This document shows, in pieces, positions 1-64,000 of a DNA stretch of 64,000 bases. Numbering within the stretch: the stretch's first letter is position 1; each line of letters starts with the position of its first letter. Below the pieces are notes generated by a model. It made no database searches, was not told where the DNA came from, and saw only the letters and a program-made list of their open reading frames with translations. The position numbers and the translations under genes are program-made. Source of the DNA: Bradyrhizobium sp. B097 (GTDB taxonomy: Bacteria > Pseudomonadota > Alphaproteobacteria > Rhizobiales > Xanthobacteraceae); NCBI RefSeq assembly GCF_038957035.1, contig NZ_CP152412.1, positions 7,250,501-7,314,500 of the forward strand. The letters are read 5' to 3'.

Positions 1-8
1 TCGTCGGT

Positions 9-881
9 TTGCAGCGATTCTTTCTCCTGCACGAACTTGGCCATTTGTCGCAGTTCTCGACATACACGTCCCGAAGGGCACGGGTAGGAGGTTCGCCTTT
101 CTTTTTTCTGTACTTTTGGGCGTTTCCCCAATTGATCTATCCCCAATTTAGCGCGTGGTCGTTTTTGGCTTGGACCATATTTGGACTAGCTATCAAGATG
201 TTTCGTGACGTGTTCTGGTTCTTTGTTCGCAAAGATGGTGATGGATTGAATGAAATGGATGCCGATCGGTTCGCGCTCCAGAACCTCTCCAGAAAGGAGC
301 TGTTGACGGTTGCAAGGTTTTACCAGCACTGGCCCATCCCGGCCGATCCAAGCCTTCTTCCAGCAATCGATGCGGCTAGGCGCGACCTTCTGCGCAGAAA
401 TTTAAAGCAAGCATTTGCTACTCAGGGGAGAGATCGAAAATGGTGGGGGCACTCACAACAGGTGAAGACAGAATTGCCTGTGTGGATCTGCTTCGCTCTA
501 GCCGCAGTTCTTGTCCCCTTCGCCAACCCTCCCAGCAACGTGGTTATGGGCGTGGCGGCTTTCATTTGCTTGGGTTCGATGTTCCTGTTTTGGAATTATT
601 GGATACGTGCTCATTTTTTGGAAAGATGGATAGAGCGCGTGCTGGCGGTTGATCCTTCCACCGCGGCAGATGTTGTTCCGCGATGGCCTCAAGAGCCATG
701 GTGGCAGAAACGGCTAAGGGTTGGTCTCGGCTATGAAGCGTACGCAGCGACGGCGATGTCGTCCAAGCGCCCCACATGGAAAAGGCGCTTGGAAAAGTTG
801 TTCGGATTCGACAGGGAAGCCTCGTCACGTGGCGATAGCGCAGATAGTAGCAATGCGAAGGGGCAAGCTAAAGATGACTGA
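9..881 (+). CDS. M48-like membrane metallopeptidase, 5' end beyond the window
   Basis: The frame is already open at the window edge, so the true start is probably upstream and this is a partial gene. Near the visible N-terminus is an HELGH zinc-protease motif. About 70 residues later comes NEMDADRFAL, which resembles the third-ligand region (E..AD.FA) of M48-type peptidases. Hydrophobic segments lie between the two motifs (roughly residues 30-65) and around residues 155-200, which suggests an integral membrane protease with the active site facing the cytosol. The C-terminal tail is charged and rich in S, D and K. No operon partner is visible downstream. Family assignment rests on motif spacing; the substrate is unknown. 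Confidence 0.6.
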   Translation: MQRFFLLHELGHLSQFSTYTSRRARVGGSPFFFLYFWAFPQLIYPQFSAWSFLAWTIFGLAIKMFRDVFWFFVRKDGDGLNEMDADRFALQNLSRKELLTVARFYQHWPIPADPSLLPAIDAARRDLLRRNLKQAFATQGRDRKWWGHSQQVKTELPVWICFALAAVLVPFANPPSNVVMGVAAFICLGSMFLFWNYWIRAHFLERWIERVLAVDPSTAADVVPRWPQEPWWQKRLRVGLGYEAYAATAMSSKRPTWKRRLEKLFGFDREASSRGDSADSSNAKGQAKDD

Positions 882-1074
882 ACCCTTGCAGCGAGTTCCG
901 CCTCAACGGGTGCCGGAGACGGGAAGCTATCTTTCGGCAGGAGTACTGCTGAAGTCAGCTTGTGGCCCTTTGCGGACTTCACTTAGGCATCCGTCGATGT
1001 CTGCTTTATTGTAAGAGGACCGTAGCGCCCGCTTCCACAGCTGAACCCAATCCAACCACTCTCTTCGAGATCAC

Positions 1075-1550
1075 TTATTGCTCCTCGGGCTGTATCTCCG
1101 CCAGGTGGTCGTGGATCCAGGCTGTAAGGCCTTTCTTAATCTCGGGAAATTCAAGCGATGGCGTGTTCGCGAGCCATAGCGCCTTCTCCGTCAGCTCATC
1201 CGGACTAACGGCGAGCGCGTGTCCGTTGATACCGAGAAATACCAAGAAGCACAGCGTCGACATACGCTTGTTGTCGTTTAGAAAGATTTGCCGCTTGTTG
1301 ATGGTATAGAAGATGATGGCCGCTTTTTCCTCAAGCGTTGCATACGCTTCAAAACCGAAGAGCGCTGTTGCGGCGCTGCCAAGAGACTATCGAGATCTGC
1401 GGCTTTGGCGTGGGTTATGGACGGAATCGGCTCATCCCCGTTCTTAACGGCAAAGTCAGAGAGAGCGGCATGAATGCCTTCGAGTGCCGCTCTATCGAGA
1501 TACCGAATGGTTGAGTTTTTCTCCCCGGTCATACTTGGCAAGATCGGCAA
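1075..1550 (-). pseudogene. doc: Fic/Doc (death-on-curing) family toxin, frameshifted
   Basis: Two overlapping minus-strand frames together make one Doc-like protein. The first part (1550 to about 1365) contains YLDRAALEGIHAAL, the usual start of Doc proteins. The second contains FGFEAYATLEEKAAII and runs through IFLNDNKRMSTLCFL to the stop at 1075. The join lies near 1360-1372, where one frame passes into the other, so the gene as given cannot make a full product unless this is a sequencing error. The Fic motif (HxFxxGN) is degenerate: the catalytic His position is Gln in QIFLNDNKR, so the toxin may have been inactive before the frameshift. The start is at 1550 or an ATG at 1532; it overlaps the small upstream gene. 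Confidence 0.65.
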
Positions 1551-1680
1551 ACGTCTTTTCGTATTTTTTAAGCGCTGCGCCGGCCACGCGAGTGACCGCG
1601 CCTGTGCGCGGTTTTGCTTTGGTACGGGCGTCAGATTTTGGGCTGCGGTAGGGACCGAACCAGCGCCGAAGGAAGGTCAT
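1492..1680 (-). CDS. Small basic protein, candidate antitoxin of the broken Doc
   Basis: A 62-residue, Lys/Arg-rich protein (TKAKPRTGAVTRV, then ALKKYEKTFADLAKYDRG) lies directly upstream of the Doc fragment on the same strand and overlaps its start. The position and size fit an antitoxin translated just before a Fic/Doc toxin. I do not recognise the family, so the antitoxin role is inferred from context only. Confidence 0.4.
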   Translation of the reverse strand: MTFLRRWFGPYRSPKSDARTKAKPRTGAVTRVAGAALKKYEKTFADLAKYDRGEKLNHSVSR

Positions 1681-1761
1681 ACCTACAGTATATCACAACG
1701 CGTATAGTTCCGGTCATCGTGTTCATGGATTCGCCGGTGTACGAAAGGATTATTACCAATC

Positions 1762-1989
1762 CTATTTTCTGGGTGCTTGGTCGCGATACATAAGGGCAGG
1801 CGCGTACGTGCCAACGTGCCCGCAATTCGGGCAATTGAGGTCGGCGATCGTTCGCTGCTTTACCTCGGGCTCCTCATCGGGAGACGGTGATTCAAGGAAA
1901 GGAATAGCCTCGTCGCACTTGGCGCACTCGACGACGAAGTACCACTGATTGGGCTTCATTTGTCTGGCGAACACCTTAAGCGCTCTCAC
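1762..1989 (-). CDS. Small zinc-ribbon protein
   Basis: A 75-residue protein with two CxxC knuckles, CAKC near residue 22 and CPNC near residue 53, separated by an acidic loop (SPDEEPEVK). This is the layout of a zinc ribbon. Such small rhizobial proteins are usually annotated as hypothetical. It sits between the Doc remnant and an IS66 scrap, with no clear partner. The function is unknown. Confidence 0.45.
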   Translation of the reverse strand: MRALKVFARQMKPNQWYFVVECAKCDEAIPFLESPSPDEEPEVKQRTIADLNCPNCGHVGTYAPALMYRDQAPRK

Positions 1990-2289
1990 TGATCTTGAGC
2001 GGCACGATGGCGTCGGCCAACTTGCCCTTTTGGCTGATCAACGCGAGCTTTGCGCGGAGCTATCGCTCGAAGGCTTCCGCCAGCGGCCGGATTTTCTGCT
2101 GCGAACGAGACGGCGCTCCTCGGCGCCGCGACCACGGATGTCCTTTTCGATGGCGTAGAACTCGGCGATATGCTTGAGCGCCTCGCTGGCAATGGGCGCG
2201 GGACCGGGTGTGGCAATTTCATAGAAGTTACGTCGCATGTGCGACCAGCAGAATGCAAGTTGGACGTCGATTTGACGCTTGTAGGCCAT
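1985..2289 (-). pseudogene. IS66 transposase (TnpC) fragment
   Basis: Beginning at an ATG at 2289 the minus strand encodes QLAFCWSHMRRNFYE followed by ALKHIAEFYAIEKDIRGRG. This matches the region of IS66 TnpC where the intact copy at 17874-19529 has ACWVHARRPFF and IDALFEIERSINGQ. The frame is lost shortly after, and neither the N-terminal nor the C-terminal catalytic part is present. It is a short relic of a different IS66 subgroup from the intact element. Confidence 0.6.
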
Positions 2290-2302
2290 GATCGTTCCTT
2301 CC

Positions 2303-4096
2303 TTAGAGCGTATCAGCGGCGCCGACATCAGCCAGATCAATCGCGTTTCTGAGCGCCTCGATGTGGGGCGGAGGATTCTTGCTGCCGAGGTCGTCCCAAT
2401 ACCGCACATGAGCGAAGAACGTGTCGTGTTGCATCTTGTTCGTATATACAGGCACATCGGCGATATTGCTTCCCGACGTATCTCCAAAGAGCGCGCCGAG
2501 CTCCCCACCAATACCATCCCCCCATAACAGCTGCGACGCCGGAAAATAGAGATTCGTCCAACGTGTAAGAGCAAAGAGCCCTCCATGATGGAATTGGCGC
2601 CGACCTGTATTCGGATTCGCGAATGTAAGCCGGCAGTCACCATCGAGCAGACGTGGCGGACAAGTTGGAAACTCGCGGTCGGCGACACGACGGTCAAAAT
2701 CAATGCGGAGCTGCTCCTCGTTCTTGCCACGGCACATCAGGTAGGGAGCATGGGTGAGCGGGCTTCCCAAAGTTACGAAATCGGTGACAAGCCAAGCTCT
2801 CATTTTCGAATCGCCGGATTCGATCTTGTCCGACGACGATTTCTCCGTGGTATCGGCGACGATCCGACTGATACGCCTCACCAACTCGCGGCCACTCGCG
2901 CGGGCAGCGAACTTTGGCAAGCCACCGTGATCGATATCATCGAGTTCCTTTCCCAAGAGAGCCGGATCCGGAAGCGCGTCCTTGATCCGACTGTAGTAGG
3001 AGCGCAGCATATCGTAGGCGACAACTGTGCCCAAGCTGTGCGCGACGACAATGATGCGGTCGTATTTGCCTGATACATGAAGATCCTGCAGAGTTCTGAC
3101 CGCTTGACGCCGAATCTCGCGCCTGACAGCAACATTGCCGGGCGAGTTACGGAAATAGCGGGCGGCATCACCGAGGTATGGTTGCAAGAAGACCGCGTAT
3201 AAAACCAAATAGAGCGCAATCAAATAGAACGCTGCAATTGTGCTCCAAAATGAGAATATGCTCCACGGACCATGCCCGTACCCTAGAGCGTCCCAGCCGA
3301 GCGTTAAACCAGCCTGCAGGGCCGCAAGGCAAGACAGCCCTACGACGATGATCAACCCGGCAAGCCCCCAACGCCCCATGGTGGCCCTGATCACTCCTGC
3401 GGCCAGGACAGTCGGAAGAGAGAGCATCACTACTTTGTGCGCCGCTTCGTCATATACCCGCGTCAGAATGAAGCCACCGACGAAAACAGCGACGATCAAC
3501 GAAACGATCGCGGCAAGCCTGACGGCGCCCTTCCAGAGCGCGGCCAGGAAGGCCAGCAGAGCGGTGACGCCGATTGCCACAAAGAATACGTAGAGAAGTG
3601 AATGCAGGTCTTTGGAGAGAAGCGGCCAGGTCGTGGCATCTGCGATCAGGGCAGAGAACTCAACGACGGCCTGCACCGTGACCAGACTGATCGACAGGAC
3701 CAACGCAGAAAGAAAGATCAATGCAACCCAATAGAGTGGCGCAATTGAGGGTTTAAGGCGCGGCCCCATACGCGCAAGTTCGAAGAGCCAGAGTAAGACA
3801 GCAACAGCGCGCGTCTCGCTCATCAAATGAGCCCAGTACAGCTCGTGAAAATCAATCTGGCGATGTGGGCTTCCGGACAAACGGTTTGTTGTCACGACCG
3901 GAAGATCGATGTCATCGACCCCACTTTTCTCGGGATGCGTCCAAATTCTTGGGCGGCCACCCTCAGCATCGCTTCCCTTGAGCCAGACGGCATCGACGAT
4001 CCCGCGAACGGTCTCGAGTGGACGCTGACTTCCCATGCCGTGAACGACAAGAACCGCCGTCCGCTTTGCGGCTCGCGCAGTCGCTACGGATTCCAT
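2303..4096 (-). CDS. Multi-pass membrane alpha/beta hydrolase (lipase-like)
   Basis: A 597-residue protein with an alpha/beta-hydrolase start (AVLVVHGMGSQRP, about residues 14-26: beta strand plus oxyanion HG) and a nucleophile elbow VVAHSLGT near residue 350 (AHSLG variant of GxSxG). Between them, roughly residues 95-320, lie several strongly hydrophobic helices, so the hydrolase halves flank a membrane insert. The C-terminal third is soluble and contains conserved-looking HTDFVTLGSPL-type segments (TDFVTLGSPLTH) typical of this lipase family, plus a late His (NKMQHDTFF). The substrate is unknown. The gene appears monocistronic and intact. Confidence 0.65.
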   Translation of the reverse strand: MESVATARAAKRTAVLVVHGMGSQRPLETVRGIVDAVWLKGSDAEGGRPRIWTHPEKSGVDDIDLPVVTTNRLSGSPHRQIDFHELYWAHLMSETRAVAVLLWLFELARMGPRLKPSIAPLYWVALIFLSALVLSISLVTVQAVVEFSALIADATTWPLLSKDLHSLLYVFFVAIGVTALLAFLAALWKGAVRLAAIVSLIVAVFVGGFILTRVYDEAAHKVVMLSLPTVLAAGVIRATMGRWGLAGLIIVVGLSCLAALQAGLTLGWDALGYGHGPWSIFSFWSTIAAFYLIALYLVLYAVFLQPYLGDAARYFRNSPGNVAVRREIRRQAVRTLQDLHVSGKYDRIIVVAHSLGTVVAYDMLRSYYSRIKDALPDPALLGKELDDIDHGGLPKFAARASGRELVRRISRIVADTTEKSSSDKIESGDSKMRAWLVTDFVTLGSPLTHAPYLMCRGKNEEQLRIDFDRRVADREFPTCPPRLLDGDCRLTFANPNTGRRQFHHGGLFALTRWTNLYFPASQLLWGDGIGGELGALFGDTSGSNIADVPVYTNKMQHDTFFAHVRYWDDLGSKNPPPHIEALRNAIDLADVGAADTL

Positions 4097-4217
4097 GAAC
4101 TTCCTCCCTTTGCGAGAACCATTACAAGCCTGGTTGCGGGAATCGGAACGCTTTGGGATACCTTGTCCAATGCAGCCGGCGCCTCGGCGCCGACCGCATA
4201 ATCAACTGGACGTTCGC

Positions 4218-5544
4218 TTAGGCCCCGGTGAAATGCACCAGCTTGCGGCTGGCAAGATCGACCGTCACGAAGTCGTCGGGTGTCTTTGCTTGATCGCCAT
4301 CACTCGCCGGTTGGTACTCGATACGCAACTGCTTTGCGGTGACGACTATCCGCAAATAGCCGTAGTCTTGGTCGTCATAGTTCTCAAGGATCACCCTGTC
4401 ATCATGGCCGGTGATCTGTAGCTGCTGTGGGGTTCGCAAAGGCGGCCCATTCTTCCGCGTCAGCCTCGTAAGGCCGTGACCGCTGTTGCCACACGTCACA
4501 TACGGTATCTGCGTTTCGCCGTGCAAGCGTGTGAATCGCTGATAGTTATGGGCATGGGCCGACAGGACAGCATGCGGCCACACACCGGTCTTTTTGCAGG
4601 TCTCGTCGATCTGGGCGAGCATATCCTGACTCCATCCATGCTTGCCGCCGGCGGTATAGGCGGGATGATGGTGTGCGAGAATAAGCGCACCCTTGAAATT
4701 GTCGGATTTGACGCGATTGAGCGCCGCCTCGAGATATGCGAGCTGGGAGTTGCCGATGGTTGGGTTCGCAATCACGCCGGGATCTTCCAGCGTATTGCTG
4801 TAGAGGGCCAGAATGCGGAGCAGTGGCGCCTCGAAGGTGAAAAACACGCCCGGCTGAATCTGTGCTGTGCGCGCAAGGCCGCCTGCCTCCGGGGTTACCT
4901 CGAACTTTTCGGCGCAGAAGTTATCCAGAAACGCTGTCAGCGTTGTGGCGTTCGTACCCGGCGCGACCATGCCATCATGATTACCGGCGAGCGCGATGAT
5001 GGGCGCAGGGTAGTCGCGGTACGGCTCATAAAACTGGTCGTAGTAATATTGCGCTTCTCCGAAGCTGTATCGCTTCTCCGAAGCTGTATATGACGTCGCC
5101 AAGATGAAAGAAGAACAGCGGCTGTTCCTTCTCTTCATCGGTGAAGTCGTTGACCATCTTGTCCGAGACGCGGTTCTGTGTTTCTGGTCCCCTAGTGTTG
5201 CCGGTGTCGCCCGCAGCGTGAAACACAAGCTGCCCGTGGTCTTTGACCTTCTGCGCGAGTGTACTGGGGTCTGTATCGAGCACAGCAGCCAACGTCAGCT
5301 TCGGCTCAGGCAGGCCTCGCGGCGGCGGAAATGGAAGAGGAGCAATCTTGTGCTCGCGGTTTAGTTCGTCGATTTTCTTGTAAACCGGATTATCCGAGGG
5401 ATGCTTGATCTCGAACTTCGCGGGATCTGCCGTTGGATGCGGCTGAGCGAAAACGGGTCTTTCAAGCTCCGTTACGCCCGAATTGTCGATTGGAACCGTA
5501 TCCGGTTCGGCCTTCTCTTTGCGGGACTTGGTGATGCGAGTCAT
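4218..5544 (-). pseudogene. Calcineurin-like metallophosphoesterase disrupted by a 19-bp tandem duplication
   Basis: The start is the ATG at 5544, preceded by a strong ribosome site (GGAGGTCTCGATG). The N-terminal frame carries FFFHLGDVIYSFGEA (GD metal motif). The second frame continues with PAPIIALAGNHDG (GNHD), ALILAHHHPAY and LSAHAHNYQRF (HxH), so all the metal-binding blocks of a metallophosphoesterase of about 435 residues are present but split. The split is exactly explained by a direct repeat of CGCTTCTCCGAAGCTGTAT at 5052-5070 and 5071-5089. Removing one copy restores GDVIYSFGEAQYYYDQF in a single frame. The change is presumably recent, since the rest of the gene is undamaged. Confidence 0.8.
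5052..5089. repeat. 19-bp perfect tandem duplication inside the metallophosphoesterase gene
   Basis: CGCTTCTCCGAAGCTGTAT occurs twice head to tail at 5052-5070 and 5071-5089. Because 19 is not a multiple of three it shifts the reading frame of the minus-strand phosphoesterase. Confidence 0.95.
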
Positions 5545-6008
5545 CGAGACCTCCAATATCAATCGATTGAAATCTGCCGAGTCGCAGCTCCACCAGAGAA
5601 AGAGCGGCAGCCGGCAAAATGCAAAACTACCCGAACGGATAGAGCTCATGCAATACAACCTGGTAATGACAGCTGCTTGACGCTGAACAATGAGCCTATG
5701 GTCACGAACTACGAAGATCCGATTTCGTTGGAGTTAGCTTCGACAGGATCTTAGGCGTCACTGCTGCAACAAAGGAGTTCTTCAAAATTGGCGGTCTGCG
5801 GATCAAGAGTCTTTCGTACGCTTCGTACGAAACGACGTTGCGTCGCGATATGGACACGCCACGAAAGATTGGCTCTCCGCTGCTTGTTGGTGCAGAGTCT
5901 TTAAGCGGTATGCTTGATCGATCCGGACGATCGAAACGGAAACGCCTTCCGGTTGCTCGTCTTGATGTCCGCCTCCCAACTCAATTGCGAGCACGATAGG
6001 GGATTTGG
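5545..6008. other. Intergenic stretch, nothing recognised
   Basis: Short open frames on both strands have no recognisable domains or convincing ribosome sites. The promoters of the flanking divergent genes presumably lie here, but I cannot point to them. Confidence 0.5.
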
Positions 6009-6410
6009 ATGAAGAACACTTTCGACGAAGCGATGCGCTTTTTGCGCGCTGGCATTCTTTGTCTGTTTGCTTGCTGCATGCCTTATAGCAGCGCGGATGC
6101 GTGTCAGGGACCACACTCAAAGGGCATCATATTCGACCATGTACCGCCCGACATCGACGCGCCGGTAATCATCGAGGCGACCATCAATGATAAAGCGTTT
6201 GTACGCGAGGGCTTCATGTGGGTAATGAACGCTCGCGTGGACAGAGTCATTAAAGGCTCAGTTGATACCACGTCGCTGAAGATCTTTATGCACCCCACGA
6301 GCTGCTCCTACGTCGCTACTGGGCACGGCATTGTGCTTGGCACGCTTCGAGACATCCCACACCACGGCCTTATGTTGCAGGCCATCGAAGACGGCTTCCG
6401 CATGTGGTAG
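6009..6410 (+). CDS. Small exported protein of unknown function
   Basis: A 133-residue protein beginning with a charged N-region and a hydrophobic core (residues about 12-24, AGILCLFACCM) followed by SSADAC, which looks like a Sec signal peptide cleaved near residue 30. The mature part has three to four cysteines and a beta-rich pattern (APVIIEATINDKAFV, WVMNARVDRVIKG), reminiscent of small periplasmic OB or immunoglobulin-like folds. No family was recognised. A purine-rich site (GGGATTTGG) precedes the ATG. Confidence 0.5.
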   Translation: MKNTFDEAMRFLRAGILCLFACCMPYSSADACQGPHSKGIIFDHVPPDIDAPVIIEATINDKAFVREGFMWVMNARVDRVIKGSVDTTSLKIFMHPTSCSYVATGHGIVLGTLRDIPHHGLMLQAIEDGFRMW

Positions 6411-6605
6411 TCGCCCACACCCGCTTGCTTATCGAATGCGCCTTTGACCCAATGTCGGGAGCACTGTTAGGGGTGGACCGGACATTAATCCGCCGGCGGC
6501 TTAATAAGTACGTGCCGGGGCAGACAATTCGCAATCGCGAGATGTGCATCAAATAAATGCAACATCGCCTCATGCCAAACACGGCAGCGCCGTCATACTG
6601 AACCG

Positions 6606-7583
6606 ATGTCATCGGATCAGATTGTTCGTCTTGGCAGAGTCGATTACCGAGATGATCGGCGGGAGTTCGGCATCAAACGCGAGGATCGCTTTTCTCATAC
6701 ATATGTTATTGGCAAAACCGGCGTCGGGAAATCTACGCTCTTGGAGAGCATGGCGCGCCAGGATTTGGAGTTCGGTAACGGTTTCGCTCTCATCGATCCA
6801 CACGGCGATCTAGCCGAGCGCATTGTCGAGAACGTGCCAGCTTCTCGGAGGAGTGATCTGATTTACCTCAACGCCGCCGATCCGTCGCAGCCATGGGGGT
6901 ACAATCCCCTGCGGCACGTTGCGCCCCAATACGCTGCGCTGGCCGCTTCGGGTCTCATGGAAGTATTCAAAAAGATGTGGCCGGACGCCTGGGGCGTCCG
7001 CATGGAGCACATTCTGCGCAATGTGCTCATGGCCCTCCTGGAGCAGCCTTTTGCAACAATGCACGACGTGTTGGAAGTCATTTCGAATAAGGCGTTCAGG
7101 CAGCGGTTGACGAGGTCACTGCGAAACGAAACGGTGCGCCGCTTCCTTGCGACAGAATTCGAACGATTCTCCAGTGGATACAGGGCGGACGGCATTGCAC
7201 CCATCCAAAACAAGATCGGCGCGTTTTTAACGGACCCCTTACTCAACCGTGTCTTAACTGCTCCGGAGCACGACCTGCGTCTCAGGCACGTCATGGATGA
7301 AGGTAAGATCCTCGTCGTAAACCTCGCAAAGGGTCGAATCGGAGACGACAGGTCTTCTCTGCTTGGTGGGCTTCTTGTCACCATGATCGGACTAGCAGCG
7401 TACACGCGTGCTGATCTTCCTCCGGCATGTCGGCGCGATTTCTTCGTATACATCGACGAATTTCAGAGTTTCACCACGCTCGCACTCGCGAACATGCTCT
7501 CAGAATTACGCAAGTATCGGGTTGGCTTTACGATCGCGCATCAATACCTAAATCAGCTGGAGCCAGATAACTCCTCAAAATAG
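6606..7583 (+). pseudogene. HerA/VirD4-type DNA-transfer ATPase, C-terminally truncated
   Basis: The protein has a Walker A motif GKTGVGKST near residue 36, ALIDPHGDLAERI, and a Walker B motif FFVYIDEFQSF near residue 283. It is typical of the TraD/VirD4-like or HerA-like ATPases that pump DNA in conjugation. It ends abruptly at AHQYLNQLEPD followed by NSSK and a stop. In relatives the text after the helix AHQYL..L continues for well over 100 residues, so the C-terminus has been cut off and is absent from the following sequence. This is probably a relic of an integrative conjugative element. Confidence 0.65.
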
Positions 7584-8624
7584 AAACATGATTCATACCT
7601 GCCCGATTCTCTTGCCCATGGCGAATCCGATTCAGTTCATCGAATTATTTTCTTGCTTGCGCCGGCTGTCACCGCGACGCCGAAGTTGCTGTTGTATCAA
7701 TGCACGAACGAGGGAGTGTCAGTTAGATTTGGCGCTCCTGACCCAACTAGTGGCTCTGCACAGTGATTTTCACAGGTTCGGTCCCGCGGTCAGATTAGCT
7801 CCGAGAGGAGTTTCGGATCAGGATTGGATCATCAGACGACCAACCGAGATGGGGCCCTGTTCGTGGGCGGCAATCTCATGACTATCCGATGGCACGTGAA
7901 CCCAATTGGCCCGTGAACCCAATCCGTAACGCGCCGAAGATGAGACGAGTCCAAGCGACGGCTGGAGACACGAGTCGGCTTGCAACCGTTCACGCGCATC
8001 CTAAAGACGTTCAATTCATGCGGCGGTGAACGGCCTTACTATAGGAACTCCAGTCAATTGCGAACAATATCTAGCACTCGGAGAGCAGCATAAATGAGCA
8101 TCGCCCAAGTCCCCGCGCAAAGCAACACGACAGCACGCCATGTGTTGGCCCTGAATCGATTTCGCCATTTGATGAGCTCGCATGCGCAACCACTAAAGCA
8201 ACGACCGCGGACAACACCGATCATCTGGCCGTAGCCGTCAAACCTGAATTGGGAACGATGTTTTCGGATGTAGTTGATCCTTTCTTGAGGCGAGAGACAC
8301 CAAGTCCCATATGTAAAGAGCTGCAGCTGCCTGCTGCTCGAGATTGGGCGTCCCGCGCAGTCTACTGTGATGATGACCTACTCCCGAGGCCTTGCTATAT
8401 GATCTGTTGGCGGTGCGCACGTCGTCGAAGTCTGTAAATCTAGTTTGCATTATCGGGTCGAGCCTGCTTTTGGTCATGTTTCGCGGGCGACGCTACAATA
8501 TGACTTTACGTCAGCTTCAAGCCAAATTTGACCTACCAGACCTACGAGGCTCCCCTCGACGTCTTGATGAGAGCCATGAGTGCTACTAGGGGCCGTTTCA
8601 CCATTGAATGTGCTTGGCCAAGTT
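7584..8624. other. About 1 kb without a recognisable gene
   Basis: Only short, compositionally random frames are present between the truncated ATPase and the recombinase fragment. This looks like eroded mobile-element DNA. Confidence 0.5.
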
Positions 8625-9191
8625 CTACATGCTTGTGGAGGTTGCCAATCTCTTCGAGCACGGCGAGCATGCGACCAGAGTGTAAGCGCTTTCACTTCGC
8701 TGTTGGGCAATAGTTTCAATGCAGGCGACCTCACGTTGAGGACCCATCGCAACGTTTCGGGTTGGCTCGGAAGCGAGCAGCTGCTTTATAAACCGCTCGT
8801 ACCTGTCAACGGCTTCTCGCATTTCGGCTTGATATTTATAGTTCTGATAGATGCCGACAATACCGCTGCGCGTACCTGATACGTGATTTAAGAGTTGTTC
8901 GGTTACTTCGAGCGGGACACCAAGCCGCTGCATGATTGTCGCGTAGGTACGCCGGAGATCGTGGTGCGTCCAGTTGGTCACGCCACAGAGCTTGTCGAGC
9001 TTCGGCTTGTACCGCTGCCAGTTGGTCGATGGCCGAACCTTACTGATGAAAGCAACTGCCGTGCCCGGTATCGGTACCGTATGCTCGCGCCCATTCTTGG
9101 TGCCGTCAGCAGGAATGGTGACGCAGACGTTCTCGAATTTGTACTCGGGAAAGTGTGACGTCTCGGTGAGACGCTGGCCGCAGAGTGCCAA
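8625..9191 (-). pseudogene. Tyrosine recombinase (phage-type integrase), catalytic C-terminal fragment
   Basis: The fragment contains THHDLRRTYATIMQ (HxLR box), LLNHVSGTRSG (the later His) and GIYQNY with the nucleophilic Tyr, so most of the catalytic domain of an integrase of the bacteriophage P4/ICE type is present. The upstream sequence CGQRLTE may correspond to the first catalytic Arg. The frame is closed by a stop a few codons upstream of 9191, so the DNA-binding N-terminal domain is missing. It abuts the truncated dinB, which suggests a deletion joint near 9200. It probably once served an element inserted here. Confidence 0.65.
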
Positions 9192-9220
9192 CAGCCATAG
9201 GCACCGTTACCAAAACCTCT

Positions 9221-9721
9221 TTATCTGAATGGCTCACCCGCGTCCATTCTGAAGTCCTGCATGAACTCCAGCGACTGCTTGCGCATGTCCAGACCGGTGT
9301 GGAGACCGAGCGAATTCATCTTCGCGCTCGTCGCAGGCCCGATGCCGTGGAATTTGCCGACGGGCAGGGTTTCGACGAACGCCGGTCCCATCTCCGGCAT
9401 GATGACGTACTGCCCGTTTGGCTTTCGGTGATCCGAAGCGAGCTTGGCCAGGAATTTGTTGTACGAGATGCCCGCGGAGGCGTTGAGCCCGGTCGTTTCC
9501 TTGATCTTCGCGCGGATCGCGAGCGCGACGTCCCGCGCCAGTGGGATGTTCTGCAGGTTCTCCGTCACGTCGTAGCTCGCCGCCGCAACGACGCCTCGCC
9601 CACGGGATCCGCCGACGGCGACCGGCTTGCCGCGAAGGTCCGGATTGTCGCGCTGCTCGACCGAAGCGTAGAACGCGTCCATGTCGACGTGGATGGTCTT
9701 GCGAATACGATCCACTACCAT
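9221..9721 (-). pseudogene. dinB: DNA polymerase IV (Y family), internally deleted and truncated
   Basis: The N-terminus is a clear DinB start (IHVDMDAFYASVEQRDNP, carrying the first metal-binding Asp) and continues to VVAAASY. It then jumps directly to DVTENLQNIPLARDVA. In DinB proteins roughly 60 residues separate these blocks, including the SLDEAYLD motif with the catalytic Asp-Glu pair. That segment is gone without loss of frame (joint near 9572). The helix-hairpin-helix part (HGIGPATSAKM) remains, but the protein stops at about 166 residues against about 350-360 in the family because the 3' half is also missing. It cannot be an active polymerase. Confidence 0.75.
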
Positions 9722-9733
9722 GGCTCGGTGAGT

Positions 9734-10099
9734 TCAGTCGCCGCCAATGAACATGGGAAGCGCGATATCGGTCACCTTGCGGCAATCCTCTACGGGAATC
9801 CGCGTCTGGTCGACCTCTTCCAACGGCTTTCCGAGCACTTCCGGAAAGAGCGCGCCGACGAAGCCGTAGAGAAGGTCGTGCATTCTCCAATTCACCTGTT
9901 CGAAGTCCGCGAAAGTCTTGTCGACACCGTTCTTATCGGGATCATCCCCGATCATCCCGAAGACGGTCCTGAAAACGAGAGCGGAGCCCGCATAGTATGG
10001 CTGGATGCTGAGCGAGATAGATATGGCTTCTGGAGAGACGAGTTCGGCAGAGGCCTCATGCCGTGATTGGCACATAACAAGAACAAAAGAGTCGAGCAT
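9734..10099 (-). CDS. Conserved-looking hypothetical protein upstream of dinB
   Basis: A frame of 121 residues lies 12 bp upstream of the dinB remnant on the same strand. The stretch SLSIQPYYAGSALVFRTVFGMIG and the following WRMHDLLYGFVGALFPEVLGKP look like folded protein rather than random sequence. The start could also be an internal Met (MCQSRHEASAEL). No domain was recognised. It may have been co-transcribed with dinB. Confidence 0.4.
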   Translation of the reverse strand: MLDSFVLVMCQSRHEASAELVSPEAISISLSIQPYYAGSALVFRTVFGMIGDDPDKNGVDKTFADFEQVNWRMHDLLYGFVGALFPEVLGKPLEEVDQTRIPVEDCRKVTDIALPMFIGGD

Positions 10100-10354
10100 G
10101 AATCGGCGAAGCTGAACTCGTTAAATTTTTGGCGGTCCCATATATCTAGCGGTGAAACTTTAGCACCGTGGCACATCTTGCGCGCAAAACATGCGATCAT
10201 ATGTTGAGCGCCGACCTCAATAGCAGCGCGCGGTTGCCGAACCATATTTCAAATACCAAAGCTATTTCAGACAGTTGAGCGAAATGATGGAAAATCAAGA
10301 AACTGCCTGGTCCGCGCTTTTTGCGGCGATGGCCGCGCTATCGGAGCGTCGAGC

Positions 10355-11710
10355 GTGAGCATTACGTATGTGCATCTCTCCGATATCCACTTTGGCCAAG
10401 AAAAGGGGGCGGCCGTCGTCATCAATAACGACGCCAAGGAAAGGCTCATCGAGGATGCCGCGGAACAGGTCCTACGGCATGCCGGCGGCGGCGCAAAGGG
10501 CCTTATCGTTACCGGCGACATTGCTTTCGCGGGAAAGTCGGAAGAATACGCCGTCGCGGCGAAGTGGCTAGACCGCCTGGCGCGCGCTGTCCGGTGTCCG
10601 CCCACGGCCGTCAAAATGGTGCCCGGAAACCACGACATTGATCGGGACAGGCTTTCGGCCGGCTGCACTCATCTGATCGACGAAATCCTGAGCGGTGGAG
10701 AGGCGAAGCTCGATGCCTTTCTGGCCAACGACGACGACTGCAAGACCCTCTACAACCGTTTCGTGGGATATGAGCCGTTTGCGCTCGGTTACGACTGTCC
10801 GCTTCATCCCGCTGGCGGCATCGCCAGCGACTCGCGAGAAGAATTGGCTCCGGGACGCGCCATCCGCTTCTTCGGTCTCAACTCCGCTCTGATCTGCTCG
10901 AAGAGGAAAGACGAGGAAGGCAAGCTGATCCTGGGTGCCGCGCAGCGCGTCTTGCCGTCCGACCCCGGCGTTGAACTGGTGGTCCTCTGTCACCATCCTT
11001 TGCACTGCCTGCAGGATAGCGTCGACGCGCGGAAATACGTACGCGGCCGGGCGCGCGTGTTCATTTCCGGCCACGAGCACAACCCGTCCTTGCAGATCGA
11101 AGCCGTCGAAGACGGGTGCGACCTGCTTATGTTGGCATCCGGTGCAACCGTTCCGCCGAAGGTCGAGAACGGATATACCTATACCTACAACCTGCTGACT
11201 TTCGACTGGTGCTCGAAGGAGGACAAGCTTTCGGTCGAAGTCGTGCCGCGAGCGTGGAACGACGACAAGAAGAGGTTCGAGGCCGACGATGTTCGCTTGG
11301 GAGGCCATAAACCGCGAAATCTGCTTGCCAGTCCCAACTTCCGCCGTGGGCCGGTGCCGCCGGCGGGGGGGCAGCCCGAACCCGCGGCACAGCCGGTCCC
11401 CGCTGCGTTGCGCCCAGAGCAGGGGAGCGGCGGGGAGCTTCTGGCGGACCGCGTCGCGAAAGCGGACCGCGAGCCGCCGAATAATGCGCCGGTGGATGCG
11501 ATGAGCGACACGTTCCAGCTTGTCCTGCTCAAATTCTTCCGCGACCTGACAGCCGCGCAGCGCCTCAAGGTCCTGATCGATCTCGACGCCCTGCCCGACG
11601 ACTGGAACGAAGAACTGACGCTCATGATGGAGCGCAATCTCATCGAAGATCTGGTGAAGGACGGACGTCTCGGCGATCTCGATAGCTCGATCGAACGCAA
11701 CCGACACTGA
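10355..11710 (+). CDS. Calcineurin-like metallophosphoesterase of a GTPase-associated system
   Basis: All five metallophosphoesterase blocks are present: HLSDIHFG (DxH, residues 8-15), VTGDIAFAGK (GD), VPGNHDIDRD (GNHD), LCHHPLH and SGHEHNP (GHxH). Together they bind a dinuclear metal centre, so hydrolysis of a phosphodiester (nucleic acid or nucleotide) is expected. After about residue 320 comes a Pro/Ala-rich linker, and then a helical C-terminal module of about 70 residues (TFQLVLLKFFRDLTAAQRLK) that resembles the small adaptor domains used in conflict systems to recruit partners. The start is a GTG with GGAG upstream. It is the first of five same-strand genes spaced by 27 bp or less, so I read it as the likely effector nuclease of the operon. 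Confidence 0.75.
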   Translation: MSITYVHLSDIHFGQEKGAAVVINNDAKERLIEDAAEQVLRHAGGGAKGLIVTGDIAFAGKSEEYAVAAKWLDRLARAVRCPPTAVKMVPGNHDIDRDRLSAGCTHLIDEILSGGEAKLDAFLANDDDCKTLYNRFVGYEPFALGYDCPLHPAGGIASDSREELAPGRAIRFFGLNSALICSKRKDEEGKLILGAAQRVLPSDPGVELVVLCHHPLHCLQDSVDARKYVRGRARVFISGHEHNPSLQIEAVEDGCDLLMLASGATVPPKVENGYTYTYNLLTFDWCSKEDKLSVEVVPRAWNDDKKRFEADDVRLGGHKPRNLLASPNFRRGPVPPAGGQPEPAAQPVPAALRPEQGSGGELLADRVAKADREPPNNAPVDAMSDTFQLVLLKFFRDLTAAQRLKVLIDLDALPDDWNEELTLMMERNLIEDLVKDGRLGDLDSSIERNRH

Positions 11711-11737
11711 GAACACGCACCTTCCGGGGGAAACTTC

Positions 11738-12802
11738 ATGACGCACATTGCCACCCACATCCGAATATTCGCGTCCGATCCGTCCGACGAACTGGTCGAG
11801 AAACGCACGGCCGCAATCGGCGAAATCGCGGGCATCTTCAAAGGACGCCGACAGGTCGGGGAGTTGCTGCAGACCGCGAACGATCTTGCCGTTGCCGTCC
11901 AACAGGGTGGCAAGCTTTCGGCCGCACTGACAGGGACCATCGAGGGAGCTATTCGAAAGACATCGACGGCATTCGTCGCCGAGGGACATGAGCTCGAAAT
12001 GCTGGTTTGCGGCATGTCTGGCGCTCTGCAGGCCGTGTCGGGCAGCGCAGCCCTCCTTCACGGCGCGGTATCGATTCCCGACGTACTGTCGTTCGGATTG
12101 TGGTCCGCGCTCTCGTACCAGAAGCCGCGGACCGAGCCGAAGATCGAACAGCTTCGCAACGAACTCCTGCAATCCGCGCATGGTCATTGCGCCGCCGTTG
12201 CGCGCGACAGTCGGCAACGCATCAAGGTGTCCGACCCCGAATTCAAGGAAGCCCCCAAGAAAGAAGAAGAACCGGAGACCCCGTTCGATGCTTCGGCCAT
12301 GAAGGAAGGTCTGAAGCCTTTCAAGGACGCTATCGCCAATCTTAGGTCGAACGCCGCCGTCGATCGCGAGGAGATCGACCTCCTGTGGTGGGTGCTGTCC
12401 GATTGGAGCTCGCTGCTCGGACGGCGCTTCTCCGACGAGAAGGTTGGCGACGCTGCGGCTGCAGTGGCGTCCGGCATCGAGGCCGGGCGCATGATCCGGA
12501 GGGCGCCCGCGGAAGCCCACCGCCATCTGATCCTGCGCTACGTACCGACCGGAAAGGACCTGTCGCTGATCGAGCTCCTGACCGCGATCGGTGGGGACCG
12601 CACCGCGCTCGCACCTACCGAGGCGGAAACCTACATCTCGAATTGCCCCGCAGTCTTTCCGCTCTCGAACGCGCTGCGAACCGGGGCAGCCTCGGATCCA
12701 AGGGCGAAGATAAAACGCCCGCTGGGCGATTGGGCGGCACGGGCTTTGCTGGAAAGCTCGATCGCGCACCTCTGTTCCAACAATACTGGCGTGTCCGTCT
12801 GA
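11738..12802 (+). CDS. GTPase-associated system helical protein (GASH-like)
   Basis: A 354-residue, almost entirely alpha-helical protein with no catalytic motif. It contains a glycine/alanine-rich central part (VSGSAALLHGAVSIPDVLS) and a highly charged linker (PKKEEEPET) near residue 170. Its place between a metallophosphoesterase and paired GTPases matches the 'GTPase-associated system helical domain' proteins described from comparative genomics of NTP-dependent conflict systems. The identification depends mainly on context. It has a good ribosome site (GGGGGAAA), and its TGA overlaps the next start codon (12802), indicating translational coupling. A scaffold or adaptor role is inferred. 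Confidence 0.6.
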   Translation: MTHIATHIRIFASDPSDELVEKRTAAIGEIAGIFKGRRQVGELLQTANDLAVAVQQGGKLSAALTGTIEGAIRKTSTAFVAEGHELEMLVCGMSGALQAVSGSAALLHGAVSIPDVLSFGLWSALSYQKPRTEPKIEQLRNELLQSAHGHCAAVARDSRQRIKVSDPEFKEAPKKEEEPETPFDASAMKEGLKPFKDAIANLRSNAAVDREEIDLLWWVLSDWSSLLGRRFSDEKVGDAAAAVASGIEAGRMIRRAPAEAHRHLILRYVPTGKDLSLIELLTAIGGDRTALAPTEAETYISNCPAVFPLSNALRTGAASDPRAKIKRPLGDWAARALLESSIAHLCSNNTGVSV

Positions 12803-13791
12803 TGGCCCTCGGCTGCGCCAAGGATAACTGCACCGTCGCGGAGACCGGCATCTGCCTCGCCGAGAATCCGCCGGAGACATGTCCGTTCAGGATGAAGGCT
12901 CCGGCCGACGACGGACCCGTGACTTCACCCGAACCGCCGCTTCCGAAACCCGAGCGGAATCCCAGCCTACCCCACAGTCGCGCCCTTACTCCCCCGTTGG
13001 CGCAGGACTTGATGGCGCATCGGTACTGCACCCTCGTCGGCATCCTGGGCGATCCGGACGCCGGGAAGACGGCGGCCTTGGTCAGCCTCTACCTGTTGGC
13101 GTCCAAGGCCAAACTCAAGGAGTTTTCCTTCGCCGATAGCCGGACCCTGATGGCGTTCAACGAAATAAGCCAGGGCGCCCTCGACTGGAACGAAGACGAT
13201 CCGCCGGATCAGTTCACGCAACATACCGAGTTGGCCGACGACCGTATGCCCGGTTTTCTGCATCTCCGCCTGCGGCATGGAGCAGAGGAAAAGTTCGACT
13301 TCCTGCTGCCGGACCTGCCGGGAGAATGGTCGCAATCTTTCATCGACAAGGACCGAAAGGATCGACTTCGGTTCCTGAACAGAGCCGACGTCATCTGGCT
13401 ATTTATGGACGGATCGCAACTTCGCGAGCCATCTACGCGCCAATATGTCGTCCACCGAATGCAGCTTCTCATCGACCGCCTTCGCACTTCGATCAATCAT
13501 GTGCCGCCGCTGGTACTGGTGTTGACGAGGCGGGACAGCGGTGAGGTGCCGGCGTCTTTCATCGAACCGATCGTTCAGGAAGCGGAGCAACAGAACCTGC
13601 AGATATCTGTCGCTCAGATCGCCTCGTTCGGTGACCGGGGAGACGTCGACCCGGGCTACGGCCTCGAGGCTCTGATGCGGACCTGCCGGCCCGATGTCCC
13701 GGACCGCACGCCGACCTGGCTCGCACCGGGACCAGATATGGAGGAAGGTAGGGCGATGCTGCGCTATCGGCACCCGGAGCACCGTCCATGA
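12802..13791 (+). CDS. P-loop GTPase with Cys-rich N-terminus (double-GTPase system, first GTPase)
   Basis: The N-terminal 30 residues carry four cysteines (C5, C10, C18, C27), a likely zinc-binding knuckle. The GTPase domain starts with GILGDPDAGKTAAL (Walker A/G1, about residues 80-93). It then has DLPGEW (G3, DxxG) and LVLTRRDSG in the position of the NKxD base-recognition motif, here TRRD. The length of 329 residues suits a single domain. The start overlaps the upstream stop by one base and the stop overlaps the next gene by four, so the two GTPases are almost certainly made together, as in 'DO-GTPase' pairs. I infer a switch that controls the effectors of the operon. Confidence 0.75.
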   Translation: MALGCAKDNCTVAETGICLAENPPETCPFRMKAPADDGPVTSPEPPLPKPERNPSLPHSRALTPPLAQDLMAHRYCTLVGILGDPDAGKTAALVSLYLLASKAKLKEFSFADSRTLMAFNEISQGALDWNEDDPPDQFTQHTELADDRMPGFLHLRLRHGAEEKFDFLLPDLPGEWSQSFIDKDRKDRLRFLNRADVIWLFMDGSQLREPSTRQYVVHRMQLLIDRLRTSINHVPPLVLVLTRRDSGEVPASFIEPIVQEAEQQNLQISVAQIASFGDRGDVDPGYGLEALMRTCRPDVPDRTPTWLAPGPDMEEGRAMLRYRHPEHRP

Positions 13792-14780
13792 GCGAGAGAA
13801 CCTTCATTCTGGTCGGAGGACCAGATTGCGGCAAAACGAACTATATCGCGCGTTTGTGGGAGTCGATTCGCTCGAAGACCGGTGAGTTGGTCGCGCCGCA
13901 TCCGCCGCAGAACGTCGAATTTGTAGAGAAGGCGTTGGAGTTTCTCCTGAAGGGCGAATTCGCCCCCCGCTCCAATCGGGATGTGGCGGAATCCACCCAC
14001 AGCTTCGAGGTCTCTGTACGGAAAGCGGGCGATGCGAACGGGCCGCTGTCGGACATCGTCGTTCCCGATGTAACCGGAGAATTGTGGAAAAAAACGCTCG
14101 AGACATACGAAATACCCAAAGACTGGATGCGAAGTCTCGAAGGCGCATCGGGGGCCTTGCTCTTCGTCCGAGAAGGTTCGGAGGAGAACGAGGTAGCTCT
14201 CGAGTGGGTGACCTGCGGCAAATTTCTTGCCCAGCGTGCGAAGGCGCGAGCGACACGCAACGCCAAGAATGACGCGGCCGGCGACGGCAACGACGCACCG
14301 GCCGACGAGAGCAAAGAGCCGTCCGCCCCTTCCGAGGCTCCCGGCAACGATCAGGAGCAGAGTGGCCAGCCCGACAATGACGAAGGGAAGCTGACCAAGA
14401 TACCGACACAGATCGCTCTGTGCGAATTCCTGCGATTTCTCGAATTCGGAATGAAGAGAGCGCCATGCGCGCCGCGACCGCGCGTCGCCGTACTGGTCAC
14501 GGCTTGGGACAGGCTCGACAAGGAGAAACGGGTACAGGGTCCCATGGCATATCTCCGGACCCAATATCCGATGTTCGCGGGGCGGCTCGAAGACATCGAA
14601 ACGCTCGAAGTGAAGGCTTTCGGCGTCAGCGTCGTGTCGGGCGATTTTGCCGATCCAGTGTTCAAAGCGGAGTTCTACGAAAAGGGTCTGAAGAATGCGG
14701 GATACGTCGTCACCGACGACAAGCCCGACGAGTTCGTTCCGGACCTGACCCTGCCGGTCTCCTGGGTGATGACGAGCTAG
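13788..14780 (+). CDS. P-loop GTPase (double-GTPase system, second GTPase)
   Basis: A 330-residue protein with FILVGGPDCGKTNYIARLW at the very N-terminus (G1) and PDVTGELWKK (G3, DxxG). LVTAWDRLDKE replaces NKxD. An acidic, low-complexity insert of about 60 residues (around residues 160-205, rich in D, E, N and P) separates G3 from G4. It overlaps the preceding GTPase by four bases and is followed without a gap by the GAP1-like gene. The pairing of two diverged GTPases with non-canonical G4 motifs is the signature of the system and suggests a heterodimeric switch. Confidence 0.75.
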   Translation: MSERTFILVGGPDCGKTNYIARLWESIRSKTGELVAPHPPQNVEFVEKALEFLLKGEFAPRSNRDVAESTHSFEVSVRKAGDANGPLSDIVVPDVTGELWKKTLETYEIPKDWMRSLEGASGALLFVREGSEENEVALEWVTCGKFLAQRAKARATRNAKNDAAGDGNDAPADESKEPSAPSEAPGNDQEQSGQPDNDEGKLTKIPTQIALCEFLRFLEFGMKRAPCAPRPRVAVLVTAWDRLDKEKRVQGPMAYLRTQYPMFAGRLEDIETLEVKAFGVSVVSGDFADPVFKAEFYEKGLKNAGYVVTDDKPDEFVPDLTLPVSWVMTS

Positions 14781-17432
14781 ATGCAGCCGCTCTTCCTAGA
14801 CCAACAGATCCACGGCTACCGAAGCGGTCATCAGTTGATCGCCTCGACCAGGCGCCTGCCGCATCAAGACCAGGATTTGATCGACCGTCTTTCCGATATC
14901 GGCGGCCAATTGCGACCAGGCGAAACGTTCAAGCCCTATCTGACTGCCTATCCCCTGCCGAGCGGAAGCGATTACGTCGTTGCCCGAACGTGGCAAGATC
15001 TCGGCGCGCCGAGGTCCGGTTGCGTCCGCACCCGGAGCTTGATCGTCACGATGGCACAATGGCTATCGATGGACGGCATCCGCTCTCTTCTTCCCCTGCT
15101 GGTTTCGGTGGAGTTCGACGAGAAGCTGGCACGACTGGCACCGGCGGATCCCTCCCCGTCGACTAGAACGGTATCCGATCCGAGGCGGGCGGAATTGGTC
15201 GAGGCTCTGTTCTTCGAACCGCGACAGCCTATCGTCGTCTTCGATAGCGCGGAGGCCGAGCCGATCGTCGAGCGACTTCTCGCCGCGTTCTGGCCGGCGC
15301 TGAAGCGGAATTTCTCCGTCTGCACGTACGCGCTGGCGCCGCGCAAGATCGAGGGACGACCGTTCGACCTTATCTTCGCGCCGAAAAGTGCACGCACTCG
15401 GTTCTCCGACTGGAGCGGCCGACGAGTCGAAGGTGTGCCGAAGTCGGAACGGCATTCGTGGTCCCGGCTGGTCTCCGAGAAGATATTCGACGCTGAAGAT
15501 CCGGATCTGCGGACAATCGACACGCTCGGTGCGTTGCGCGCGGACCGGAGGGGCGACGAGGGCGCCTTGAGGCTGTCGTTGATGTGGAACGATCTGGCCG
15601 CGAAGTCGCGCACCACACCCTCTGCCGTTCTCGGCATGCTGGACATCCTCAATTCCCGGGCATGGCCCGAATTCGATCGCAGCCGCCTGCAGGGCGTCGT
15701 TCAAGGAGCGACGGAGCTCGCCGTCGCCGAGCCGGACGAAGCCGACGCCTTGCGTTTCCTTTCGACGCTTGCGGCCAAGATTGCGAACTTCGACGTCGGC
15801 ATGCTGGACGACCTCAATCTGTCCGGGCTTGCAAGATCGCTGACCAGGCGTTCGCCGCACCGTGCTCTGTCGTATCTTCGGTCGGAAATCGACGCCGGCC
15901 GCGATCCCGTGATTCCGATCGTCACGGGAATGGCCGATGGCCTCGGTGAGGAGCGCTTCGACGACCAGACCTCGGAGTTCGTGCTGCAGCTGCCTCCCGA
16001 CCTCTCGTCGGTCATGATTTCGCGCAGCGAGAAGTATGCCCGGGAGGTCTGGCAAAGGTGCGGGTCGGACGCGTCGGCATGGGTACCGGCAACCAAAGCG
16101 GCGATCGGGTCGATGAGCCGGCATGACCGAGCCGATCTTCTTCAAAAGATTTCCGCATGGATGACGACCGAAGCCCAGGCGCCAGTGATGGAGGCAGCCC
16201 TCGACGGCGTGTCCGGCGACGATCTGGTCGGCTTCGCCGTGGCTATCGGAAGGCAGACCGGATTTGACATCGCAGCGTTCGACGAACCTATGGCGAACGC
16301 TGCGCGGAATGCGGAATCGCTCAACGGACTTCGTGCTTCGATACTTTCGAATTTCCGCACCGAGGGCGCCGATCGCTTCCTGTTGTCGACCTTGGACCTC
16401 TCCGCCGCGGACCTCGCATGGCTCGACGGTGAAGTGGAGAAGACGAGGGCTGTCGGACTGTTGCGTCAACTTCTTGACAATGCATCGCCGAAGGCGCTCG
16501 TCTCGGTGCTGCGAGATCCGACCAGCAGAGATCGTATTCTCGGACTGCTGATGGAAGACGTGGCGGGCTCGGCGGGACAGTTGATCCGTGTCGCAGGCTC
16601 AAGCGACCTGCCGATCGACCGCTGTCTGGACATCGGACGAACTGTGCTGCCTTTCCTCGCCTCGGAGCAGCGCGACAAAGTGTTCTTGGAGCTGCTTGGT
16701 AGAGCGCTGGCCCAAGCGGATCCGGACGACGCGCGGGTGGCGTCAGTGATCGAGGAATCGCACGGCATCGTGTCGCCTCGGCAATTGGTGCATCTGGCAA
16801 CGCCAAACGGCGTATCCACGCAGCGGGTAGCGGCGAACTTGGTCCTGTTGAGCACGGTGTCCGAGCGGGTCCGGCGTACTGCCGCCGCGGCCATCGAGGA
16901 TCTCTGCGAGAGATTGATCCATCGGTACGGCGAGAACTTGGGCGAGGCCGGCTATAACGCCTGGGCCGTTCTGCTGAGAGAGTCGGGGAACGTATCTCCC
17001 GACATCCAGCTTCGTGCCTCGCTGCCCACGCTTCCGTTCGCGGTGGGAAAGCGCGACTTGCCGGTTAGTGCCCTTATCGGTGCGGCGTTTCCGCCCGTCT
17101 ACGCCGAGCTTCTCCGATCGACGGGTGACGAGGATTTCAAGCGGTTGCCGGCGCTTCTGTCGCTACCGCTCAGCATCTTCATCGACTGGGACCGCGCCAA
17201 GTCGGCGCGGCACGAATTGGTCGACGCGTATCTGTATTCATCGTGGCCCCCCGCTGACTTACTTCTCACGTCGCTCGCCGCGAACATCCAAAGCGAGACG
17301 TTGCGTCGGTTGGTCGGAACCCATCGCGGGCGTGACTACCTAGCCGCGATCGACCGGGACAGCTACAGATTGGAGCCGGCTCAGTTCGGCCGCATTCAAG
17401 ACTGTCTCAGCCGCTTGAATTATCGGTACTAA
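14781..17432 (+). CDS. GTPase-associated protein 1 (GAP1-like), large regulator
   Basis: An 883-residue protein whose N-terminus, IHGYRSGHQLIASTRRLP then SDIGGQLR, YLTAYPLPSG and RTWQDLGAPRSGCVRTRSL, is the hallmark of the GAP1-N2 domain found next to double GTPases. The central and C-terminal 600 residues are helical and repeat-like, with an EAxxFLSTLAAKI pattern. The ATG immediately follows the TAG of the second GTPase. In this class of conflict system the large GAP1 protein is thought to sense or regulate through the GTPases; the exact trigger is not known. It is intact and closes the operon. Downstream DNA belongs to an IS66 element. Confidence 0.75.
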   Translation: MQPLFLDQQIHGYRSGHQLIASTRRLPHQDQDLIDRLSDIGGQLRPGETFKPYLTAYPLPSGSDYVVARTWQDLGAPRSGCVRTRSLIVTMAQWLSMDGIRSLLPLLVSVEFDEKLARLAPADPSPSTRTVSDPRRAELVEALFFEPRQPIVVFDSAEAEPIVERLLAAFWPALKRNFSVCTYALAPRKIEGRPFDLIFAPKSARTRFSDWSGRRVEGVPKSERHSWSRLVSEKIFDAEDPDLRTIDTLGALRADRRGDEGALRLSLMWNDLAAKSRTTPSAVLGMLDILNSRAWPEFDRSRLQGVVQGATELAVAEPDEADALRFLSTLAAKIANFDVGMLDDLNLSGLARSLTRRSPHRALSYLRSEIDAGRDPVIPIVTGMADGLGEERFDDQTSEFVLQLPPDLSSVMISRSEKYAREVWQRCGSDASAWVPATKAAIGSMSRHDRADLLQKISAWMTTEAQAPVMEAALDGVSGDDLVGFAVAIGRQTGFDIAAFDEPMANAARNAESLNGLRASILSNFRTEGADRFLLSTLDLSAADLAWLDGEVEKTRAVGLLRQLLDNASPKALVSVLRDPTSRDRILGLLMEDVAGSAGQLIRVAGSSDLPIDRCLDIGRTVLPFLASEQRDKVFLELLGRALAQADPDDARVASVIEESHGIVSPRQLVHLATPNGVSTQRVAANLVLLSTVSERVRRTAAAAIEDLCERLIHRYGENLGEAGYNAWAVLLRESGNVSPDIQLRASLPTLPFAVGKRDLPVSALIGAAFPPVYAELLRSTGDEDFKRLPALLSLPLSIFIDWDRAKSARHELVDAYLYSSWPPADLLLTSLAANIQSETLRRLVGTHRGRDYLAAIDRDSYRLEPAQFGRIQDCLSRLNYRY

Positions 17433-17580
17433 GCAGAAGCAATCAGCTTTATGCGTCGCAGAGGCAGGGTTACACGTTCCCCAACTCGCGTAGGCACGGC
17501 GTCGCGTTGATAACGGTAGGTTAACCAAGACGTAAGCATGCGGCGTAGGCCGCCGGCTGGCTGGTTTGTCCGGTTACCGG

Positions 17581-17877
17581 CTAAACCTCGTCGGGCTTTT
17601 CGGCCTTCGGCTTAACGATCGCCGCGAGCACCTGGCGGCGTTCTTCAATGATCCAAGGAGCGTCCTTGTGGATCTGGATCAGATTTTTGAGGTTCTCGAT
17701 TCCATCATCGGTGAACGCCATCACCCCGTCTTCACCGACACCGACGACCCATAGCTGGCCATCCTCGGTGTCCATTTCTTCGGCGACCTCGAACAGCCAT
17801 TCCTCGTCTTCGCCGAGCATCTCAGCGACATGGCTGAGAGTGAACACGTGGCTGACCTTGTTGACGTGCCCCATCAA
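17581..17877 (-). CDS. IS66 accessory protein of unknown function
   Basis: A 98-residue acidic protein beginning HVFTLSHVAEMLGEDEEWL, followed by GVGEDGVMAFTDDGIENLKNLI. Its start overlaps the TnpC stop by four bases, so it is a translationally coupled passenger. Similar small proteins commonly follow TnpC in rhizobial IS66 elements. The first half looks like a degenerate helix-turn-helix (SHVAEMLGEDEEWL). The function is unknown. Confidence 0.6.
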   Translation of the reverse strand: MMGHVNKVSHVFTLSHVAEMLGEDEEWLFEVAEEMDTEDGQLWVVGVGEDGVMAFTDDGIENLKNLIQIHKDAPWIIEERRQVLAAIVKPKAEKPDEV

Positions 17878-19529
17878 GCCGCCTGTGCCGCAAGGCCTTG
17901 CTGTTGCGCAGTCTTCCAGTTCCAGGGCAGCAGCTCATCGAGCCTGTGGGCGGGGTGGGTGGCGATGCGAGCGAGTACATCGGCGAGCCAGGCCTGAGGG
18001 TCGACGTCGTTCATCTTGGCAGAGACGATGAGGCTATGCATGGCGGCGGCTCGGCGCCCTCCGCGGTCGGACCCACAGAATAACCACGACTTTCTGCCCA
18101 ATGCGATGCCGCGCAGCGCTCTTTCGGCTGCATTGTTCGAGAGGCAAACGCGACCATCGTCGAGGAAGCGTGTGAAGGAGGCCCAGCGCTTGAACATGTA
18201 GTTCATGGCCTTGGCCAGATCGTGGCCGCGGGAGAGCTTGGCGCACTGCTCGCGCATATAGGCTTCCAGATCGGCGACGAGCGGTGCGCTCTGCGCCTGG
18301 CGAACAGCCTTTCGTTGGTCGGCGTTTTGGCCATTGATAGAGCGCTCGATCTCGAACAGAGCGTCGATGCGGCGCACGATCTCCATGGCGACGGGCGAGA
18401 TGACGATCTCCTTCTTTCCGGCCGCTTTGCGCCGCGCGTTCTCCTCAAGATCCGCCATGGCGAAGAACGGGCGCCGGGCATGGACCCAACAGGCCGCTTC
18501 GCTGATAAGCCCAGGACTTCGCTCGGGCTCGTAGAGCTTGATGTATCCGCCGAAGGCGTCGGCCTGGAGGATGCCGGTGTAGTTGGCCAGATGCGCCTGC
18601 GGATGCTCACCACTTCGATCGCGCGAGTAATAAAACATCGCCGCCGGCGGATCTGAGCCGCCGAAGGGGCGGTCGTCCTTCACATAGACCCAGCATCGCG
18701 CGACATCGCACTTGCCCAAGGCCAGCACGGGCACGGTGGTGTCATCGCCATGGAGGCGTTCGGCTGCCATGACGTGGGCTTCCAAGAGCCGCGACAGCGG
18801 CTCCAATACCGTGCAGCACGCCCCAACGGCGTCGGCTGCGGTCGACAGACTGATCGGCACGCCCTCCAGCGCGTAACGCTCGGTCTGTCGGTTCAGAGGC
18901 TGATGCTGGCCGAACTTCTCATAGAGGAGCATGGCCAGCAGGCTGGGCCCCGCCCATCCTCGCGGGATCACATGGAATGGTGCCGGTGTCTGGCTGATTT
19001 TCTCACAGTCGCGGCAAGAGAACTTCTCGCGCACTGTTTCGATCACCTTCCACTGACGCGGCACCGATTCCAGCGTCCGGGTCACGTCTTCGCCGAGCTT
19101 GCGCAAGCGATTGCCGCCGCAGCATTCGCACGCCGTCGGCGGATCGATCACCACCCGCTCGCGTGGGAGATGATCGGGGAACGTCTGGCGCTCGGCGCGC
19201 TTGCGTATAAATCCGCGTACCGTCGTCGTCCTCGCGACTGCTCGTTCCGCCGTCAGTTCGTCTTCTGTGGCGTCAGCTTCCAGCTCTTCGAACGTCAGCG
19301 CCAATTGGTCGATCAGCCGTGATGATCGCTCTGACCGTTGTCCGTGGATCTGACGCTCAAGCTTGGCGATCCGCAGCTTCTGCTGGGCGATCAGCGCACC
19401 GTCTTCCGAGGCTTTCGCGCGGGCGACCGCGAGCTCCGCTACAACCTCTAACGCCTTCGCGCGCTCGACCGCCAACGCCTCTTTCAGAGCCGCAATGTCA
19501 TCCGGAACAGCGCCACGATCAGCATCCAT
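17874..19529 (-). CDS. tnpC: IS66 transposase TnpC
   Basis: A full-length 551-residue transposase. The N-terminus has a leucine-rich coiled coil (about residues 10-60) followed by a zinc-finger-like CECCGGNRLRKLGED. The DDE residues are recognisable in HGDDTTVPVLA (first Asp), LQADAFGGY (second Asp) and SNNAAERALRG (Glu). It catalyses DNA cleavage and strand transfer of the element. The frame is uninterrupted, so the copy may still be active. Confidence 0.9.
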   Translation of the reverse strand: MDADRGAVPDDIAALKEALAVERAKALEVVAELAVARAKASEDGALIAQQKLRIAKLERQIHGQRSERSSRLIDQLALTFEELEADATEDELTAERAVARTTTVRGFIRKRAERQTFPDHLPRERVVIDPPTACECCGGNRLRKLGEDVTRTLESVPRQWKVIETVREKFSCRDCEKISQTPAPFHVIPRGWAGPSLLAMLLYEKFGQHQPLNRQTERYALEGVPISLSTAADAVGACCTVLEPLSRLLEAHVMAAERLHGDDTTVPVLALGKCDVARCWVYVKDDRPFGGSDPPAAMFYYSRDRSGEHPQAHLANYTGILQADAFGGYIKLYEPERSPGLISEAACWVHARRPFFAMADLEENARRKAAGKKEIVISPVAMEIVRRIDALFEIERSINGQNADQRKAVRQAQSAPLVADLEAYMREQCAKLSRGHDLAKAMNYMFKRWASFTRFLDDGRVCLSNNAAERALRGIALGRKSWLFCGSDRGGRRAAAMHSLIVSAKMNDVDPQAWLADVLARIATHPAHRLDELLPWNWKTAQQQGLAAQAA

Positions 19530-19595
19530 GCAACGCAGTGAATCACATATCGAGCGCGTTGTGACTCCCCAAAATGGCCAGTAGCTGCAGATTTC

Positions 19596-19943
19596 TCAAC
19601 CCGCACTCTGTGGCCTCCAGCTTAGTTGTGGATTCCTCCAGTCAATTCCTTCCAGCATGTAGGCCATCTGCGCCGCCGAGATTGACACCGCACCAGCCGA
19701 TGCTGAGGGCCAGATGAACTTGCCGCGGCCCAGGCGCTTGGCATAGAGCGACATGCCTAACCCGTCATGCCATAAAATCTTGACCAGATCGCCGCGGCGA
19801 CCGCGGAAGATATAGAGGTCGCCAGCATGAGGATCGCGCTTCAAGCTCTCCTGAACCGTCAGGGCCAGACTTTGCATGCCGCGGCGCATGTCGGTGTGGC
19901 CGGTGGCGATCCAGACCCTGACGCCGCTCGGGATCGGGATCAT
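19596..19943 (-). CDS. tnpB: IS66 Orf2 protein TnpB
   Basis: A 115-residue protein typical of IS66 Orf2: RVWIATGHTDMRRGMQSLALTVQ near the start, then LYIFRGRRGDLVKILWHDG. It is required for IS66 transposition, but its biochemical role is unclear. The start overlaps the TnpA stop by four bases. It has the usual length for the family. Confidence 0.9.
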   Translation of the reverse strand: MIPIPSGVRVWIATGHTDMRRGMQSLALTVQESLKRDPHAGDLYIFRGRRGDLVKILWHDGLGMSLYAKRLGRGKFIWPSASAGAVSISAAQMAYMLEGIDWRNPQLSWRPQSAG

Positions 19944-20365
19944 TGCCGCCTCAGAAGCTCAAGCACCCGCTGCAGTGCCTCGGCGTCAACATCCCGGTCA
20001 ACGCGAACGCGACAGCCGCCGCTAAGCTCGATCTCGATTGTTCCGGCGCCTGGACGCTGCGCAGGAGGCGAAGACGGCGGTTGTGGCGCGTACCTCGGTG
20101 CCAGAGCCGACGTAAAGGCGATCTCCACAGGAACAAGCGCTGGCTCGGCATCCCCGCTCAGCCGATCCTCGCGCGCCAACCGGCGCCACGTGAACAATTG
20201 GCTCGCAGACAACCCGTTGCGCCGAGCCGTCACTGACACCAATCGTGGGCCGCAATAGCTCTCGGCAACGATCCGTTGCTTTTCTTCCAATGTCCAACGG
20301 CGTCGAGCGCCCGTCGAGACAACTTCCAGTCGGGAGACCTTCGAATTAGGCGTATGGTCAGTCAT
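19940..20365 (-). CDS. tnpA: IS66 Orf1 protein TnpA
   Basis: A 141-residue protein with a helix-turn-helix of the transposase-8 type (RRWTLEEKQRIVAESY, then GLSASQLFTWRRLARED) and a Pro-rich linker. The C-terminal region (IEIELSGGCRVRVDRDVD) is conserved in IS66 Orf1. It is the first gene of the IS66 operon and probably binds the ends of the element. Confidence 0.85.
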   Translation of the reverse strand: MTDHTPNSKVSRLEVVSTGARRRWTLEEKQRIVAESYCGPRLVSVTARRNGLSASQLFTWRRLAREDRLSGDAEPALVPVEIAFTSALAPRYAPQPPSSPPAQRPGAGTIEIELSGGCRVRVDRDVDAEALQRVLELLRRQ

Positions 20366-20577
20366 ACGCCTATGTCTTCACCCTCCATCGCACCGCGCAA
20401 GGCGGCCCTCGCCGGAGCGATACACCAAGACTGACCGAGCGAAATCAGTAGAAGAAGTTCATTCCGCGTTTCGCTCGGTCCTATGGTGTCGTTTTGGCCA
20501 GATCATGCCGAAAAATGTGACGCACTTATGTGTGTTTTGCGCTCTTATGAGGTGCATCACAATAGCGGCAGGCTCCG

Positions 20578-20742
20578 TCAGTTTTCGAGTTCGGCATCCC
20601 AGTAAAGGAATTCTTGCCAGAACTCGTGCAGGAAGTTCGGCAGGAAGATAACCGCTGCGTCATTGCGAATCCCCCACCGGGAAAGATCAGATGGCCACTT
20701 TTCCAGCGAACTAGCATCGACACTGACCTGTAACAAACTCAT
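20578..20742 (-). CDS. Small hypothetical protein
   Basis: A 54-residue frame from an ATG at 20742, rich in aromatic residues (FLPNFLHEFWQEFLYWDAELEN). The composition looks protein-like, but there is no recognised family and no clear ribosome site, so it may be chance or a relic. Confidence 0.2.
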   Translation of the reverse strand: MSLLQVSVDASSLEKWPSDLSRWGIRNDAAVIFLPNFLHEFWQEFLYWDAELEN

Positions 20743-20810
20743 CGTATTTATTACCAGCAAGGCTTTGTGAGTTGCGATCACAAGCGGCTTTTGCTACCTG
20801 CACAGCGTCA

Positions 20811-21026
20811 ATGGACGTGGAGGTCAGTAAATTGAAGCGCGCAAAGAAAAAGAAGACTCAGCTTCGCCGCGAATGGACGACGGCAGATGTCAAGAGCCTG
20901 AAGAAGCATTCGAAGGCTCGCACACCTGTCGCGAAGGTCTCGAAGGAGCTTAGACGCACTATCGGTGCAGTACGCGTCAAAGCCTCGCAGTTCGGTATCG
21001 GTGTCGGGCATCAACGACAGGTGTAG
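20811..21026 (+). CDS. Small SANT/Myb-like basic protein
   Basis: About 70 residues, with a lysine-rich start (KRAKKKKTQLRREWT) and then TTADVKSLKKHSKARTPVAK followed by ELRRTIGAVRVKASQFG. This is the small tryptophan-starting three-helix pattern seen in a widespread rhizobial family of Myb/SANT-like or recombinase-HTH-like proteins. The start may be the ATG at 20811 or a TTG at 20832 that is better placed behind GGAGG. DNA binding is inferred. Confidence 0.5.
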   Translation: MDVEVSKLKRAKKKKTQLRREWTTADVKSLKKHSKARTPVAKVSKELRRTIGAVRVKASQFGIGVGHQRQV

Positions 21027-21330
21027 CGTCAGCCAATATACTGGGGTCCAGATACGAACAGGCCGGGCCTCAACACGTCGCGCGTCTAACGGCCGTGCAT
21101 AGAGCAGATGAAGCTCGGGCCTGGGCTCCGATGCGCTGGCCTCGCCTCCCTAACTTGATCGAGGAGCGCGGCCACGCTTGTTTGCGTCGCGCGGCGGCAC
21201 TGAACTCACTAGGCGTGCGTGTTGAGATAGCGAGAACCGCCGAGTTGGCCGCCATCCAATTGAATGAAAAACTCCGACAAACGAGCCCCATAAAGAGAAA
21301 GCCCTCGCTATTCACGAGGACCTCCGCAAT
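21027..21330. other. Intergenic, nothing recognised
   Basis: No supported gene or RNA was seen. The transcription terminator of the minus-strand operon ending at 21331 should lie here, but I see no strong hairpin with a T-run. Confidence 0.4.
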
Positions 21331-21588
21331 TCATTTTGCCACATCTAGAGCAAACGCTTCACGATAGTCCTTCCATCCAAATCTGTTGATCATGAAAGAG
21401 ACTATCTCCGCCTGCGCAATAAAATCGTTGAGCTCTATTCTTTCATTGAGCAGCTTGTCCGTGATGGCAACAACGTCGTCTTTACTGAAAGAGCAAACAC
21501 GACAGACTCGGCCTTGGTCCTGCTGAGTGACAACCTCCAAAGTTCCGAGCGGCAGCTTCAGGGCGTCACGCGGTTGAGAGATTCGCAT
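21331..21588 (-). CDS. Small unknown protein, last gene of the tryptophan-linked operon
   Basis: An 85-residue protein that starts 11 bp after the stop of the TrpRS-like gene, so it belongs to the same transcript. It has two close cysteines (VCRVCSF) and a helical C-terminal half with an aromatic segment (MINRFGWKDYREAF). I do not recognise it. Its size and operon position would allow a binding partner, an immunity-type protein or even a small substrate of the upstream enzymes, but there is no direct evidence for any of these. Confidence 0.5.
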   Translation of the reverse strand: MRISQPRDALKLPLGTLEVVTQQDQGRVCRVCSFSKDDVVAITDKLLNERIELNDFIAQAEIVSFMINRFGWKDYREAFALDVAK

Positions 21589-21599
21589 GTCACAGTCTC

Positions 21600-22601
21600 C
21601 TAGCTGAAGTCGTATGATTTTCTTCCTATGTCAGGATACAGCGCATCTTGCAGGCTCGCAATGGTGTTGCGCATCTCGCGTCTTACTCGTTGTTGGCCGA
21701 GCCTGAGAATCTCCTCGACCTCATCATCGGATAGACTTAAATCGGCCCGCCGTCGGCGCGCCTCAGAAAACGTCTTCTCAAACTGCTGCTTCACCAAATT
21801 TCGGGCATCGTCTTCGCCGATCTTCGCCGATCTGTAGGTCGAACGTACGTCCTCGATTTCGTCAGGGCCGGCCATCAAGGAGAAGAGCTGAAAACAGATA
21901 TCTGTTTCTGGAACGAGCGGCTCGTGCTTTCGCACTTTCTCCACCCGGATCTGCCGGAAGCAGCGATTTAATGATCGTTCGCTTTCGAACACCGAAATGA
22001 CGTTCTTGTTGGTGCTGGACATCGGCTTTCCATCGACACCGGGCACTCGGACTTCCGAGGGAAAATCGCCCCTTGCGGGCAACGGAAGCAAGGTACGCTT
22101 CGCAGCTGAGTTTACGAAATTAGCAACCTCCTCACAGTAAGTAACGTGCCGTTGCTCGTCGTGCCCCACATATATGCGACTGGCACGAAGCCCCAGTATG
22201 TCGGTCGCCATCAGCTGAGGATACAACAAACGCGCCAACGAGGGGTCAACGTTCCCGCTAAGCCTGTCGATCAGTTCTCGCGCAGGAGTCTTGCAGCTCA
22301 GTAGCCACATTAAAGAGAAGAGTTCTCGAATGTCAGACTGACGATAGATGACGGTCCGCTCTGGATTGAAACCAAGCGCAATGAAATCGCGGATCAGGTT
22401 CTTGTTCTGCAGCTTCAGGTTTACGTCGGCATCGAAGTCAACCAAGTAATGCCTGTCGGCGATAAATAGAAAGTTGTTTCGCGGGTACAGATCCTGCCCC
22501 TCCAGTGAGCCCTTGAGAGCGCCGAAATAGTTTCCCAGATGAACAGTGGCATCGCTTTTCAGAGCGCTGACACTCCGTTCGAGGTAGACAGCGTCAGGCA
22601 T
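21600..22601 (-). CDS. Tryptophanyl-tRNA synthetase-like protein
   Basis: A 333-residue protein, the usual TrpRS length. The HIGH signature is VHLGNYFGALK (residues 20-30). YPQLMATDILGL (127-138), VGHDEQRHVTYCEEVANFV (145-163) and VPGVDGKPMSST (186-197) align with the TrpRS core, the last replacing KMSKS by PMSST. The second Lys of KMSKS, which stabilises the transition state, is therefore missing, although some TrpRS families also vary here. Its start overlaps the stop of the dioxygenase-B3/B4 gene by eight bases. Inferred role: charging tRNA-Trp, or activating Trp or a derivative, for the neighbouring enzyme. It is unlikely to be the cell's only TrpRS because it lies in an accessory operon. 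Confidence 0.75.
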   Translation of the reverse strand: MPDAVYLERSVSALKSDATVHLGNYFGALKGSLEGQDLYPRNNFLFIADRHYLVDFDADVNLKLQNKNLIRDFIALGFNPERTVIYRQSDIRELFSLMWLLSCKTPARELIDRLSGNVDPSLARLLYPQLMATDILGLRASRIYVGHDEQRHVTYCEEVANFVNSAAKRTLLPLPARGDFPSEVRVPGVDGKPMSSTNKNVISVFESERSLNRCFRQIRVEKVRKHEPLVPETDICFQLFSLMAGPDEIEDVRSTYRSAKIGEDDARNLVKQQFEKTFSEARRRRADLSLSDDEVEEILRLGQQRVRREMRNTIASLQDALYPDIGRKSYDFS

Positions 22602-24558
22602 ATCGGGTCTTTACCAAGAATACATCCGGCTGAGCACCGGCGATGGAGAAAGCTGCGGTCTGAACGGTGTTTAATGCTGCTTCGAAATTTGCTTCTGGCA
22701 GGCTTGGCGCCCCCAGAACGACGAAGAGAAGAGACTTGAAAATCTGAGCTTTTGGATCTTTCAACAGCTGCACGCTGGTTCGTTTATCCGGTCCCTGCAC
22801 ATAGGACGCGAATGTACGAACCTGGTCGACAAGGACGAGTTCGCCGGATTTGAGAGCTAGCGTTCGGCCATTTAACGAAGCCAGGTGCTGACCGTCCGTT
22901 GCGGTCGTGACCCGGATTGGCAGCTGCATATGAGTAGCGTCGTGGATGCCCATCAGGAGACCGGTGGACAGCTCTAGGGACAAGAGTAGCTTAGCTATCA
23001 CTGGATCCCGCAGGCCCTTTTTTAACACCTGCGCAAGCTGCCTCTTCAATGGAAAAGTCGTGCTATATTTTGCGAAAATCGGATCATAGTATCGAAACAA
23101 CTTGCTTAGAGCATTCTGCTCTTGGTCCGACGCTTGTTTTAGCCGCTCATTCACCTGCTTTGCCAAAATATCTGCCGTTTCAATAAGCTTGAGAGCCGGC
23201 ACATCGTGCGTGACGATAAATCCAATTCTCAGATTCAGAAACTCCTCGGTGCTGACGAACGCATCATCCGTCGACACCACCGCGGCGTCATGAGCATCGG
23301 GCCGGCGTCCGTCGAACAGACCTGGGCTCTGAAAATGCTTTTGAAGATAACCAATTCCTTGCTCCCCGGTGCCAACAGTCTCTTTCGGAAGATACCTTCG
23401 TGCGATACCGAGATGAACGTTGCGCCAGCTCTGCAGACTTCGATCAAGCGTGAAGAGCTCCGCTCGAATTGCCGGAGCCATCGCCAAGGTTGATTTCTCG
23501 ACTTCGGATAGCAGCCCGACCAGACTTGCCTCTGGCGGCGGGCTCCAGTCCGCTAGCCAAGAGAGTTCTTTATGTTTCTGCACGGTCTGCTGCAACACCG
23601 TGCGCTTTGCATCAGAAAGTCCACGGCTCAATATTTCAACATGCTGGTATTTTTCTGACTGTATCGCACTGGAATCACCGGTTGCTTCACGAAAGCCGTC
23701 GAAAAAGCTCTCAACAGGCAACGTACGGAACACGGACAGCACACGAAGCAGAAACTGAGCAAAGAAATTCGACTCCTTGAGAGCGAGCAGCGTCGTGGAG
23801 AGTTCACTTCGGTGGAACGATTGAACGGCAGCCCTGATCCCCACGATGATCGCCCACAAGCAGACCTCGAATAGATGTAGCGTTCTAAGAAAAAGGTACT
23901 CGTCGTGATACATCGATTGAGGGAGGGCGGTAAGATGCGCGAGCGCTACTTCTTGCTCGACAGCGTAGGAAAGCCAATCGATCTGGTATTTTGAACGCAT
24001 TCCCGCGTAAACAGGTGGAATTGCGGGGCGTTCAACATTAGTCAAAAATGAGCAGAGAATCTCAAGTTCTTCGATCCTCTCCTTTACGTTCACCTCTTGA
24101 AAATTGATCCCGGTAGCGTCGGCCGCACGTCCGCCCTGGATCCTCTCATGACACTCGAGCGCGTGACGCTCGAAGTGCAACCAATCATCACAAATAATGG
24201 CAAGCGCAACTCGACACTTTGTCCACGTGCTTTGCACACTCGGGTTAGAGTACACCCCGATAAATCGATTTAGCAGTGCAACGTTTGTATAGATCGGGTA
24301 TCGGGGTTTGGGATTTTCCGAGAGTGGACGCTCGGAGCTCCACAGATCGTTGACTAGGTTGGAGAGACGCTCCTCTTCAAAGCTTAGATTGGCCGCGTTA
24401 GCATATACAAGAGCCACCCGTTCAAGGGCGGATACGAATTCCGCACGCGCGGCTGGATCGACGTTGGCGCGCCCAGTCTCACGCGAGGACCGAACGTAAT
24501 CGTTCAAGCTGATCGGGCTGAGAATGTTGATAATGGCTTTGGAGATCATCCTGAGCAC
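22594..24558 (-). CDS. Fusion of a tryptophan 2,3-dioxygenase-like domain with a B3/B4 tRNA-binding/editing-like domain
   Basis: A 654-residue protein. Residues about 60-420 align with tryptophan 2,3-dioxygenase (TDO). HDEYLFLRTLHLFEVCLW (218-235) matches the TDO block HDEMLFI..HQ..ELW. GFREATGDSSAIQSEKYQHVE (288-308) matches GFRD.LG.SSGFQS.QYR..E, keeping the substrate-carboxylate Arg (R290). SWRNVHLG (377-384) keeps the proximal heme His (H382), and GTGEQGIGYLQ (396-406) matches the GTGG loop. The distal-pocket His falls on L227, with a His at 228. Residues about 435-654 resemble the PheRS-beta B3/B4 family (COG3382 type): RYYDPIFAKYSTTFPLKRQL, GLLMGIHDATHMQLPI, GQHLASLNGR and KSGELVLVDQVR. 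Such domains bind or edit aminoacyl-tRNA. The next gene is TrpRS-like, so action on Trp or Trp-tRNA is inferred. Confidence 0.75.
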   Translation of the reverse strand: MLRMISKAIINILSPISLNDYVRSSRETGRANVDPAARAEFVSALERVALVYANAANLSFEEERLSNLVNDLWSSERPLSENPKPRYPIYTNVALLNRFIGVYSNPSVQSTWTKCRVALAIICDDWLHFERHALECHERIQGGRAADATGINFQEVNVKERIEELEILCSFLTNVERPAIPPVYAGMRSKYQIDWLSYAVEQEVALAHLTALPQSMYHDEYLFLRTLHLFEVCLWAIIVGIRAAVQSFHRSELSTTLLALKESNFFAQFLLRVLSVFRTLPVESFFDGFREATGDSSAIQSEKYQHVEILSRGLSDAKRTVLQQTVQKHKELSWLADWSPPPEASLVGLLSEVEKSTLAMAPAIRAELFTLDRSLQSWRNVHLGIARRYLPKETVGTGEQGIGYLQKHFQSPGLFDGRRPDAHDAAVVSTDDAFVSTEEFLNLRIGFIVTHDVPALKLIETADILAKQVNERLKQASDQEQNALSKLFRYYDPIFAKYSTTFPLKRQLAQVLKKGLRDPVIAKLLLSLELSTGLLMGIHDATHMQLPIRVTTATDGQHLASLNGRTLALKSGELVLVDQVRTFASYVQGPDKRTSVQLLKDPKAQIFKSLLFVVLGAPSLPEANFEAALNTVQTAAFSIAGAQPDVFLVKTRYA

Positions 24559-24570
24559 CAGAACTCGAGG

Positions 24571-25293
24571 CTACTCGGGCCGCAGCATTTCAAACGAATA
24601 GAGGTAGCTTGTAGTCTGATTTGGAGATTGTTTGCTGCTCCACCGGCCCGGTCCTCCTTCCATGACGAAGGACAACTGCTCCGTCTGCACCAACTTATCC
24701 AGAGGATGGCTATCGCTTGCAGTGAAGTTCTTTATGGATACCTGCAGCTCATTTGTTTTTTCCTGCCAATCGACGAGACGTATCGAGCGAATGCCGTATT
24801 CACATTCATTCTCCCCCTTGTCTTCGGCATAACCGACATAGGAACTTCTGGGCGAGCTGAATGCCAAGATGATCTTCCCGGTCCACACACAACTTCGTTT
24901 TTGAGTCGCTGGATCTACGCGTCGCAGGTAAATCTCCCACGTTCCCTCACGTGGATGAGGACTGGTGGAGAGCTGCGTCGCAACTGCAGCCGTACAGGTT
25001 CCGAGAATCGCAACGATCGCAGCGCCGAAGATCGATTTACTCATCCAAGGATCGCGAAAAGGCACGATCGATGTTGCGTGTAATGTCCAGAGATAAACGA
25101 TCGCTGAAAATAGACAAATGCTGCTCGCGACCAACACATCGGCTGGACTGCTCGGCCTGAGCACCACCGCATACAAGATCGACGGAAGCAGTATTCCCGT
25201 GGCAAGTGAAAGTGCCAAAAGTATCGCGGCAACTGGCTGATCAGTTACCCGCGAATGGTCGTGGTGATGCTCATCGTTGCTCATACGCGCCAT
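24571..25293 (-). CDS. Membrane protein with four helices and a soluble C-terminal domain
   Basis: A 240-residue protein. A His-rich N-terminus (DEHHHDH) is followed by three to four hydrophobic helices (about residues 20-45, 53-72, 88-110). The soluble part contains EGTWEIYLRRVDPATQK and GKIILAFSSPRSSYVGYA, which look like a beta-rich domain facing the periplasm. It starts 19 bp after the collagen-like gene and ends 12 bp before the dioxygenase fusion, so it is within the same operon. No family was recognised. It could anchor the exported protein or sense a signal for the system. Confidence 0.5.
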   Translation of the reverse strand: MARMSNDEHHHDHSRVTDQPVAAILLALSLATGILLPSILYAVVLRPSSPADVLVASSICLFSAIVYLWTLHATSIVPFRDPWMSKSIFGAAIVAILGTCTAAVATQLSTSPHPREGTWEIYLRRVDPATQKRSCVWTGKIILAFSSPRSSYVGYAEDKGENECEYGIRSIRLVDWQEKTNELQVSIKNFTASDSHPLDKLVQTEQLSFVMEGGPGRWSSKQSPNQTTSYLYSFEMLRPE

Positions 25294-25312
25294 CTCGTGG
25301 GTGAATTCACGC

Positions 25313-26287
25313 CTACTGGTTCGTTATGATCTGACCCCGATTTCCAGGCTGCCCGGGGTCTCCGGCTGGTCCGAAGTCGCCCGGGGGCCCATCCGGACCC
25401 GGAGGCCCTCCTCCGCAGTACGTTGTTCCTCCGCCGCCGGGGCCTCCAGGACCTCCCGGCCCGCCCGATCCGCCCAGGCCACCTGGCCCGGGGGCTCCCG
25501 GGTTTGCTGAGAATGTGATCAGATCAACCTGAAGAAAGATTTTCCCTTTGAGAACGAGCACGCCACCATCGCCCCCCCTGCCTCCGGGAGCACCCCTCTC
25601 GCCTGCTTGTCCTTTGCTTCCCCGTCCCCCGGCGCCTCCGCCACGCGCGCAATCGAAAAGATGATCGGCTCCGCGCTGACCCGGCTCTCCGGGCGCCCCC
25701 CTCTGTCCCGGACGGCCCTGCCCTCCCGGTCCGCCGTCACTTCCGTTGAGAGAAATCGTCAGTTGGCTCCCGTTGGCCAACGCGCCATCGAGCAATACTC
25801 TGCCGCCAGTGAGGCCGGCGGCCCCAGGGACGCCCACGCGCGATGGGTCCGGCGGACGCACGATCTGCTCATCCTCGAACGCTTTTATGGACCCGCTTTC
25901 GGAAACGATGATCGGTGATGAAATTTCCAGAGCTCCGCCATTGGTAATAATTTGTGCGCTGTTACGAAGCTCGAATCGACTCGCGCGGATTGACAGTGAA
26001 ATCGCGGCACCTGGCCGACCAATCCTGAGTGTCGTTCCATCCAGGATCAGTGCGGGCTGCGCCTTCAGCCACTCCGCATACTGACCTTCGTTCAAATCCG
26101 CGGGCGGCCTCCTCAGGACGTCCGGCGGAAACTCCGAAAGAGACGTTTGGGGGCCACGCAGAACGAACTCTTTATCCTCCGCTAGCGCAGAACGGTCGAA
26201 GGACAAACAACAAAGAGCGATAGCAACAATCCATTTTGCAAAGGTCACTGAATTCCCCTCAACAGAAGCGACACTCCTTGCACGCAA
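25313..26287 (-). CDS. Exported collagen-like (Gly-X-Y repeat) protein
   Basis: A 324-residue protein with a signal peptide (hydrophobic IVAIALCCLSF then ALAEDKE, cleavage near residue 36). A beta-rich N-terminal domain of about 130 residues (LRIGRPGAAISLSIRASRF, SPIIVSESGSIK) is followed by two collagen-like tracts (about residues 180-245 and 265-318) with many GPGG, GQPG and GRGG triplets. Two isolated cysteines interrupt the tracts (FDCARGG and TTYCGGG). Bacterial collagen-like proteins form extended trimeric stalks, often at the cell surface. It is the first gene of the five-gene operon. The start could also be an internal Val codon nearer the hydrophobic core. Confidence 0.65.
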   Translation of the reverse strand: MRARSVASVEGNSVTFAKWIVAIALCCLSFDRSALAEDKEFVLRGPQTSLSEFPPDVLRRPPADLNEGQYAEWLKAQPALILDGTTLRIGRPGAAISLSIRASRFELRNSAQIITNGGALEISSPIIVSESGSIKAFEDEQIVRPPDPSRVGVPGAAGLTGGRVLLDGALANGSQLTISLNGSDGGPGGQGRPGQRGAPGEPGQRGADHLFDCARGGGAGGRGSKGQAGERGAPGGRGGDGGVLVLKGKIFLQVDLITFSANPGAPGPGGLGGSGGPGGPGGPGGGGTTYCGGGPPGPDGPPGDFGPAGDPGQPGNRGQIITNQ

Positions 26288-26465
26288 TCAATCGCTGCAT
26301 ACAGACTCCCGGCACGGCGCAAACAAAAAGATCAAAAATATAATCTAGAAAATCCACACCCAGGGGGGATCGCGCTGCAGCTCGAACGGCTTTGTGGGCA
26401 GATTCGACCCAGTTGAGTGTGTCTGCATATGGCAAATCCCCGCCATCTGCCCACCTCGGACACTC
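26288..26465 (-). promoter_or_regulatory. AT-rich leader and probable promoter of the tryptophan-linked operon
   Basis: The stretch around 26325-26350 is A/T-rich (minus strand reads TAGATTATATTTTTGATC) inside otherwise GC-rich DNA, directly upstream of the collagen-like gene, and a purine-rich site (AGGGGAATTC) sits before the start. The upstream S1/P1 gene ends at 26466. The exact -35 and -10 boxes cannot be assigned. Confidence 0.35.
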
Positions 26466-27362
26466 CTATGGTTTGCGCAGTGCCTGGTTCAGAACCATCG
26501 CCAACCGCACACCCGCCTTGCTCAGTTGAATTGCGACGTCATTTGTTGCCGTCGTGACATAATCGTCAGTCAACCTAAAGCTTCCGCGCGCGTTAGGAGC
26601 CGGAAGCTGACCATACGCGTCATCTTTTGACAGAGCGAAAGCTTCCTTGGCCCAGTCGTCAGGGTTGCCGGCTTGCCACCGCGCTTGCTGTTCCTTCGTG
26701 ATGTGGCCGATGAGATCGGAGGCTATCGTTCGAGAATCCGGGCCCAGCTGATCTACAAACTCGGTGTCCCAGAAATGGTGAAGATTGCCGGCGCTAAGCC
26801 CGGCCGCCGAAACTAGCTTGGCATTGCCGCCGCGATCATGATCGTCAGAGCTGTGCAGCGGCTGGTGCACGTCGCCGACGAAATGAAGCAAGAATTTGAG
26901 CGCGGCGACCTGCTCCTCGATGTCAGTCGCGGGATTGGCGAGTTCGGCCGCAAACTGCTGAATCTTGTCGACCACACAATCGGCCGCCGCCCCATCTGAA
27001 GCCGGCGTGCCATTGGGCACGGGTGGATGATTGAAACAGGCCTCGTCGAGATTCGGTGCGGCAATCTCAATATCGACAAAGTGCCACTGCCGCGTCCGCT
27101 CGCGTGAATTGCTTGCATTCGCATCCCGGTACTTGTCCGCCCATGTAGCTGCTGACGCAATGTCATGAGCGGTGAGCGGATCGGTATCCGCGGCCAGAAG
27201 GGCATTCACCCGCTTGCGCACATCCCCATCCAGAAAGGACTGCGCCACCAAGGCTACAACTTCATGCCCTTCGTCACCCCAAGCGAGTGCGCGGCTTACG
27301 TTCGAACAGCTGAGAAATGCGGCACAGGCGAGGATCGCCAGGCGCGTCGCCACTCGTATCAT
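26466..27362 (-). CDS. Secreted S1/P1-type zinc nuclease
   Basis: A 298-residue protein with a signal peptide of about 27 residues ending ALA, so the mature protein starts with WGDEGHEVVA. The N-terminal Trp is a zinc ligand in this family. Further zinc-ligand blocks are present: ATWADKYR (Asp), RQWHFVDI (His), LLHFVGDVHQPLHS (His/Asp/His) and AGNLHHFWDTEFV (HxxxD). The enzyme should cleave single-stranded DNA or RNA in the periplasm or medium. Length and motif order match the family. It is transcribed in the same direction as the collagen-like operon, but 178 bp separate them. Confidence 0.85.
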   Translation of the reverse strand: MIRVATRLAILACAAFLSCSNVSRALAWGDEGHEVVALVAQSFLDGDVRKRVNALLAADTDPLTAHDIASAATWADKYRDANASNSRERTRQWHFVDIEIAAPNLDEACFNHPPVPNGTPASDGAAADCVVDKIQQFAAELANPATDIEEQVAALKFLLHFVGDVHQPLHSSDDHDRGGNAKLVSAAGLSAGNLHHFWDTEFVDQLGPDSRTIASDLIGHITKEQQARWQAGNPDDWAKEAFALSKDDAYGQLPAPNARGSFRLTDDYVTTATNDVAIQLSKAGVRLAMVLNQALRKP

Positions 27363-27681
27363 GACCAGCTCCTCAAATTACTGGCAGAACAATGAAGATG
27401 GGAAATTCGAGGTCCCTGAGAGGCCCTCACAATATTGACGCAGCCCAACTCTCGCAGAGATTGCGTGAATGTCAACCAGCACTCTACCGGGTGAGCCGTC
27501 CGATCAAATCATTTCAAGCGCCGCTGTACGAAACGTACAGTCTTGGAGAGACGTATCCCTATTCGAACTCTTCATTTCGGCTGTAGAATTCCACACTGCG
27601 GTCCTCAGAGGTATGGCACCGCATTGGGACAAGCGCGCTCCGATCGGCGCACACGTCCGAGGAATTCTGCAGGGTGATCTC

Positions 27682-27873
27682 ATGCGGAAGAACGACGTGA
27701 CCTGCCCTGGCTGCGGGGCCGGATTCCGGCGCATCGAACTCACATCTGAGCCTCCGACCAAGGGTGAATATCGCTGCCCTGTTTGTGACACCACGCTAGA
27801 GCGCTTCAGTGGCGACAAGCTCATCGCCTACCGTTTAACCGTGCAGCCGGAGTTCTCGCGGGTCCCGAAGTAG
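27682..27873 (+). CDS. Small zinc-ribbon protein
   Basis: A 63-residue protein from an ATG preceded by AGGGTGATC. It has two CxxC knuckles (TCPGCGAGF and RCPVCDTTL) separated by 22 residues, a clear zinc ribbon, with a C-terminal tail (LIAYRLTVQPEFSRVP). It is common in Bradyrhizobiaceae as a hypothetical protein. The same frame extends upstream to 27469, but that part has no protein-like character. A hairpin terminator follows directly. Confidence 0.6.
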   Translation: MRKNDVTCPGCGAGFRRIELTSEPPTKGEYRCPVCDTTLERFSGDKLIAYRLTVQPEFSRVPK

Positions 27874-27874
27874 T

Positions 27875-27908
27875 GGGGCCGCCGGTCGCACAAATCGACG
27901 GCCCCTTT
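27875..27908 (+). terminator. Rho-independent-type hairpin after the zinc-ribbon gene
   Basis: GGGGCCG at 27875-27881 pairs with CGGCCCC at 27899-27905 and is followed by TTT. It sits immediately after the stop codon at 27873. The loop is long and the T-run short, so efficiency is uncertain. Confidence 0.5.
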
Positions 27909-28243
27909 GCCGCTTGAAATGCCTCTTAACCGAAGTAGGCGGCGGCTATGCCGAGGGGTATGGCAAAGCTACTTTACACCTTTGTGACCTCCGGCAGGGA
28001 CTCCCCAGCAGGCGCCTTTAGCCGTTCCTATAGGGATCTCTGAGGTGCGCGAGCGTAGCCCGTTTGACTGCGGACCCTACTATAACTCGTCGGCAGCGTC
28101 CGACGTGACGTCGCCCCGGGCGCTAGGCGTCCTGACTAGCTCGTTTCCAGAAGGCGTTCGGCTCGGCTTGAGATGAGCGCTTGCACGTCTATTGCTGTTC
28201 TTGAGCACATCGCTCAGCCGAAGCTGATACTGGGAGCCATTGG
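27909..28243. other. Intergenic, nothing recognised
   Basis: No tRNA cloverleaf, gene or repeat could be supported in this stretch. Confidence 0.4.
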
Positions 28244-28785
28244 CTATTCCGCATATATAATGATCGTGATGAACTGGATCTGATCGTCCAAGAGCTTTTC
28301 GGGACCATGAAGAACGCCGTCCGAAAAGGTGAATGCGTCACCAGGTTCGACGAGAAAGGTTCTGTCGCCAAATCGATACTGCATCCGGCCGCTCAACATA
28401 TAAATGAATTCCGTTCCAGGATGTTGGAAGCGAGGATAGCTCTCGCTTTCCTTGTCCATGTTGATAAGGAACGGTTCAAAGGCTTTCCGCGGACCTTTGT
28501 GATACGATAATAGCCGATAGGTGTGCCCGCGCTTGGTACCTGAGCGGACAACCTCCATTTGGTCAGCGGCTTTGATAAGTTGACCTCGCCCGTCGGTTGC
28601 TCCACCTCCCTAAACAAGGTCGACGGGTCCGTTCCCAACGCAGCGCAGATCCGCTCAAGCAGCGCGAGGCTGGCGGTCTACTGACCATTCTCAAAACGAC
28701 TGATCAACGGGACCGAAATGCCAGCCGCCGAACCAACATCGCTGAGCGTAAGCCCGCGCTCCAGCCGGGGCTCGCCTCATAGCGG
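28244..28785 (-). pseudogene. XRE-cupin transcriptional regulator, decayed
   Basis: The C-terminal cupin part is intact (28558-28244: RFQHPGTEFIYMLSGRMQYRFGD, then LVEPGDAFTFSDGVLHGPE). Upstream in the other frame is a helix-turn-helix (LTLSDVGSAAGISVPLISRF then ENGQ), interrupted by an in-frame TAG at 28678-28680. It continues as TASLALLERICAALG. A second lesion, a frameshift near 28590-28600, separates the HTH from the cupin. The original was an XRE-HTH regulator with a C-terminal cupin sensor of about 190 residues. The N-terminal end is also cut where the LivM fragment begins. Confidence 0.7.
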
Positions 28786-29250
28786 CGCCCATTCTCTCAT
28801 CGATATGCGGTAGCCCTCGATCGATTGAAGCGCGGTGATCGCGTATTTGTCCGGCTGCGGCTGATTCCTGAAGTAGATCAGTAGCCGCTCCAATGCCTCG
28901 CTATGCTGCCCCTGCGGCGCGCGTCGATGCTCATCAATCACTTCAGGCGTCAGGAGCCTCTTGAGAACTTCTCGTTGCATCTTGTCATAGCGGCGACGGT
29001 AGACGTCATCCACGCTACTGGCTTTAGTCGCTTCCTCGGGCAGCATTTCCCCGCCCTTTTCGGCGCGGGTAGAGCGGCGTTCGCTCTTCTTCTTGTTTCT
29101 CCAGCTGCGGAACTGCTGCTTGATGCCGAACAGGCCGTTGCGAAGATCGAGCACAACAAACAGCATGATCAGCCCGATGATAATCAGGCGCATCGGCCCC
29201 AGCGTGATCAGGACCTTATCAAAAAAGACTACGATCAGGGTGCCGACCAC
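28777..29250 (-). pseudogene. Branched-chain amino-acid permease (LivM-like) C-terminal fragment
   Basis: The visible part starts with VGTLIVVFFDKVLITLGPMRLIII, the last transmembrane helices of LivM-type permeases. It ends in a charged cytosolic tail of about 90 residues (YDKMQREVLKRLLTPEVID). A stop lies in frame just upstream (near 29294), so the first several helices are missing. The fragment abuts the end of the histidine decarboxylase gene, marking a rearrangement joint near 29250-29290. Confidence 0.5.
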
Positions 29251-30527
29251 CGCGCGCTGGTATCCAATCTGTCCCCGCCAGCGGAAGCCGTGTCATGGCG
29301 GCTGACACCTCTTTCACGATGACGCGGACCCGCACTGTCCGCGATCGCCTCGATCAGCGCATCGAGTTGGTGCTTGGTCGTCCCCGGCGTCACCACTACA
29401 TGACTAACGTCTTGAGTGGCTATCTGCCACTTCGCTTTGACACCCTCTTCGACAGGCGGCAAGACAACAGTTAGCGCATGGGGATTACGCCACGCGCCGA
29501 CACCGCGCTCGTTAAGCTCATCGGCGGTATAGGCAGCCAGTTGCTCGCATTGATCGAACATCCGCTTGATCCCCGCGATTCCCAGACAGCGGATCGCGTA
29601 CCAGAGGACAATCGGGCTATACGCATTTCGAGATCCGCTCAGCGTCGTATCCGAACTGCCGATATAGTCGATCGCGCGCATGACCCGCCGCACGTTTGAC
29701 TTACGAGCGAGAACAACACCGCACGGCATCGGCGCCCCAAGAAATTTGTGCCCACTGATTGTGACCGAGTCCGCTCCATCCTCGAAATCGAAGGACGGCT
29801 TCGGGTTTAGAAATGGAGCGTATGGCCCGCACAATGCCGCGTCGGCATGGACATAGCTCTCACGAACTCCGACATCCCGCAGGACCGCACGAATTTTTGA
29901 CGTGTCGTCCCTACCTTCCTTCATTGTGGTGCCGATGTTTGCGACTATCAGAGCCGGCCGATTTCGTTCATTGCTCGCCTTTCGCGCCAGATCGTCATAG
30001 TTAATTTCTCCGTGTGATTGCGAATCCACAACGGCGTGCTCCAGCCGGAGCAGACGAGCCGCTTTACTCACACTATAGTGCGAGTCTCGCGAGAAGTACG
30101 CGACGCCATCTGGATAAAGTTCGCGACCGAGATACAGCCCATAAATATTTCCCTCGGTTCCGCCGTTTGTGATGTAGCCCCAGAAGCCGTCATCAGGCGC
30201 CCGGAATAGCTGAGCGAAAAACTCAACCACTTCGCACTCGAAGGCATGCGAGTTGACGCGATAAGTCCCTGGTTCGAACGGATCTCCGAGGTTGTTTCCA
30301 GTGAACTTCAGGAAGCGCCACAACGGCTCATACTTGAAGTCCTTAGCAAACGGGTAGCCCAGAAAGCATGCATTCGCATCCTGCATGGAGTAAAATAGTT
30401 GATCAAGTCGTGTGAGATTCTGGGATCCTAGCGTCACGAGTGCCTCGCCGCGGTCCTTGGCTTCAGATTCTGATTCACGAGCGGGCAGACCATGCTGTCT
30501 GGACCCGCTCGCTGGCGCCTCGCTCAA
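29235..30527 (-). CDS. hdc: PLP-dependent histidine decarboxylase
   Basis: A 430-residue group II decarboxylase. GYITNGGTEGNIYGLYLGRE (cofactor phosphate site), YFSRDSHYSVSKAARLL, HADAALCGPYAPFL (Asp contacting the pyridine N) and TISGHKFLGAPMPCGV (Schiff-base Lys) match histidine decarboxylase closely. The reaction is L-histidine to histamine plus CO2. The last about 30 residues (after IADSAGPR) read into rearranged DNA and are probably not native. The start codon overlaps the stop of the upstream acetyltransferase by four bases, so the two form an operon. It possibly supplies an imidazole precursor or modified histamine. Confidence 0.8.
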   Translation of the reverse strand: MSEAPASGSRQHGLPARESESEAKDRGEALVTLGSQNLTRLDQLFYSMQDANACFLGYPFAKDFKYEPLWRFLKFTGNNLGDPFEPGTYRVNSHAFECEVVEFFAQLFRAPDDGFWGYITNGGTEGNIYGLYLGRELYPDGVAYFSRDSHYSVSKAARLLRLEHAVVDSQSHGEINYDDLARKASNERNRPALIVANIGTTMKEGRDDTSKIRAVLRDVGVRESYVHADAALCGPYAPFLNPKPSFDFEDGADSVTISGHKFLGAPMPCGVVLARKSNVRRVMRAIDYIGSSDTTLSGSRNAYSPIVLWYAIRCLGIAGIKRMFDQCEQLAAYTADELNERGVGAWRNPHALTVVLPPVEEGVKAKWQIATQDVSHVVVTPGTTKHQLDALIEAIADSAGPRHRERGVSRHDTASAGGDRLDTSARWSAP

Positions 30528-31144
30528 GAGGAAGGGCGGAGCATTGGGAAAAACGGCGGCGAACTGCCGATCTGGACTTCACCCACGATCTGCCATCCCA
30601 GGCGCTCATACAGACGCGCCGCCCTAAGGCTGGTGGCTTCTGAAAATGCCAGTCCTTTCGCCTCGTCCAGGATGGCGAGACCGTGCCTATAGAGAAGGCC
30701 TCCTAAGCCCGATCGCTGGTGTATCGGATCGATGCCCAGCATAGTGAAGTACCAGTGCGGCTCCTTCGGGTGATACTTGCCGAACTCCTCGAATATCTTT
30801 TCCGTTTCCGTTCGTCTGTAATCCGGCACACTGCCAAGCAGGAACTTCATCATTGCTGCATCATCGCGAGGCGCCTTGTCGGTTAACCACAGAAGCGCCC
30901 CTTTATCGCCGCCATCAAAATACGCTCCGCTTTGATCTGCGTACGGATCGCCGGCATAAAAGTCGAGAAAGCCAGCGAAATGACGTAGAAAGCGGTCCGG
31001 CTCTGGGTACAACCACCTCAGTAACGGGCACACCGCAAAAGCTATTGTCAGAATGGCAATGACCCTAGGGCGGTCCTCTGGGGCGACGACCTTGATCGAC
31101 TCACGCTGTCCCGACTGGGATGACATGATTGCACCTCTCACCAA
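30524..31144 (-). CDS. GNAT-family N-acetyltransferase
   Basis: A 206-residue GNAT protein: WYFTMLGIDPIHQRSGLGG contains the acetyl-CoA-binding R/QxxGxG/A turn, followed by LLYRHGLAILDEAKGLAFSEAT and LYERLGWQIVGE (beta-bulge end). The N-terminal half resembles the family that acetylates small amines. A second start (MSSQSGQ) six residues downstream is equally plausible. It is translationally coupled to histidine decarboxylase, so histamine or histidine is the natural candidate substrate (inference). Confidence 0.75.
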   Translation of the reverse strand: MVRGAIMSSQSGQRESIKVVAPEDRPRVIAILTIAFAVCPLLRWLYPEPDRFLRHFAGFLDFYAGDPYADQSGAYFDGGDKGALLWLTDKAPRDDAAMMKFLLGSVPDYRRTETEKIFEEFGKYHPKEPHWYFTMLGIDPIHQRSGLGGLLYRHGLAILDEAKGLAFSEATSLRAARLYERLGWQIVGEVQIGSSPPFFPMLRPSS

Positions 31145-32091
31145 TTGCGGTTGGAATGATCGCGCGACGAAGCGGAGCTAGAAACGCATACGCAAGCGTT
31201 CAAACCCAATGTCGATAATCCGCATCACTCGCACCTTCGGACCCGTTCCCCGCACTCAGCAGCCTCGGTCGAGCCGTGCTGCCACAGAGAGCATTGCAGG
31301 ACTTGGGCCACTCAGATGCTGGCCATTGCCTTACCTTTTCCGAGCCACACGTCGTAATCACGACAGGTTGTCAGGTTGCAATCGTGGAGCCGCGTTTACT
31401 TTTGGACAGAAGAACGCGCAATCCGGGCTCATCTATCGAGCTGCGGAAATCGACCGCCGGCACACCGTCCCAACAGTTTGCTGGTGGACACATTCATGCC
31501 CTCGGCGGCTCGCATCATGCAGACAGACAGTCGTCCATGCCGTTTCGGGTCCACTTGCCATAACATGGCATCACGTGGCTCTGAAGTCTCAGACCTTATG
31601 AATAGCGATAAACACTCAGCCACCCGGTCGCAGCGACGCCGGGTCTCCGCAACAGGATCGCAACAAGGTCGGCTCGCCGCCTGACCATTTTGCGTGTCGC
31701 GTGATCCCGATCTCGACCTGCTGGCTACCGGGCGGGGCGGCAGGCGGCACTGCGCGCATCTGGGAGCCGTCCACCACATCTTCGTCGAGGAAGACCAGTC
31801 CGAGCGCCTTGCAAACCCGACCATGGCCGCTATTGCCAGTCGCGATTTTTCATCCATATACTCGACGCTGCCGCTAGTGGCTTAATCCACGTGGAGCCAA
31901 TGAGCAAAGCATCGGCCCTTCCTGAAGCGGCTCGGGAGAAGATCGGCCGCGAATTACTTGAGAGCGTTGAGACCATCGCTCTTCTTAGAGCTGACATCGT
32001 AGTTGGCATCCGCGATGCTCGACGCCGGTTTGGATGACGAGCTCCACATGTCAGACGTAATACGGCAAGCTCGCGGTACGTACAGTCGCAG
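31145..32091. other. About 950 bp without a supported gene
   Basis: Several short frames occur on both strands. One minus-strand frame (31857-31429) is open for 142 codons, but no reading gives a recognisable protein. The right part may be eroded coding sequence. Confidence 0.4.
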
Positions 32092-33300
32092 CTAGTGTCT
32101 GAACCAGAAGTTCGCAACATCCGGTCGTGTTTTGCCGGGAGATTGTAACGGCAGAAGCGCTCGATGGAAGCAAAGGAATATCATCGGCAGATTTGGTCCA
32201 TCGGAACGGTTTTGGATTGGCGTTGTGTCGTTCGATGAACGAGGCGACGTCCGCCCTGAGGGCGGCGACGCTTCGATAGACGCCGCGCCTGATCTTCCTT
32301 TCGGTGAGGAGCGCGAAGAAGCGTTCGACTTGGTTGAGCCATGACGAACTGGTCGGGGTCAGATGCACGTGCCAATGCGGCCTTTTGGCCAGCCATCTCT
32401 GGATCATTGGGGTCTTGTGCGTGGCGTAATTGTCCATGACAAGATGGACGTCGAGTTCGCGCGGCACGGCAGCCTCGATCTCGTCAAGGAACTTGTAACT
32501 CGGCGGTGCGGTGGCGCCCGTAGCACTTGCCAATGACCCCACCGGTCGCAATATCGAGGGCGGCGAACAGCGATGTGGTGCCATGCCTTTTGTAGTCATG
32601 ACTCCTTCGGAGCCGCCTGCCCGGGACGCATCGGCAGCATCGGCTGGCTGCGGTCCAGCGCCTGGATTTGGGACTTCTCATCCACGCACAGAACGATGGC
32701 GTGCTCCGGTGGTGAGACGTAGAGGCCCACGACATCGCGCACCTTGGCCACGAAGTTCGGATCGGTCGAGAGCTTGAACGTCTCCATCCGGTGCGGCTGG
32801 AGCCCGAAGGCCCGCCAGATGCGTTGTACGGTCGATACCGACAGACCGCTGGTCTTCGCCATGTCGCGGGAGCTCCAATGGGTGGCGTTCTCAGGGCAAC
32901 TCTCCAACGTCCTCACGATCACGGCCTCGATGCGGGCATCGTCAATCGTGCGCGGCGCGCCGGAGCGCGGCTCGTCATGCAGCCCAGCCACGCGCTGCTC
33001 CATGAAACGCCGCCGCCACTTGCCTACGGTCTGCCGGCCCAGCCCGAGCTTGGGCCGCCACCTCCGTGTTCTGACTACCTTCCGCACAGGCCAGCACGAT
33101 CCCGGCTCTCAGAGCCGGCGCCTGCGCCGTCTTCCGCCGCATTGTCAGCGACGTCAGTTCGGCACGTTCATCATCGCTCAATATCAGGGGAGCAAGTCGC
33201 TGGACCGCCATCGCAGACTCCGTCGCTGTTTGCCTCAATCCTTGGCACAGCAACGCGAAGCTACCGCAAATCTATGATTGCGAACTTGTGATTCAGGGCA
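32092..33300 (-). mobile_element. Decayed IS630-family element
   Basis: CTGAACCAGAAGTTCGCAA at 32099-32117 is an imperfect inverted repeat of TTGCGAACTTGTGATTCAG at 33278-33296, bracketing a broken IS630 transposase gene. These are likely the terminal repeats. Confidence 0.65.
32130..33211 (-). pseudogene. IS630 transposase with at least three frameshifts
   Basis: Successive minus-strand frames give an IS630 protein in order: ILSDDERAELTSLTMRR (N-terminus), then LGRQTVGKWRRRFMEQRVAG and [19 protein letters not shown] (first Asp), then [19 protein letters not shown], then VHLVMDNYATHKTP (second Asp) and SSWLNQVERFFALL (Glu). Each piece is in a different frame from its neighbour (joints near 33075, 32600 and 32510), so no active enzyme is made. 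Confidence 0.8.
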
Positions 33301-33533
33301 ATGGCTGTACTTAGGCAGCCTTCCGATCATCTTTCATTTCATCGCCAACTTGGGCACGAAGAAAACTTTCAAGATTATGAATACTCTCGCGTATGAACGG
33401 TTCGTGTACGCGGAGTTCGGAAAGCCAGGCCGTGGGGTCACAGGTCACCGAGTATGGCAACGGGCTAGATTGCTCGAGGATGAGGCGCGGACGTTAGCAC
33501 CGAACCTCGCTTGCCATTCGAGTTTAGATAGAA

Positions 33534-34722
33534 CTAGTCACGTGAATCTAAAGTTCACCACATAAAGTCTGGTGGGCTTTGTGGCAGAAGCGTTTGACGG
33601 AGGCCAAAATCTGGTCAGCAGACTTAGTCCATTTGAACGGCTTCGGGTTTTTGTTGTGCAGGTCGATGAAGGTGCGGATGTCGGCCTCGAGCTGCTTGAC
33701 GGAGGTGTGAACACCTCGCTGGATTTGCTTTCTGGTGAGTTCAGCGAACCATCGCTCGACCTGATTGATCCAGGACGCAGAAGTCGGCGTGAAGTGAACA
33801 TGATAGTGCGGCCGGCGAGCGAGCCACGCTTTGATCTTGGGCGTCTTGTGGGTGGCGTAGTTGTCCATGACGATATGGACAGCGAGCCCCCCAGGGATTT
33901 GAGCGTCGATCTCTTTGAGGAACTTCAAAAACTCGACTGCCCGATGGCGCTTGTAGCATTTGCCGATGACGAACCCCGATGCGGCATCGAGCGCTGCAAA
34001 AAGCATGGCCGTGCCATGCCGCACGTAGCTGTGCGTACGACGTTCCGGCACGCCGGGCATCATCGGCAAGACCGGCTGCTCGCGATCGAGGGCCTGAATC
34101 TGGCTTTTCTCATCGATGCTGAGGACAAGGGCTCGGTTCGGTGGGCAGAGATAAAGGCCGACGATATCGCGTACCTTGTCGACGAACAGCGGATCGCTCG
34201 ACAACTTGAATGTCTGACTACGGTGCGGCTGCAAGCCGAACGCCGACCACATTCGGCGGCTCGTGGTGTGGGAAAAGCCAGTTTCCGCAGCCATCGAGCG
34301 GATCGACCAATGCGTCGCGTCGGCCGGCGTCGTACGCAACGTTCGCTCGATCACGGCGGCAACCTGATCGTCGTCGATGGTGCGAGGGCGGCCAGGGCGG
34401 GCTTCGTCAAGCAGGCCATCACAGCGATCCTTCAAAAATCGACGGCACCACTTGTGAACGGTGTGTTCATGGATGCCGAGTTCGGCAGCCACAGACTTGC
34501 TTGGTAAGCCATCCGCACATCGCAGGATCGCGCGGCGTCGCTCAGATAGCGACCGCGCAACACGATGACGACGAACTTGCCTCTCTGGGTACGTGCGCTC
34601 CTGCGGACTGAGCACTAACGGCGCGATCGGCCGGCCTCTCACCCAGCATTCCCACAAGCGCTCTCCTCGACAAAGATTCGAGCTATCAACTAATGTGACG
34701 AACTTCCGTTCCAGATGACTAG
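33534..34722 (-). mobile_element. IS630-family insertion sequence with visible terminal inverted repeats
   Basis: The left end 33534-33562 (CTAGTCA...AAGTTC..CACA) and the right end 34694-34722 form imperfect inverted repeats, 21 of 29 positions matching by my count. Both ends carry CTAG, consistent with duplication of a TA target as expected for IS630. Confidence 0.7.
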
Positions 34723-34801
34723 GGCGCGTACTCATCTGTGGACGCCCCGCCAGATGCAAGCGGTTTTTGAAGGAGATTGGCACGTAGTCGGATGCTGCCA
34801 T
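33548..34801 (-). CDS. IS630-family transposase
   Basis: A complete DDE transposase. The helix-turn-helix region is LPSKSVAAELGIHEHTVHKW. The catalytic residues lie in [13 protein letters not shown] (Asp), VHIVMDNYATHKTP (Asp) and SWINQVERWFAELT (Glu). The frame is open to 34801 (417 codons), but that start lies outside the right terminal repeat (34722). The native start is therefore probably further in, near the segment VRGRPIAPLVLSP, giving about 360 residues, the usual IS630 size. It may be active. Confidence 0.85.
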   Translation of the reverse strand: MAASDYVPISFKNRLHLAGRPQMSTRPSHLERKFVTLVDSSNLCRGERLWECWVRGRPIAPLVLSPQERTYPERQVRRHRVARSLSERRRAILRCADGLPSKSVAAELGIHEHTVHKWCRRFLKDRCDGLLDEARPGRPRTIDDDQVAAVIERTLRTTPADATHWSIRSMAAETGFSHTTSRRMWSAFGLQPHRSQTFKLSSDPLFVDKVRDIVGLYLCPPNRALVLSIDEKSQIQALDREQPVLPMMPGVPERRTHSYVRHGTAMLFAALDAASGFVIGKCYKRHRAVEFLKFLKEIDAQIPGGLAVHIVMDNYATHKTPKIKAWLARRPHYHVHFTPTSASWINQVERWFAELTRKQIQRGVHTSVKQLEADIRTFIDLHNKNPKPFKWTKSADQILASVKRFCHKAHQTLCGEL

Positions 34802-34988
34802 CTGTCCGGCCTCTGATGCAGCGATGGAGCTGCGGGCCCGTATGGGAGTTCGCGGACCGGAACCAAATCATAAATGCGTGCTCCAGGCACGATGAGTACA
34901 TCTGGTTCTTCCGGCCCCGTCTCGCCGACTGTTGCGCCATACCCTCCTTCGACCGACTACACCTGCGACGACCTCAGGCCCGCCAAGA

Positions 34989-36023
34989 TCACGCCTTGGC
35001 TGCGACCGGAGCCCTGTAGTTCTCCTGCTTTATAAGCAGCGCCCAGACGATCCGCGCCATCTTGTTCGCGAGCGCGACGGTTACCAGCATCCGCGGTTTG
35101 CGAGCCAGCATCTGTTCGAGCCACGACCCCTTTGGCGCACCGCGTTTGCTCGCCTGTTGCACGACCGCGCTGCTGCCGATGATGAGGAGGCGCCTGAGCG
35201 TGCGTTCGCCCATCTTGGATGTCGCACCGAGCTTCTGCTTGCCGCCTGTCGATCTTTGAAGAGGCGTGAGACCCAACCAAGCGGCGAAGTCACGGCCTTT
35301 GGCAAAGGTCTCGGCCGGCGGTGCTAGAGCGGCGATCGCGGTGGCGGAGATTGGGCCAATGCCGGGAACGGTCATTAGCCGGCGCGATACTTCGTCCTCG
35401 CGAGCACGTCGCGCGATTTCCTGGTCGAGGTCCGCGACCTTGCCATTGAGGTCGGTCAGCAGGTCCAACATCAATCGGAACATGGCGTGGGCCGCTTTGG
35501 GAAGCGAGCTGGCCATCTCTTCTTCCTCGATCAGGTCGGTAAGCATCGCCACGTGCGACGGCCCCTTAGGTGCGACCCAACCATATTCAGTGAGGTGTCC
35601 CCGGATCGCGTTGATGAGCTGCGTTCGCTGCCGCACTAACAGGTCACGGGTCCGAAACACCAGACCCGCCGCCTGTTGCTGTTCGCTCTTCACGGCCACG
35701 AACCGCATGCTCGGCCGCTGCGCTGCTTCGCAGATCGCCTCGGCATCGATCGCGTCATTCTTTTGCCGCTTCACAAACGGCTTTACGTAGGCGGGAGGGA
35801 TCAACCGAACTTCATGGCCAAGCTGGGCGAGTTGACGGGCCCAGTGATGGGCTCCGCCACATGCCTCCAGAGCTACCGTGCAACTCGGCTGGGCTACGAA
35901 GAAATCCAGCAGCTTTCCTCGGCTGATCCGTTTGCTGAATATAGCTCGCCCTTTCCCGTCTGCTCCATGAGCGTGGAAAACATGCTTGGCGATATCCAGA
36001 CCGATTATGATAACCTCTGACAC
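34989..36023 (-). CDS. IS110-family transposase
   Basis: From a GTG at 36023 preceded by GGGAGG, the protein has the DEDD N-terminal domain (IIIGLDIAKHVFHAHG; VALEACGGAHHWARQL; KNDAIDAEAICEAAQ). It also has the C-terminal transposase-20 domain (MTVPGIGPISATAIAALAP; WLGLTPLQRSTGGKQKLG) with the conserved Ser. The length is about 344 residues. IS110 enzymes recombine using a bridge RNA encoded at the element end. I could not delimit that RNA or the element boundaries. The frame is intact. Confidence 0.85.
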   Translation of the reverse strand: MSEVIIIGLDIAKHVFHAHGADGKGRAIFSKRISRGKLLDFFVAQPSCTVALEACGGAHHWARQLAQLGHEVRLIPPAYVKPFVKRQKNDAIDAEAICEAAQRPSMRFVAVKSEQQQAAGLVFRTRDLLVRQRTQLINAIRGHLTEYGWVAPKGPSHVAMLTDLIEEEEMASSLPKAAHAMFRLMLDLLTDLNGKVADLDQEIARRAREDEVSRRLMTVPGIGPISATAIAALAPPAETFAKGRDFAAWLGLTPLQRSTGGKQKLGATSKMGERTLRRLLIIGSSAVVQQASKRGAPKGSWLEQMLARKPRMLVTVALANKMARIVWALLIKQENYRAPVAAKA

Positions 36024-37201
36024 GGACGCCTCCCTTAAGTGGTGCTCAACACCTCCACTTTGGCACATCGATGCCGTCGGGCGGGGCGTCCACCCCATCA
36101 TAAATCGGTCGGCGCTTGGTGCCCGCTTGTGCCCCGGTAGCGGCTCAGAAAGCAGACATGCCGGGAGTTTCAAGAAGGGCCGAAATCGGGCCCTGAGCGA
36201 ACTTCAACCGGTAGCTACTTTCGTTTGACCTCGACCTCGACGCACCTCTCCATGTTTTCTGCTTCGTTACATCCGCTTTGATCGGCTTCAGGTGTCCGCG
36301 TCTTGAGGGCATCACTGGCTCGGTGTTGATGTTTGCAACGACCTTCCGCAGCTCGTTCATCGGCGAGAGAGCGTACATCGAATGTCCGGTGCTGGCCAAT
36401 CCGCCTGCGACTTGCAAGTCACGTTGATCGATGCACAGACTTGCTGACAAATCCACGCCATCTACAAGCGTACTCGACCGCAAAATCAACTATGCGCTGC
36501 TTCAGCGCACTATTCCTGCTCGCTCTCTGGGAAGATTGCACGTTTTTAGCATGATTAAGCGGTATGCTACCTATGGTATGAGACCTCTCACCGAGGAGCC
36601 TTCGCCTTCCTGAGAGGAAACGCACCGTGAAGCGAGCCGCTTCACAATGAGAGCGGTTTTTGGAGTAGTCGAAACGCGTGGACTCCTGTACTCTTTGTGG
36701 CCGCTGTTATTGTGTTAGCAGAACGCGGCCAGCACCAATCTGACTTTTTGCCGTGTCGGACCGCGTCCTGCCGGTGGTGAACGTGCCATTACGGCAGTTC
36801 AGTTCGAATAGTAGCTTGCACCTGCAGATGCTTTCAGATTTGCGGCAACTGCCGCCGTATCCCGCGAGGGTCAGTTCGCCAGGCTTTGGAGCGCCCCTGC
36901 GCTGGCAGGATAGTCGAAATCGCAACGATCAACCGCTGGACCGTCGTCCAGCCGGCCAGTCTTGCAAAATTGGCTGGCATATTCGAGCATCCTATTCCGT
37001 AGAAGAAGCGCACCTATCACGTCGCTGGTCACTTCGCGACGCTGCCATGAGCTGCATCGGGTCGAAGCAGCATGATCATCGCCTGCATCAACAGCGATCA
37101 ACGCATCGCGTTTGGCGACTGCGCTTGGACGCTGTATCGCGCCGGGAACATCCTTGTGATCCGTCCCGGAATCGAATCATGGTAGATCATAACGCTCCGA
37201 C
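36024..37201. other. About 1.2 kb without a supported gene
   Basis: It includes a minus-strand frame (36489-36145) with some protein-like sequence (ALSPMNELRKVVANINTEP) and other short frames, none recognisable. The promoter of the MFS gene and possibly the IS110 right end lie here. Confidence 0.4.
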
Positions 37202-38962
37202 ATGACCGATCCAGCTAAAGTCCAGACAGGGGGCGCCGACGGCATCGCGGCTCCGCTGCGGCACGCGACCTTCCGACGCATCTGGCTTGCGAGCCTCCTC
37301 TCCAACCTCGGTATCTTGATTCAAGGTGTTGGCGCGGCCTGGGCGATGACGCAGATGACGTCCTCGGCTGACAAGGTCGCGCTGGTGCAGACGGCGCTGT
37401 TGCTGCCGGTGATGCTGATCTCGATGCCAGCCGGCGCGATCGCTGATATGTTTGACCGTCGCATCGTGGCGCTGATCTCGCTTGGTATTGCGTTCGCCGG
37501 CGCAACCGGACTGACGGTGGTCGCCTGGCTTGGCCTCGTCACGCCGAACCTCTTGCTTGCGCTCTGCTTCGTGGTCGGCAGCGGCATGGCGCTGATGGGA
37601 CCGGCCTGGCAATCGTCGGTCAGCGAACAGGTGCCCTCAGAAGCGCTGCTGCCTGCAGCCGTCGCGCTGAACGGCATCAGCTACAATATCGCGCGCAGCG
37701 TGGGTCCGGCGATCGGCGGAGTCGTGGTGGCGACCGCGGGCGCAGTCGCCGCATTCGCGCTCAACACCTTGCTCTATCTGCCGCTGATGGTCGCGTTATT
37801 CCTTTGGAAGCGCATCAGCGCACCCTCGCGCCTGCCGCCTGAGAGACTGAGCCGCGCCATGGTGTTAGGCGTACGTTACATCACCAATTCGCCATCGATC
37901 AAAATTGTGCTCATTCGGACCCTGGTGACCGGCCTCATCGGCGGCCCGATCGTTGCACTAATGCCGCTGGTGGCGCGCGATCTTTTGCATGGCGACGCCC
38001 AGACCTACGGTATCATGCTCGGCGCCTTTGGCCTGGGTGCGGTGGTCGGCGCGTTGAGTATCACCGAACTGCGCAAGCGGATGAGCGGCGAGGCCGCGAT
38101 CCGCGCCTGCGCGCTGTCAATGGGCGGGGCGATCGCCGCGGTCGCGCTCAGCCGCCAACCGGTGTTGACGGCGATGGCGCTGGTCCTGGCCGGCGCCGTG
38201 TGGATGATGGCATGGACGGTGTTCAGCATTGGCGTGCAGTTGTCGGCGCCCCGATGGGTGGCCGGACGTTCGCTCGCGGCCTATCAGGCGGCGGGCTCAG
38301 GCGGAGTTGCCGTCGGCAGCTGGGGTTGGGGCCATCTGACCGACGCGGCCGGGGTTGAAACTGCGCTGCTGCTTTCGGCCGCCCTGATGGTCGCCTCACC
38401 ACTCATCGGCCGTTGGCTGCCCATGCCCCGCGTCGGTGCGCGGGGTGAGGAGGCCGAGCTGCTCGCCGATCCCGAGGTACGGCTCGCCTTGACCGGACGC
38501 AGCGGGCCTCTCGTGGTCGAGATCGAATATAGGGTTGCACAGGAAAATGCGCGGGCATTTCATAATGTCATGCAGGAGGTGCAATTGTCGCGCCAGCGCA
38601 ACGGTGCCTATGGCTGCTCGATCGCGCGCGACATTGCCGATCCGGAATTGTGGACCGAGCGCTACCACTGCCCGACCTGGTTCGACTACCTGCGCCTGCG
38701 CAACCGTCCGACCCAGTCCGAGCGTGCACTGGAGCAGCGAGCAATTCACTTCCACATCGGTCCCGCGCCGGTCCGCGTCCGCCGCATGCTGGAGAGGCCA
38801 TTCGGCTCAGTACGCTGGAAGGACGACACGCCGGACCACGCGACCGCCGAAATGCCGCCGGAGATCCCAAGCGGCAAAGGCCGTACGCAGCCGGTCGCTC
38901 CGGTTGATCAGACAACACAGCCTGCCGGGAGGTGCCGAAAAGCCGCAAGCGGTTTGAAATGA
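37202..38962 (+). CDS. MFS transporter with C-terminal monooxygenase-like domain (MFS_3 family)
   Basis: A 586-residue protein. Residues about 20-420 form 10-12 transmembrane helices with the MFS signature between helices 2 and 3 (GAIADMFDRRIVAL). The helices at about 140-200 (GISYNIARSVGPAIGGVVV) are characteristic of the MFS_3/enterobactin-exporter-like group. The last about 160 residues are soluble and contain VVEIEYRVAQENARAFHNVMQEVQLSRQRNG-type sequence (EYRVAQENARAFHNVM), resembling the antibiotic-monooxygenase ferredoxin-like fold often fused to this family. Probably an inner-membrane efflux pump; substrate unknown. It is monocistronic as far as visible. Confidence 0.8.
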   Translation: MTDPAKVQTGGADGIAAPLRHATFRRIWLASLLSNLGILIQGVGAAWAMTQMTSSADKVALVQTALLLPVMLISMPAGAIADMFDRRIVALISLGIAFAGATGLTVVAWLGLVTPNLLLALCFVVGSGMALMGPAWQSSVSEQVPSEALLPAAVALNGISYNIARSVGPAIGGVVVATAGAVAAFALNTLLYLPLMVALFLWKRISAPSRLPPERLSRAMVLGVRYITNSPSIKIVLIRTLVTGLIGGPIVALMPLVARDLLHGDAQTYGIMLGAFGLGAVVGALSITELRKRMSGEAAIRACALSMGGAIAAVALSRQPVLTAMALVLAGAVWMMAWTVFSIGVQLSAPRWVAGRSLAAYQAAGSGGVAVGSWGWGHLTDAAGVETALLLSAALMVASPLIGRWLPMPRVGARGEEAELLADPEVRLALTGRSGPLVVEIEYRVAQENARAFHNVMQEVQLSRQRNGAYGCSIARDIADPELWTERYHCPTWFDYLRLRNRPTQSERALEQRAIHFHIGPAPVRVRRMLERPFGSVRWKDDTPDHATAEMPPEIPSGKGRTQPVAPVDQTTQPAGRCRKAASGLK

Positions 38963-39907
38963 CAGAAGCGCGAGTGATCAGCGGGTTTGGCGCGGATCCA
39001 TCGTGCGACAAGCTGATCCGACGCCCATCGCGACGGCGACTGCATTCACGCCAGACGCCCGGGCGACGTATATCTTTTTAGGGATTTCTCGAAACTCGCT
39101 TCGCTCTTCGCCGCGCTGGACCTCGACGAAGTATGCCCTAATGGCGCGGAAAAGATGTCATTGCCTCCTCCTTAAAGGAGTAGGACCAAGATCGATTAAT
39201 AATCTAGCTGCAAGGCGCAACAAGGCAGCGAGCTGTCGGTCTTTCTTCCCGGCGGCAATCGGAGGGGCATGCGCGATCATGACCTTGTCTCCGGTAGCCT
39301 TCACTGACCGTGACGAGCCTCGCGCCACTTTGCTCGAGCCTGCTTGTCTTTGCCTTCATCTAAAGCGAACGGGCTGGTCGCATTGGAACTGCCAGCACGG
39401 TTGAGCCTCTCTCAGAAGCTCCACGCGCTCTAAACGCGGCAAGGGCTTTTATCCGGCTGAAGCCGCGAACCTTGCTCTATAGGTGTCACTCGCGGCCAGA
39501 ACGCGAATACAGCTCCGAGCGCGGTGCATGCGGGCCGAGGCTGGATGAGGCATGCGGATTGTCCTCGATTTGGTCGCGAACGGCCCGAGCATCGCCTCAC
39601 CTTCCGTGTCGAACGAGCACTTGACCCCTGGGATGGCAGCGCAAGACATGCAGCTTCCCGGCGGACGTCATGAAGGCCAATCGCTGCTACGTGGCTCTTC
39701 GACTGAACACCGCTTCGTATTCTGGCAATCTTGAGCAGAGAAACAAGAAGCATCTCATCGTGGGTCCTTCGTTGGTCTGACTTTTGCCATCGCCATCCCG
39801 CTGGCTGCTGTTTGACACGAGGTGTCGTAAGGATTTACCAACCATGCAGGATTACCGATCTGGTCGCTAACCAATCGACAATCGTTCTGGCACAACTTGC
39901 AGCCGGA
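38963..39907. other. About 950 bp without a supported gene
   Basis: Short frames only; no domain, repeat or RNA recognised. Confidence 0.4.
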
Positions 39908-40204
39908 ATGGAAATGGGAGATTCGAACGTGACCGGGCTGGCTGTTATGGAAAACGTGCGTCGCTACCGAGCAATAGCGTCGCTGTGCCGTCAGGCCGCG
40001 ACATTCCGTCCGGTTCAACGCATCTCGTTGCTGACGCAGGCTGAGGAGTGGGAGCGGCGAGCGGTTGTCGAGCTCGAAGGATATTTTTGCGCTTTAAACG
40101 GATGTCGTGGGTCTAAAATGGGAGGACCGAGCCAGCCGTCGTCAGACTTCCTTGGCTCAAATTTAGCATCGCTCCTTACAACAATCTCGCCAGAGGAATC
40201 GTAA
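39908..40204 (+). CDS. Small helical protein of a family common in Bradyrhizobium
   Basis: From ATG 39908 (or 39947) the frame encodes MENVRRYRAIASLCRQAATF then LLTQAEEWERRAVVELEGYF. This is the short helical pattern seen in many Bradyrhizobium hypothetical proteins of about 55-70 residues. The C-terminal extension after residue 65 overlaps a convergent gene and may not be native. The function is unknown. Confidence 0.45.
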   Translation: MEMGDSNVTGLAVMENVRRYRAIASLCRQAATFRPVQRISLLTQAEEWERRAVVELEGYFCALNGCRGSKMGGPSQPSSDFLGSNLASLLTTISPEES

Positions 40205-40758
40205 GGCTTGAAGCAAATCCCCCCCTCAACCAGCAGCACGAGAAGCGCGGGTATTCGAGGATGTCGTCCTATTCGCGGTGTCTCGTTAACTTCTGTGGCA
40301 GGTCTGATTTTTGCCCGGTGCCAGATAGTCGGCGTGCTGAACAGGTCTTTGCGTTGCAGACCTGTTCCAAAAGATTCGATTTTCGGAACAATCCCGACCC
40401 CGAGCATCTGCGGCTCTCGCGGCTTGCACAAAGGCGGACCACCTTCACTTTTCGATGCCGTTGAAAGAAGGCTGCTAGATACTGAGTTCTTCGACCTACA
40501 GCCGTAGAATCCCTGCGTTGGTCTGTGCGGCGCAATGTCCAAAGCATCATTTTCGAGGAGCCGGAAATCTGACACACCTTTATAATTAGCGTTTCCGGTC
40601 GCGGGAGGGGCAACCACAACAAGAAGGTCAGGTCCTCGAACGAATCGACAAAAATGCGGAAAGGCCTCTTCAATTCTGTTCAGCTTGATCGAGCATATGA
40701 TCTGCGCTTGAAGCGCAACCCCTAGCAACGCACCAAAGGTCAATGCACAGGTAGCCAA
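40015..40758 (-). CDS. Hypothetical protein with N-terminal signal-like segment
   Basis: A 247-residue frame beginning TCALTFGALLGVALQAQIIC, which could be a signal peptide or anchor. It is followed by PDLLVVVAPPATGNANYKG, RIPALLVLLVEGGICFKPYD and WLGPPILDPRHPF. The sequence looks folded, but I do not recognise a family. Its 3' end overlaps the convergent small gene by about 190 bp, so one of the two is mis-extended or degraded. Confidence 0.4.
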   Translation of the reverse strand: MATCALTFGALLGVALQAQIICSIKLNRIEEAFPHFCRFVRGPDLLVVVAPPATGNANYKGVSDFRLLENDALDIAPHRPTQGFYGCRSKNSVSSSLLSTASKSEGGPPLCKPREPQMLGVGIVPKIESFGTGLQRKDLFSTPTIWHRAKIRPATEVNETPRIGRHPRIPALLVLLVEGGICFKPYDSSGEIVVRSDAKFEPRKSDDGWLGPPILDPRHPFKAQKYPSSSTTARRSHSSACVSNEMR

Positions 40759-41500
40759 ACAATCAACCGGAATTCGATCAGATCGTCAGCTGATTCTGAT
40801 CCCGCCATCGCCCCAATTGGCGTCAACGTGCGATAGCACACGTGGCGCTTGCGGCATTCATCGAGCGCAAGCGAGAGCTGAGAATGTTATAACTCTCATT
40901 GCCAAGCCCCGACTTCGGTTTTGTATTACTTTCCAGTGGCGCGGCCTATTGCTTGCCTCCCCCGGGATTGCTTGCGCAGATCGCTAATCAATGCGCGATC
41001 ACGACTCCAAATCGGCCCTTGCGGGTGAGCTCGTGGCGAGCCCGGTCGGGTTGCCCTTACCAAGAGGTAGAAATGGGCGGCTGCATTCACGACTGAGCGC
41101 ACGGCGCGAGACCCCTCAGGATGATCGACACGCCCAGGTGGCCGAGTTTGCTGCTCACCTCCGTGCGATCGAATCCGCCTAGATCCATTGATGAATTGGA
41201 GCACTCGGCCGGACCATCTCGCGATGGCCGACCGCGCAATCACGTCTCAACCTATTCGTCCAGCCCGCATTGACGAAAAGCTTCAGTTGCTCGGGTAAAC
41301 ACTTGAGCGTGCCAGCCAAGCGGGAATTTCGTCCGGGCTAATGGAGTACGGTCAGCAAGTAGCTCGCTATCTGTCCGCCAACACCCAGACCGATGAGGAC
41401 TTGTTGTCCCTCGATGTCGACAATATTTTGGAAATGTAGGACAGCCGAAACCTCGACAGCGAGGCTTGCCAGCCACTGCGGGATCGGTCGTCGCATTGAC
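40759..41500. other. About 740 bp without a supported gene
   Basis: No reading on either strand gives a convincing protein. No RNA gene was seen. Confidence 0.4.
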
Positions 41501-42544
41501 TTACGGCGAATCGGGGGTGACCCTTGCTTTCTTGATGGGCCGAGCACTTTGCGGTGCGTCAGGCCGGTACGGATTCAGTTCGCTGGCGATCCGATAGTCA
41601 TCCAGATTGCCGCCCAGAAACAAGACCTCGGTCTCCTCGGTCGGTAATCCCCTCACCCAATCTCGCAACTCCCGATCTCCGGGAGCATGCCCGTGCTCTA
41701 GAATGTCATTGATTTTTTTAGCCGGCCAAGCGGCAACACTCGGTACCATGTAGGTGTGCAACTCCTTAGCGTTCTCTGCAATTGCCTTCGCGCCATGCTC
41801 ACTGTCGTCCCTTGAAACGAGCAGCTGTGAGGGGTCCTGGGACAACGACACAAAAGCACTATCTATGTCGCCTTGCGTGTGCATCGCAGCGAGGCGCGCC
41901 TTATCGATTTCGTCCTCTTTCTTTTCGTCCTCCTCTTCGTCCTCCCAGCGGAAAGCCTGAGAAACATGCGGGTTTTCGTGACAACGTAAATCCGCCAAGG
42001 AACGCGCATGCGCGATGGCACTAACGTCATCATCTAGGCGCGGCTTGCAATCGCTGGCCTCGTCCTGAAAGCGGTGTAGCTGCAGATACGACGATGCCAG
42101 CACGTTGTTGAAAACACTGCCGCTATCGACGCCGCCGGCGAAAGATCGGTTTGTTCTTGGCCATTGTGCTGATCGCTGCTCTGCTAGTCTGATCTCGTTC
42201 CTGAGCGCTTCAACGTTCGCTCCGCTCAGCGATGCGGCAAGTTCGGCGCGCCCCATAACAAAAGATGGGGCTGGGCACCGTTCGTTCTGCGGGATAGCCC
42301 GCGCTCTCAGATTGCCCTTCGTCATAGTCGACCGTGATCCAATCTCAGAATCCGTCGAAGCGGCAGCTGTTTGTTGGATTGGCCGCAGCTCACTTAGCTG
42401 CTGGTCAAAGTTCGCTTGATCCGCGGACGGGTGTGGCGGTGAGCTGGCTTGTGAGCTCAAGTCTCCCGGTTGTTGCTGCGCCTGCTGCAGGAGATCGTAA
42501 GATTCACTGGAGTCTTCTGCGGTGTTCCGTAGGTCGATATTCAT
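41501..42544 (-). CDS. Candidate type III secreted effector, unknown function
   Basis: From the ATG at 42544 (GAGGCGGCAG upstream) the protein of about 347 residues starts with a long disordered Ser/Gln/Pro-rich region (SYDLLQQAQQQPGDLSSQAS). This is the composition of rhizobial type III secretion signals. The rest is hydrophilic and helical, with an acidic Lys/Glu tract (EDEEEDEKKEDEIDKARLAA) and TYMVPSVAAWPAKKIND. It ends in a basic PIKKARV tail that could act as a nuclear localisation signal. The frame extends to 42622. A degenerate tts-like motif (GGCTTCTCGAAAGAT on the minus strand, near 42573-42590) precedes it. The neighbouring NopM-type effector supports the idea; there is no direct proof. 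Confidence 0.45.
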   Translation of the reverse strand: MNIDLRNTAEDSSESYDLLQQAQQQPGDLSSQASSPPHPSADQANFDQQLSELRPIQQTAAASTDSEIGSRSTMTKGNLRARAIPQNERCPAPSFVMGRAELAASLSGANVEALRNEIRLAEQRSAQWPRTNRSFAGGVDSGSVFNNVLASSYLQLHRFQDEASDCKPRLDDDVSAIAHARSLADLRCHENPHVSQAFRWEDEEEDEKKEDEIDKARLAAMHTQGDIDSAFVSLSQDPSQLLVSRDDSEHGAKAIAENAKELHTYMVPSVAAWPAKKINDILEHGHAPGDRELRDWVRGLPTEETEVLFLGGNLDDYRIASELNPYRPDAPQSARPIKKARVTPDSP

Positions 42545-42754
42545 TCTGCCGCCTCGAGCATTCCGTTTCGTATATCTTTCGAGAAGCCACGAGTCAGGGA
42601 AAGGAATGCCACCGATACTCACACTCTTTCAGACGCCTCCCCGCTGGGCTCTGGGGAAAGAACGCCCGAATCGCCTCCGAACGACTGGATACTGTGGTCG
42701 ACTCGAAGAGCCAGAAAAACACAGAACATTTGGGAATGAAGCTGAAGCAAAAGG

Positions 42755-43403
42755 ATTTGCGGGCGAGTCGCCGCCTTCTCGGCCAGCCGCGACGAAAGCA
42801 CCTCCGGCGCAGTGTTCCAGGAAGAAGAGGTCGGCATCTGGATCAAGGCCGCCGACGATGAGGCCCAAAATCTCGTTCCTGCGGTTACCGTCCAAGGCGG
42901 ACGCGAGCGCGGACTGATCCTCCACAAACTGATGGAAGAGATCCTGACCGGGGAAATCGATGACGCCGTACCGACCCTGGTCGCTCGCGCGAACGAGCTG
43001 ATCGGGGAGCTCGGTCGTTCTCCCGTTGCTAATCCAGCGGAAGGTCTTTCGCCGGAAGAACTGGCAGGCTGCGTCGTTCGTACCTTGGTCCTGCCGGAGA
43101 TCACGGCGTTACGGCCGGCCCTTGTGGCCGAGTTTCCCGTGTACGGCGCCCAAGGGGACAATGGCGAGGAGACGGTGACCGCCGGTATCGCGGACGCACT
43201 GACCTTCGCCGCCGATGGCCGCCCCGCCGTGGTGGTCGATTGGAAAAAGCGACGTGAATCCTGATCATAAGACGATCGAGCACTACCGCGCGCAGGTCCG
43301 CACCTACCTTGACATAACCGGCGCCGGGCGCGGACTCGTCGTGCTGATGAGCAGCGGCGTCGTGATTACCGTCGTGCCCTCGGACCGGATGATGGCGGCC
43401 TGA
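42755..43403 (+). pseudogene. RecB/AddA-type nuclease domain, 5'-truncated and frameshifted
   Basis: The first frame (to 43264) holds GGRERGLILHKLMEEILTGE, ALRPALVAEFPVYG and GRPAVVVDWK. The second frame (to 43403) continues with SDVNPDHKTIEHYRAQVRTYLDITGAGRGLV-type sequence (HYRAQVRTYLDITGAGRGLV). Together they form the PD-(D/E)XK nuclease core (E...VVDWKSD...Y..Q...Y) of UvrD/AddA-like helicase-nucleases. The frames join at a run of five A (43244-43248). One A fewer restores DWKSDVNP. The helicase part is absent upstream. Confidence 0.7.
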
Positions 43404-43793
43404 CAGCTATACACAGGAGAACTCAGCAGTAAGCCAGCCGAAGTAAGCAGCGTGGATAGCCGACGTCACAGGTCTTCCTTAGCCGTCACAGGATTCGTAC
43501 AGTGGCCAACGACCCCCAAGCCGTCCTTGTCGGTAGTATTGGAGGGCACCCGGTTGCGCCGAGTTCATCTTGACGGGGGACTCGGGCCGGATGGGTTGGC
43601 TTCGATAGCCGTCTCTTTCTGTCGACCGAGTTAGGCTTGGTACGGCCATCGGACAGAACGCCCTGAGCCTCATCGAAACGGTCGCGCCTTCCCGATGATC
43701 GCGCTCGAGTCCTCGCGGACGCGCTGGCGTTCCTATGCACGAGCTTCTCAATCGGAAATTTTTGAGAGAATGAGGTTCAACCCGGCGCGCATT
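43404..43793. other. Intergenic, nothing recognised
   Basis: About 390 bp between two gene fragments; no supported feature. Confidence 0.4.
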
Positions 43794-44064
43794 TCAGCGA
43801 AATGGCCATCGAGAATCCCGAGCGCGACCAGATCAAGAACTCGATCACCGCTGCGATCGAGGGAATGCCGGCACCGCCGCCGAGCTCCGAACAAGGCGGC
43901 TCCGAACACGGCGAGGAAGACGAGCCGGAATCGGCATCGTCCGACTACCTGTATCTGAAGATGCGCGAAGGCGGCTGGCTGGTCGAGGAGTCCGACCGCT
44001 GGCTAATCCCCCTAACGATGCCCGATGGGTACCGTCGGCTGATGACGGTGCTGCGCGACCTAAC
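43794..44064 (+). pseudogene. Fragment of a second Wadjet jetA gene
   Basis: The frame from the ATG at 43802 encodes 87 residues matching the JetA protein at 57862-59265 with seven differences by hand alignment (80/87), starting AIENPERDQIKNSI and ending MPDGYRRLMTVLRDL. Similarity begins near 43794 and stops abruptly at 44064, where the intact gene continues. It is therefore a piece of a paralogous or duplicated jetA, not a functional gene. Confidence 0.85.
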
Positions 44065-44147
44065 GCTTTCAGCAGGGAGGCGAAGTCACCGCGGATACTG
44101 AGCGCCTTTTCTTTCTTTCCTCCAGTCGGTTTCATAGCGAGGCCGCT

Positions 44148-45068
44148 TCAGGCATTGCGCAAAACATGCTCGAGCTGCGCCACAAGCTTCGCCCTTTGCT
44201 CGGCAGGAAGCTTGTCCAGATTGATCTGCTTCCAGCGCACCGCCGGAAGGTCAGCCGCACCAGGGACGCCCAGCATGCTCCAATCGGGCTCGCCGCGCTT
44301 GAATCCTGTGAGAAAATCCCTGTGAGCTTGCGGCATTTTTCCCGCTATTTCGGCGATCAGCGTCTCCCGGGCTTCAAGCAACTCGTGCAGCGTTACCGCT
44401 TCCGCGGTCATGCCTTCGAAGCCATGCGTGAATTCGTGCTCGATGTCCTTGCGGCGAGGAACGATGACCTCGGAAATTGGCCTGTCATGGCTGATGAGGT
44501 AGACGATGAACGCCTTGCGGAGATCGTCCGTGATGCCCTCATTGGCAAGCAGATCGCGGACGTCGAAGATGTCCCGCGGATGCTGCCGGTCGAGCGCCGC
44601 GACGAGTTTTCCGGCGTAAAGATCGGCGAACGAAACGACTTTCATCTGTGCGAAGCCGAACGTTTCTTCGACGCTCGGCGACACGTCGCGCAGCTCCGGC
44701 TCAAAGACGCGGCCCCTGATCACGGGCGTAACCTCGATCTTGATCTGCGCGTCGCCTTTCTGGACGGTCAGCTTGGTCACGATCTTTTCACGGGCGTTGA
44801 CGACTTCCGTCACCCGCGCGCCCGGCAATCCTTTCCTGATGGCTGCTGCCATGCGCTTCATCGCCGCATCGATCGCGGCAAGAGATTCGGGGCGCGGAGC
44901 CACTGGCAGATAGGTCAAGTCAATATCGACCGACAGGCGCGGCATGTCGCGATGGAAGAGATTGATGGCAGTGCCGCCCTTGAGCGCAAAGTGCGGCTCC
45001 GCCGCGACGAACGGGATCGTCTCGATCAACAAGGCCACCTGATGCCGATATTTTTCAGATAGGGGCAT
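44148..45068 (-). CDS. abiEii: AbiEii-family nucleotidyltransferase toxin
   Basis: A 306-residue protein with the nucleotidyltransferase signature HFALKGGTAINLFHRDMPR followed by LSVDIDLTYL (GG and DxD metal site). Then come FADLYAGKLVAALDRQHPRD and IFDVRDLL, the usual AbiEii middle block. AbiEii toxins transfer nucleotides to target RNAs (CTP to tRNA acceptor stems in characterised relatives) and cause abortive infection or growth arrest. It overlaps the upstream antitoxin gene by 14 bp, so the pair is translationally coupled. Intact. Confidence 0.85.
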   Translation of the reverse strand: MPLSEKYRHQVALLIETIPFVAAEPHFALKGGTAINLFHRDMPRLSVDIDLTYLPVAPRPESLAAIDAAMKRMAAAIRKGLPGARVTEVVNAREKIVTKLTVQKGDAQIKIEVTPVIRGRVFEPELRDVSPSVEETFGFAQMKVVSFADLYAGKLVAALDRQHPRDIFDVRDLLANEGITDDLRKAFIVYLISHDRPISEVIVPRRKDIEHEFTHGFEGMTAEAVTLHELLEARETLIAEIAGKMPQAHRDFLTGFKRGEPDWSMLGVPGAADLPAVRWKQINLDKLPAEQRAKLVAQLEHVLRNA

Positions 45069-45852
45069 TGAGGTCGTGCGGGATGGTTATGAGATATTTG
45101 GTGTCGAGTTTGCCGCCCTTGACGAGCATGCGCTTTCCCGTGCCGAGATTGACTTTTGTCTTGTCGATCTGTTTGAGCCAGGAGTGCTGATGCCGTTCCG
45201 CGAACCAGAAGAATAGCCGTTTGACCTTGACGCTTTTGCAGTCGTTCAGAAGCGTTTGCAGCCGCCGGGGACTTAGGGTCCTCAAGCCTTCTGCCAGTGC
45301 ATCGACCTGATGGAAGCTTTCGTAGCGCGGTAATTCGTCGAGCAGCTCAAGGAACGCACGTTCGGGTGTCGATACCGTGAGAGGCCAGTCGAATGTTCCC
45401 GGTATTTCCCGCGTCGTGCCCGACTTTGATCCGGGCTGGCTCGCGTGCGTTTTGAACAGGCTTTGCGCGCGATGAACGCGGAACCTCTGTTTGAGCGGGA
45501 GCTTGCCAAGCCAGCCGGGAGCAGGCCGCGTTCCGTATAGATGTACGGTCGAAGGACCCGTCTGACTCAAGTAGTGGCCGAGACCTAGCGCTTCGATGGC
45601 GGTACGTCCGCCGACAACGAGGTCGGAGCCGAGCAGTCGCTGGAGTGAAATGACAACGCTCTGCCAAGAGAGTTCGCCGAGTGGGCGCTTGAAGGTTCCT
45701 CGCGCCGGCTGAACGAGCCAGCCGGCCGAGACGTACTGGCTGCGCAGACTGGTGGAATATCCATGCCGTTCCATCCAGGCGGCATCGACCAGAAGTCCCT
45801 GCGGGAGAGTCCTTTCGAGCCTGTTTAGCTTTCTCTCAGTTTGCTCAGCCAT
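45055..45852 (-). CDS. abiEi: AbiEi-family antitoxin and autorepressor
   Basis: A 265-residue protein with an N-terminal winged-helix-like region (LVDAAWMERHGYSTSLRSQY and VSAGWLVQPARGTFKR) followed by an AbiEi C-terminal domain (LGSDLVVGGRTAIEALGLGHY; VSTPERAFLELLDELPRY). AbiEi proteins bind inverted repeats in their own promoter and neutralise AbiEii without direct contact (type IV). A matching operator is visible upstream at 45905-45931, with a further half-site abutting the start codon. Confidence 0.8.
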   Translation of the reverse strand: MAEQTERKLNRLERTLPQGLLVDAAWMERHGYSTSLRSQYVSAGWLVQPARGTFKRPLGELSWQSVVISLQRLLGSDLVVGGRTAIEALGLGHYLSQTGPSTVHLYGTRPAPGWLGKLPLKQRFRVHRAQSLFKTHASQPGSKSGTTREIPGTFDWPLTVSTPERAFLELLDELPRYESFHQVDALAEGLRTLSPRRLQTLLNDCKSVKVKRLFFWFAERHQHSWLKQIDKTKVNLGTGKRMLVKGGKLDTKYLITIPHDLNAPI

Positions 45853-45931
45853 ACTAAGTAAAATAGTATTTTTTCAAACCAAACGCAAGGTTTTAAACTT
45901 GGCTATTTTACATAGTCAGACTAAGTAAAAT
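45853..45931 (-). promoter_or_regulatory. AbiE operator: inverted repeat plus extra half-site
   Basis: ATTTTACATAGT (45905-45916), spacer CAG, ACTAAGTAAAAT (45920-45931) form an inverted repeat with 11 of 12 arm positions matching. A third copy, ACTAAGTAAAAT, lies at 45853-45864, directly next to the abiEi start codon. The region is A/T-rich, unlike its surroundings. This fits autorepression by AbiEi. Confidence 0.7.
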
Positions 45932-46126
45932 TTACTGAACTTAAACCTCTCCCCCAAGCGGCCTTAAAATGAATTCAATCATTCACCGAGGATGTGCGGC
46001 AGAACCCTCGGGAGACACCTGAATGAGGTTGCCGCTCGGACTGCTCCAAAAATACGCGTCTCGCTTCGCGTTCCGGAGGATCATGATCATTTCGCTTCAG
46101 CATCACCCTCGCCTGTGGTTCGGCCC

Positions 46127-46160
46127 GTCAGCTTATCGACAGCTAGGCCTCATAGCGTCA
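46127..46160 (+). promoter_or_regulatory. tts box (TtsI-binding promoter element)
   Basis: GTCAGCTTATCGACAGCT, then AGGCCTCATAG, matches the rhizobial tts box core GTCAGCTTnTCGAAAGCT with one to two mismatches and keeps the following CC/C-TA element. It lies about 300 bp upstream of the NopM-type effector on the same strand, the usual arrangement for genes switched on by TtsI after flavonoid/NodD induction. Confidence 0.7.
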
Positions 46161-46459
46161 GCACGTGACCTATCACACTGACGGGTCCTGCTTGATCTCT
46201 CCTCGATCTGGCGGCGGATAATGGAATGGATCCTTAATCGATCTCAAGTGAGTCAACGCCCCGGATTCCGTGCGGACGGACTGTGCCCGGCTGCAACTGC
46301 TCCGCGCGTGGATGGGATGGCGTGTTCGGCGGGCGGCAATCCGGTCCTTGATCGGCCTGCAACATCATTCATCGCTCATCACCCGTCCGCGCTGACGGCT
46401 ATCGGCGTCGAAAAGCGCCGATCGGGTGCATTTCCCTGATTTGGCGAAAGAGGCAGTTA

Positions 46460-48406
46460 ATGGACACAGGGCAGGCCCAGCGAGGCATCACCATTGCTCC
46501 CGAAGCTTCCGAGCGAGCCCATCGGCAAGGTTGCCTGTGCGGTCTCACCCGGGCAGCAACAGAGTGGGTCGGAGCATTGACCAGAGCGCGCGCCCCCGCC
46601 GCCGATCCTGCCGGCAATCCAACGAACGCTGCGGGCCCCGCCGCCAGAGAGCGGTCGCTGGACCAGCTCCTGGAGGGTTGGGCTGCCGAAGAGGGGCAGG
46701 GCGAACACGAAGACCGGCAAGAGGCAGTCAGACGAACGAGAGCTTTGCGGGACGCGGCAGCCAACGTGGATGTGCCGCCGTGGCTGGAGCTTTCATCGCT
46801 ATCCTTGACCAGCTTGTCCGCCGCGTTCCCAGCCGGACTCCTGCGCCTGACCGTCGACGACAATCAGCTGACCAGCCTGCCAGCTCCCCTTCCCGCCGAT
46901 CTGCGGCGACTCTCCGCCATCAGCAACCGGCTAACTAGCCTGCCCGCCGCCCTTCCGATCGGGCTCCAACGTCTAACTGTCGGCGACAATCAGCTGGGCA
47001 GTCTGCCCAATACTCTTCCGACAACGCTTCGGGAGCTCGACGCCAGCGGCAACCGGCTGACCGGCCTGCCCGACCTCCCGGCTGGGCTTCGGCGCCTGAA
47101 CGTCGATGACAATCAGCTCGACAGTCTGCCCGATAACCTTCCGGCGACGCTTCGGGTGCTCAACGCTCGCGACAACCGGCTGACCAGTTTGCCCGACATC
47201 CTCCCGGCTGGGATCCGGCAGCTCGATGCCGGCCGTAATCGGCTGACCACGGTGCCCGAAACGCTCCCAGTCGGGCTCAATTGGCTCAACGTTGGCGGTA
47301 ACGAGCTGACGAGCTTGCCTAACACCTTCCCCGCTGGGCTCGTAACTCTCTTCGCCGACCACAACGAGCTGACCAGCCTGCCTGAGACCTTGCTGACGCA
47401 GCTCGGCGCTGAGTGCACCATTGATCTGGACGAGAATCCGCTGCCCGAGCGGGTGCGGACCAATCTGGCGGCAGTCATCAATACTGCGGGCTATGCCGGC
47501 CCGCGGGTCTACTTCTCGATGGGCGAAGGAGCGGCGCACGGTCAGGCGCGGCCGCTGGCCGAGGCAGTCGGCGACTGGCTTACGGACGAGCCGGCAACGG
47601 TAGCCGCCTGGCAAGGCTTCGCCGATGAGCCGGGCGCCCAGCAATACTCACAATTCCTCGACCGGCTGCGAGGCACTGTGAGCTATGGCAATGCCGTGTT
47701 CCGGGAGACGGTGGCGGAGGATCTGGAGCAAACGGCGACCAGGCCGCAATTGCGCGAGCAATACTTTCAGCTGGCCATCGGAGCGAGTGCGAGCTGCGAG
47801 GATCGGATCACTTTGACCTGGAACGACATGCAGACCGCACGCCTGAACGCCGATGTGGAGGACGGGGCCTATGACGAGCGGCTCGACGAGCTCCTGCAGC
47901 AGGGCCGCGTCATGTTCCGCCTGGACGCGTTGGAAGGGATTGCGCGCGACAAGGTCAGCTCGCTCCGCTTCGTCGACGAGATCGAGGTCTATCTCGCCTA
48001 TCAGGTCAAGCTGCGCGAGCCACTGCAGCTGTGGCACATCGCCCCGACCATGCGTTTTTTCGCCGTCTCCCACGTCACCGAGGACGACATTGCCGCCGCC
48101 GAGACGTCGGTGCGAAACCAGGAGGCGACGGGATTCGCCGACTATCTGGCAACCCGCTGGCAACCCTGGGAGACGGTGGTGAGCCGCATTGCGCCGCAGG
48201 CCCATGAAGCAATGAAGAACCGGCTCCTCGCTGCGATGGGCGGCGAGTTCGATAGCCGCCTGGCGCAAGGGCTTGCCGAGCGCGGCCTGACCGGCGACGA
48301 GGATGCCGAGCGGGAGCTCGGCGCTCAGATCAGCAAGGAAATCGCCCGCGAGATCAAGGGCGCGCTGATGCATCGCGTGCTCGCAGACCGCGGCCTCGCG
48401 CTGTGA
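46460..48406 (+). CDS. nopM: NopM/IpaH-type effector: LRR-NEL E3 ubiquitin ligase
   Basis: A 648-residue protein. An Ala/Arg-rich N-terminal region (about residues 1-110) probably holds the secretion signal. About nine to ten leucine-rich repeats follow (residues about 115-325, unit pattern LxxLxVxxNxLTSLPxxLPxxL), and then an NEL ligase domain. The catalytic Cys lies in GASASCEDRITLTWNDM (CxD motif, near residue 450). Further NEL blocks include ARLNADVEDGAYDERL and FVDEIEVYLAYQVKL. Family members enter host cells by the type III system and ubiquitinate host proteins; NopM of rhizobia affects nodulation. Transcription from the tts box at 46127 is inferred. Frame intact; the exact NopM subgroup is not assigned. 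Confidence 0.85.
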   Translation: MDTGQAQRGITIAPEASERAHRQGCLCGLTRAATEWVGALTRARAPAADPAGNPTNAAGPAARERSLDQLLEGWAAEEGQGEHEDRQEAVRRTRALRDAAANVDVPPWLELSSLSLTSLSAAFPAGLLRLTVDDNQLTSLPAPLPADLRRLSAISNRLTSLPAALPIGLQRLTVGDNQLGSLPNTLPTTLRELDASGNRLTGLPDLPAGLRRLNVDDNQLDSLPDNLPATLRVLNARDNRLTSLPDILPAGIRQLDAGRNRLTTVPETLPVGLNWLNVGGNELTSLPNTFPAGLVTLFADHNELTSLPETLLTQLGAECTIDLDENPLPERVRTNLAAVINTAGYAGPRVYFSMGEGAAHGQARPLAEAVGDWLTDEPATVAAWQGFADEPGAQQYSQFLDRLRGTVSYGNAVFRETVAEDLEQTATRPQLREQYFQLAIGASASCEDRITLTWNDMQTARLNADVEDGAYDERLDELLQQGRVMFRLDALEGIARDKVSSLRFVDEIEVYLAYQVKLREPLQLWHIAPTMRFFAVSHVTEDDIAAAETSVRNQEATGFADYLATRWQPWETVVSRIAPQAHEAMKNRLLAAMGGEFDSRLAQGLAERGLTGDEDAERELGAQISKEIAREIKGALMHRVLADRGLAL

Positions 48407-49277
48407 AGCGCGCCGTTCAATCAGGAGACATTACTAAGTCTTGACCAGGCTCCGATCATTGGCCTGCTGGAACCTTAACGAACCGTGCCGCGCGCCGCCG
48501 CACCATGAGGCAAGGATTCTGCAACACAGAGCTTCATTGCTTTGTTGAGGCTGTTTTCATCGCATGTACGTCATGCGCGCGCCTTCCGGAGGCTCTAACC
48601 TGGTGGCAGCGCTTCAATATGAAGGAAGACACGCCGGTCCTCTGAGTCGAGCTTGATGAATCCCAAGCCACTCTCGACCCATCGACCCCGCTTCGTCACC
48701 GTTCCTGATAGCCTTGATTTCAACTTCCTCCCTATCGGAGCTCAAACCCTGGCGTATCACGCTTGCCATTTGCGTCCCCGGGGCCGCGGCTCGCCATGAC
48801 CGAGTATCACCGCCGAGCGCCTGCGGCCGATGCGAGCGCCCATTGCCTTTGGTCGCATAGAGATCCCGTATTTTGTAGCGGACAGTGCCGACAAAGCAGG
48901 GAGCTGCACGTATGCCGTAGGCGCGACCGTCGCCGCAGTCATCCGGCTGATCGTCAAGACGAACAGCGCATCGATCACACGGGACGCACGCCGCGAAGAA
49001 GGTCGGCAAATAGGGGGATCGTGGCGCGCCCAAATGCCGGCTTTTTCGGACGATCGATGGGCCAAGACCCCCTCACCGGTCGACACCCACCAATCTCGCA
49101 AACCGTTGGATCTCGCCCGCAGTGACAGGACCACGTCGTCCACCCACGACCCGGGGACGCGCCCTTAGGATCAGCCTCGATCCGCGGGACCTTTGGGATG
49201 AAAAGGTCGGGAGCAAATCCAACTTTTCGATTTTTTACCAAACCACTTAGATGGCTTAATAAAGATGGACGTCAGGC
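48407..49277. other. About 870 bp without a supported gene
   Basis: A minus-strand frame of 128 codons (49143-48757) and its neighbours show no recognisable domain. No secretion-related or RNA element was identified. Confidence 0.4.
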
Positions 49278-49341
49278 TATTCAACCCATCATAGGGGGTT
49301 GAATAATGGATAATTCAGAAATATAAACCCATCAAAGTGGG
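49278..49341 (+). promoter_or_regulatory. Paired HipB-type operators upstream of hipA
   Basis: TATTCAACCC (49278-49287) and GGGTTGAATA (49296-49305) are perfect inverted arms separated by eight bases (ATCATAGG). A second, weaker site, AACCC-ATCAAAGT-GGGT (about 49326-49342), has the same eight-base spacer and overlaps the hipA start region. The E. coli HipB operator also has arms with an eight-base spacer. Confidence 0.65.
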
Positions 49342-49349
49342 TGCATAAA

Positions 49350-50684
49350 ATGAACCTGACTATCCAAGCTTTCTTCGATGGAGAGTGGCACGACGCCGCC
49401 GTCGTAGAGATCGAAAAGCCCGAGCTGGGGCATAAGGGATCTTCGAAGACGAGCTACGAACTCGAGTACTTCGCGGAGCATGCCGCCATCGCTTTGGCGG
49501 ACGGAAAGACCCTGCGGGATCTGCGCGCGTATTCAATCGCTGCACCGGTCGATCTCGACGACCGATACGCCGACACTTGGCCGGCATTCATTCTGGATTT
49601 CATCCCGCAAGGGCGGCAAGCCAGACGAATCGCAGAGTTCATGCAACTCGATCCGAATGCCGCCTCGACCGAAATCGAACTACTCAAAAGGTCCGCCGGC
49701 GCCCCCGTTGGAAATCTTCGCGTCAAGGAGGCTCATCTTCTGGAGGTCGAGCGGGTCGCCAAGATGACGCCCGTCGGCGTGACCATGGAAGACATCCTGA
49801 GCCGCGACGCGACCTTCCTCGAAGTCGCGGATCACTTCTCGATGCTGGCGTCCGGATCGTCGGGTCTTCAAGGAGATTGGCCGAAGGTCGCGCTCACTCA
49901 GTCGAAGGATGGTCTTTGGTATCCTGCTCCGATGGTGGAAGATCAGGACGCGCGCGCCCATGTCATCACCAAGCTCCTGCGGAGCACCGAACCCACCGAC
50001 AAGCGCATCCTCGAGGCCGAAGCCGGCTATCTGAAGGTCGCCAAGGATTTCGGCCTGAACGTCGAAGGCGAAAACACCTACGGCGACGCAGTGCTGGTCA
50101 TTCCCCGCTTCGATCGCCTAGTCACCGACCAAGGACTGGTACGCTATGGCCAGGAAAGCCTCATATCGGCGCTCGGCGTAGCCGAGTTCGGCGCGCGAGC
50201 CCGGCATGAGACCTACATCAAGCTCATTCAAGATGTTTCGGCGGATCCCTTCGAGGATACGGTCGAATACATACTGCGGGACATCCTCAACCTTGCGATG
50301 GGAAATCCGGACAATCACGGCCGGAATACCGCGCTCAGGAAGTTCCCGGACGGACGCGTCCGGCTGTCTCCGCTGTTCGACTTCTGCCCCATGAAGATCG
50401 ACGCGGCCGCGATCCCCAGATCCACGACTTGGGAATGCATGAGGATGAAGAACCGGGACACGAACCCCGATTGGCGCGAAGTCTGCGAGGTCGTAGCCGC
50501 TCCGAGCGTTCCCGCCGGACGCTTGATGGAGCGTCTGGCGGCGAAGGAGAGCCTGCTGCGTGCCCTCCCCGATCTCGCAACTCAGCACAAGGTACCGGAG
50601 TCGGTCGTGAAGAACGCAATCGTCAGAAACGTCGAAATGGCGGATGGCGTCGCAAAGTTGCGCAGCCTTCCCGCCCAGGGGTGA
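49350..50684 (+). CDS. hipA: HipA-family Ser/Thr kinase toxin
   Basis: A protein of about 444 residues. GSSGLQGDWPKVALTQS is the ATP-binding Gly loop of HipA (usually S.GG..PK). The catalytic loop is LNLAMGNPDNHGRNTAL (N..D.H..N) and the metal Asp lies in RLSPLFDFCPM (DFG-like). HipA kinases phosphorylate aminoacyl-tRNA synthetases (GltX in E. coli) and induce persistence. The start is the ATG at 49350; a GTG three codons upstream lies inside operator 2. The HipB-like gene follows immediately, the reverse of the usual hipB-hipA order. Intact. Confidence 0.75.
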   Translation: MNLTIQAFFDGEWHDAAVVEIEKPELGHKGSSKTSYELEYFAEHAAIALADGKTLRDLRAYSIAAPVDLDDRYADTWPAFILDFIPQGRQARRIAEFMQLDPNAASTEIELLKRSAGAPVGNLRVKEAHLLEVERVAKMTPVGVTMEDILSRDATFLEVADHFSMLASGSSGLQGDWPKVALTQSKDGLWYPAPMVEDQDARAHVITKLLRSTEPTDKRILEAEAGYLKVAKDFGLNVEGENTYGDAVLVIPRFDRLVTDQGLVRYGQESLISALGVAEFGARARHETYIKLIQDVSADPFEDTVEYILRDILNLAMGNPDNHGRNTALRKFPDGRVRLSPLFDFCPMKIDAAAIPRSTTWECMRMKNRDTNPDWREVCEVVAAPSVPAGRLMERLAAKESLLRALPDLATQHKVPESVVKNAIVRNVEMADGVAKLRSLPAQG

Positions 50685-50689
50685 TCGAT

Positions 50690-50995
50690 ATGCCCCGATG
50701 GCGTAAACCCACCAAAGAGGAAATCCGCGATCGTCGCGCGGCGGTCTCGGCGAAAGCGCGGGCGGGAGAGTTGCGGCTTCCCCACGCGGTCGCGGAGATG
50801 CGGCATGCCCTCGGACTATCGCAACCTGAGTTCGCGAAGCTTTTCAAGATGACGACGCGTCAAGTCGCCGAGATCGAGCGCGGCGTGGCGAATCCGACCT
50901 CCGAGACGCTTCAGAAGATCGGGCGCGCGTTCGGCTTCCAGATCGGCTTCGTGCCGATCACGTCTTCCAGGCCTGCGCGGAACGCGCAAGCATGA
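50690..50995 (+). CDS. hipB: HipB-like XRE antitoxin/repressor
   Basis: A 101-residue protein with a basic N-terminus and an XRE helix-turn-helix (MRHALGLSQPEFAKLFKMTTRQVAEIERGVANPT) followed by a helix (TLQKIGRAFGFQIGFVPI). It begins five bases after the hipA stop. It probably binds HipA and the two operators in front of hipA. Its placement downstream of the toxin is unusual. Confidence 0.7.
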   Translation: MPRWRKPTKEEIRDRRAAVSAKARAGELRLPHAVAEMRHALGLSQPEFAKLFKMTTRQVAEIERGVANPTSETLQKIGRAFGFQIGFVPITSSRPARNAQA

Positions 50996-51118
50996 TCGCT
51001 CTCGGCCCGGAGGGCCGAGCTTCCCCCGTGCGAGAGCGGGCAGCCGGCCTGATCCCGTTCCTGCGGCGACCGGCAGCAGCAGCACCGCCACCATCATGGA
51101 GGTGTCGGAACGCGATGA

Positions 51119-51625
51119 TTGCGGCGATCATCGCGGTCCATCACGGGTCTTGCTTGCGTGATAGATCGCCCAGGCTACAACGCACGATATGCACAGAAGG
51201 ATTCGGGCCAACGATGGATGCTTTTCAAGAGTGCCTTCAACATCGCCGCCGAGCGCGCGGCAAAATACGCACGACCGATAGGGTATCGCCTTCGCGTTTC
51301 GCCTGAGCGGTGCAACAAGCCCGAAGACGCGCTGATCAAGGGGTACTATGACGATTTGCGAACGAAGGGACCTCCATTCGCGGTCGACACGTCGGACAAG
51401 TATGCACCCTTGACGGCCGAGCAGTTCAGGGAAACGCTTTACGAACTGAAGCCAAAGAAGAAGTCGTCTCCGATGGCGCAATTCGCTGATCTATTCCTTT
51501 GGCCAATGTGCGTCGGCGGATATCACGCGAGCAATCGACCGTTCCAGCGTTTGATGGAGGACGGGAAACTGATTGAGTGCAGAATGGCGTCGGAAGAGTG
51601 GCCTATGCTCGCGACGAAGTATTAG
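51119..51625 (+). pseudogene. DUF3800 protein, C-terminal fragment
   Basis: The frame encodes ITGLACVIDRPGYNARYAQK, SPERCNKPEDALIKGYYDDL, DTSDKYAPLTAEQF and PMAQFADLFLWPMCVGGYHA, the C-terminal two thirds of DUF3800 proteins (an RNase H-like fold with acidic residues). A stop codon (51116-51118) immediately precedes it, so the N-terminal strand with the first catalytic Asp is missing. It is a relic, or a start lost by rearrangement. Confidence 0.65.
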
Positions 51626-51976
51626 TGTTTCGAGGGCATCAAACGTAGGCCCTGAACCACAAACGCCCAAGCATTTCTGCTCGGGCGGAAGGGCGGCCAC
51701 ACGCGATGACCTCGTAGGCTAAGCCTACTATTAGGATGGATTCCAACGCTTGATAGTCAACCGGGAAATTTTCACTTCTCAGCAGAACGTTTTAGCGAAT
51801 TGCTAAATCGGGCCGATATTGCGTCCCTCGAGACCGGGCCGACGCGACATTTGGATCGCGCCACCAGCGAAGCCGGCGGCTTACCTGGCGTGGAAGGAGG
51901 CTATCCAACTGATCGGCCCGGCATCCCGCCTCGCGCATGTGCGTCCAAGCGTTTGCGTTCGCCACTGCGGATACGC
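51626..51976. other. Convergent intergenic region
   Basis: It contains a small perfect palindrome, GTAGGCT-A-AGCCTAC (51714-51728), that might be part of a terminator, but with no T-run. Nothing else was recognised. Confidence 0.4.
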
Positions 51977-53344
51977 CTATCGAAGGTCGTAAAACGGCTT
52001 CTTGAAGGCGTCGGTCAGCCCTGCTTTGATCGATTCGAGCTCGGACAGTGCGGCGGCGATCGTCATCCAGGGCGGAGAAGCATACGTCCCGTCTCCATGC
52101 CGGCGTGCAGCGATATCGTGCGCAATAGCGCGCCGCTCCGCCTCTTCGAGCAGATGCGGGCTCTCGAAGTAGATCAGTCGCCGCCCTAGGCGTTTCAGGC
52201 GCACATCTTGGAAGCGATGGACCAGGTCCGACCTCGCCTCCCACGGGAGGCCGTGAAATCGCCGGCACAACTCGGCGTCGGCGTCGGAAAAGAAGGCGCC
52301 GCCGTAGATCTGCTCCTCGACGTGATTGGAGGACGCATAGGTCGGCTCGAGGGTTGCCGCCGCCCGGGTGAGGGCAGCCATGAATTCGGGATCGCCGCGA
52401 ACCGACGATGCTCGTCGCGCGCACTCGTCTTCGGTCAGATCGAGAAAGCGGTCGGCGTCGATGTCCCATAACGGGTATAGCAGGGGCGAGGCATTGACCT
52501 TCAGCCGCCGAACCGGCCGGGGCTCCTCTGTCATGCGGGCGGCAAGTTCGCCGTCGTCGAGCTTGCGCAAAGCGTCGATGTCGCTTGCGAGGTCGAGGCA
52601 ATAATGCGCGTTCGCGTCGCGGGGGCTGATGCCGACCCTCGTGAGGAAATGCATGACCTGCGGGCGCCCGAAGTAGTCGAAATACGCGAATGCGTCCTCG
52701 TCGCGGACGAAGTCGATCACCGCCGCTTTCGAGGAGAAGCGCAGGAATGTCGACCAGAGATCGGGCGCGCCGGCGCGCACCAGTCTGCAAAGTCCGAGCA
52801 TGGTATCGACATCGGCCGCCGCGTCGTGGACTTTGTGCGACACGATGCCGTTCGCCGCAGCGACGGCACCAAGACGATGAGTGGGACGCCCGTCGGACTC
52901 GAGGCCGGCATGCACCACGGAAGGATAAAGAGTCGTTGCGGCCCGCATCAGGTTGAGGACGTCGGCGCGGGCATTGCCGTTCGTATTGGTCAGGAAGATT
53001 GGATGCAGGCAGTGATAGAACGCCTGCCGCAGAAATTCCTCATCGAATCGGATCGAATTGTATCCGAGGAACGTCGCGGGGCACCACGAAGCGAGCGCAT
53101 CGACGACCTCGCACATCATGGAATAGTGCGACTGCCTCGAGGGGCTGCTGGCCTCGGCGAGCGTATGGCCGGTGACGAGCAACGCCTGCGGCGACGGAAC
53201 GACATGGGGCATGAGACGCGACTTCGTCTCCAGTCGGTGGGTCTCATTGAGATCGACGTCGGTTCTGACAGCGGCGAATTGGAGTATCTGGTCGAAGCGC
53301 CTGTTCAACCCGGACGTTTCGAGATCGTAGAGGATGAAGGCCAC
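51977..53344 (-). CDS. Exonuclease I-like (DnaQ-fold) 3'-5' exonuclease
   Basis: A 455-residue protein. The N-terminus FILYDLETSGLNRRFDQILQFAAV is the ExoI motif (DxE). TFLGYNSIRFDEEFLRQAFY and SHKVHDAAADVDTMLGL (HxxxxD) complete the DEDD exonuclease core. The remaining 250 residues resemble the SH3-like and helical parts of ExoI (SbcB). Expected activity: degradation of single-stranded DNA 3' to 5'. The start is 13 bp downstream of the ImmA-type protease gene, so it belongs to the same operon and may be a defence effector controlled by it rather than the housekeeping SbcB. Confidence 0.75.
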   Translation of the reverse strand: MAFILYDLETSGLNRRFDQILQFAAVRTDVDLNETHRLETKSRLMPHVVPSPQALLVTGHTLAEASSPSRQSHYSMMCEVVDALASWCPATFLGYNSIRFDEEFLRQAFYHCLHPIFLTNTNGNARADVLNLMRAATTLYPSVVHAGLESDGRPTHRLGAVAAANGIVSHKVHDAAADVDTMLGLCRLVRAGAPDLWSTFLRFSSKAAVIDFVRDEDAFAYFDYFGRPQVMHFLTRVGISPRDANAHYCLDLASDIDALRKLDDGELAARMTEEPRPVRRLKVNASPLLYPLWDIDADRFLDLTEDECARRASSVRGDPEFMAALTRAAATLEPTYASSNHVEEQIYGGAFFSDADAELCRRFHGLPWEARSDLVHRFQDVRLKRLGRRLIYFESPHLLEEAERRAIAHDIAARRHGDGTYASPPWMTIAAALSELESIKAGLTDAFKKPFYDLR

Positions 53345-53357
53345 GTTGGACGTCCGC

Positions 53358-53873
53358 CTACGGCCTTGCGAGCCTGAGCTGGATTGCGGCGAGACTGACG
53401 CGGAAGCGCTTCGCTATGCTGATGAGATAGTCGTCGTCCTGGATGTCGCGGGACGATTCTGCCAGCACCTGTCGGACGAGCCGCTCCGGCATCAGAAGTT
53501 CGGAAGCGAATGCGTTCGCCTGAATTTCGAGAGGATCGATGCCTTCCGCCGAAACAGAGTCGCGCGGGAGGAAATTCCTGCCCTTATCGACCAGAACCGT
53601 CGCTTCAAGCTTCGACCGATGCAACACCACGTGAGCCAATTCGTGCGCGATCGTGAAGCGCTGTCGGTTCGGATGATGGTTCGAATTGACTCCGATGACC
53701 GGCTTGCCGTCCCGGATGAACGCCATCCCCGACAATTCGTCGTCGAAAGGCGTGTATTCCACGCGAGCTCCCAGAGCCTTCACAAGCTTCTCCACCGGAA
53801 CCGGCGGTGCCTTCAGTCCGAGTTTGTTGACCAGGGAACGCGCTTGCGCTCTCGCCTCTTCCAGTTCGCTCAT
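53358..53873 (-). CDS. ImmA/IrrE-type zinc metallopeptidase
   Basis: A 171-residue protein with RFTIAHELAHVVLHR (HExxH) and DPLEIQANAFASELLMPERLV (third ligand Glu plus the conserved ANxFA.ELLMP block), typical of ImmA/IrrE proteases. These cleave XRE repressors to derepress mobile elements or stress genes. It overlaps the XRE gene upstream by four bases, the classic repressor-protease pair. Confidence 0.85.
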   Translation of the reverse strand: MSELEEARAQARSLVNKLGLKAPPVPVEKLVKALGARVEYTPFDDELSGMAFIRDGKPVIGVNSNHHPNRQRFTIAHELAHVVLHRSKLEATVLVDKGRNFLPRDSVSAEGIDPLEIQANAFASELLMPERLVRQVLAESSRDIQDDDYLISIAKRFRVSLAAIQLRLARP

Positions 53874-54202
53874 TTTCGGCCACCGCCCGTCCGTCTGACG
53901 TACTGCTCGATCTGCGCCCGCTGCGCCTCACTCACGTCGCTGCCCTCGATCATAAGCGGACCGCTCGACTGCTCGAACGAAAAATTGCTCGGGACGAGGT
54001 CGGTGATCGACTCAGCCTTTAAGGCCGAGGCCAACCGATAGATCTGGTGAAGCATGATCTTCTGGCGTCCCCGCTCGATGTTCGCCAGCGAAGCTCTCGT
54101 GAGACCGATCTGATCGGCGACCTCCGACTGTTTGAGCCGAAGCTTCTTCCGCCTCGCCGCCAGGCCGGCACCGACGATCCTGTAGATCTCCAAATCAGCC
54201 AT
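53870..54202 (-). CDS. XRE-family repressor paired with ImmA
   Basis: From the ATG at 54202, a protein of about 110 residues with a canonical helix-turn-helix (LAARRKKLRLKQSEVADQIGLTRASLANIERG) and IYRLASALKAESITDLVP. The longer frame to 54295 includes promoter DNA and is unlikely. It is likely to repress its own operon and perhaps the divergent ubiquitin-like operon, whose promoter shares the same 174-bp gap. Confidence 0.8.
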   Translation of the reverse strand: MADLEIYRIVGAGLAARRKKLRLKQSEVADQIGLTRASLANIERGRQKIMLHQIYRLASALKAESITDLVPSNFSFEQSSGPLMIEGSDVSEAQRAQIEQYVRRTGGGRK

Positions 54203-54376
54203 GACGCGAGAGAATCGCAATTCGATTCCCGCGTCAATCCTGCAAACATATTTGTGCTTAATACAAACATTGCCAATATTTAATGTTATCGACATAAATC
54301 TTTTGTCGAAATCCCGCTAGGCTGGTGGCTTGGTTCGGGTGCCGATTCCGGAGCGCCCGCGGAAACGGAGTCGATC
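54203..54376. promoter_or_regulatory. Divergent promoter region with inverted repeats
   Basis: An A/T-rich gap between the XRE operon and the ubiquitin-like operon. TCGACA (54289-54294) and TGTCGA (54304-54309) are perfect inverted arms with nine bases between. CAAACATATTTGTG (about 54243-54256) is a weaker dyad. These are candidate binding sites for the XRE protein. Confidence 0.5.
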
Positions 54377-54874
54377 ATGCACGATCACGGAAATAAGGGC
54401 GCCGACCGGCTGGACCGTGAGGCAAAGGAACTCGAACGGGAAGCCGGGCGGTTGGAAGAGACCGCTCACTCGATCGAGGAACACGCCCATGATCTCGAGC
54501 GGCGAGCTCGCGAACTTGAAGAAGAAGCCCGTCGCGAGCGGGACCACGGGAACGACGACCACGGCAACGACGACCATGGTCACGACCAGGGCGGCGACCA
54601 CGATCACGGTCACCACGTGAAGATCACGATGGTGGTCAACGGTCAGCCGGTCACGATCAAGGCCACCGAGCAGGAGAAACTCTCCGAGGTCCGGCAGCGC
54701 GCCCTGACCGAAACCCAGAACCTGGCCCAGCCGCCGGAGAACTGGGAAATCAAGAACGAGGCCGGCACGGTGCTGGACCCCGACAAGCGCGTCGGCCACT
54801 ATCACTTCGGCAAGGAGGTTACGCTCTTCCTCAGCCTGAAGGCGGGAGCCGCTGGTGCTGCCGCAGGTCGTTGA
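54377..54874 (+). CDS. Ubiquitin-like protein with N-terminal coiled coil and His/Asp linker
   Basis: A 165-residue protein. Residues about 8-55 form a coiled coil (REAKELEREAGRLEETAHSI). Residues about 56-80 are a His/Asp/Gly linker (HGNDDHGNDDHGHDQGGD). Residues about 81-158 are a beta-grasp ubiquitin-like domain (HHVKITMVVNGQPVTIKATE; WEIKNEAGTVLDPDKRVGHY; EVTLFLSLKAG), resembling DUF2604/multi-ubiquitin domains. The tail reads GAAGAAAGR, without a terminal Gly-Gly, so processing by the JAB protease of the operon may expose the reactive end, or the end is unusual. It is followed by E2, JAB and E1 genes, so it is the modifier of a bacterial ubiquitin-like conjugation system. Confidence 0.75.
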   Translation: MHDHGNKGADRLDREAKELEREAGRLEETAHSIEEHAHDLERRARELEEEARRERDHGNDDHGNDDHGHDQGGDHDHGHHVKITMVVNGQPVTIKATEQEKLSEVRQRALTETQNLAQPPENWEIKNEAGTVLDPDKRVGHYHFGKEVTLFLSLKAGAAGAAAGR

Positions 54875-55460
54875 TCCGGCGGTCTCGCGAGCCAAGTTCG
54901 ATCGCGAGATCGCGGCATACCGGGAGATGGAAGCCACCTATCGCAAGCGCGGGTGGCTCCTTCTCGACGTCAGTTTTCCCGAGGTCTGCATCGCATTCGC
55001 GGTGCCAAAACTGCGTCCCTTCCCGATCGTCGCAGCTGTCGTGATCGACTTCACCGATTACGACCTGCGGCCATTGTCGGTCCGCTTCGTGAACCCCTTC
55101 ACCCGCGAGGCATTGGTCGCGCGCGACCTCAACTTCTCCATGCCGCGGCGTCAGAGCATGCCGCCCGAAATGTTTGAGGCGATGCTCCAGCAAGGCACCC
55201 TTCCGGTCACCAACATCGTGCAGGCCAATGGTCTCGACGACCATCCCTTCATCTGCCTGCCGGGCGTCCGCGAATATCACGACAACCCTGCCCATACCGG
55301 TGATTCATGGCTTCTGCACCGAGCTTCTGGCGAAGGCTCCTTGGCCTTCATCCTCGACAAGATCTGGACCTACGGCGTGGAGCCACTGTCGATGTTCCAA
55401 ATCCAGGTGCAGGCGACCACGCTCCCGCTGGCGGCGAATCCGCAGGCGTTCCGGGAATGA
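54855..55460 (+). CDS. E2-like conjugating enzyme of the ubiquitin-like system
   Basis: A 201-residue protein. The UBC-like core starts with AAYREMEATYRKRGWLLLDV and FPEVCIAFAVPKLRPFPIVA. The probable catalytic Cys is C134 in DDHPFICLPGVREYHDNPAH, followed by conserved-looking His residues (H142, H147) and GDSWLLHR. The GTG start overlaps the Ubl gene by 20 bp; a later start is possible. The stop overlaps the JAB start by four bases. Predicted to accept the Ubl from the E1 and transfer it to targets. Confidence 0.7.
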   Translation: MLPQVVDPAVSRAKFDREIAAYREMEATYRKRGWLLLDVSFPEVCIAFAVPKLRPFPIVAAVVIDFTDYDLRPLSVRFVNPFTREALVARDLNFSMPRRQSMPPEMFEAMLQQGTLPVTNIVQANGLDDHPFICLPGVREYHDNPAHTGDSWLLHRASGEGSLAFILDKIWTYGVEPLSMFQIQVQATTLPLAANPQAFRE

Positions 55461-55945
55461 TGCGGCTTTCCGACGTCCGTTTGGTCCGGGTACCTCAGAA
55501 CTGCGCCAGCGCCGTCCACGCCCACTTGCGCAAGGTCGGACGCGACGGCTTCGAGGGTCTCGGCCTCTGGGCCGGCCGGCAGAGCGGCGACGTGTTCACT
55601 GTGGAAGAGGCCGTCATCCCGGCCCAGAAACACATCCGCACCGAAGACGGGGTTTGCGTCATCACCGAGGCCCAGGAGCTGCATCGGTTGAACGTCTGGC
55701 TCTACCGCAAGAAGCTCTCGCTGATCGCGCAGATCCACAGTCATCCGGGCCGGGCTTACCACTCCAGCACCGACGACCAATACGCTGTCGCGACGACGGT
55801 GGGCTGCTTCTCGCTGGTGATGCCCGATTTCGCGACCGGCCCGTTCGCGATCAACCGCCTCGCCTCGTACCGGCTGGATGCTTCCGGCGCCTGGCGGAGC
55901 ATTTCCGCGTCGCAAGCCGCCCGCATGATCACGATCGTGGAGTAG
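55457..55945 (+). CDS. JAB/JAMM-domain isopeptidase
   Basis: A 162-residue protein with a complete JAMM motif: E33 in GFEGLGLW, and H94-S-H96-P followed by S104-x-x-D107 in HSHPGRAYHSSTDD. These zinc proteases cleave ubiquitin-like proteins after the last Gly, maturing the modifier and/or removing it from targets. It overlaps the E2 gene by four bases and lies two bases before the E1 start. Confidence 0.85.
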   Translation: MMRLSDVRLVRVPQNCASAVHAHLRKVGRDGFEGLGLWAGRQSGDVFTVEEAVIPAQKHIRTEDGVCVITEAQELHRLNVWLYRKKLSLIAQIHSHPGRAYHSSTDDQYAVATTVGCFSLVMPDFATGPFAINRLASYRLDASGAWRSISASQAARMITIVE

Positions 55946-55947
55946 CC

Positions 55948-57474
55948 ATGGCCTTTGCCAACTTCTTCGACAGGAGCGCCGCGGCCGCCTCGCAGGTTCT
56001 CGCGAACTTCCACCTGGAAGATTTCAAGGACCGGCTGTCGGCGCACCGTGTCGCGCTGTCCTTCGACGATGCCGCCGTCAAGTCCCCGGAAGGCCGCGCC
56101 ACTCTCGACTTGTCGGTACGACTGCTCGCCCGGCTCTATCCGGTGCTGGCCATCCATCCGGTCGGCTCCGCGGCCGCCGAACACGCGGCCCGGCTGCGGG
56201 ACTTGGCCCTCAGCATCAACGACCGGATCGAGCTGCAAGACGCACTTGTTGGCACCGATATCGTCGTCGCCGTCGGCAACACCAAAGTGGTCGCCGAATT
56301 CGCCGCCATCTATATTGGCTCCGATGGGTGGCGCGCGCTGCTGTCGCGGCAGGGCCCAGTACAGTCCGGATTGACGACGAATCCATTCGGTGCCGGTGCA
56401 GCCGCGTGTTTCGGCGCCGCCAACGTCTTCAGAAGAATCTTCGCCGGCCAGCTTCCACGCGGCGATCTCGACGACAGGATCGACCTGTCGTTGTCGACCT
56501 ACCTTCAGGAATCCACGGCCGCATCGCCGCTGCCGGAGAGCTGCGATCTCGGAGACGCCTATCTCGTGGGACTGGGCGCGATCGGCAACGGCGCCGTCTG
56601 GGCATTGTCGCGCGTTCCAGCTCTCGCTGGCATCCTTCATCTCGTCGATCACGAGAACGCCGACCTTTCGAACCTGCAGCGCTACGTCATGGCCACGCAA
56701 CACGATGTCGGTCGCCGGAAGGTCCGGCTCGCCCGCGCGTTGTTCGAGCAGGGCACGCTCAAGGTGAGAGCGCATCCGCAGCGATGGAGCGACTATGTCA
56801 ACGGTCGCCGCAAGCGCGCCTTCGAACGGGTCGCGGTGGCGCTCGACACCGCCGAGGATCGCATCTCGCTCCAGGCCTCGCTGCCAAAATGGACCGTGAA
56901 CGCCTGGACACAGGACGTCGATCTGGGCGTCTCCCGGCATGGCTTCGCAGACGACGGCGCATGCCTCGCCTGTCTCTACTTGCCGACGGGCGCCGTGAAG
57001 AACGAACACGAACGAGTGGCTGAGGAACTGAGGATCCCCGATGCGCACCAGGAAATCCGGACACTGCTGCAGACGCATCAGCCGGTGTCCGAGGCCTTCG
57101 TCCGGCGCGTCGCCACCGCATTCGGCGTCCCCTTCGAAGCGCTCCAGGTGTTCGTCGGCCAGCCGGTACAGACCTTCTACCGGAATGCCATCTGCGGCGG
57201 CCTGATGGTCGGCCTGACCGGCAGCTGCCACGCGGGCACGGCCGTCGTGCCCATGGTGTTCCAGTCGGCGCTCGCGGGGATCATGCTTGCGGCCGATCTG
57301 GTCAAGCACGCGGCCGGCATGCCGCCCGCCTCGACCACGACGACACGGATCAATCTGCTGCGACCGCTCGCGCCGGTCCTGGGGGACCCGCGCGCCAAGG
57401 ATACGAGCGGCCGCTGCATCTGCTGCGATCGCGACTTCCTCGATGCCTACAGGCGGAAATACCGCCTGACATAG
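55948..57474 (+). CDS. E1-like (ThiF-fold) activating enzyme
   Basis: A 508-residue protein. The N-terminal about 200 residues form an extra domain (FFDRSAAAASQVLANFHLED). The ThiF adenylation domain then begins with YLVGLGAIGNGAVWAL (GxGxxG, about residue 208), HLVDHENADLSNLQRY and RRKVRLARA. The candidate catalytic Cys lies in DDGACLACLYLPTG (near residue 340). The C-terminus has GRCICCDRDFLDAYRRKY, a possible zinc knuckle. It should adenylate the Ubl C-terminus and hand it to the E2 as a thioester. Order Ubl-E2-JAB-E1; related operons (Bil/Bub types) protect against phage. Confidence 0.8.
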   Translation: MAFANFFDRSAAAASQVLANFHLEDFKDRLSAHRVALSFDDAAVKSPEGRATLDLSVRLLARLYPVLAIHPVGSAAAEHAARLRDLALSINDRIELQDALVGTDIVVAVGNTKVVAEFAAIYIGSDGWRALLSRQGPVQSGLTTNPFGAGAAACFGAANVFRRIFAGQLPRGDLDDRIDLSLSTYLQESTAASPLPESCDLGDAYLVGLGAIGNGAVWALSRVPALAGILHLVDHENADLSNLQRYVMATQHDVGRRKVRLARALFEQGTLKVRAHPQRWSDYVNGRRKRAFERVAVALDTAEDRISLQASLPKWTVNAWTQDVDLGVSRHGFADDGACLACLYLPTGAVKNEHERVAEELRIPDAHQEIRTLLQTHQPVSEAFVRRVATAFGVPFEALQVFVGQPVQTFYRNAICGGLMVGLTGSCHAGTAVVPMVFQSALAGIMLAADLVKHAAGMPPASTTTTRINLLRPLAPVLGDPRAKDTSGRCICCDRDFLDAYRRKYRLT

Positions 57475-57861
57475 ATCTGGATGCCTATCCGAGGGGCAGC
57501 GCGAGATTTCGACGCCGACGACTCGCCTTCACGCGATGGGCGAGTCCGGCGACCGGACGGGGAGCGATGCCTTCGAGGGGATGGCCGGACCCGTCTGCAA
57601 GGTTGACTGGTCACGGAATTGCTACCATTGGTCGGAGATGGACAGTCGCTGTCACGTCATGAAAAGGGCTTCCCGCTCGCGTCCGCGAACCGGTTTTCTC
57701 GCAAGCCACACCTCTGTCGTGTCTCGCGGACGTCGCATGCCGCCTCAATCGCCCGGGGCGGCCATGAACGGAGCTATCCAAGACATTTACGGTATCTGGT
57801 GCGGGTCGGACGGCCTTGCGACGTCAGGCGATGGCCTCGCTCGTCCGGTCGAGGGGTCGGC
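57475..57861. other. Gap between the ubiquitin-like and Wadjet operons
   Basis: 387 bp with no supported gene. It presumably carries the jetA promoter; GAGGGGTCGGC just before 57862 is a reasonable ribosome site. Confidence 0.5.
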
Positions 57862-59265
57862 ATGAGCGATCTGTTCGGTTGCGTGCCGCCCGAAGCCTTC
57901 AGGATCTTCACCGGCCGTCACGCCTTGGCGGCGGAAGCGGCGCTTCTGCGGCTATGTGCCACCCATTTCGGCGAAATGGCCATCGAGAATCCCGAACGCG
58001 ATCAGGTCAAGAACTCGATTGCCGCCGCGATCGAGGGAATGCCGGCACCGCCGCCGAACTCCGAACAAGGCTGCTCCGAACAAGGCGAGGAAGACGAGCC
58101 GGAATCGGCGTCGTCCGACTATTTGTATCTGAAGATGCGCGAAGGCGGCTGGCTGGTCGAGGAGTCGGACCGCTGGCTGATCCGGGTAACGATGCCCGAT
58201 GGCTACCGCCGGCTGATGACGGTGCTGCGCGACCTGAAGGAAAACGTCGCCAAGAGCTTCACGGGACTGGTCTCGCAGGTCTCTTCCCTGATCGGCGCGG
58301 CCGCCGATGACCCGACGATGCACGCCACCAACATCGATGCCGCGTGGCAGACAGCCGTCGGATTCCGGCGCCATATGGCCGGCATTGATGCGGCGCTTTT
58401 GTCCGTGGTGCGTCGGCTCAACTCCGCCGACGGCATGGATGATTCGGTCGACGTGTTCTTCGCCGAATTCGTCGGCAATATCCTGATCCGCGACTGGACC
58501 AAGATCCTGTCCCAAAACAACCCGTGGCGGTCCCGCCACCACGTCACCCGCGCCGTCCGCGATATCCTCGGCTCGGCGGCGGCCATGGAGAAGGCGATGG
58601 CCGCCTATGTCGAGGCCGGTCATGCGGCGACCAAAGGCGAAGCCGAGGCGCTGATCCGCAGACGGCTTTCCGAGATCTCGACCTCGTTCGACGACATCGA
58701 ACGCCTGCGCGTCCGCATCGATGAGGGCCAGGTCGGCATCGAAAGCCGCATCCGCGACATCCTCAGATTCATCGGCCGCAATCCGGCGACCATCCGCGAA
58801 CGCGTCGAGTCCTGCCTCGAGGAATTGGCGCTGCTCGAGGATCACGTGGAGCTTCCCTGCGTTCTGCCGCTGCTCAACTGCCTCGAGCCGGTGGGCGAAT
58901 CCCGCTTTCCCGAGGCCAGGGAGCCCTTGCCCCCTCCGGAGCCGCGCGTCCTGCGGCGGCCGCCTGAAGATCCCTACAGGAAGCGCTTCATCCAGGATTG
59001 CCGCGCGTTCGATTTCGCCTCCGAGCCGACCGCCGGACATGCGCTCGCCTACCTGGGTTCGACGGGCGACGGCGACGCGGTCGCTCTCGCGCCCGGCAAC
59101 GCAAAGGACTGGTTCACCTGGCGATACATCGCCCTGCTCGCGCTCACCGGCCGCGGCCGACGAATCAAGGGTTGGCTTCTAGCGCCCGCGGAGGGCGTCG
59201 CCGCGTGCAAATACGGCGAACTGCCCAACTTCACGGCCACCAGAATCACGGAGCCCCCGCGATGA
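57862..59265 (+). CDS. jetA: Wadjet JetA, kleisin-like subunit
   Basis: A 467-residue protein starting FGCVPPEAFRIFTGRHALAAEAALLRLC. It is mostly helical, with an acidic Pro/Ser-rich insert (GEEDEPESASSDYLYLKMRE) near residue 80 and long helices that would bridge the SMC heads. Position 1 of a four-gene operon with four-base overlaps and the identity of the following genes identify it as JetA of a Wadjet anti-plasmid system; subtype not assigned. A fragment of a near-identical gene lies at 43794-44064. Confidence 0.75.
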   Translation: MSDLFGCVPPEAFRIFTGRHALAAEAALLRLCATHFGEMAIENPERDQVKNSIAAAIEGMPAPPPNSEQGCSEQGEEDEPESASSDYLYLKMREGGWLVEESDRWLIRVTMPDGYRRLMTVLRDLKENVAKSFTGLVSQVSSLIGAAADDPTMHATNIDAAWQTAVGFRRHMAGIDAALLSVVRRLNSADGMDDSVDVFFAEFVGNILIRDWTKILSQNNPWRSRHHVTRAVRDILGSAAAMEKAMAAYVEAGHAATKGEAEALIRRRLSEISTSFDDIERLRVRIDEGQVGIESRIRDILRFIGRNPATIRERVESCLEELALLEDHVELPCVLPLLNCLEPVGESRFPEAREPLPPPEPRVLRRPPEDPYRKRFIQDCRAFDFASEPTAGHALAYLGSTGDGDAVALAPGNAKDWFTWRYIALLALTGRGRRIKGWLLAPAEGVAACKYGELPNFTATRITEPPR

Positions 59266-59969
59266 ACGCTCTGTCGGGATTGCAGGAATACGAGGAGGTC
59301 CTCGCCAGAACGCGCTATCCAAAGGTCGCCGTCCAGCGCGCTTTCCGCACACTGATGCAGCGGCAATTCATCTTCGGCAACGACTTCGGCTCCAAGGACG
59401 TCTACGAGTTGCTCAACGACGATCAGGTCCGCCCCTTCGCCGAGCGATTGTTCGACGTCTTCGGATGGCGGCTTCAGTTCAATACCTCGGGCAACATCAA
59501 GATGGTCTGTCTGATGCCGCCGATCGCCGAGGCTCCCGATACGCCGCGCGACAAGCGGCTCGCCCACCAGGCGCCGCCGCTGCGCGTCGATGAGGCCATT
59601 GCCATCCTTTTGCTGCGGGCGTTCTACGACAATGCCATCCAGACCACCGGCCTCGTGAACGGTAACGCCGAATGGCATACCGACGGCCTCTACGACCTCT
59701 GGAAGGAAAAGACCAGGAAGGATCCGCCCGGCAAAGTCAGGATGCTCGACATCCTGCGGTTCCTGAAGAACCACGGGATTATCCAGGTGTCGCTGCCGCC
59801 GACTTTCCACGAGGGAATGCCCTTCACCGTCAGGCCATCGATCAGCCTGGTGGCAGTGTCCGAGCCGCTTGAGGCACTGAAGCGCTATGCCAGGGAAGCG
59901 CGGAGCGAATCCGCCGCGTCCGATGTCGGCGGCGAAGGCAGCTCCGGCCAAGAAAAGGCCGACGCATGA
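59262..59969 (+). CDS. jetB: Wadjet JetB (DUF4194-like, KITE-type) subunit
   Basis: A 235-residue winged-helix protein (VAVQRAFRTLMQRQFIFGND; YELLNDDQVRPFAERLFDVFGWRLQFN; VDEAIAILLLRAFYDN; MLDILRFLKNHGIIQV). This resembles DUF4194 JetB/MukE-like subunits that bind the kleisin. It overlaps both neighbours by four bases. Confidence 0.75.
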   Translation: MNALSGLQEYEEVLARTRYPKVAVQRAFRTLMQRQFIFGNDFGSKDVYELLNDDQVRPFAERLFDVFGWRLQFNTSGNIKMVCLMPPIAEAPDTPRDKRLAHQAPPLRVDEAIAILLLRAFYDNAIQTTGLVNGNAEWHTDGLYDLWKEKTRKDPPGKVRMLDILRFLKNHGIIQVSLPPTFHEGMPFTVRPSISLVAVSEPLEALKRYAREARSESAASDVGGEGSSGQEKADA

Positions 59970-62900
59970 GCCGGCAGGAACTCCAAACACCGCAGATCGT
60001 CCGTCTGTCCTTGATCGACTTCTACCTGATCGAACGGGAAGACATCGAGCTTTCCGGCAACACCGTCTTCCTCGGTCCGAACCGCAGCGGCAAGAGTTCG
60101 TGCGTCGATGCGATCCAGACCGGACTGACCGGCGGCGCGGGCGATCTCGTCGTCTACAACGCCGCGGCGGTGCGGCAGAACCGGCCGGACGCCCACAGAT
60201 CGCTGCAGGAATACTGTCTCGGCGTCGTCCGGCACGACGAGAACGAGAAGGCCAAGGTGGTTCGCAAGAGCTCCCAGACCTGGATCGGCCTGTCGTTTCG
60301 CCCCCGCGAGGGCGCGGAGGTCGCCGGTGTCGTGCACATCGTGGCGCACGAACACCGCGAACGGCCCAACACACGCTTCATGGTCGTGACCGGCGGCGGC
60401 GTGACGACCGCGGATCTCGTCTTCATGGCCGAAGACGGCGAGATGGCGAAGGGGTTCGACCAGGCGGTCGACGGCCTGCGGGCAAGTGGCCGAAAGGTCG
60501 AGGAATGCGACAGCGCGTCTGACTACTCCACCTATCTTCTCAACCTGCTCACCTACGGTTCGTGGCATGCGGACGCCAGTTCCTATTACAGGGCGGTGAA
60601 GCGCGCGCTGGTGTTCCAGCCGGTCGGCGACATCACGGCCTTCATGCGCGCCCATGTCCTCGAGACCGATTTCATCGACATCGGACGGATGCGCGAACGC
60701 CTGGCGTTCTATCGCGAGATCGTGCGTACCATCGGGAGCATCAACAAGCAGATCGATTCGCTCGGAACCGTGGTCGATTACTATTCGAAGGCCGCCGAGG
60801 ACGATCGCGAGGCCCGCGGTCGCGTGGCGGCGGCGACCGAGGCGGCCGTCGGCCAGCGCCAATCCGAGATCGGCGCCATCGAGGAAAAGCTGGTCAACCT
60901 GCGGACGCAGGCCGAGGCAGCCGACGAAGCCGAGATGAAGGCGGACGATCGCAAGGAAGAGGCCGGCCGGCGCGTCGACGAGGCGCGCAATTCTGGCGGC
61001 GCCGCTGCACTCGAAACGCGAATCCGGGATGCTGAACGTGACCTCTCCGGCGAGGAGACGAGGTTGCGTGACGTCCGAAAGGAGCTCAAACGCCGCGCTG
61101 AGGCGATCGATGCGATCCGCACCGCCGTGGGCTACATGAGGGACGCCGATAGCCGCAACGTCCGCAGGATCGCGGACGCCGGAGCCGACTTCCGCCGGGC
61201 GCAGGACGACGTAGAAATCCAATCCATGGCTTCCGACGCCGACGCGCTGCAGCGCGCCGTAGAGGCGGTGGGAGCCGAAGCCGTGCGGGAGCTCACGCGT
61301 GCTCACAACGCCGCGGCAGCCCGCGAGGAGCGGATCTCGAAGACGCGCGACGATCTTGCGCGCAGAGCGCGCTCGGAGGCCATCGACCAAGCGTTGCTGC
61401 GACCCGAGGCGGAAGCTCTGCGCGACGCCCTGGCGGCCAACAAAATCGTCGCGACGGCGCTTTGCGATCTGATCGACATCAGGGAAGGCAAGGAGGAATG
61501 GCGGAACGCGGTCGAATCCGTGCTAGGTAACGCCCGCGAGGCCATGATCCTGAAGGACGGCAACGAATACATCGATGCCGTCCGGGTGCAACGGCGCTCA
61601 ACCCGCAGCGACGGGGTCGAGATCGTCAAGCCATCGGTCCTGACGGTCGGCGCGCAGCCGCCGGCCTCCGACTCGCTGGCCGCCGTCGTCGAAGCCGAAA
61701 GCGCCACCGCCGCCGCCTACGTCAACGCGGTGTTGGGGCGCATCAAGCGGGTAAGAACCGAAGCAGACATCGAGCGCGAGCCCAACGCCGTGACAAGTGA
61801 CCTCATGCGCGCGACTCGCTTTTCCTCCTACAAGATGCGACCGCAGCGCTATCTGCTGGTCGGACGGCGCGGCCGCGCCCAGGCGGCCGCGAACGCCGCG
61901 GCGGACCTTCAGCGCCTGCATGGCGAGCTACAGGAAGCAGTAACCGAGAGGAAGGTCTTCGAAGCTGCCAAGGACGCCTATCGGACGCTGATCGGACAGG
62001 CCGGGAGTTCCCTGAAGACCCTGGGTTCGGTCGTGGACGATCTGCGGCGGGCGAAGACCGCCGTGGACGGCAGCCGCCAGGAGTTGCAGAAGCTTCGCGG
62101 GCAGCGTGATCCCCAAAAAGAGCAGCAAATCCGCGAGCTCGAGGCGGAGCGGAAGAAGCGCGATGAAGAATGGTCGCTCGCACGTGAGGCGGCAAGAAAA
62201 GCACACGACGCGGTCACGCGCGCGGAGGCGGAGATCGATGTGGCACGACAGCAGTTCGCCGCCGCCGAACTCGATCGCCAGGCAAAGGCCCTCCGCGAAC
62301 ACGACGCTGCCCACGAGGTGCGCCGGCGCGTCCTCGGCATACTGACCGAGGCCAAGGACTTCTGGCGCGAACACAAGCAGACGCTCGAAACTGCAGAGAC
62401 CCGCGCCGAGGAGAGCCGCGCCGGGATCGCGCGTGGTCACGAATCGTGGGCGAAACACGCGGCGGACTTCCCGGAGGTGGCAATGCCGGTGCTGAGCGGG
62501 GAGGCATGGCGCGAGCGGCTTGGCGAAACGCGGGCGATGCGCGACCTCCTGCAGAACTCGACGCTGCTGGACAAGACTGCCGAGGCCGAGGAAGCGGGCC
62601 GCCAGCTCTCGGACGCATTCCGCAACGAGTTCGTCAGCCTGCTGGTGCACGCCTTCTCGAAGATCCGCGACACGCGCGACGACCTCAATCGCGAGATGGA
62701 GCAGCACGAGTTCTACGGCGAGAAATACCTGTTCAGGATGAACCCGGTCGAGAAGTTCAGGGCGATCATCGATCTGGTCGAACGTGCGACGGAGGATCCG
62801 AACTGGGCGATGCCCTCACTGCACGCGCTCGAGGTCGACACCGAGCAGGCCCGCGCCGTCCGCTCCATCGCCGACATGATCGAAAGCGACGATCAGAGCG

Positions 62901-63421
62901 CGCTCAACGATCTGCGCGATCCGAAGGCGTACTGGACCTTCGACGTGCTGGTCAAGGACGCCGGCACCGGCGACGTCGTTTCGACGCTGCGCCAGCGCAT
63001 GAAGAAGGGGTCGATCGGAGAGGGCGTCGTTCCGCAGTATATCGCCATGGCGGCCGCGGTGTCGTCCAAATCGTCTTCGCCCGACCGCAGGAACGGATCG
63101 CTCGGCGTCATCCTGCTCGACGACGCACTCGACGGACTGGACACCGAGCACACGGTGAAGATGCTCAAGTTCATGAGCGGCACCAATCTGCAGATCGTCG
63201 CCGCGGCGCCCGACACGAAATCCCGCGTACTGGCGCACGCGATGGAGACGTTCATCAACGTCGCCCGCGACGGAGAGGACATCCACATCGTTCCGGAGAA
63301 AGTGTCCGACGCGCTGCGGGACGACCTCGCCGAGGAGGATCCGCGGGTCAAGGGCTACGAATCGTACCGCGAACGCGCCCTCGCCTCCGATGAGACCGAC
63401 GCGCTGGAGGCCGCGCAATGA
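59966..63421 (+). CDS. jetC: Wadjet JetC, SMC-like ATPase
   Basis: An 1151-residue SMC-type ATPase. Walker A is FLGPNRSGKSSCVDAI (residues 36-50). Long coiled coils follow (about 270-440 and 680-860, e.g. RIRDAERDLSGEETRLRDVRK), with a hinge-like part between them. The C-terminal head carries Walker B LGVILLDDALDGLDTEHT (about 1045-1062). With JetA and JetB it forms a loop-extruding condensin-like motor that recognises small circular DNA. Intact and coupled to both neighbours by four-base overlaps. Confidence 0.85.
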   Translation: MSRQELQTPQIVRLSLIDFYLIEREDIELSGNTVFLGPNRSGKSSCVDAIQTGLTGGAGDLVVYNAAAVRQNRPDAHRSLQEYCLGVVRHDENEKAKVVRKSSQTWIGLSFRPREGAEVAGVVHIVAHEHRERPNTRFMVVTGGGVTTADLVFMAEDGEMAKGFDQAVDGLRASGRKVEECDSASDYSTYLLNLLTYGSWHADASSYYRAVKRALVFQPVGDITAFMRAHVLETDFIDIGRMRERLAFYREIVRTIGSINKQIDSLGTVVDYYSKAAEDDREARGRVAAATEAAVGQRQSEIGAIEEKLVNLRTQAEAADEAEMKADDRKEEAGRRVDEARNSGGAAALETRIRDAERDLSGEETRLRDVRKELKRRAEAIDAIRTAVGYMRDADSRNVRRIADAGADFRRAQDDVEIQSMASDADALQRAVEAVGAEAVRELTRAHNAAAAREERISKTRDDLARRARSEAIDQALLRPEAEALRDALAANKIVATALCDLIDIREGKEEWRNAVESVLGNAREAMILKDGNEYIDAVRVQRRSTRSDGVEIVKPSVLTVGAQPPASDSLAAVVEAESATAAAYVNAVLGRIKRVRTEADIEREPNAVTSDLMRATRFSSYKMRPQRYLLVGRRGRAQAAANAAADLQRLHGELQEAVTERKVFEAAKDAYRTLIGQAGSSLKTLGSVVDDLRRAKTAVDGSRQELQKLRGQRDPQKEQQIRELEAERKKRDEEWSLAREAARKAHDAVTRAEAEIDVARQQFAAAELDRQAKALREHDAAHEVRRRVLGILTEAKDFWREHKQTLETAETRAEESRAGIARGHESWAKHAADFPEVAMPVLSGEAWRERLGETRAMRDLLQNSTLLDKTAEAEEAGRQLSDAFRNEFVSLLVHAFSKIRDTRDDLNREMEQHEFYGEKYLFRMNPVEKFRAIIDLVERATEDPNWAMPSLHALEVDTEQARAVRSIADMIESDDQSALNDLRDPKAYWTFDVLVKDAGTGDVVSTLRQRMKKGSIGEGVVPQYIAMAAAVSSKSSSPDRRNGSLGVILLDDALDGLDTEHTVKMLKFMSGTNLQIVAAAPDTKSRVLAHAMETFINVARDGEDIHIVPEKVSDALRDDLAEEDPRVKGYESYRERALASDETDALEAAQ

Positions 63422-64000
63422 CAATCTCCGGCGGTGAGGCCGCGCGCAGGGCTCTCATCAGGCTGCTCGAATCCGCCGACCGCAATGTGACGGCGACCCG
63501 CACGCTGTCGGTCGCCGCAACAGCGCCGAAGGATCCCTCGCCCGCCGTGCAGCGGGCATGGCGGGAAAGGCTCGAGGGTTCCGAACGTGCCGGCGCGGTC
63601 GCGCTTGTCCGCGCAAGCGGTAATCGGCGCGACGTCATCGAGCGCGTGCGGCTGCTCGATGCCGACCGCCTGGCGCGCGACCTCGGCATCACCCGCGCCG
63701 GAACGCTCGCCGCCGCCGCGGTGGCGGCGGCGCGGGACGCCGCCGCGGGCCGGGATGGGCTCGACGGAGCCATCGAGGATGCCGCCGACAAATGGACCAA
63801 GGGAGCCGAGTGGTATCGCCTGCCGGCCGAGGCCGAGCTGGTGCGCAGCGTCTTCGCCACCGCCGCCGGCCTGCTCGACGTCGCGTTCGGGACGCATTTC
63901 CGCGTCGCCTCCGCGCGGACCTCCGGGTCGTCGAAATTCCTTGAGCGACACGGTGCGGCGGTCGGCGCCATCCTGCGCCGCGCGCTGGCCCTGCCGGACG
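63418..64000 (+). CDS. jetD: Wadjet JetD nuclease, N-terminal part (runs off the window)
   Basis: The first 194 codons of a gene overlapping jetC by four bases. The sequence (RRALIRLLESADRNVTATRT; RLLDADRLARDLGITRAGTL) is the helical arm region of JetD. The Toprim-like catalytic domain, which cleaves the extruded plasmid, would lie beyond the right edge. Confidence 0.75.
   Translation, partial: MTISGGEAARRALIRLLESADRNVTATRTLSVAATAPKDPSPAVQRAWRERLEGSERAGAVALVRASGNRRDVIERVRLLDADRLARDLGITRAGTLAAAAVAAARDAAAGRDGLDGAIEDAADKWTKGAEWYRLPAEAELVRSVFATAAGLLDVAFGTHFRVASARTSGSSKFLERHGAAVGAILRRALALPD

Follow-up and report, generated by a model that had tools for sequence, protein, structure and literature searches.

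Gene organization of the locus

The window, the whole 64,000-nucleotide stretch of Bradyrhizobium sp. B097 DNA that was analysed, contained five closely packed minus-strand genes (Table 1). An ORF check of the window confirmed the coordinates given in a sequence-only reading of this DNA as well as the spacing: the first three genes are separated by 19 and 12 bp, the third overlaps the fourth by 8 bp, and 11 bp lie between the fourth and the fifth. The start of the third gene was probably the ATG at 24549 rather than the GTG at 24558 chosen in that reading, because 24549 is the point at which nucleotide homology to the two relatives sets in, and because the N-terminal sequence MISK is common to all three copies. 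With this start, the protein has 651 residues and the gene lies 21 bp from the preceding one. Residue numbers below are counted from GTG 24558 (654-residue form).

Table 1. Genes, domains, and overlap of the locus in window coordinates
Feature	Position	Strand	Remarks
Collagen-like exported protein gene	25313..26287	-	start codon uncertain
Membrane protein gene	24571..25293	-	240 aa
TDO–B3/4 fusion gene	22594..24549	-	651 aa from ATG 24549 (654 aa from GTG 24558)
TDO-like domain of the fusion	23314..23925	-	residues 212–415; alignments to Xanthomonas and canonical TDOs
B3/4-like domain of the fusion	22597..23262	-	residues 433–654; CtdA/PheRS type
8-bp overlap ATGNCTGA	22594..22601	-	fusion stop and TrpRS-like start; all three loci
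TrpRS-like gene	21600..22601	-	333 aa; probable pseudo-synthetase
Small protein gene	21331..21588	-	85 aa

TDO-like domain of the fusion protein

The 654-residue protein matched PF03301 of Pfam with an E-value of 2.6e-8 and 34.1 bits (cut-off 34.9), scoring 38.3 bits with neighbours in the frame, and TIGR03036 of NCBIfam with an E-value of 1.9e-13 and 50.4 bits (cut-off 390.7). The TDO match and a weaker B3/4 match to PF03483 (E 5.9e-5) both recurred in all three family members, which upholds the proposed TDO–B3/4 fusion. In the alignment, residues Phe223, Arg290, His382, and Gly396-Thr397-Gly398 corresponded to Phe51, Arg117, His240, and Gly253-Thr254-Gly255 of the Xanthomonas TDO, respectively, although the second stretch of the pairwise alignment, which holds His382, was weak on its own. 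The MAFFT alignment of the TDO part used 5 of 25 fetched canonical TDOs. The positions of the proximal heme histidine (His382), the substrate-carboxylate arginine (Arg290), and the GTG loop were invariant in the three copies. The position of the distal histidine (Xanthomonas His55) was occupied by Leu227 in every copy, with His228 adjacent; the domain was therefore named TDO-like and not TDO.

Residues Arg117 and Thr254 of the Xanthomonas TDO presumably bind the free carboxylate and the amino-acid end of the substrate. Oxidation of Trp while still attached to tRNA, as had been proposed, is disfavoured since these carboxylate-binding positions are kept and the carboxylate of an aminoacyl-tRNA is esterified. 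The MarE arginine matching Arg117 also binds the carboxylate (PMC11904535). The fusion thus resembles TDO, MarE, and PrnB in its proximal-His, substrate-Arg, and GTG positions, and differs from them in the B3/4 fusion and an N-terminal extension of ~200 residues. The distal histidine is present in MarE (PMC11904535) and absent from the fusion. An AlphaFold2 model of the whole fusion was unusable (pLDDT 37.8).

Outside the genus, the nearest of the relatives found was a 428-residue TDO-like protein of Nonomuraea, with 31% identity over 232 residues of the TDO part. This protein likewise carries Leu in place of the distal His, matched PF03301 alone without a B3/4 domain, and has a second TDO, with His, encoded in the adjoining region. 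A shared N-terminal extension was considered and dropped, as the BLAST E-values were 0.006–0.009 and the profile score was not above those of shuffled sequences. Further homologues were found in Streptomyces NBC_01343, in a region with NRPS genes, and in Micromonospora, beside NO-synthase and aminotransferase genes. Unlike the fusion, the homologues in these three genera sit in biosynthetic-type neighbourhoods.

B3/4-like domain of the fusion protein

The C-terminal part scored 23.2 bits against PF03483, and 25.4 bits in a second scoring, both below the Pfam cut-off of 29.3. The hhalign score against PheT was above all 150 of 150 shuffles, and the match to the B3/4 editing domain of the PheRS beta subunit covered about 54 residues. 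By sequence, the domain is B3/4-like, lying below the Pfam cut-off and above every PheT shuffle. It stands outside any PheRS, and the PheT motif LHVFD is replaced by MGIHD, which by eye is nearer to LGADD, the form seen in standalone B3/4 proteins.

CtdA is a standalone B3/4 protein that deacylates canavanyl-tRNA(Arg) (PMC10018355; PDB codes 9f7e and 9mkl). In a structural comparison using a low-confidence model of the C-terminal domain, CtdA ranked first and spanned the domain, but within a tie with others. The sequence similarity was marginal, and the matches listed for a standalone-B3/4 HMM were shuffles with the fusion not among them, which counts against membership of the CtdA group. Both systems occur in legume-associated bacteria and bring together an editing domain and a degrading enzyme. 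In contrast to CtdA, the domain described here shares one polypeptide with a TDO-like domain, and its gene is linked to that of a TrpRS relative. Many, though not all, CtdA genes have a guanidine riboswitch. Control of the module by a riboswitch was rejected, as no Rfam match reached the gathering threshold in the window or in loci L038, L039, L046, and L111.

TrpRS-like protein

The relationship of the 333-residue protein to TrpRS was confirmed by its match to PF00579 (E 1.4e-21 in Pfam) and by a best PDB match to a TrpRS with an E-value of 8.1e-35. The best NCBIfam model was PRK12556, and the score of 130.6 bits against TIGR00233 did not reach the equivalog cut-off of 176.75. In PHROGs, the protein matched phrog_37857, annotated as function unknown (E 3e-24), which is probably a TrpRS-related family. 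The TrpRS-like family had a long stem (5.96) in the tree.

The protein resembles bacterial TrpRS in its fold family as judged by sequence, in the HLGN motif at the HIGH-equivalent position (the preceding Gly is Ala), and in the kept residues His21, Tyr127, and Asp134. Asp134, the indole-binding residue whose role in TrpRS has been described (PMC10201369), was present in all three copies and in 30 of 30 canonical TrpRSs. It differs from bacterial TrpRS in the loss of the KMSKS lysines and of other invariant residues: Pro193, Ser196, Ser115, Ala13, Ala18, and Glu149 occupied positions that were Lys, Lys, Lys, Gly, Gly, and Gln, respectively, in all 30 canonical enzymes. In the three copies, the two KMSKS lysine positions were Pro/Arg/Thr and Ser/Gln/Arg. 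Because both lysines were absent from every copy, the protein probably does not charge tRNA. The same absence disfavours an active second TrpRS conferring antibiotic resistance.

Conservation and genomic neighbourhood

The fusion, the TrpRS-like gene, and the small gene, encoding 85 residues in the window and 90–91 in the relatives, formed the same block in 3 of 265 Bradyrhizobium genomes, including that of the window, and the 8-bp overlap was identical in the three intact loci. The linkage of the fusion to the TrpRS-like protein was thus borne out. The gene preceding the block in both other genomes was neither the collagen-like nor the membrane gene. These two genes stood side by side in another genome (G146), with 78% nucleotide identity over 24572–26190 and with the other three genes absent nearby. 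The neighbourhood survey therefore supported recurrence of the three downstream genes and not of all five together; the five-gene operon of the sequence-only reading was rejected, and its cell-surface part appears as a separate module. Of the 11 genes of the window included in the comparison, the three core genes were the only ones to adjoin the fusion in each relative; the S1/P1 nuclease and zinc-ribbon genes had counterparts in B. acaciae alone, at a distance of 8 kb.

Identities between the window and the relatives were 61–64% for the two large proteins (63–64% for the fusion against its two homologues). Between the B. valentinum and B. acaciae copies, dN/dS was 0.04–0.09 with dS of 2.0–3.7, near saturation, and these values are signs of purifying selection on the module. 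Three more genomes (G162, G163, and G166) held remnants, and the remnant in G166 included a copy of the small gene.

The small, membrane, and collagen-like proteins matched no Pfam family above its cut-off. For the small protein, nothing significant was found in Pfam, NCBIfam, PADLOC, PHROGs, or the PDB (one PDB match, E 1.6).

In the plasmid collection, there was no module DNA and no relative of the small protein; the fusion had one TDO-like relative, and 106 records matched the TrpRS-like protein, all below 60% identity, the best 8 of which were TrpRSs where named. The fusion had no relative in the phages collection, and none of the three proteins had one in viral_contigs. A plasmid, phage, or viral origin of the module was rejected on these null results for plasmid DNA, the fusion in phages, and the three proteins in viral_contigs. 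No tRNA gene was found in the window.

Proposed function of the three-gene module

Within the literature searched, no counterpart was described, in agreement with the earlier claim of novelty. It is quite possible, though tentative, that the module is a trans-editing or detoxification system acting as a check on Trp-like amino acids attached to tRNA(Trp). The TrpRS-like protein, having lost activation, would recognise the aromatic amino acid, tRNA(Trp), or both, and the CtdA-like B3/4 domain would hydrolyse wrongly charged aminoacyl-tRNA(Trp). The TDO-like domain would then oxidise the released or free amino acid and so prevent its recharging, and the small protein may be a structural or regulatory subunit. 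What was observed is the gene linkage, the family similarity, the missing synthetase lysines, the kept heme-His and carboxylate-Arg positions, and the signs of purifying selection; on this basis we infer all activities, the binding of heme, tRNA(Trp) as the target, and the connection of one step to the next.

A somewhat unlikely alternative is an anti-phage or abortive conflict system, in which infection would lead the fusion to oxidise Trp and strip tRNA(Trp) until translation stops, with the TrpRS-like protein sensing or holding Trp or tRNA(Trp) and the small protein controlling the effector. The rare and patchy distribution is consistent with such a role, and its loss from three relatives may indicate a cost. 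The window also carries GASH/DO-GTPase1/GAP1-N1 genes, which PMC7159879 assigns to conflict systems, together with AbiEii/AbiEi, JetA, and JetC; in the G166 remnant, the small gene is followed at a distance of 59 bp by a Schlafen AlbA_2 gene, and Fic and KAP-NTPase genes are nearby in the B. valentinum-type loci. As the window is a mixed island, this co-residence is weak evidence. At an E-value of 0.01, PADLOC-DB gave no family match for any of the five proteins. The neighbours vary between loci, no sensor or trigger is obvious, and the null searches for the fusion in phages and for the three proteins in viral_contigs also argue against this role. A narrower form of the immune reading, itself improbable, is a convergent bacterial counterpart of the interferon-gamma response, an inducible module that would block UGG decoding in the infected cell: the TDO-like domain would destroy free Trp, the fused deacylase would strip tRNA(Trp), and the pseudo-TrpRS would sense or hold the target. 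Human IDO1 and TrpRS are paired in the interferon-gamma response (PMC11346423).

Rather unlikely is a role in specialised metabolism, where the substrate oxidised by the TDO-like domain would be Trp or one of its derivatives, and an aminoacyl-tRNA donor would be used or released by the TrpRS-like protein or the B3/4 domain, giving a small signalling molecule or an antibiotic. The Nonomuraea relative, with its distal Leu and nearby second TDO, and the neighbourhoods of the Streptomyces and Micromonospora homologues are in favour. SbzA offers a precedent: this synthetase-like protein, a relative standing beside the housekeeping enzyme with a role outside translation, passes Ile from Ile-tRNA in antibiotic assembly in the SB-203208 pathway (PMC6331615). 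However, SbzA is of the IleRS type and has retained HIGH and KMSKS in slightly altered form, whereas the TrpRS-like protein lacks the KMSKS lysines, and the core genes alone adjoin the fusion in both relatives. It is very improbable that these are decaying or unrelated genes that share no pathway and are carried by mobile elements. Transposase genes in the window, transposase-like ORFs (by resemblance) near the relatives, the three remnants, and the absent catalytic residues of the TrpRS-like protein would fit decay; against it stand three intact copies with the same overlap and 61–64% identity in the large proteins, the low dN/dS (again with dS near saturation), and the kept indole-binding Asp and TDO substrate positions.

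If the trans-editing reading is true, editing and destruction would both be tied to tRNA(Trp); a synthetase paralogue would have been recruited to serve as the recogniser, and one polypeptide would combine an oxygenase with a deacylase. The module would extend the discovery of CtdA to an aromatic amino acid and hint at an unknown Trp-like antimetabolite that these soil bacteria encounter. Should the conflict reading be true instead, the module would represent nutritional immunity through Trp removal inside bacteria.

Conserved three-gene unit

The sequence-only reading had proposed a five-gene operon, and the five minus-strand ORFs at 21331–26287 were present as described in the 9.25-Mb single-contig genome, but neighbourhoods in Bradyrhizobium acaciae 10BB, B. 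valentinum LmjM3 and a further genome of the genus, G146, gave a conserved unit of three genes. The genes for the TDO–B3/4 fusion, the TrpRS-like protein and the small protein recurred together, in that order, in B. acaciae and B. valentinum, whereas the 19- and 20-kb stretches taken there showed neither the membrane gene nor the collagen-like gene (the B. valentinum contig starts ~3.4 kb before the fusion). The gene preceding the fusion in both loci also differed from that of the window. The fusion and TrpRS-like genes overlapped by 8 bp, ATGNCTGA, in all three loci.

Within the genus, protein searches of 265 genomes detected a complete fusion in three (B097, B. acaciae and B. valentinum; 62–64% identity) and the small protein in four, the same three and G166. 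Among the 89 genomes with a fusion match, 84 aligned in the TDO part only, with E values of 1.4e-5 or weaker, and G162 and G163 matched only query residues 2–54. The G166 locus was almost identical to the B. valentinum locus (L038) but lacked L038:3198–5790, which takes in the fusion gene and the 5' part of the TrpRS-like gene. The G163 and G162 loci both lost homology to L038 at one shared position, L038:3585, within the first 10% of the fusion gene; the adjoining homologous stretch began past the module at L038:8055, in inverted order, and the G162 break coincided with a contig end. Protein searches of both genomes found neither the remainder of the fusion nor the small gene elsewhere.

A match to the membrane protein came from 3 of 257 genomes, a sample in which the presence of B. 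acaciae and B. valentinum was not certain: B097, G146 (87% identity) and G054 (weak partial match). In G146 the collagen-like gene adjoined the membrane gene, and homology to the window (24572–26190) ended at the membrane-gene stop codon. Because of this end, and because the pair was found without the fusion block, the two modules join between 24549 and 24572. The pair (24571–26287 and L111:10140–11949 in G146) formed a two-gene unit common to two genomes, with 78% nucleotide identity.

The three genes are a real module, narrower than first claimed, and the combination was not found described: no account of such a system was recognised in searches of an open-access paper collection that covered TDO with synthetases and conflict, Trp depletion with phage defence, and TDO/TrpRS with Bradyrhizobium.

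Distribution and selection

In sampled searches, one of 385 class genomes and one of 397 order genomes carried the fusion, the own genome each time; for the small protein the figure was 1 of 198 family genomes. A profile scan of genome contigs with the three-member fusion alignment gave two loci, those of B. valentinum and B. acaciae. The phage and viral-contig collections held no fusion relative, and the plasmids held one, in the TDO-like part only; wider relatives may exist beyond the collections searched. The TrpRS-like protein matched phage family phrog_37857, of function not known (E 3e-24).

Between B. valentinum and B. acaciae, dN/dS was 0.038, 0.072 and 0.090 for the fusion, TrpRS-like and small genes, respectively, rough values as dS (3.7, 2.0 and 2.0) was near saturation; pairs involving the window copies were saturated. 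The module genes look maintained wherever intact.

Fusion and TrpRS-like proteins

The 654-aa fusion matched PF03301 and PF03483, just and clearly under the Pfam cut-off, respectively, and the 333-aa protein matched PF00579; the membrane, collagen-like and small proteins had no Pfam family above its cut-off. The module parts are members of known families or resemble them. An HMM of 25 genus TDOs ranked the three fusion proteins first, over 600 shuffles (E 1e-9 to 6e-8), and hhalign of fusion against TDO scored 63 over ~100 columns vs 12.9–14.9 for three unrelated pairs. The own genome had no second PF03301 match.

When aligned with Xanthomonas TDO and canonical genus TDOs (5 of the 25 fetched), the fusion kept the F51, R117, H240 and GTG-loop positions, while the distal H55 position was Leu in all three copies, with a His adjoining. 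His55 of MarE makes contact with the indole N, and Arg118 with the carboxylate (PMC11904535). A 428-aa Nonomuraea TDO-like protein (31% identity to the fusion) likewise had Leu at the distal position, whereas a second TDO nearby retained the distal His. Actinobacterial TDO homologues lay near one another in biosynthetic-type neighbourhoods (L037:7433–10768, L126 and L127), and these are possibly heteromeric enzymes.

The TrpRS-like protein was compared with 30 canonical TrpRS, an uneven sample of the own genome's enzyme, encoded elsewhere, and the 29 best-scoring from 120 phylum genomes. At the two KMSKS lysine positions (both Lys in 30/30 canonical TrpRS), the three copies had P/R/T and S/Q/R, and the invariant lysine at position 115 was S/T/T; the lost lysines serve ATP in class I synthetases. 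Invariant Gly13 and Gly18 were replaced by Ala and invariant Gln149 by Glu, while H21, Y127 and D134 were retained. By alignment, D134 and E149 would correspond to Asp135 and Gln150 of E. coli TrpRS. In that enzyme, the residue binding the indole N is Asp135, and Gln150 plays a part at the acceptor stem (PMC10201369). The three copies grouped as a single clade (100/100); its stem is long and carries a warning of long branches meeting. These substitutions make a conventional synthetase role unlikely.

Genomic setting and proposed function

The island setting is clear for the window. HipA-like protein and transposase genes also occurred there, Fic and KAP genes lay near the module in B. valentinum-type loci, and a serine recombinase in B. 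acaciae. The S1/P1-nuclease neighbour was common to the window and B. acaciae, its pair with a zinc-ribbon gene having 82% and 77% nucleotide identity; the pair stood beside different variable genes in each genome, perhaps an integration hotspot. In G166, a Schlafen AlbA_2 gene (L046:10077–11336) lay 59 bp past the small gene; its front part persisted in B. valentinum (L038:6765–7211), where homology broke at ~L038:7036 and a frame transposase-like by resemblance came after.

Features of the window
Feature	Coordinates	Remark
GASH, DO-GTPase1, GAP1-N1 genes	10355–17432	Pfam
Upstream protein of GASH set	10355–11710	matches PADLOC 'Effector' and PDC-S60; presumably resembles calcineurin-type phosphoesterases
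IS66-type transposase genes (presumed, by resemblance)	17874–20365	directly downstream of module
Small protein	21331–21588 (-)	85 aa
TrpRS-like protein	21600–22601 (-)	333 aa
TDO–B3/4 fusion	22594–24549 (-)	from likelier ATG; 654 aa from GTG
Membrane protein	24571–25293 (-)	
Collagen-like exported protein	25313–26287 (-)	
S1/P1 nuclease and zinc-ribbon pair	26466–27873	
AbiEii/AbiEi type IV toxin-antitoxin pair	44148–45852	
LRR and NEL (novel E3 ligase) protein	46460–48406	effector-like; genus plant-associated
Wadjet-type region	57619–63999	open frame continues to window end
JetA, Wadjet-type	57619–59265	
DUF4194 protein	58998–59969	beside Wadjet-type genes
JetC, Wadjet-type	59966–63421	

The GASH, DO-GTPase1 and GAP1-N1 genes are parts of a conflict system described in PMC7159879. 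A defence role of the module is only possible, and that the module is itself a conflict system is rather doubtful. In Streptomyces, proteins related to the Nonomuraea TDO-like protein lay within a region of NRPS genes, and in Micromonospora beside an NO synthase. A part in specialised metabolism is rather unlikely for the module.

The closest functional precedent is CtdA, a standalone B3/4 protein that hydrolyses canavanyl-tRNA(Arg) and whose gene adjoins canavanine-degradation genes in legume-associated bacteria (PMC10018355). By analogy, the module would clear tRNA(Trp) of a Trp-like amino acid and destroy that amino acid, and the TrpRS relative would supply the specificity.
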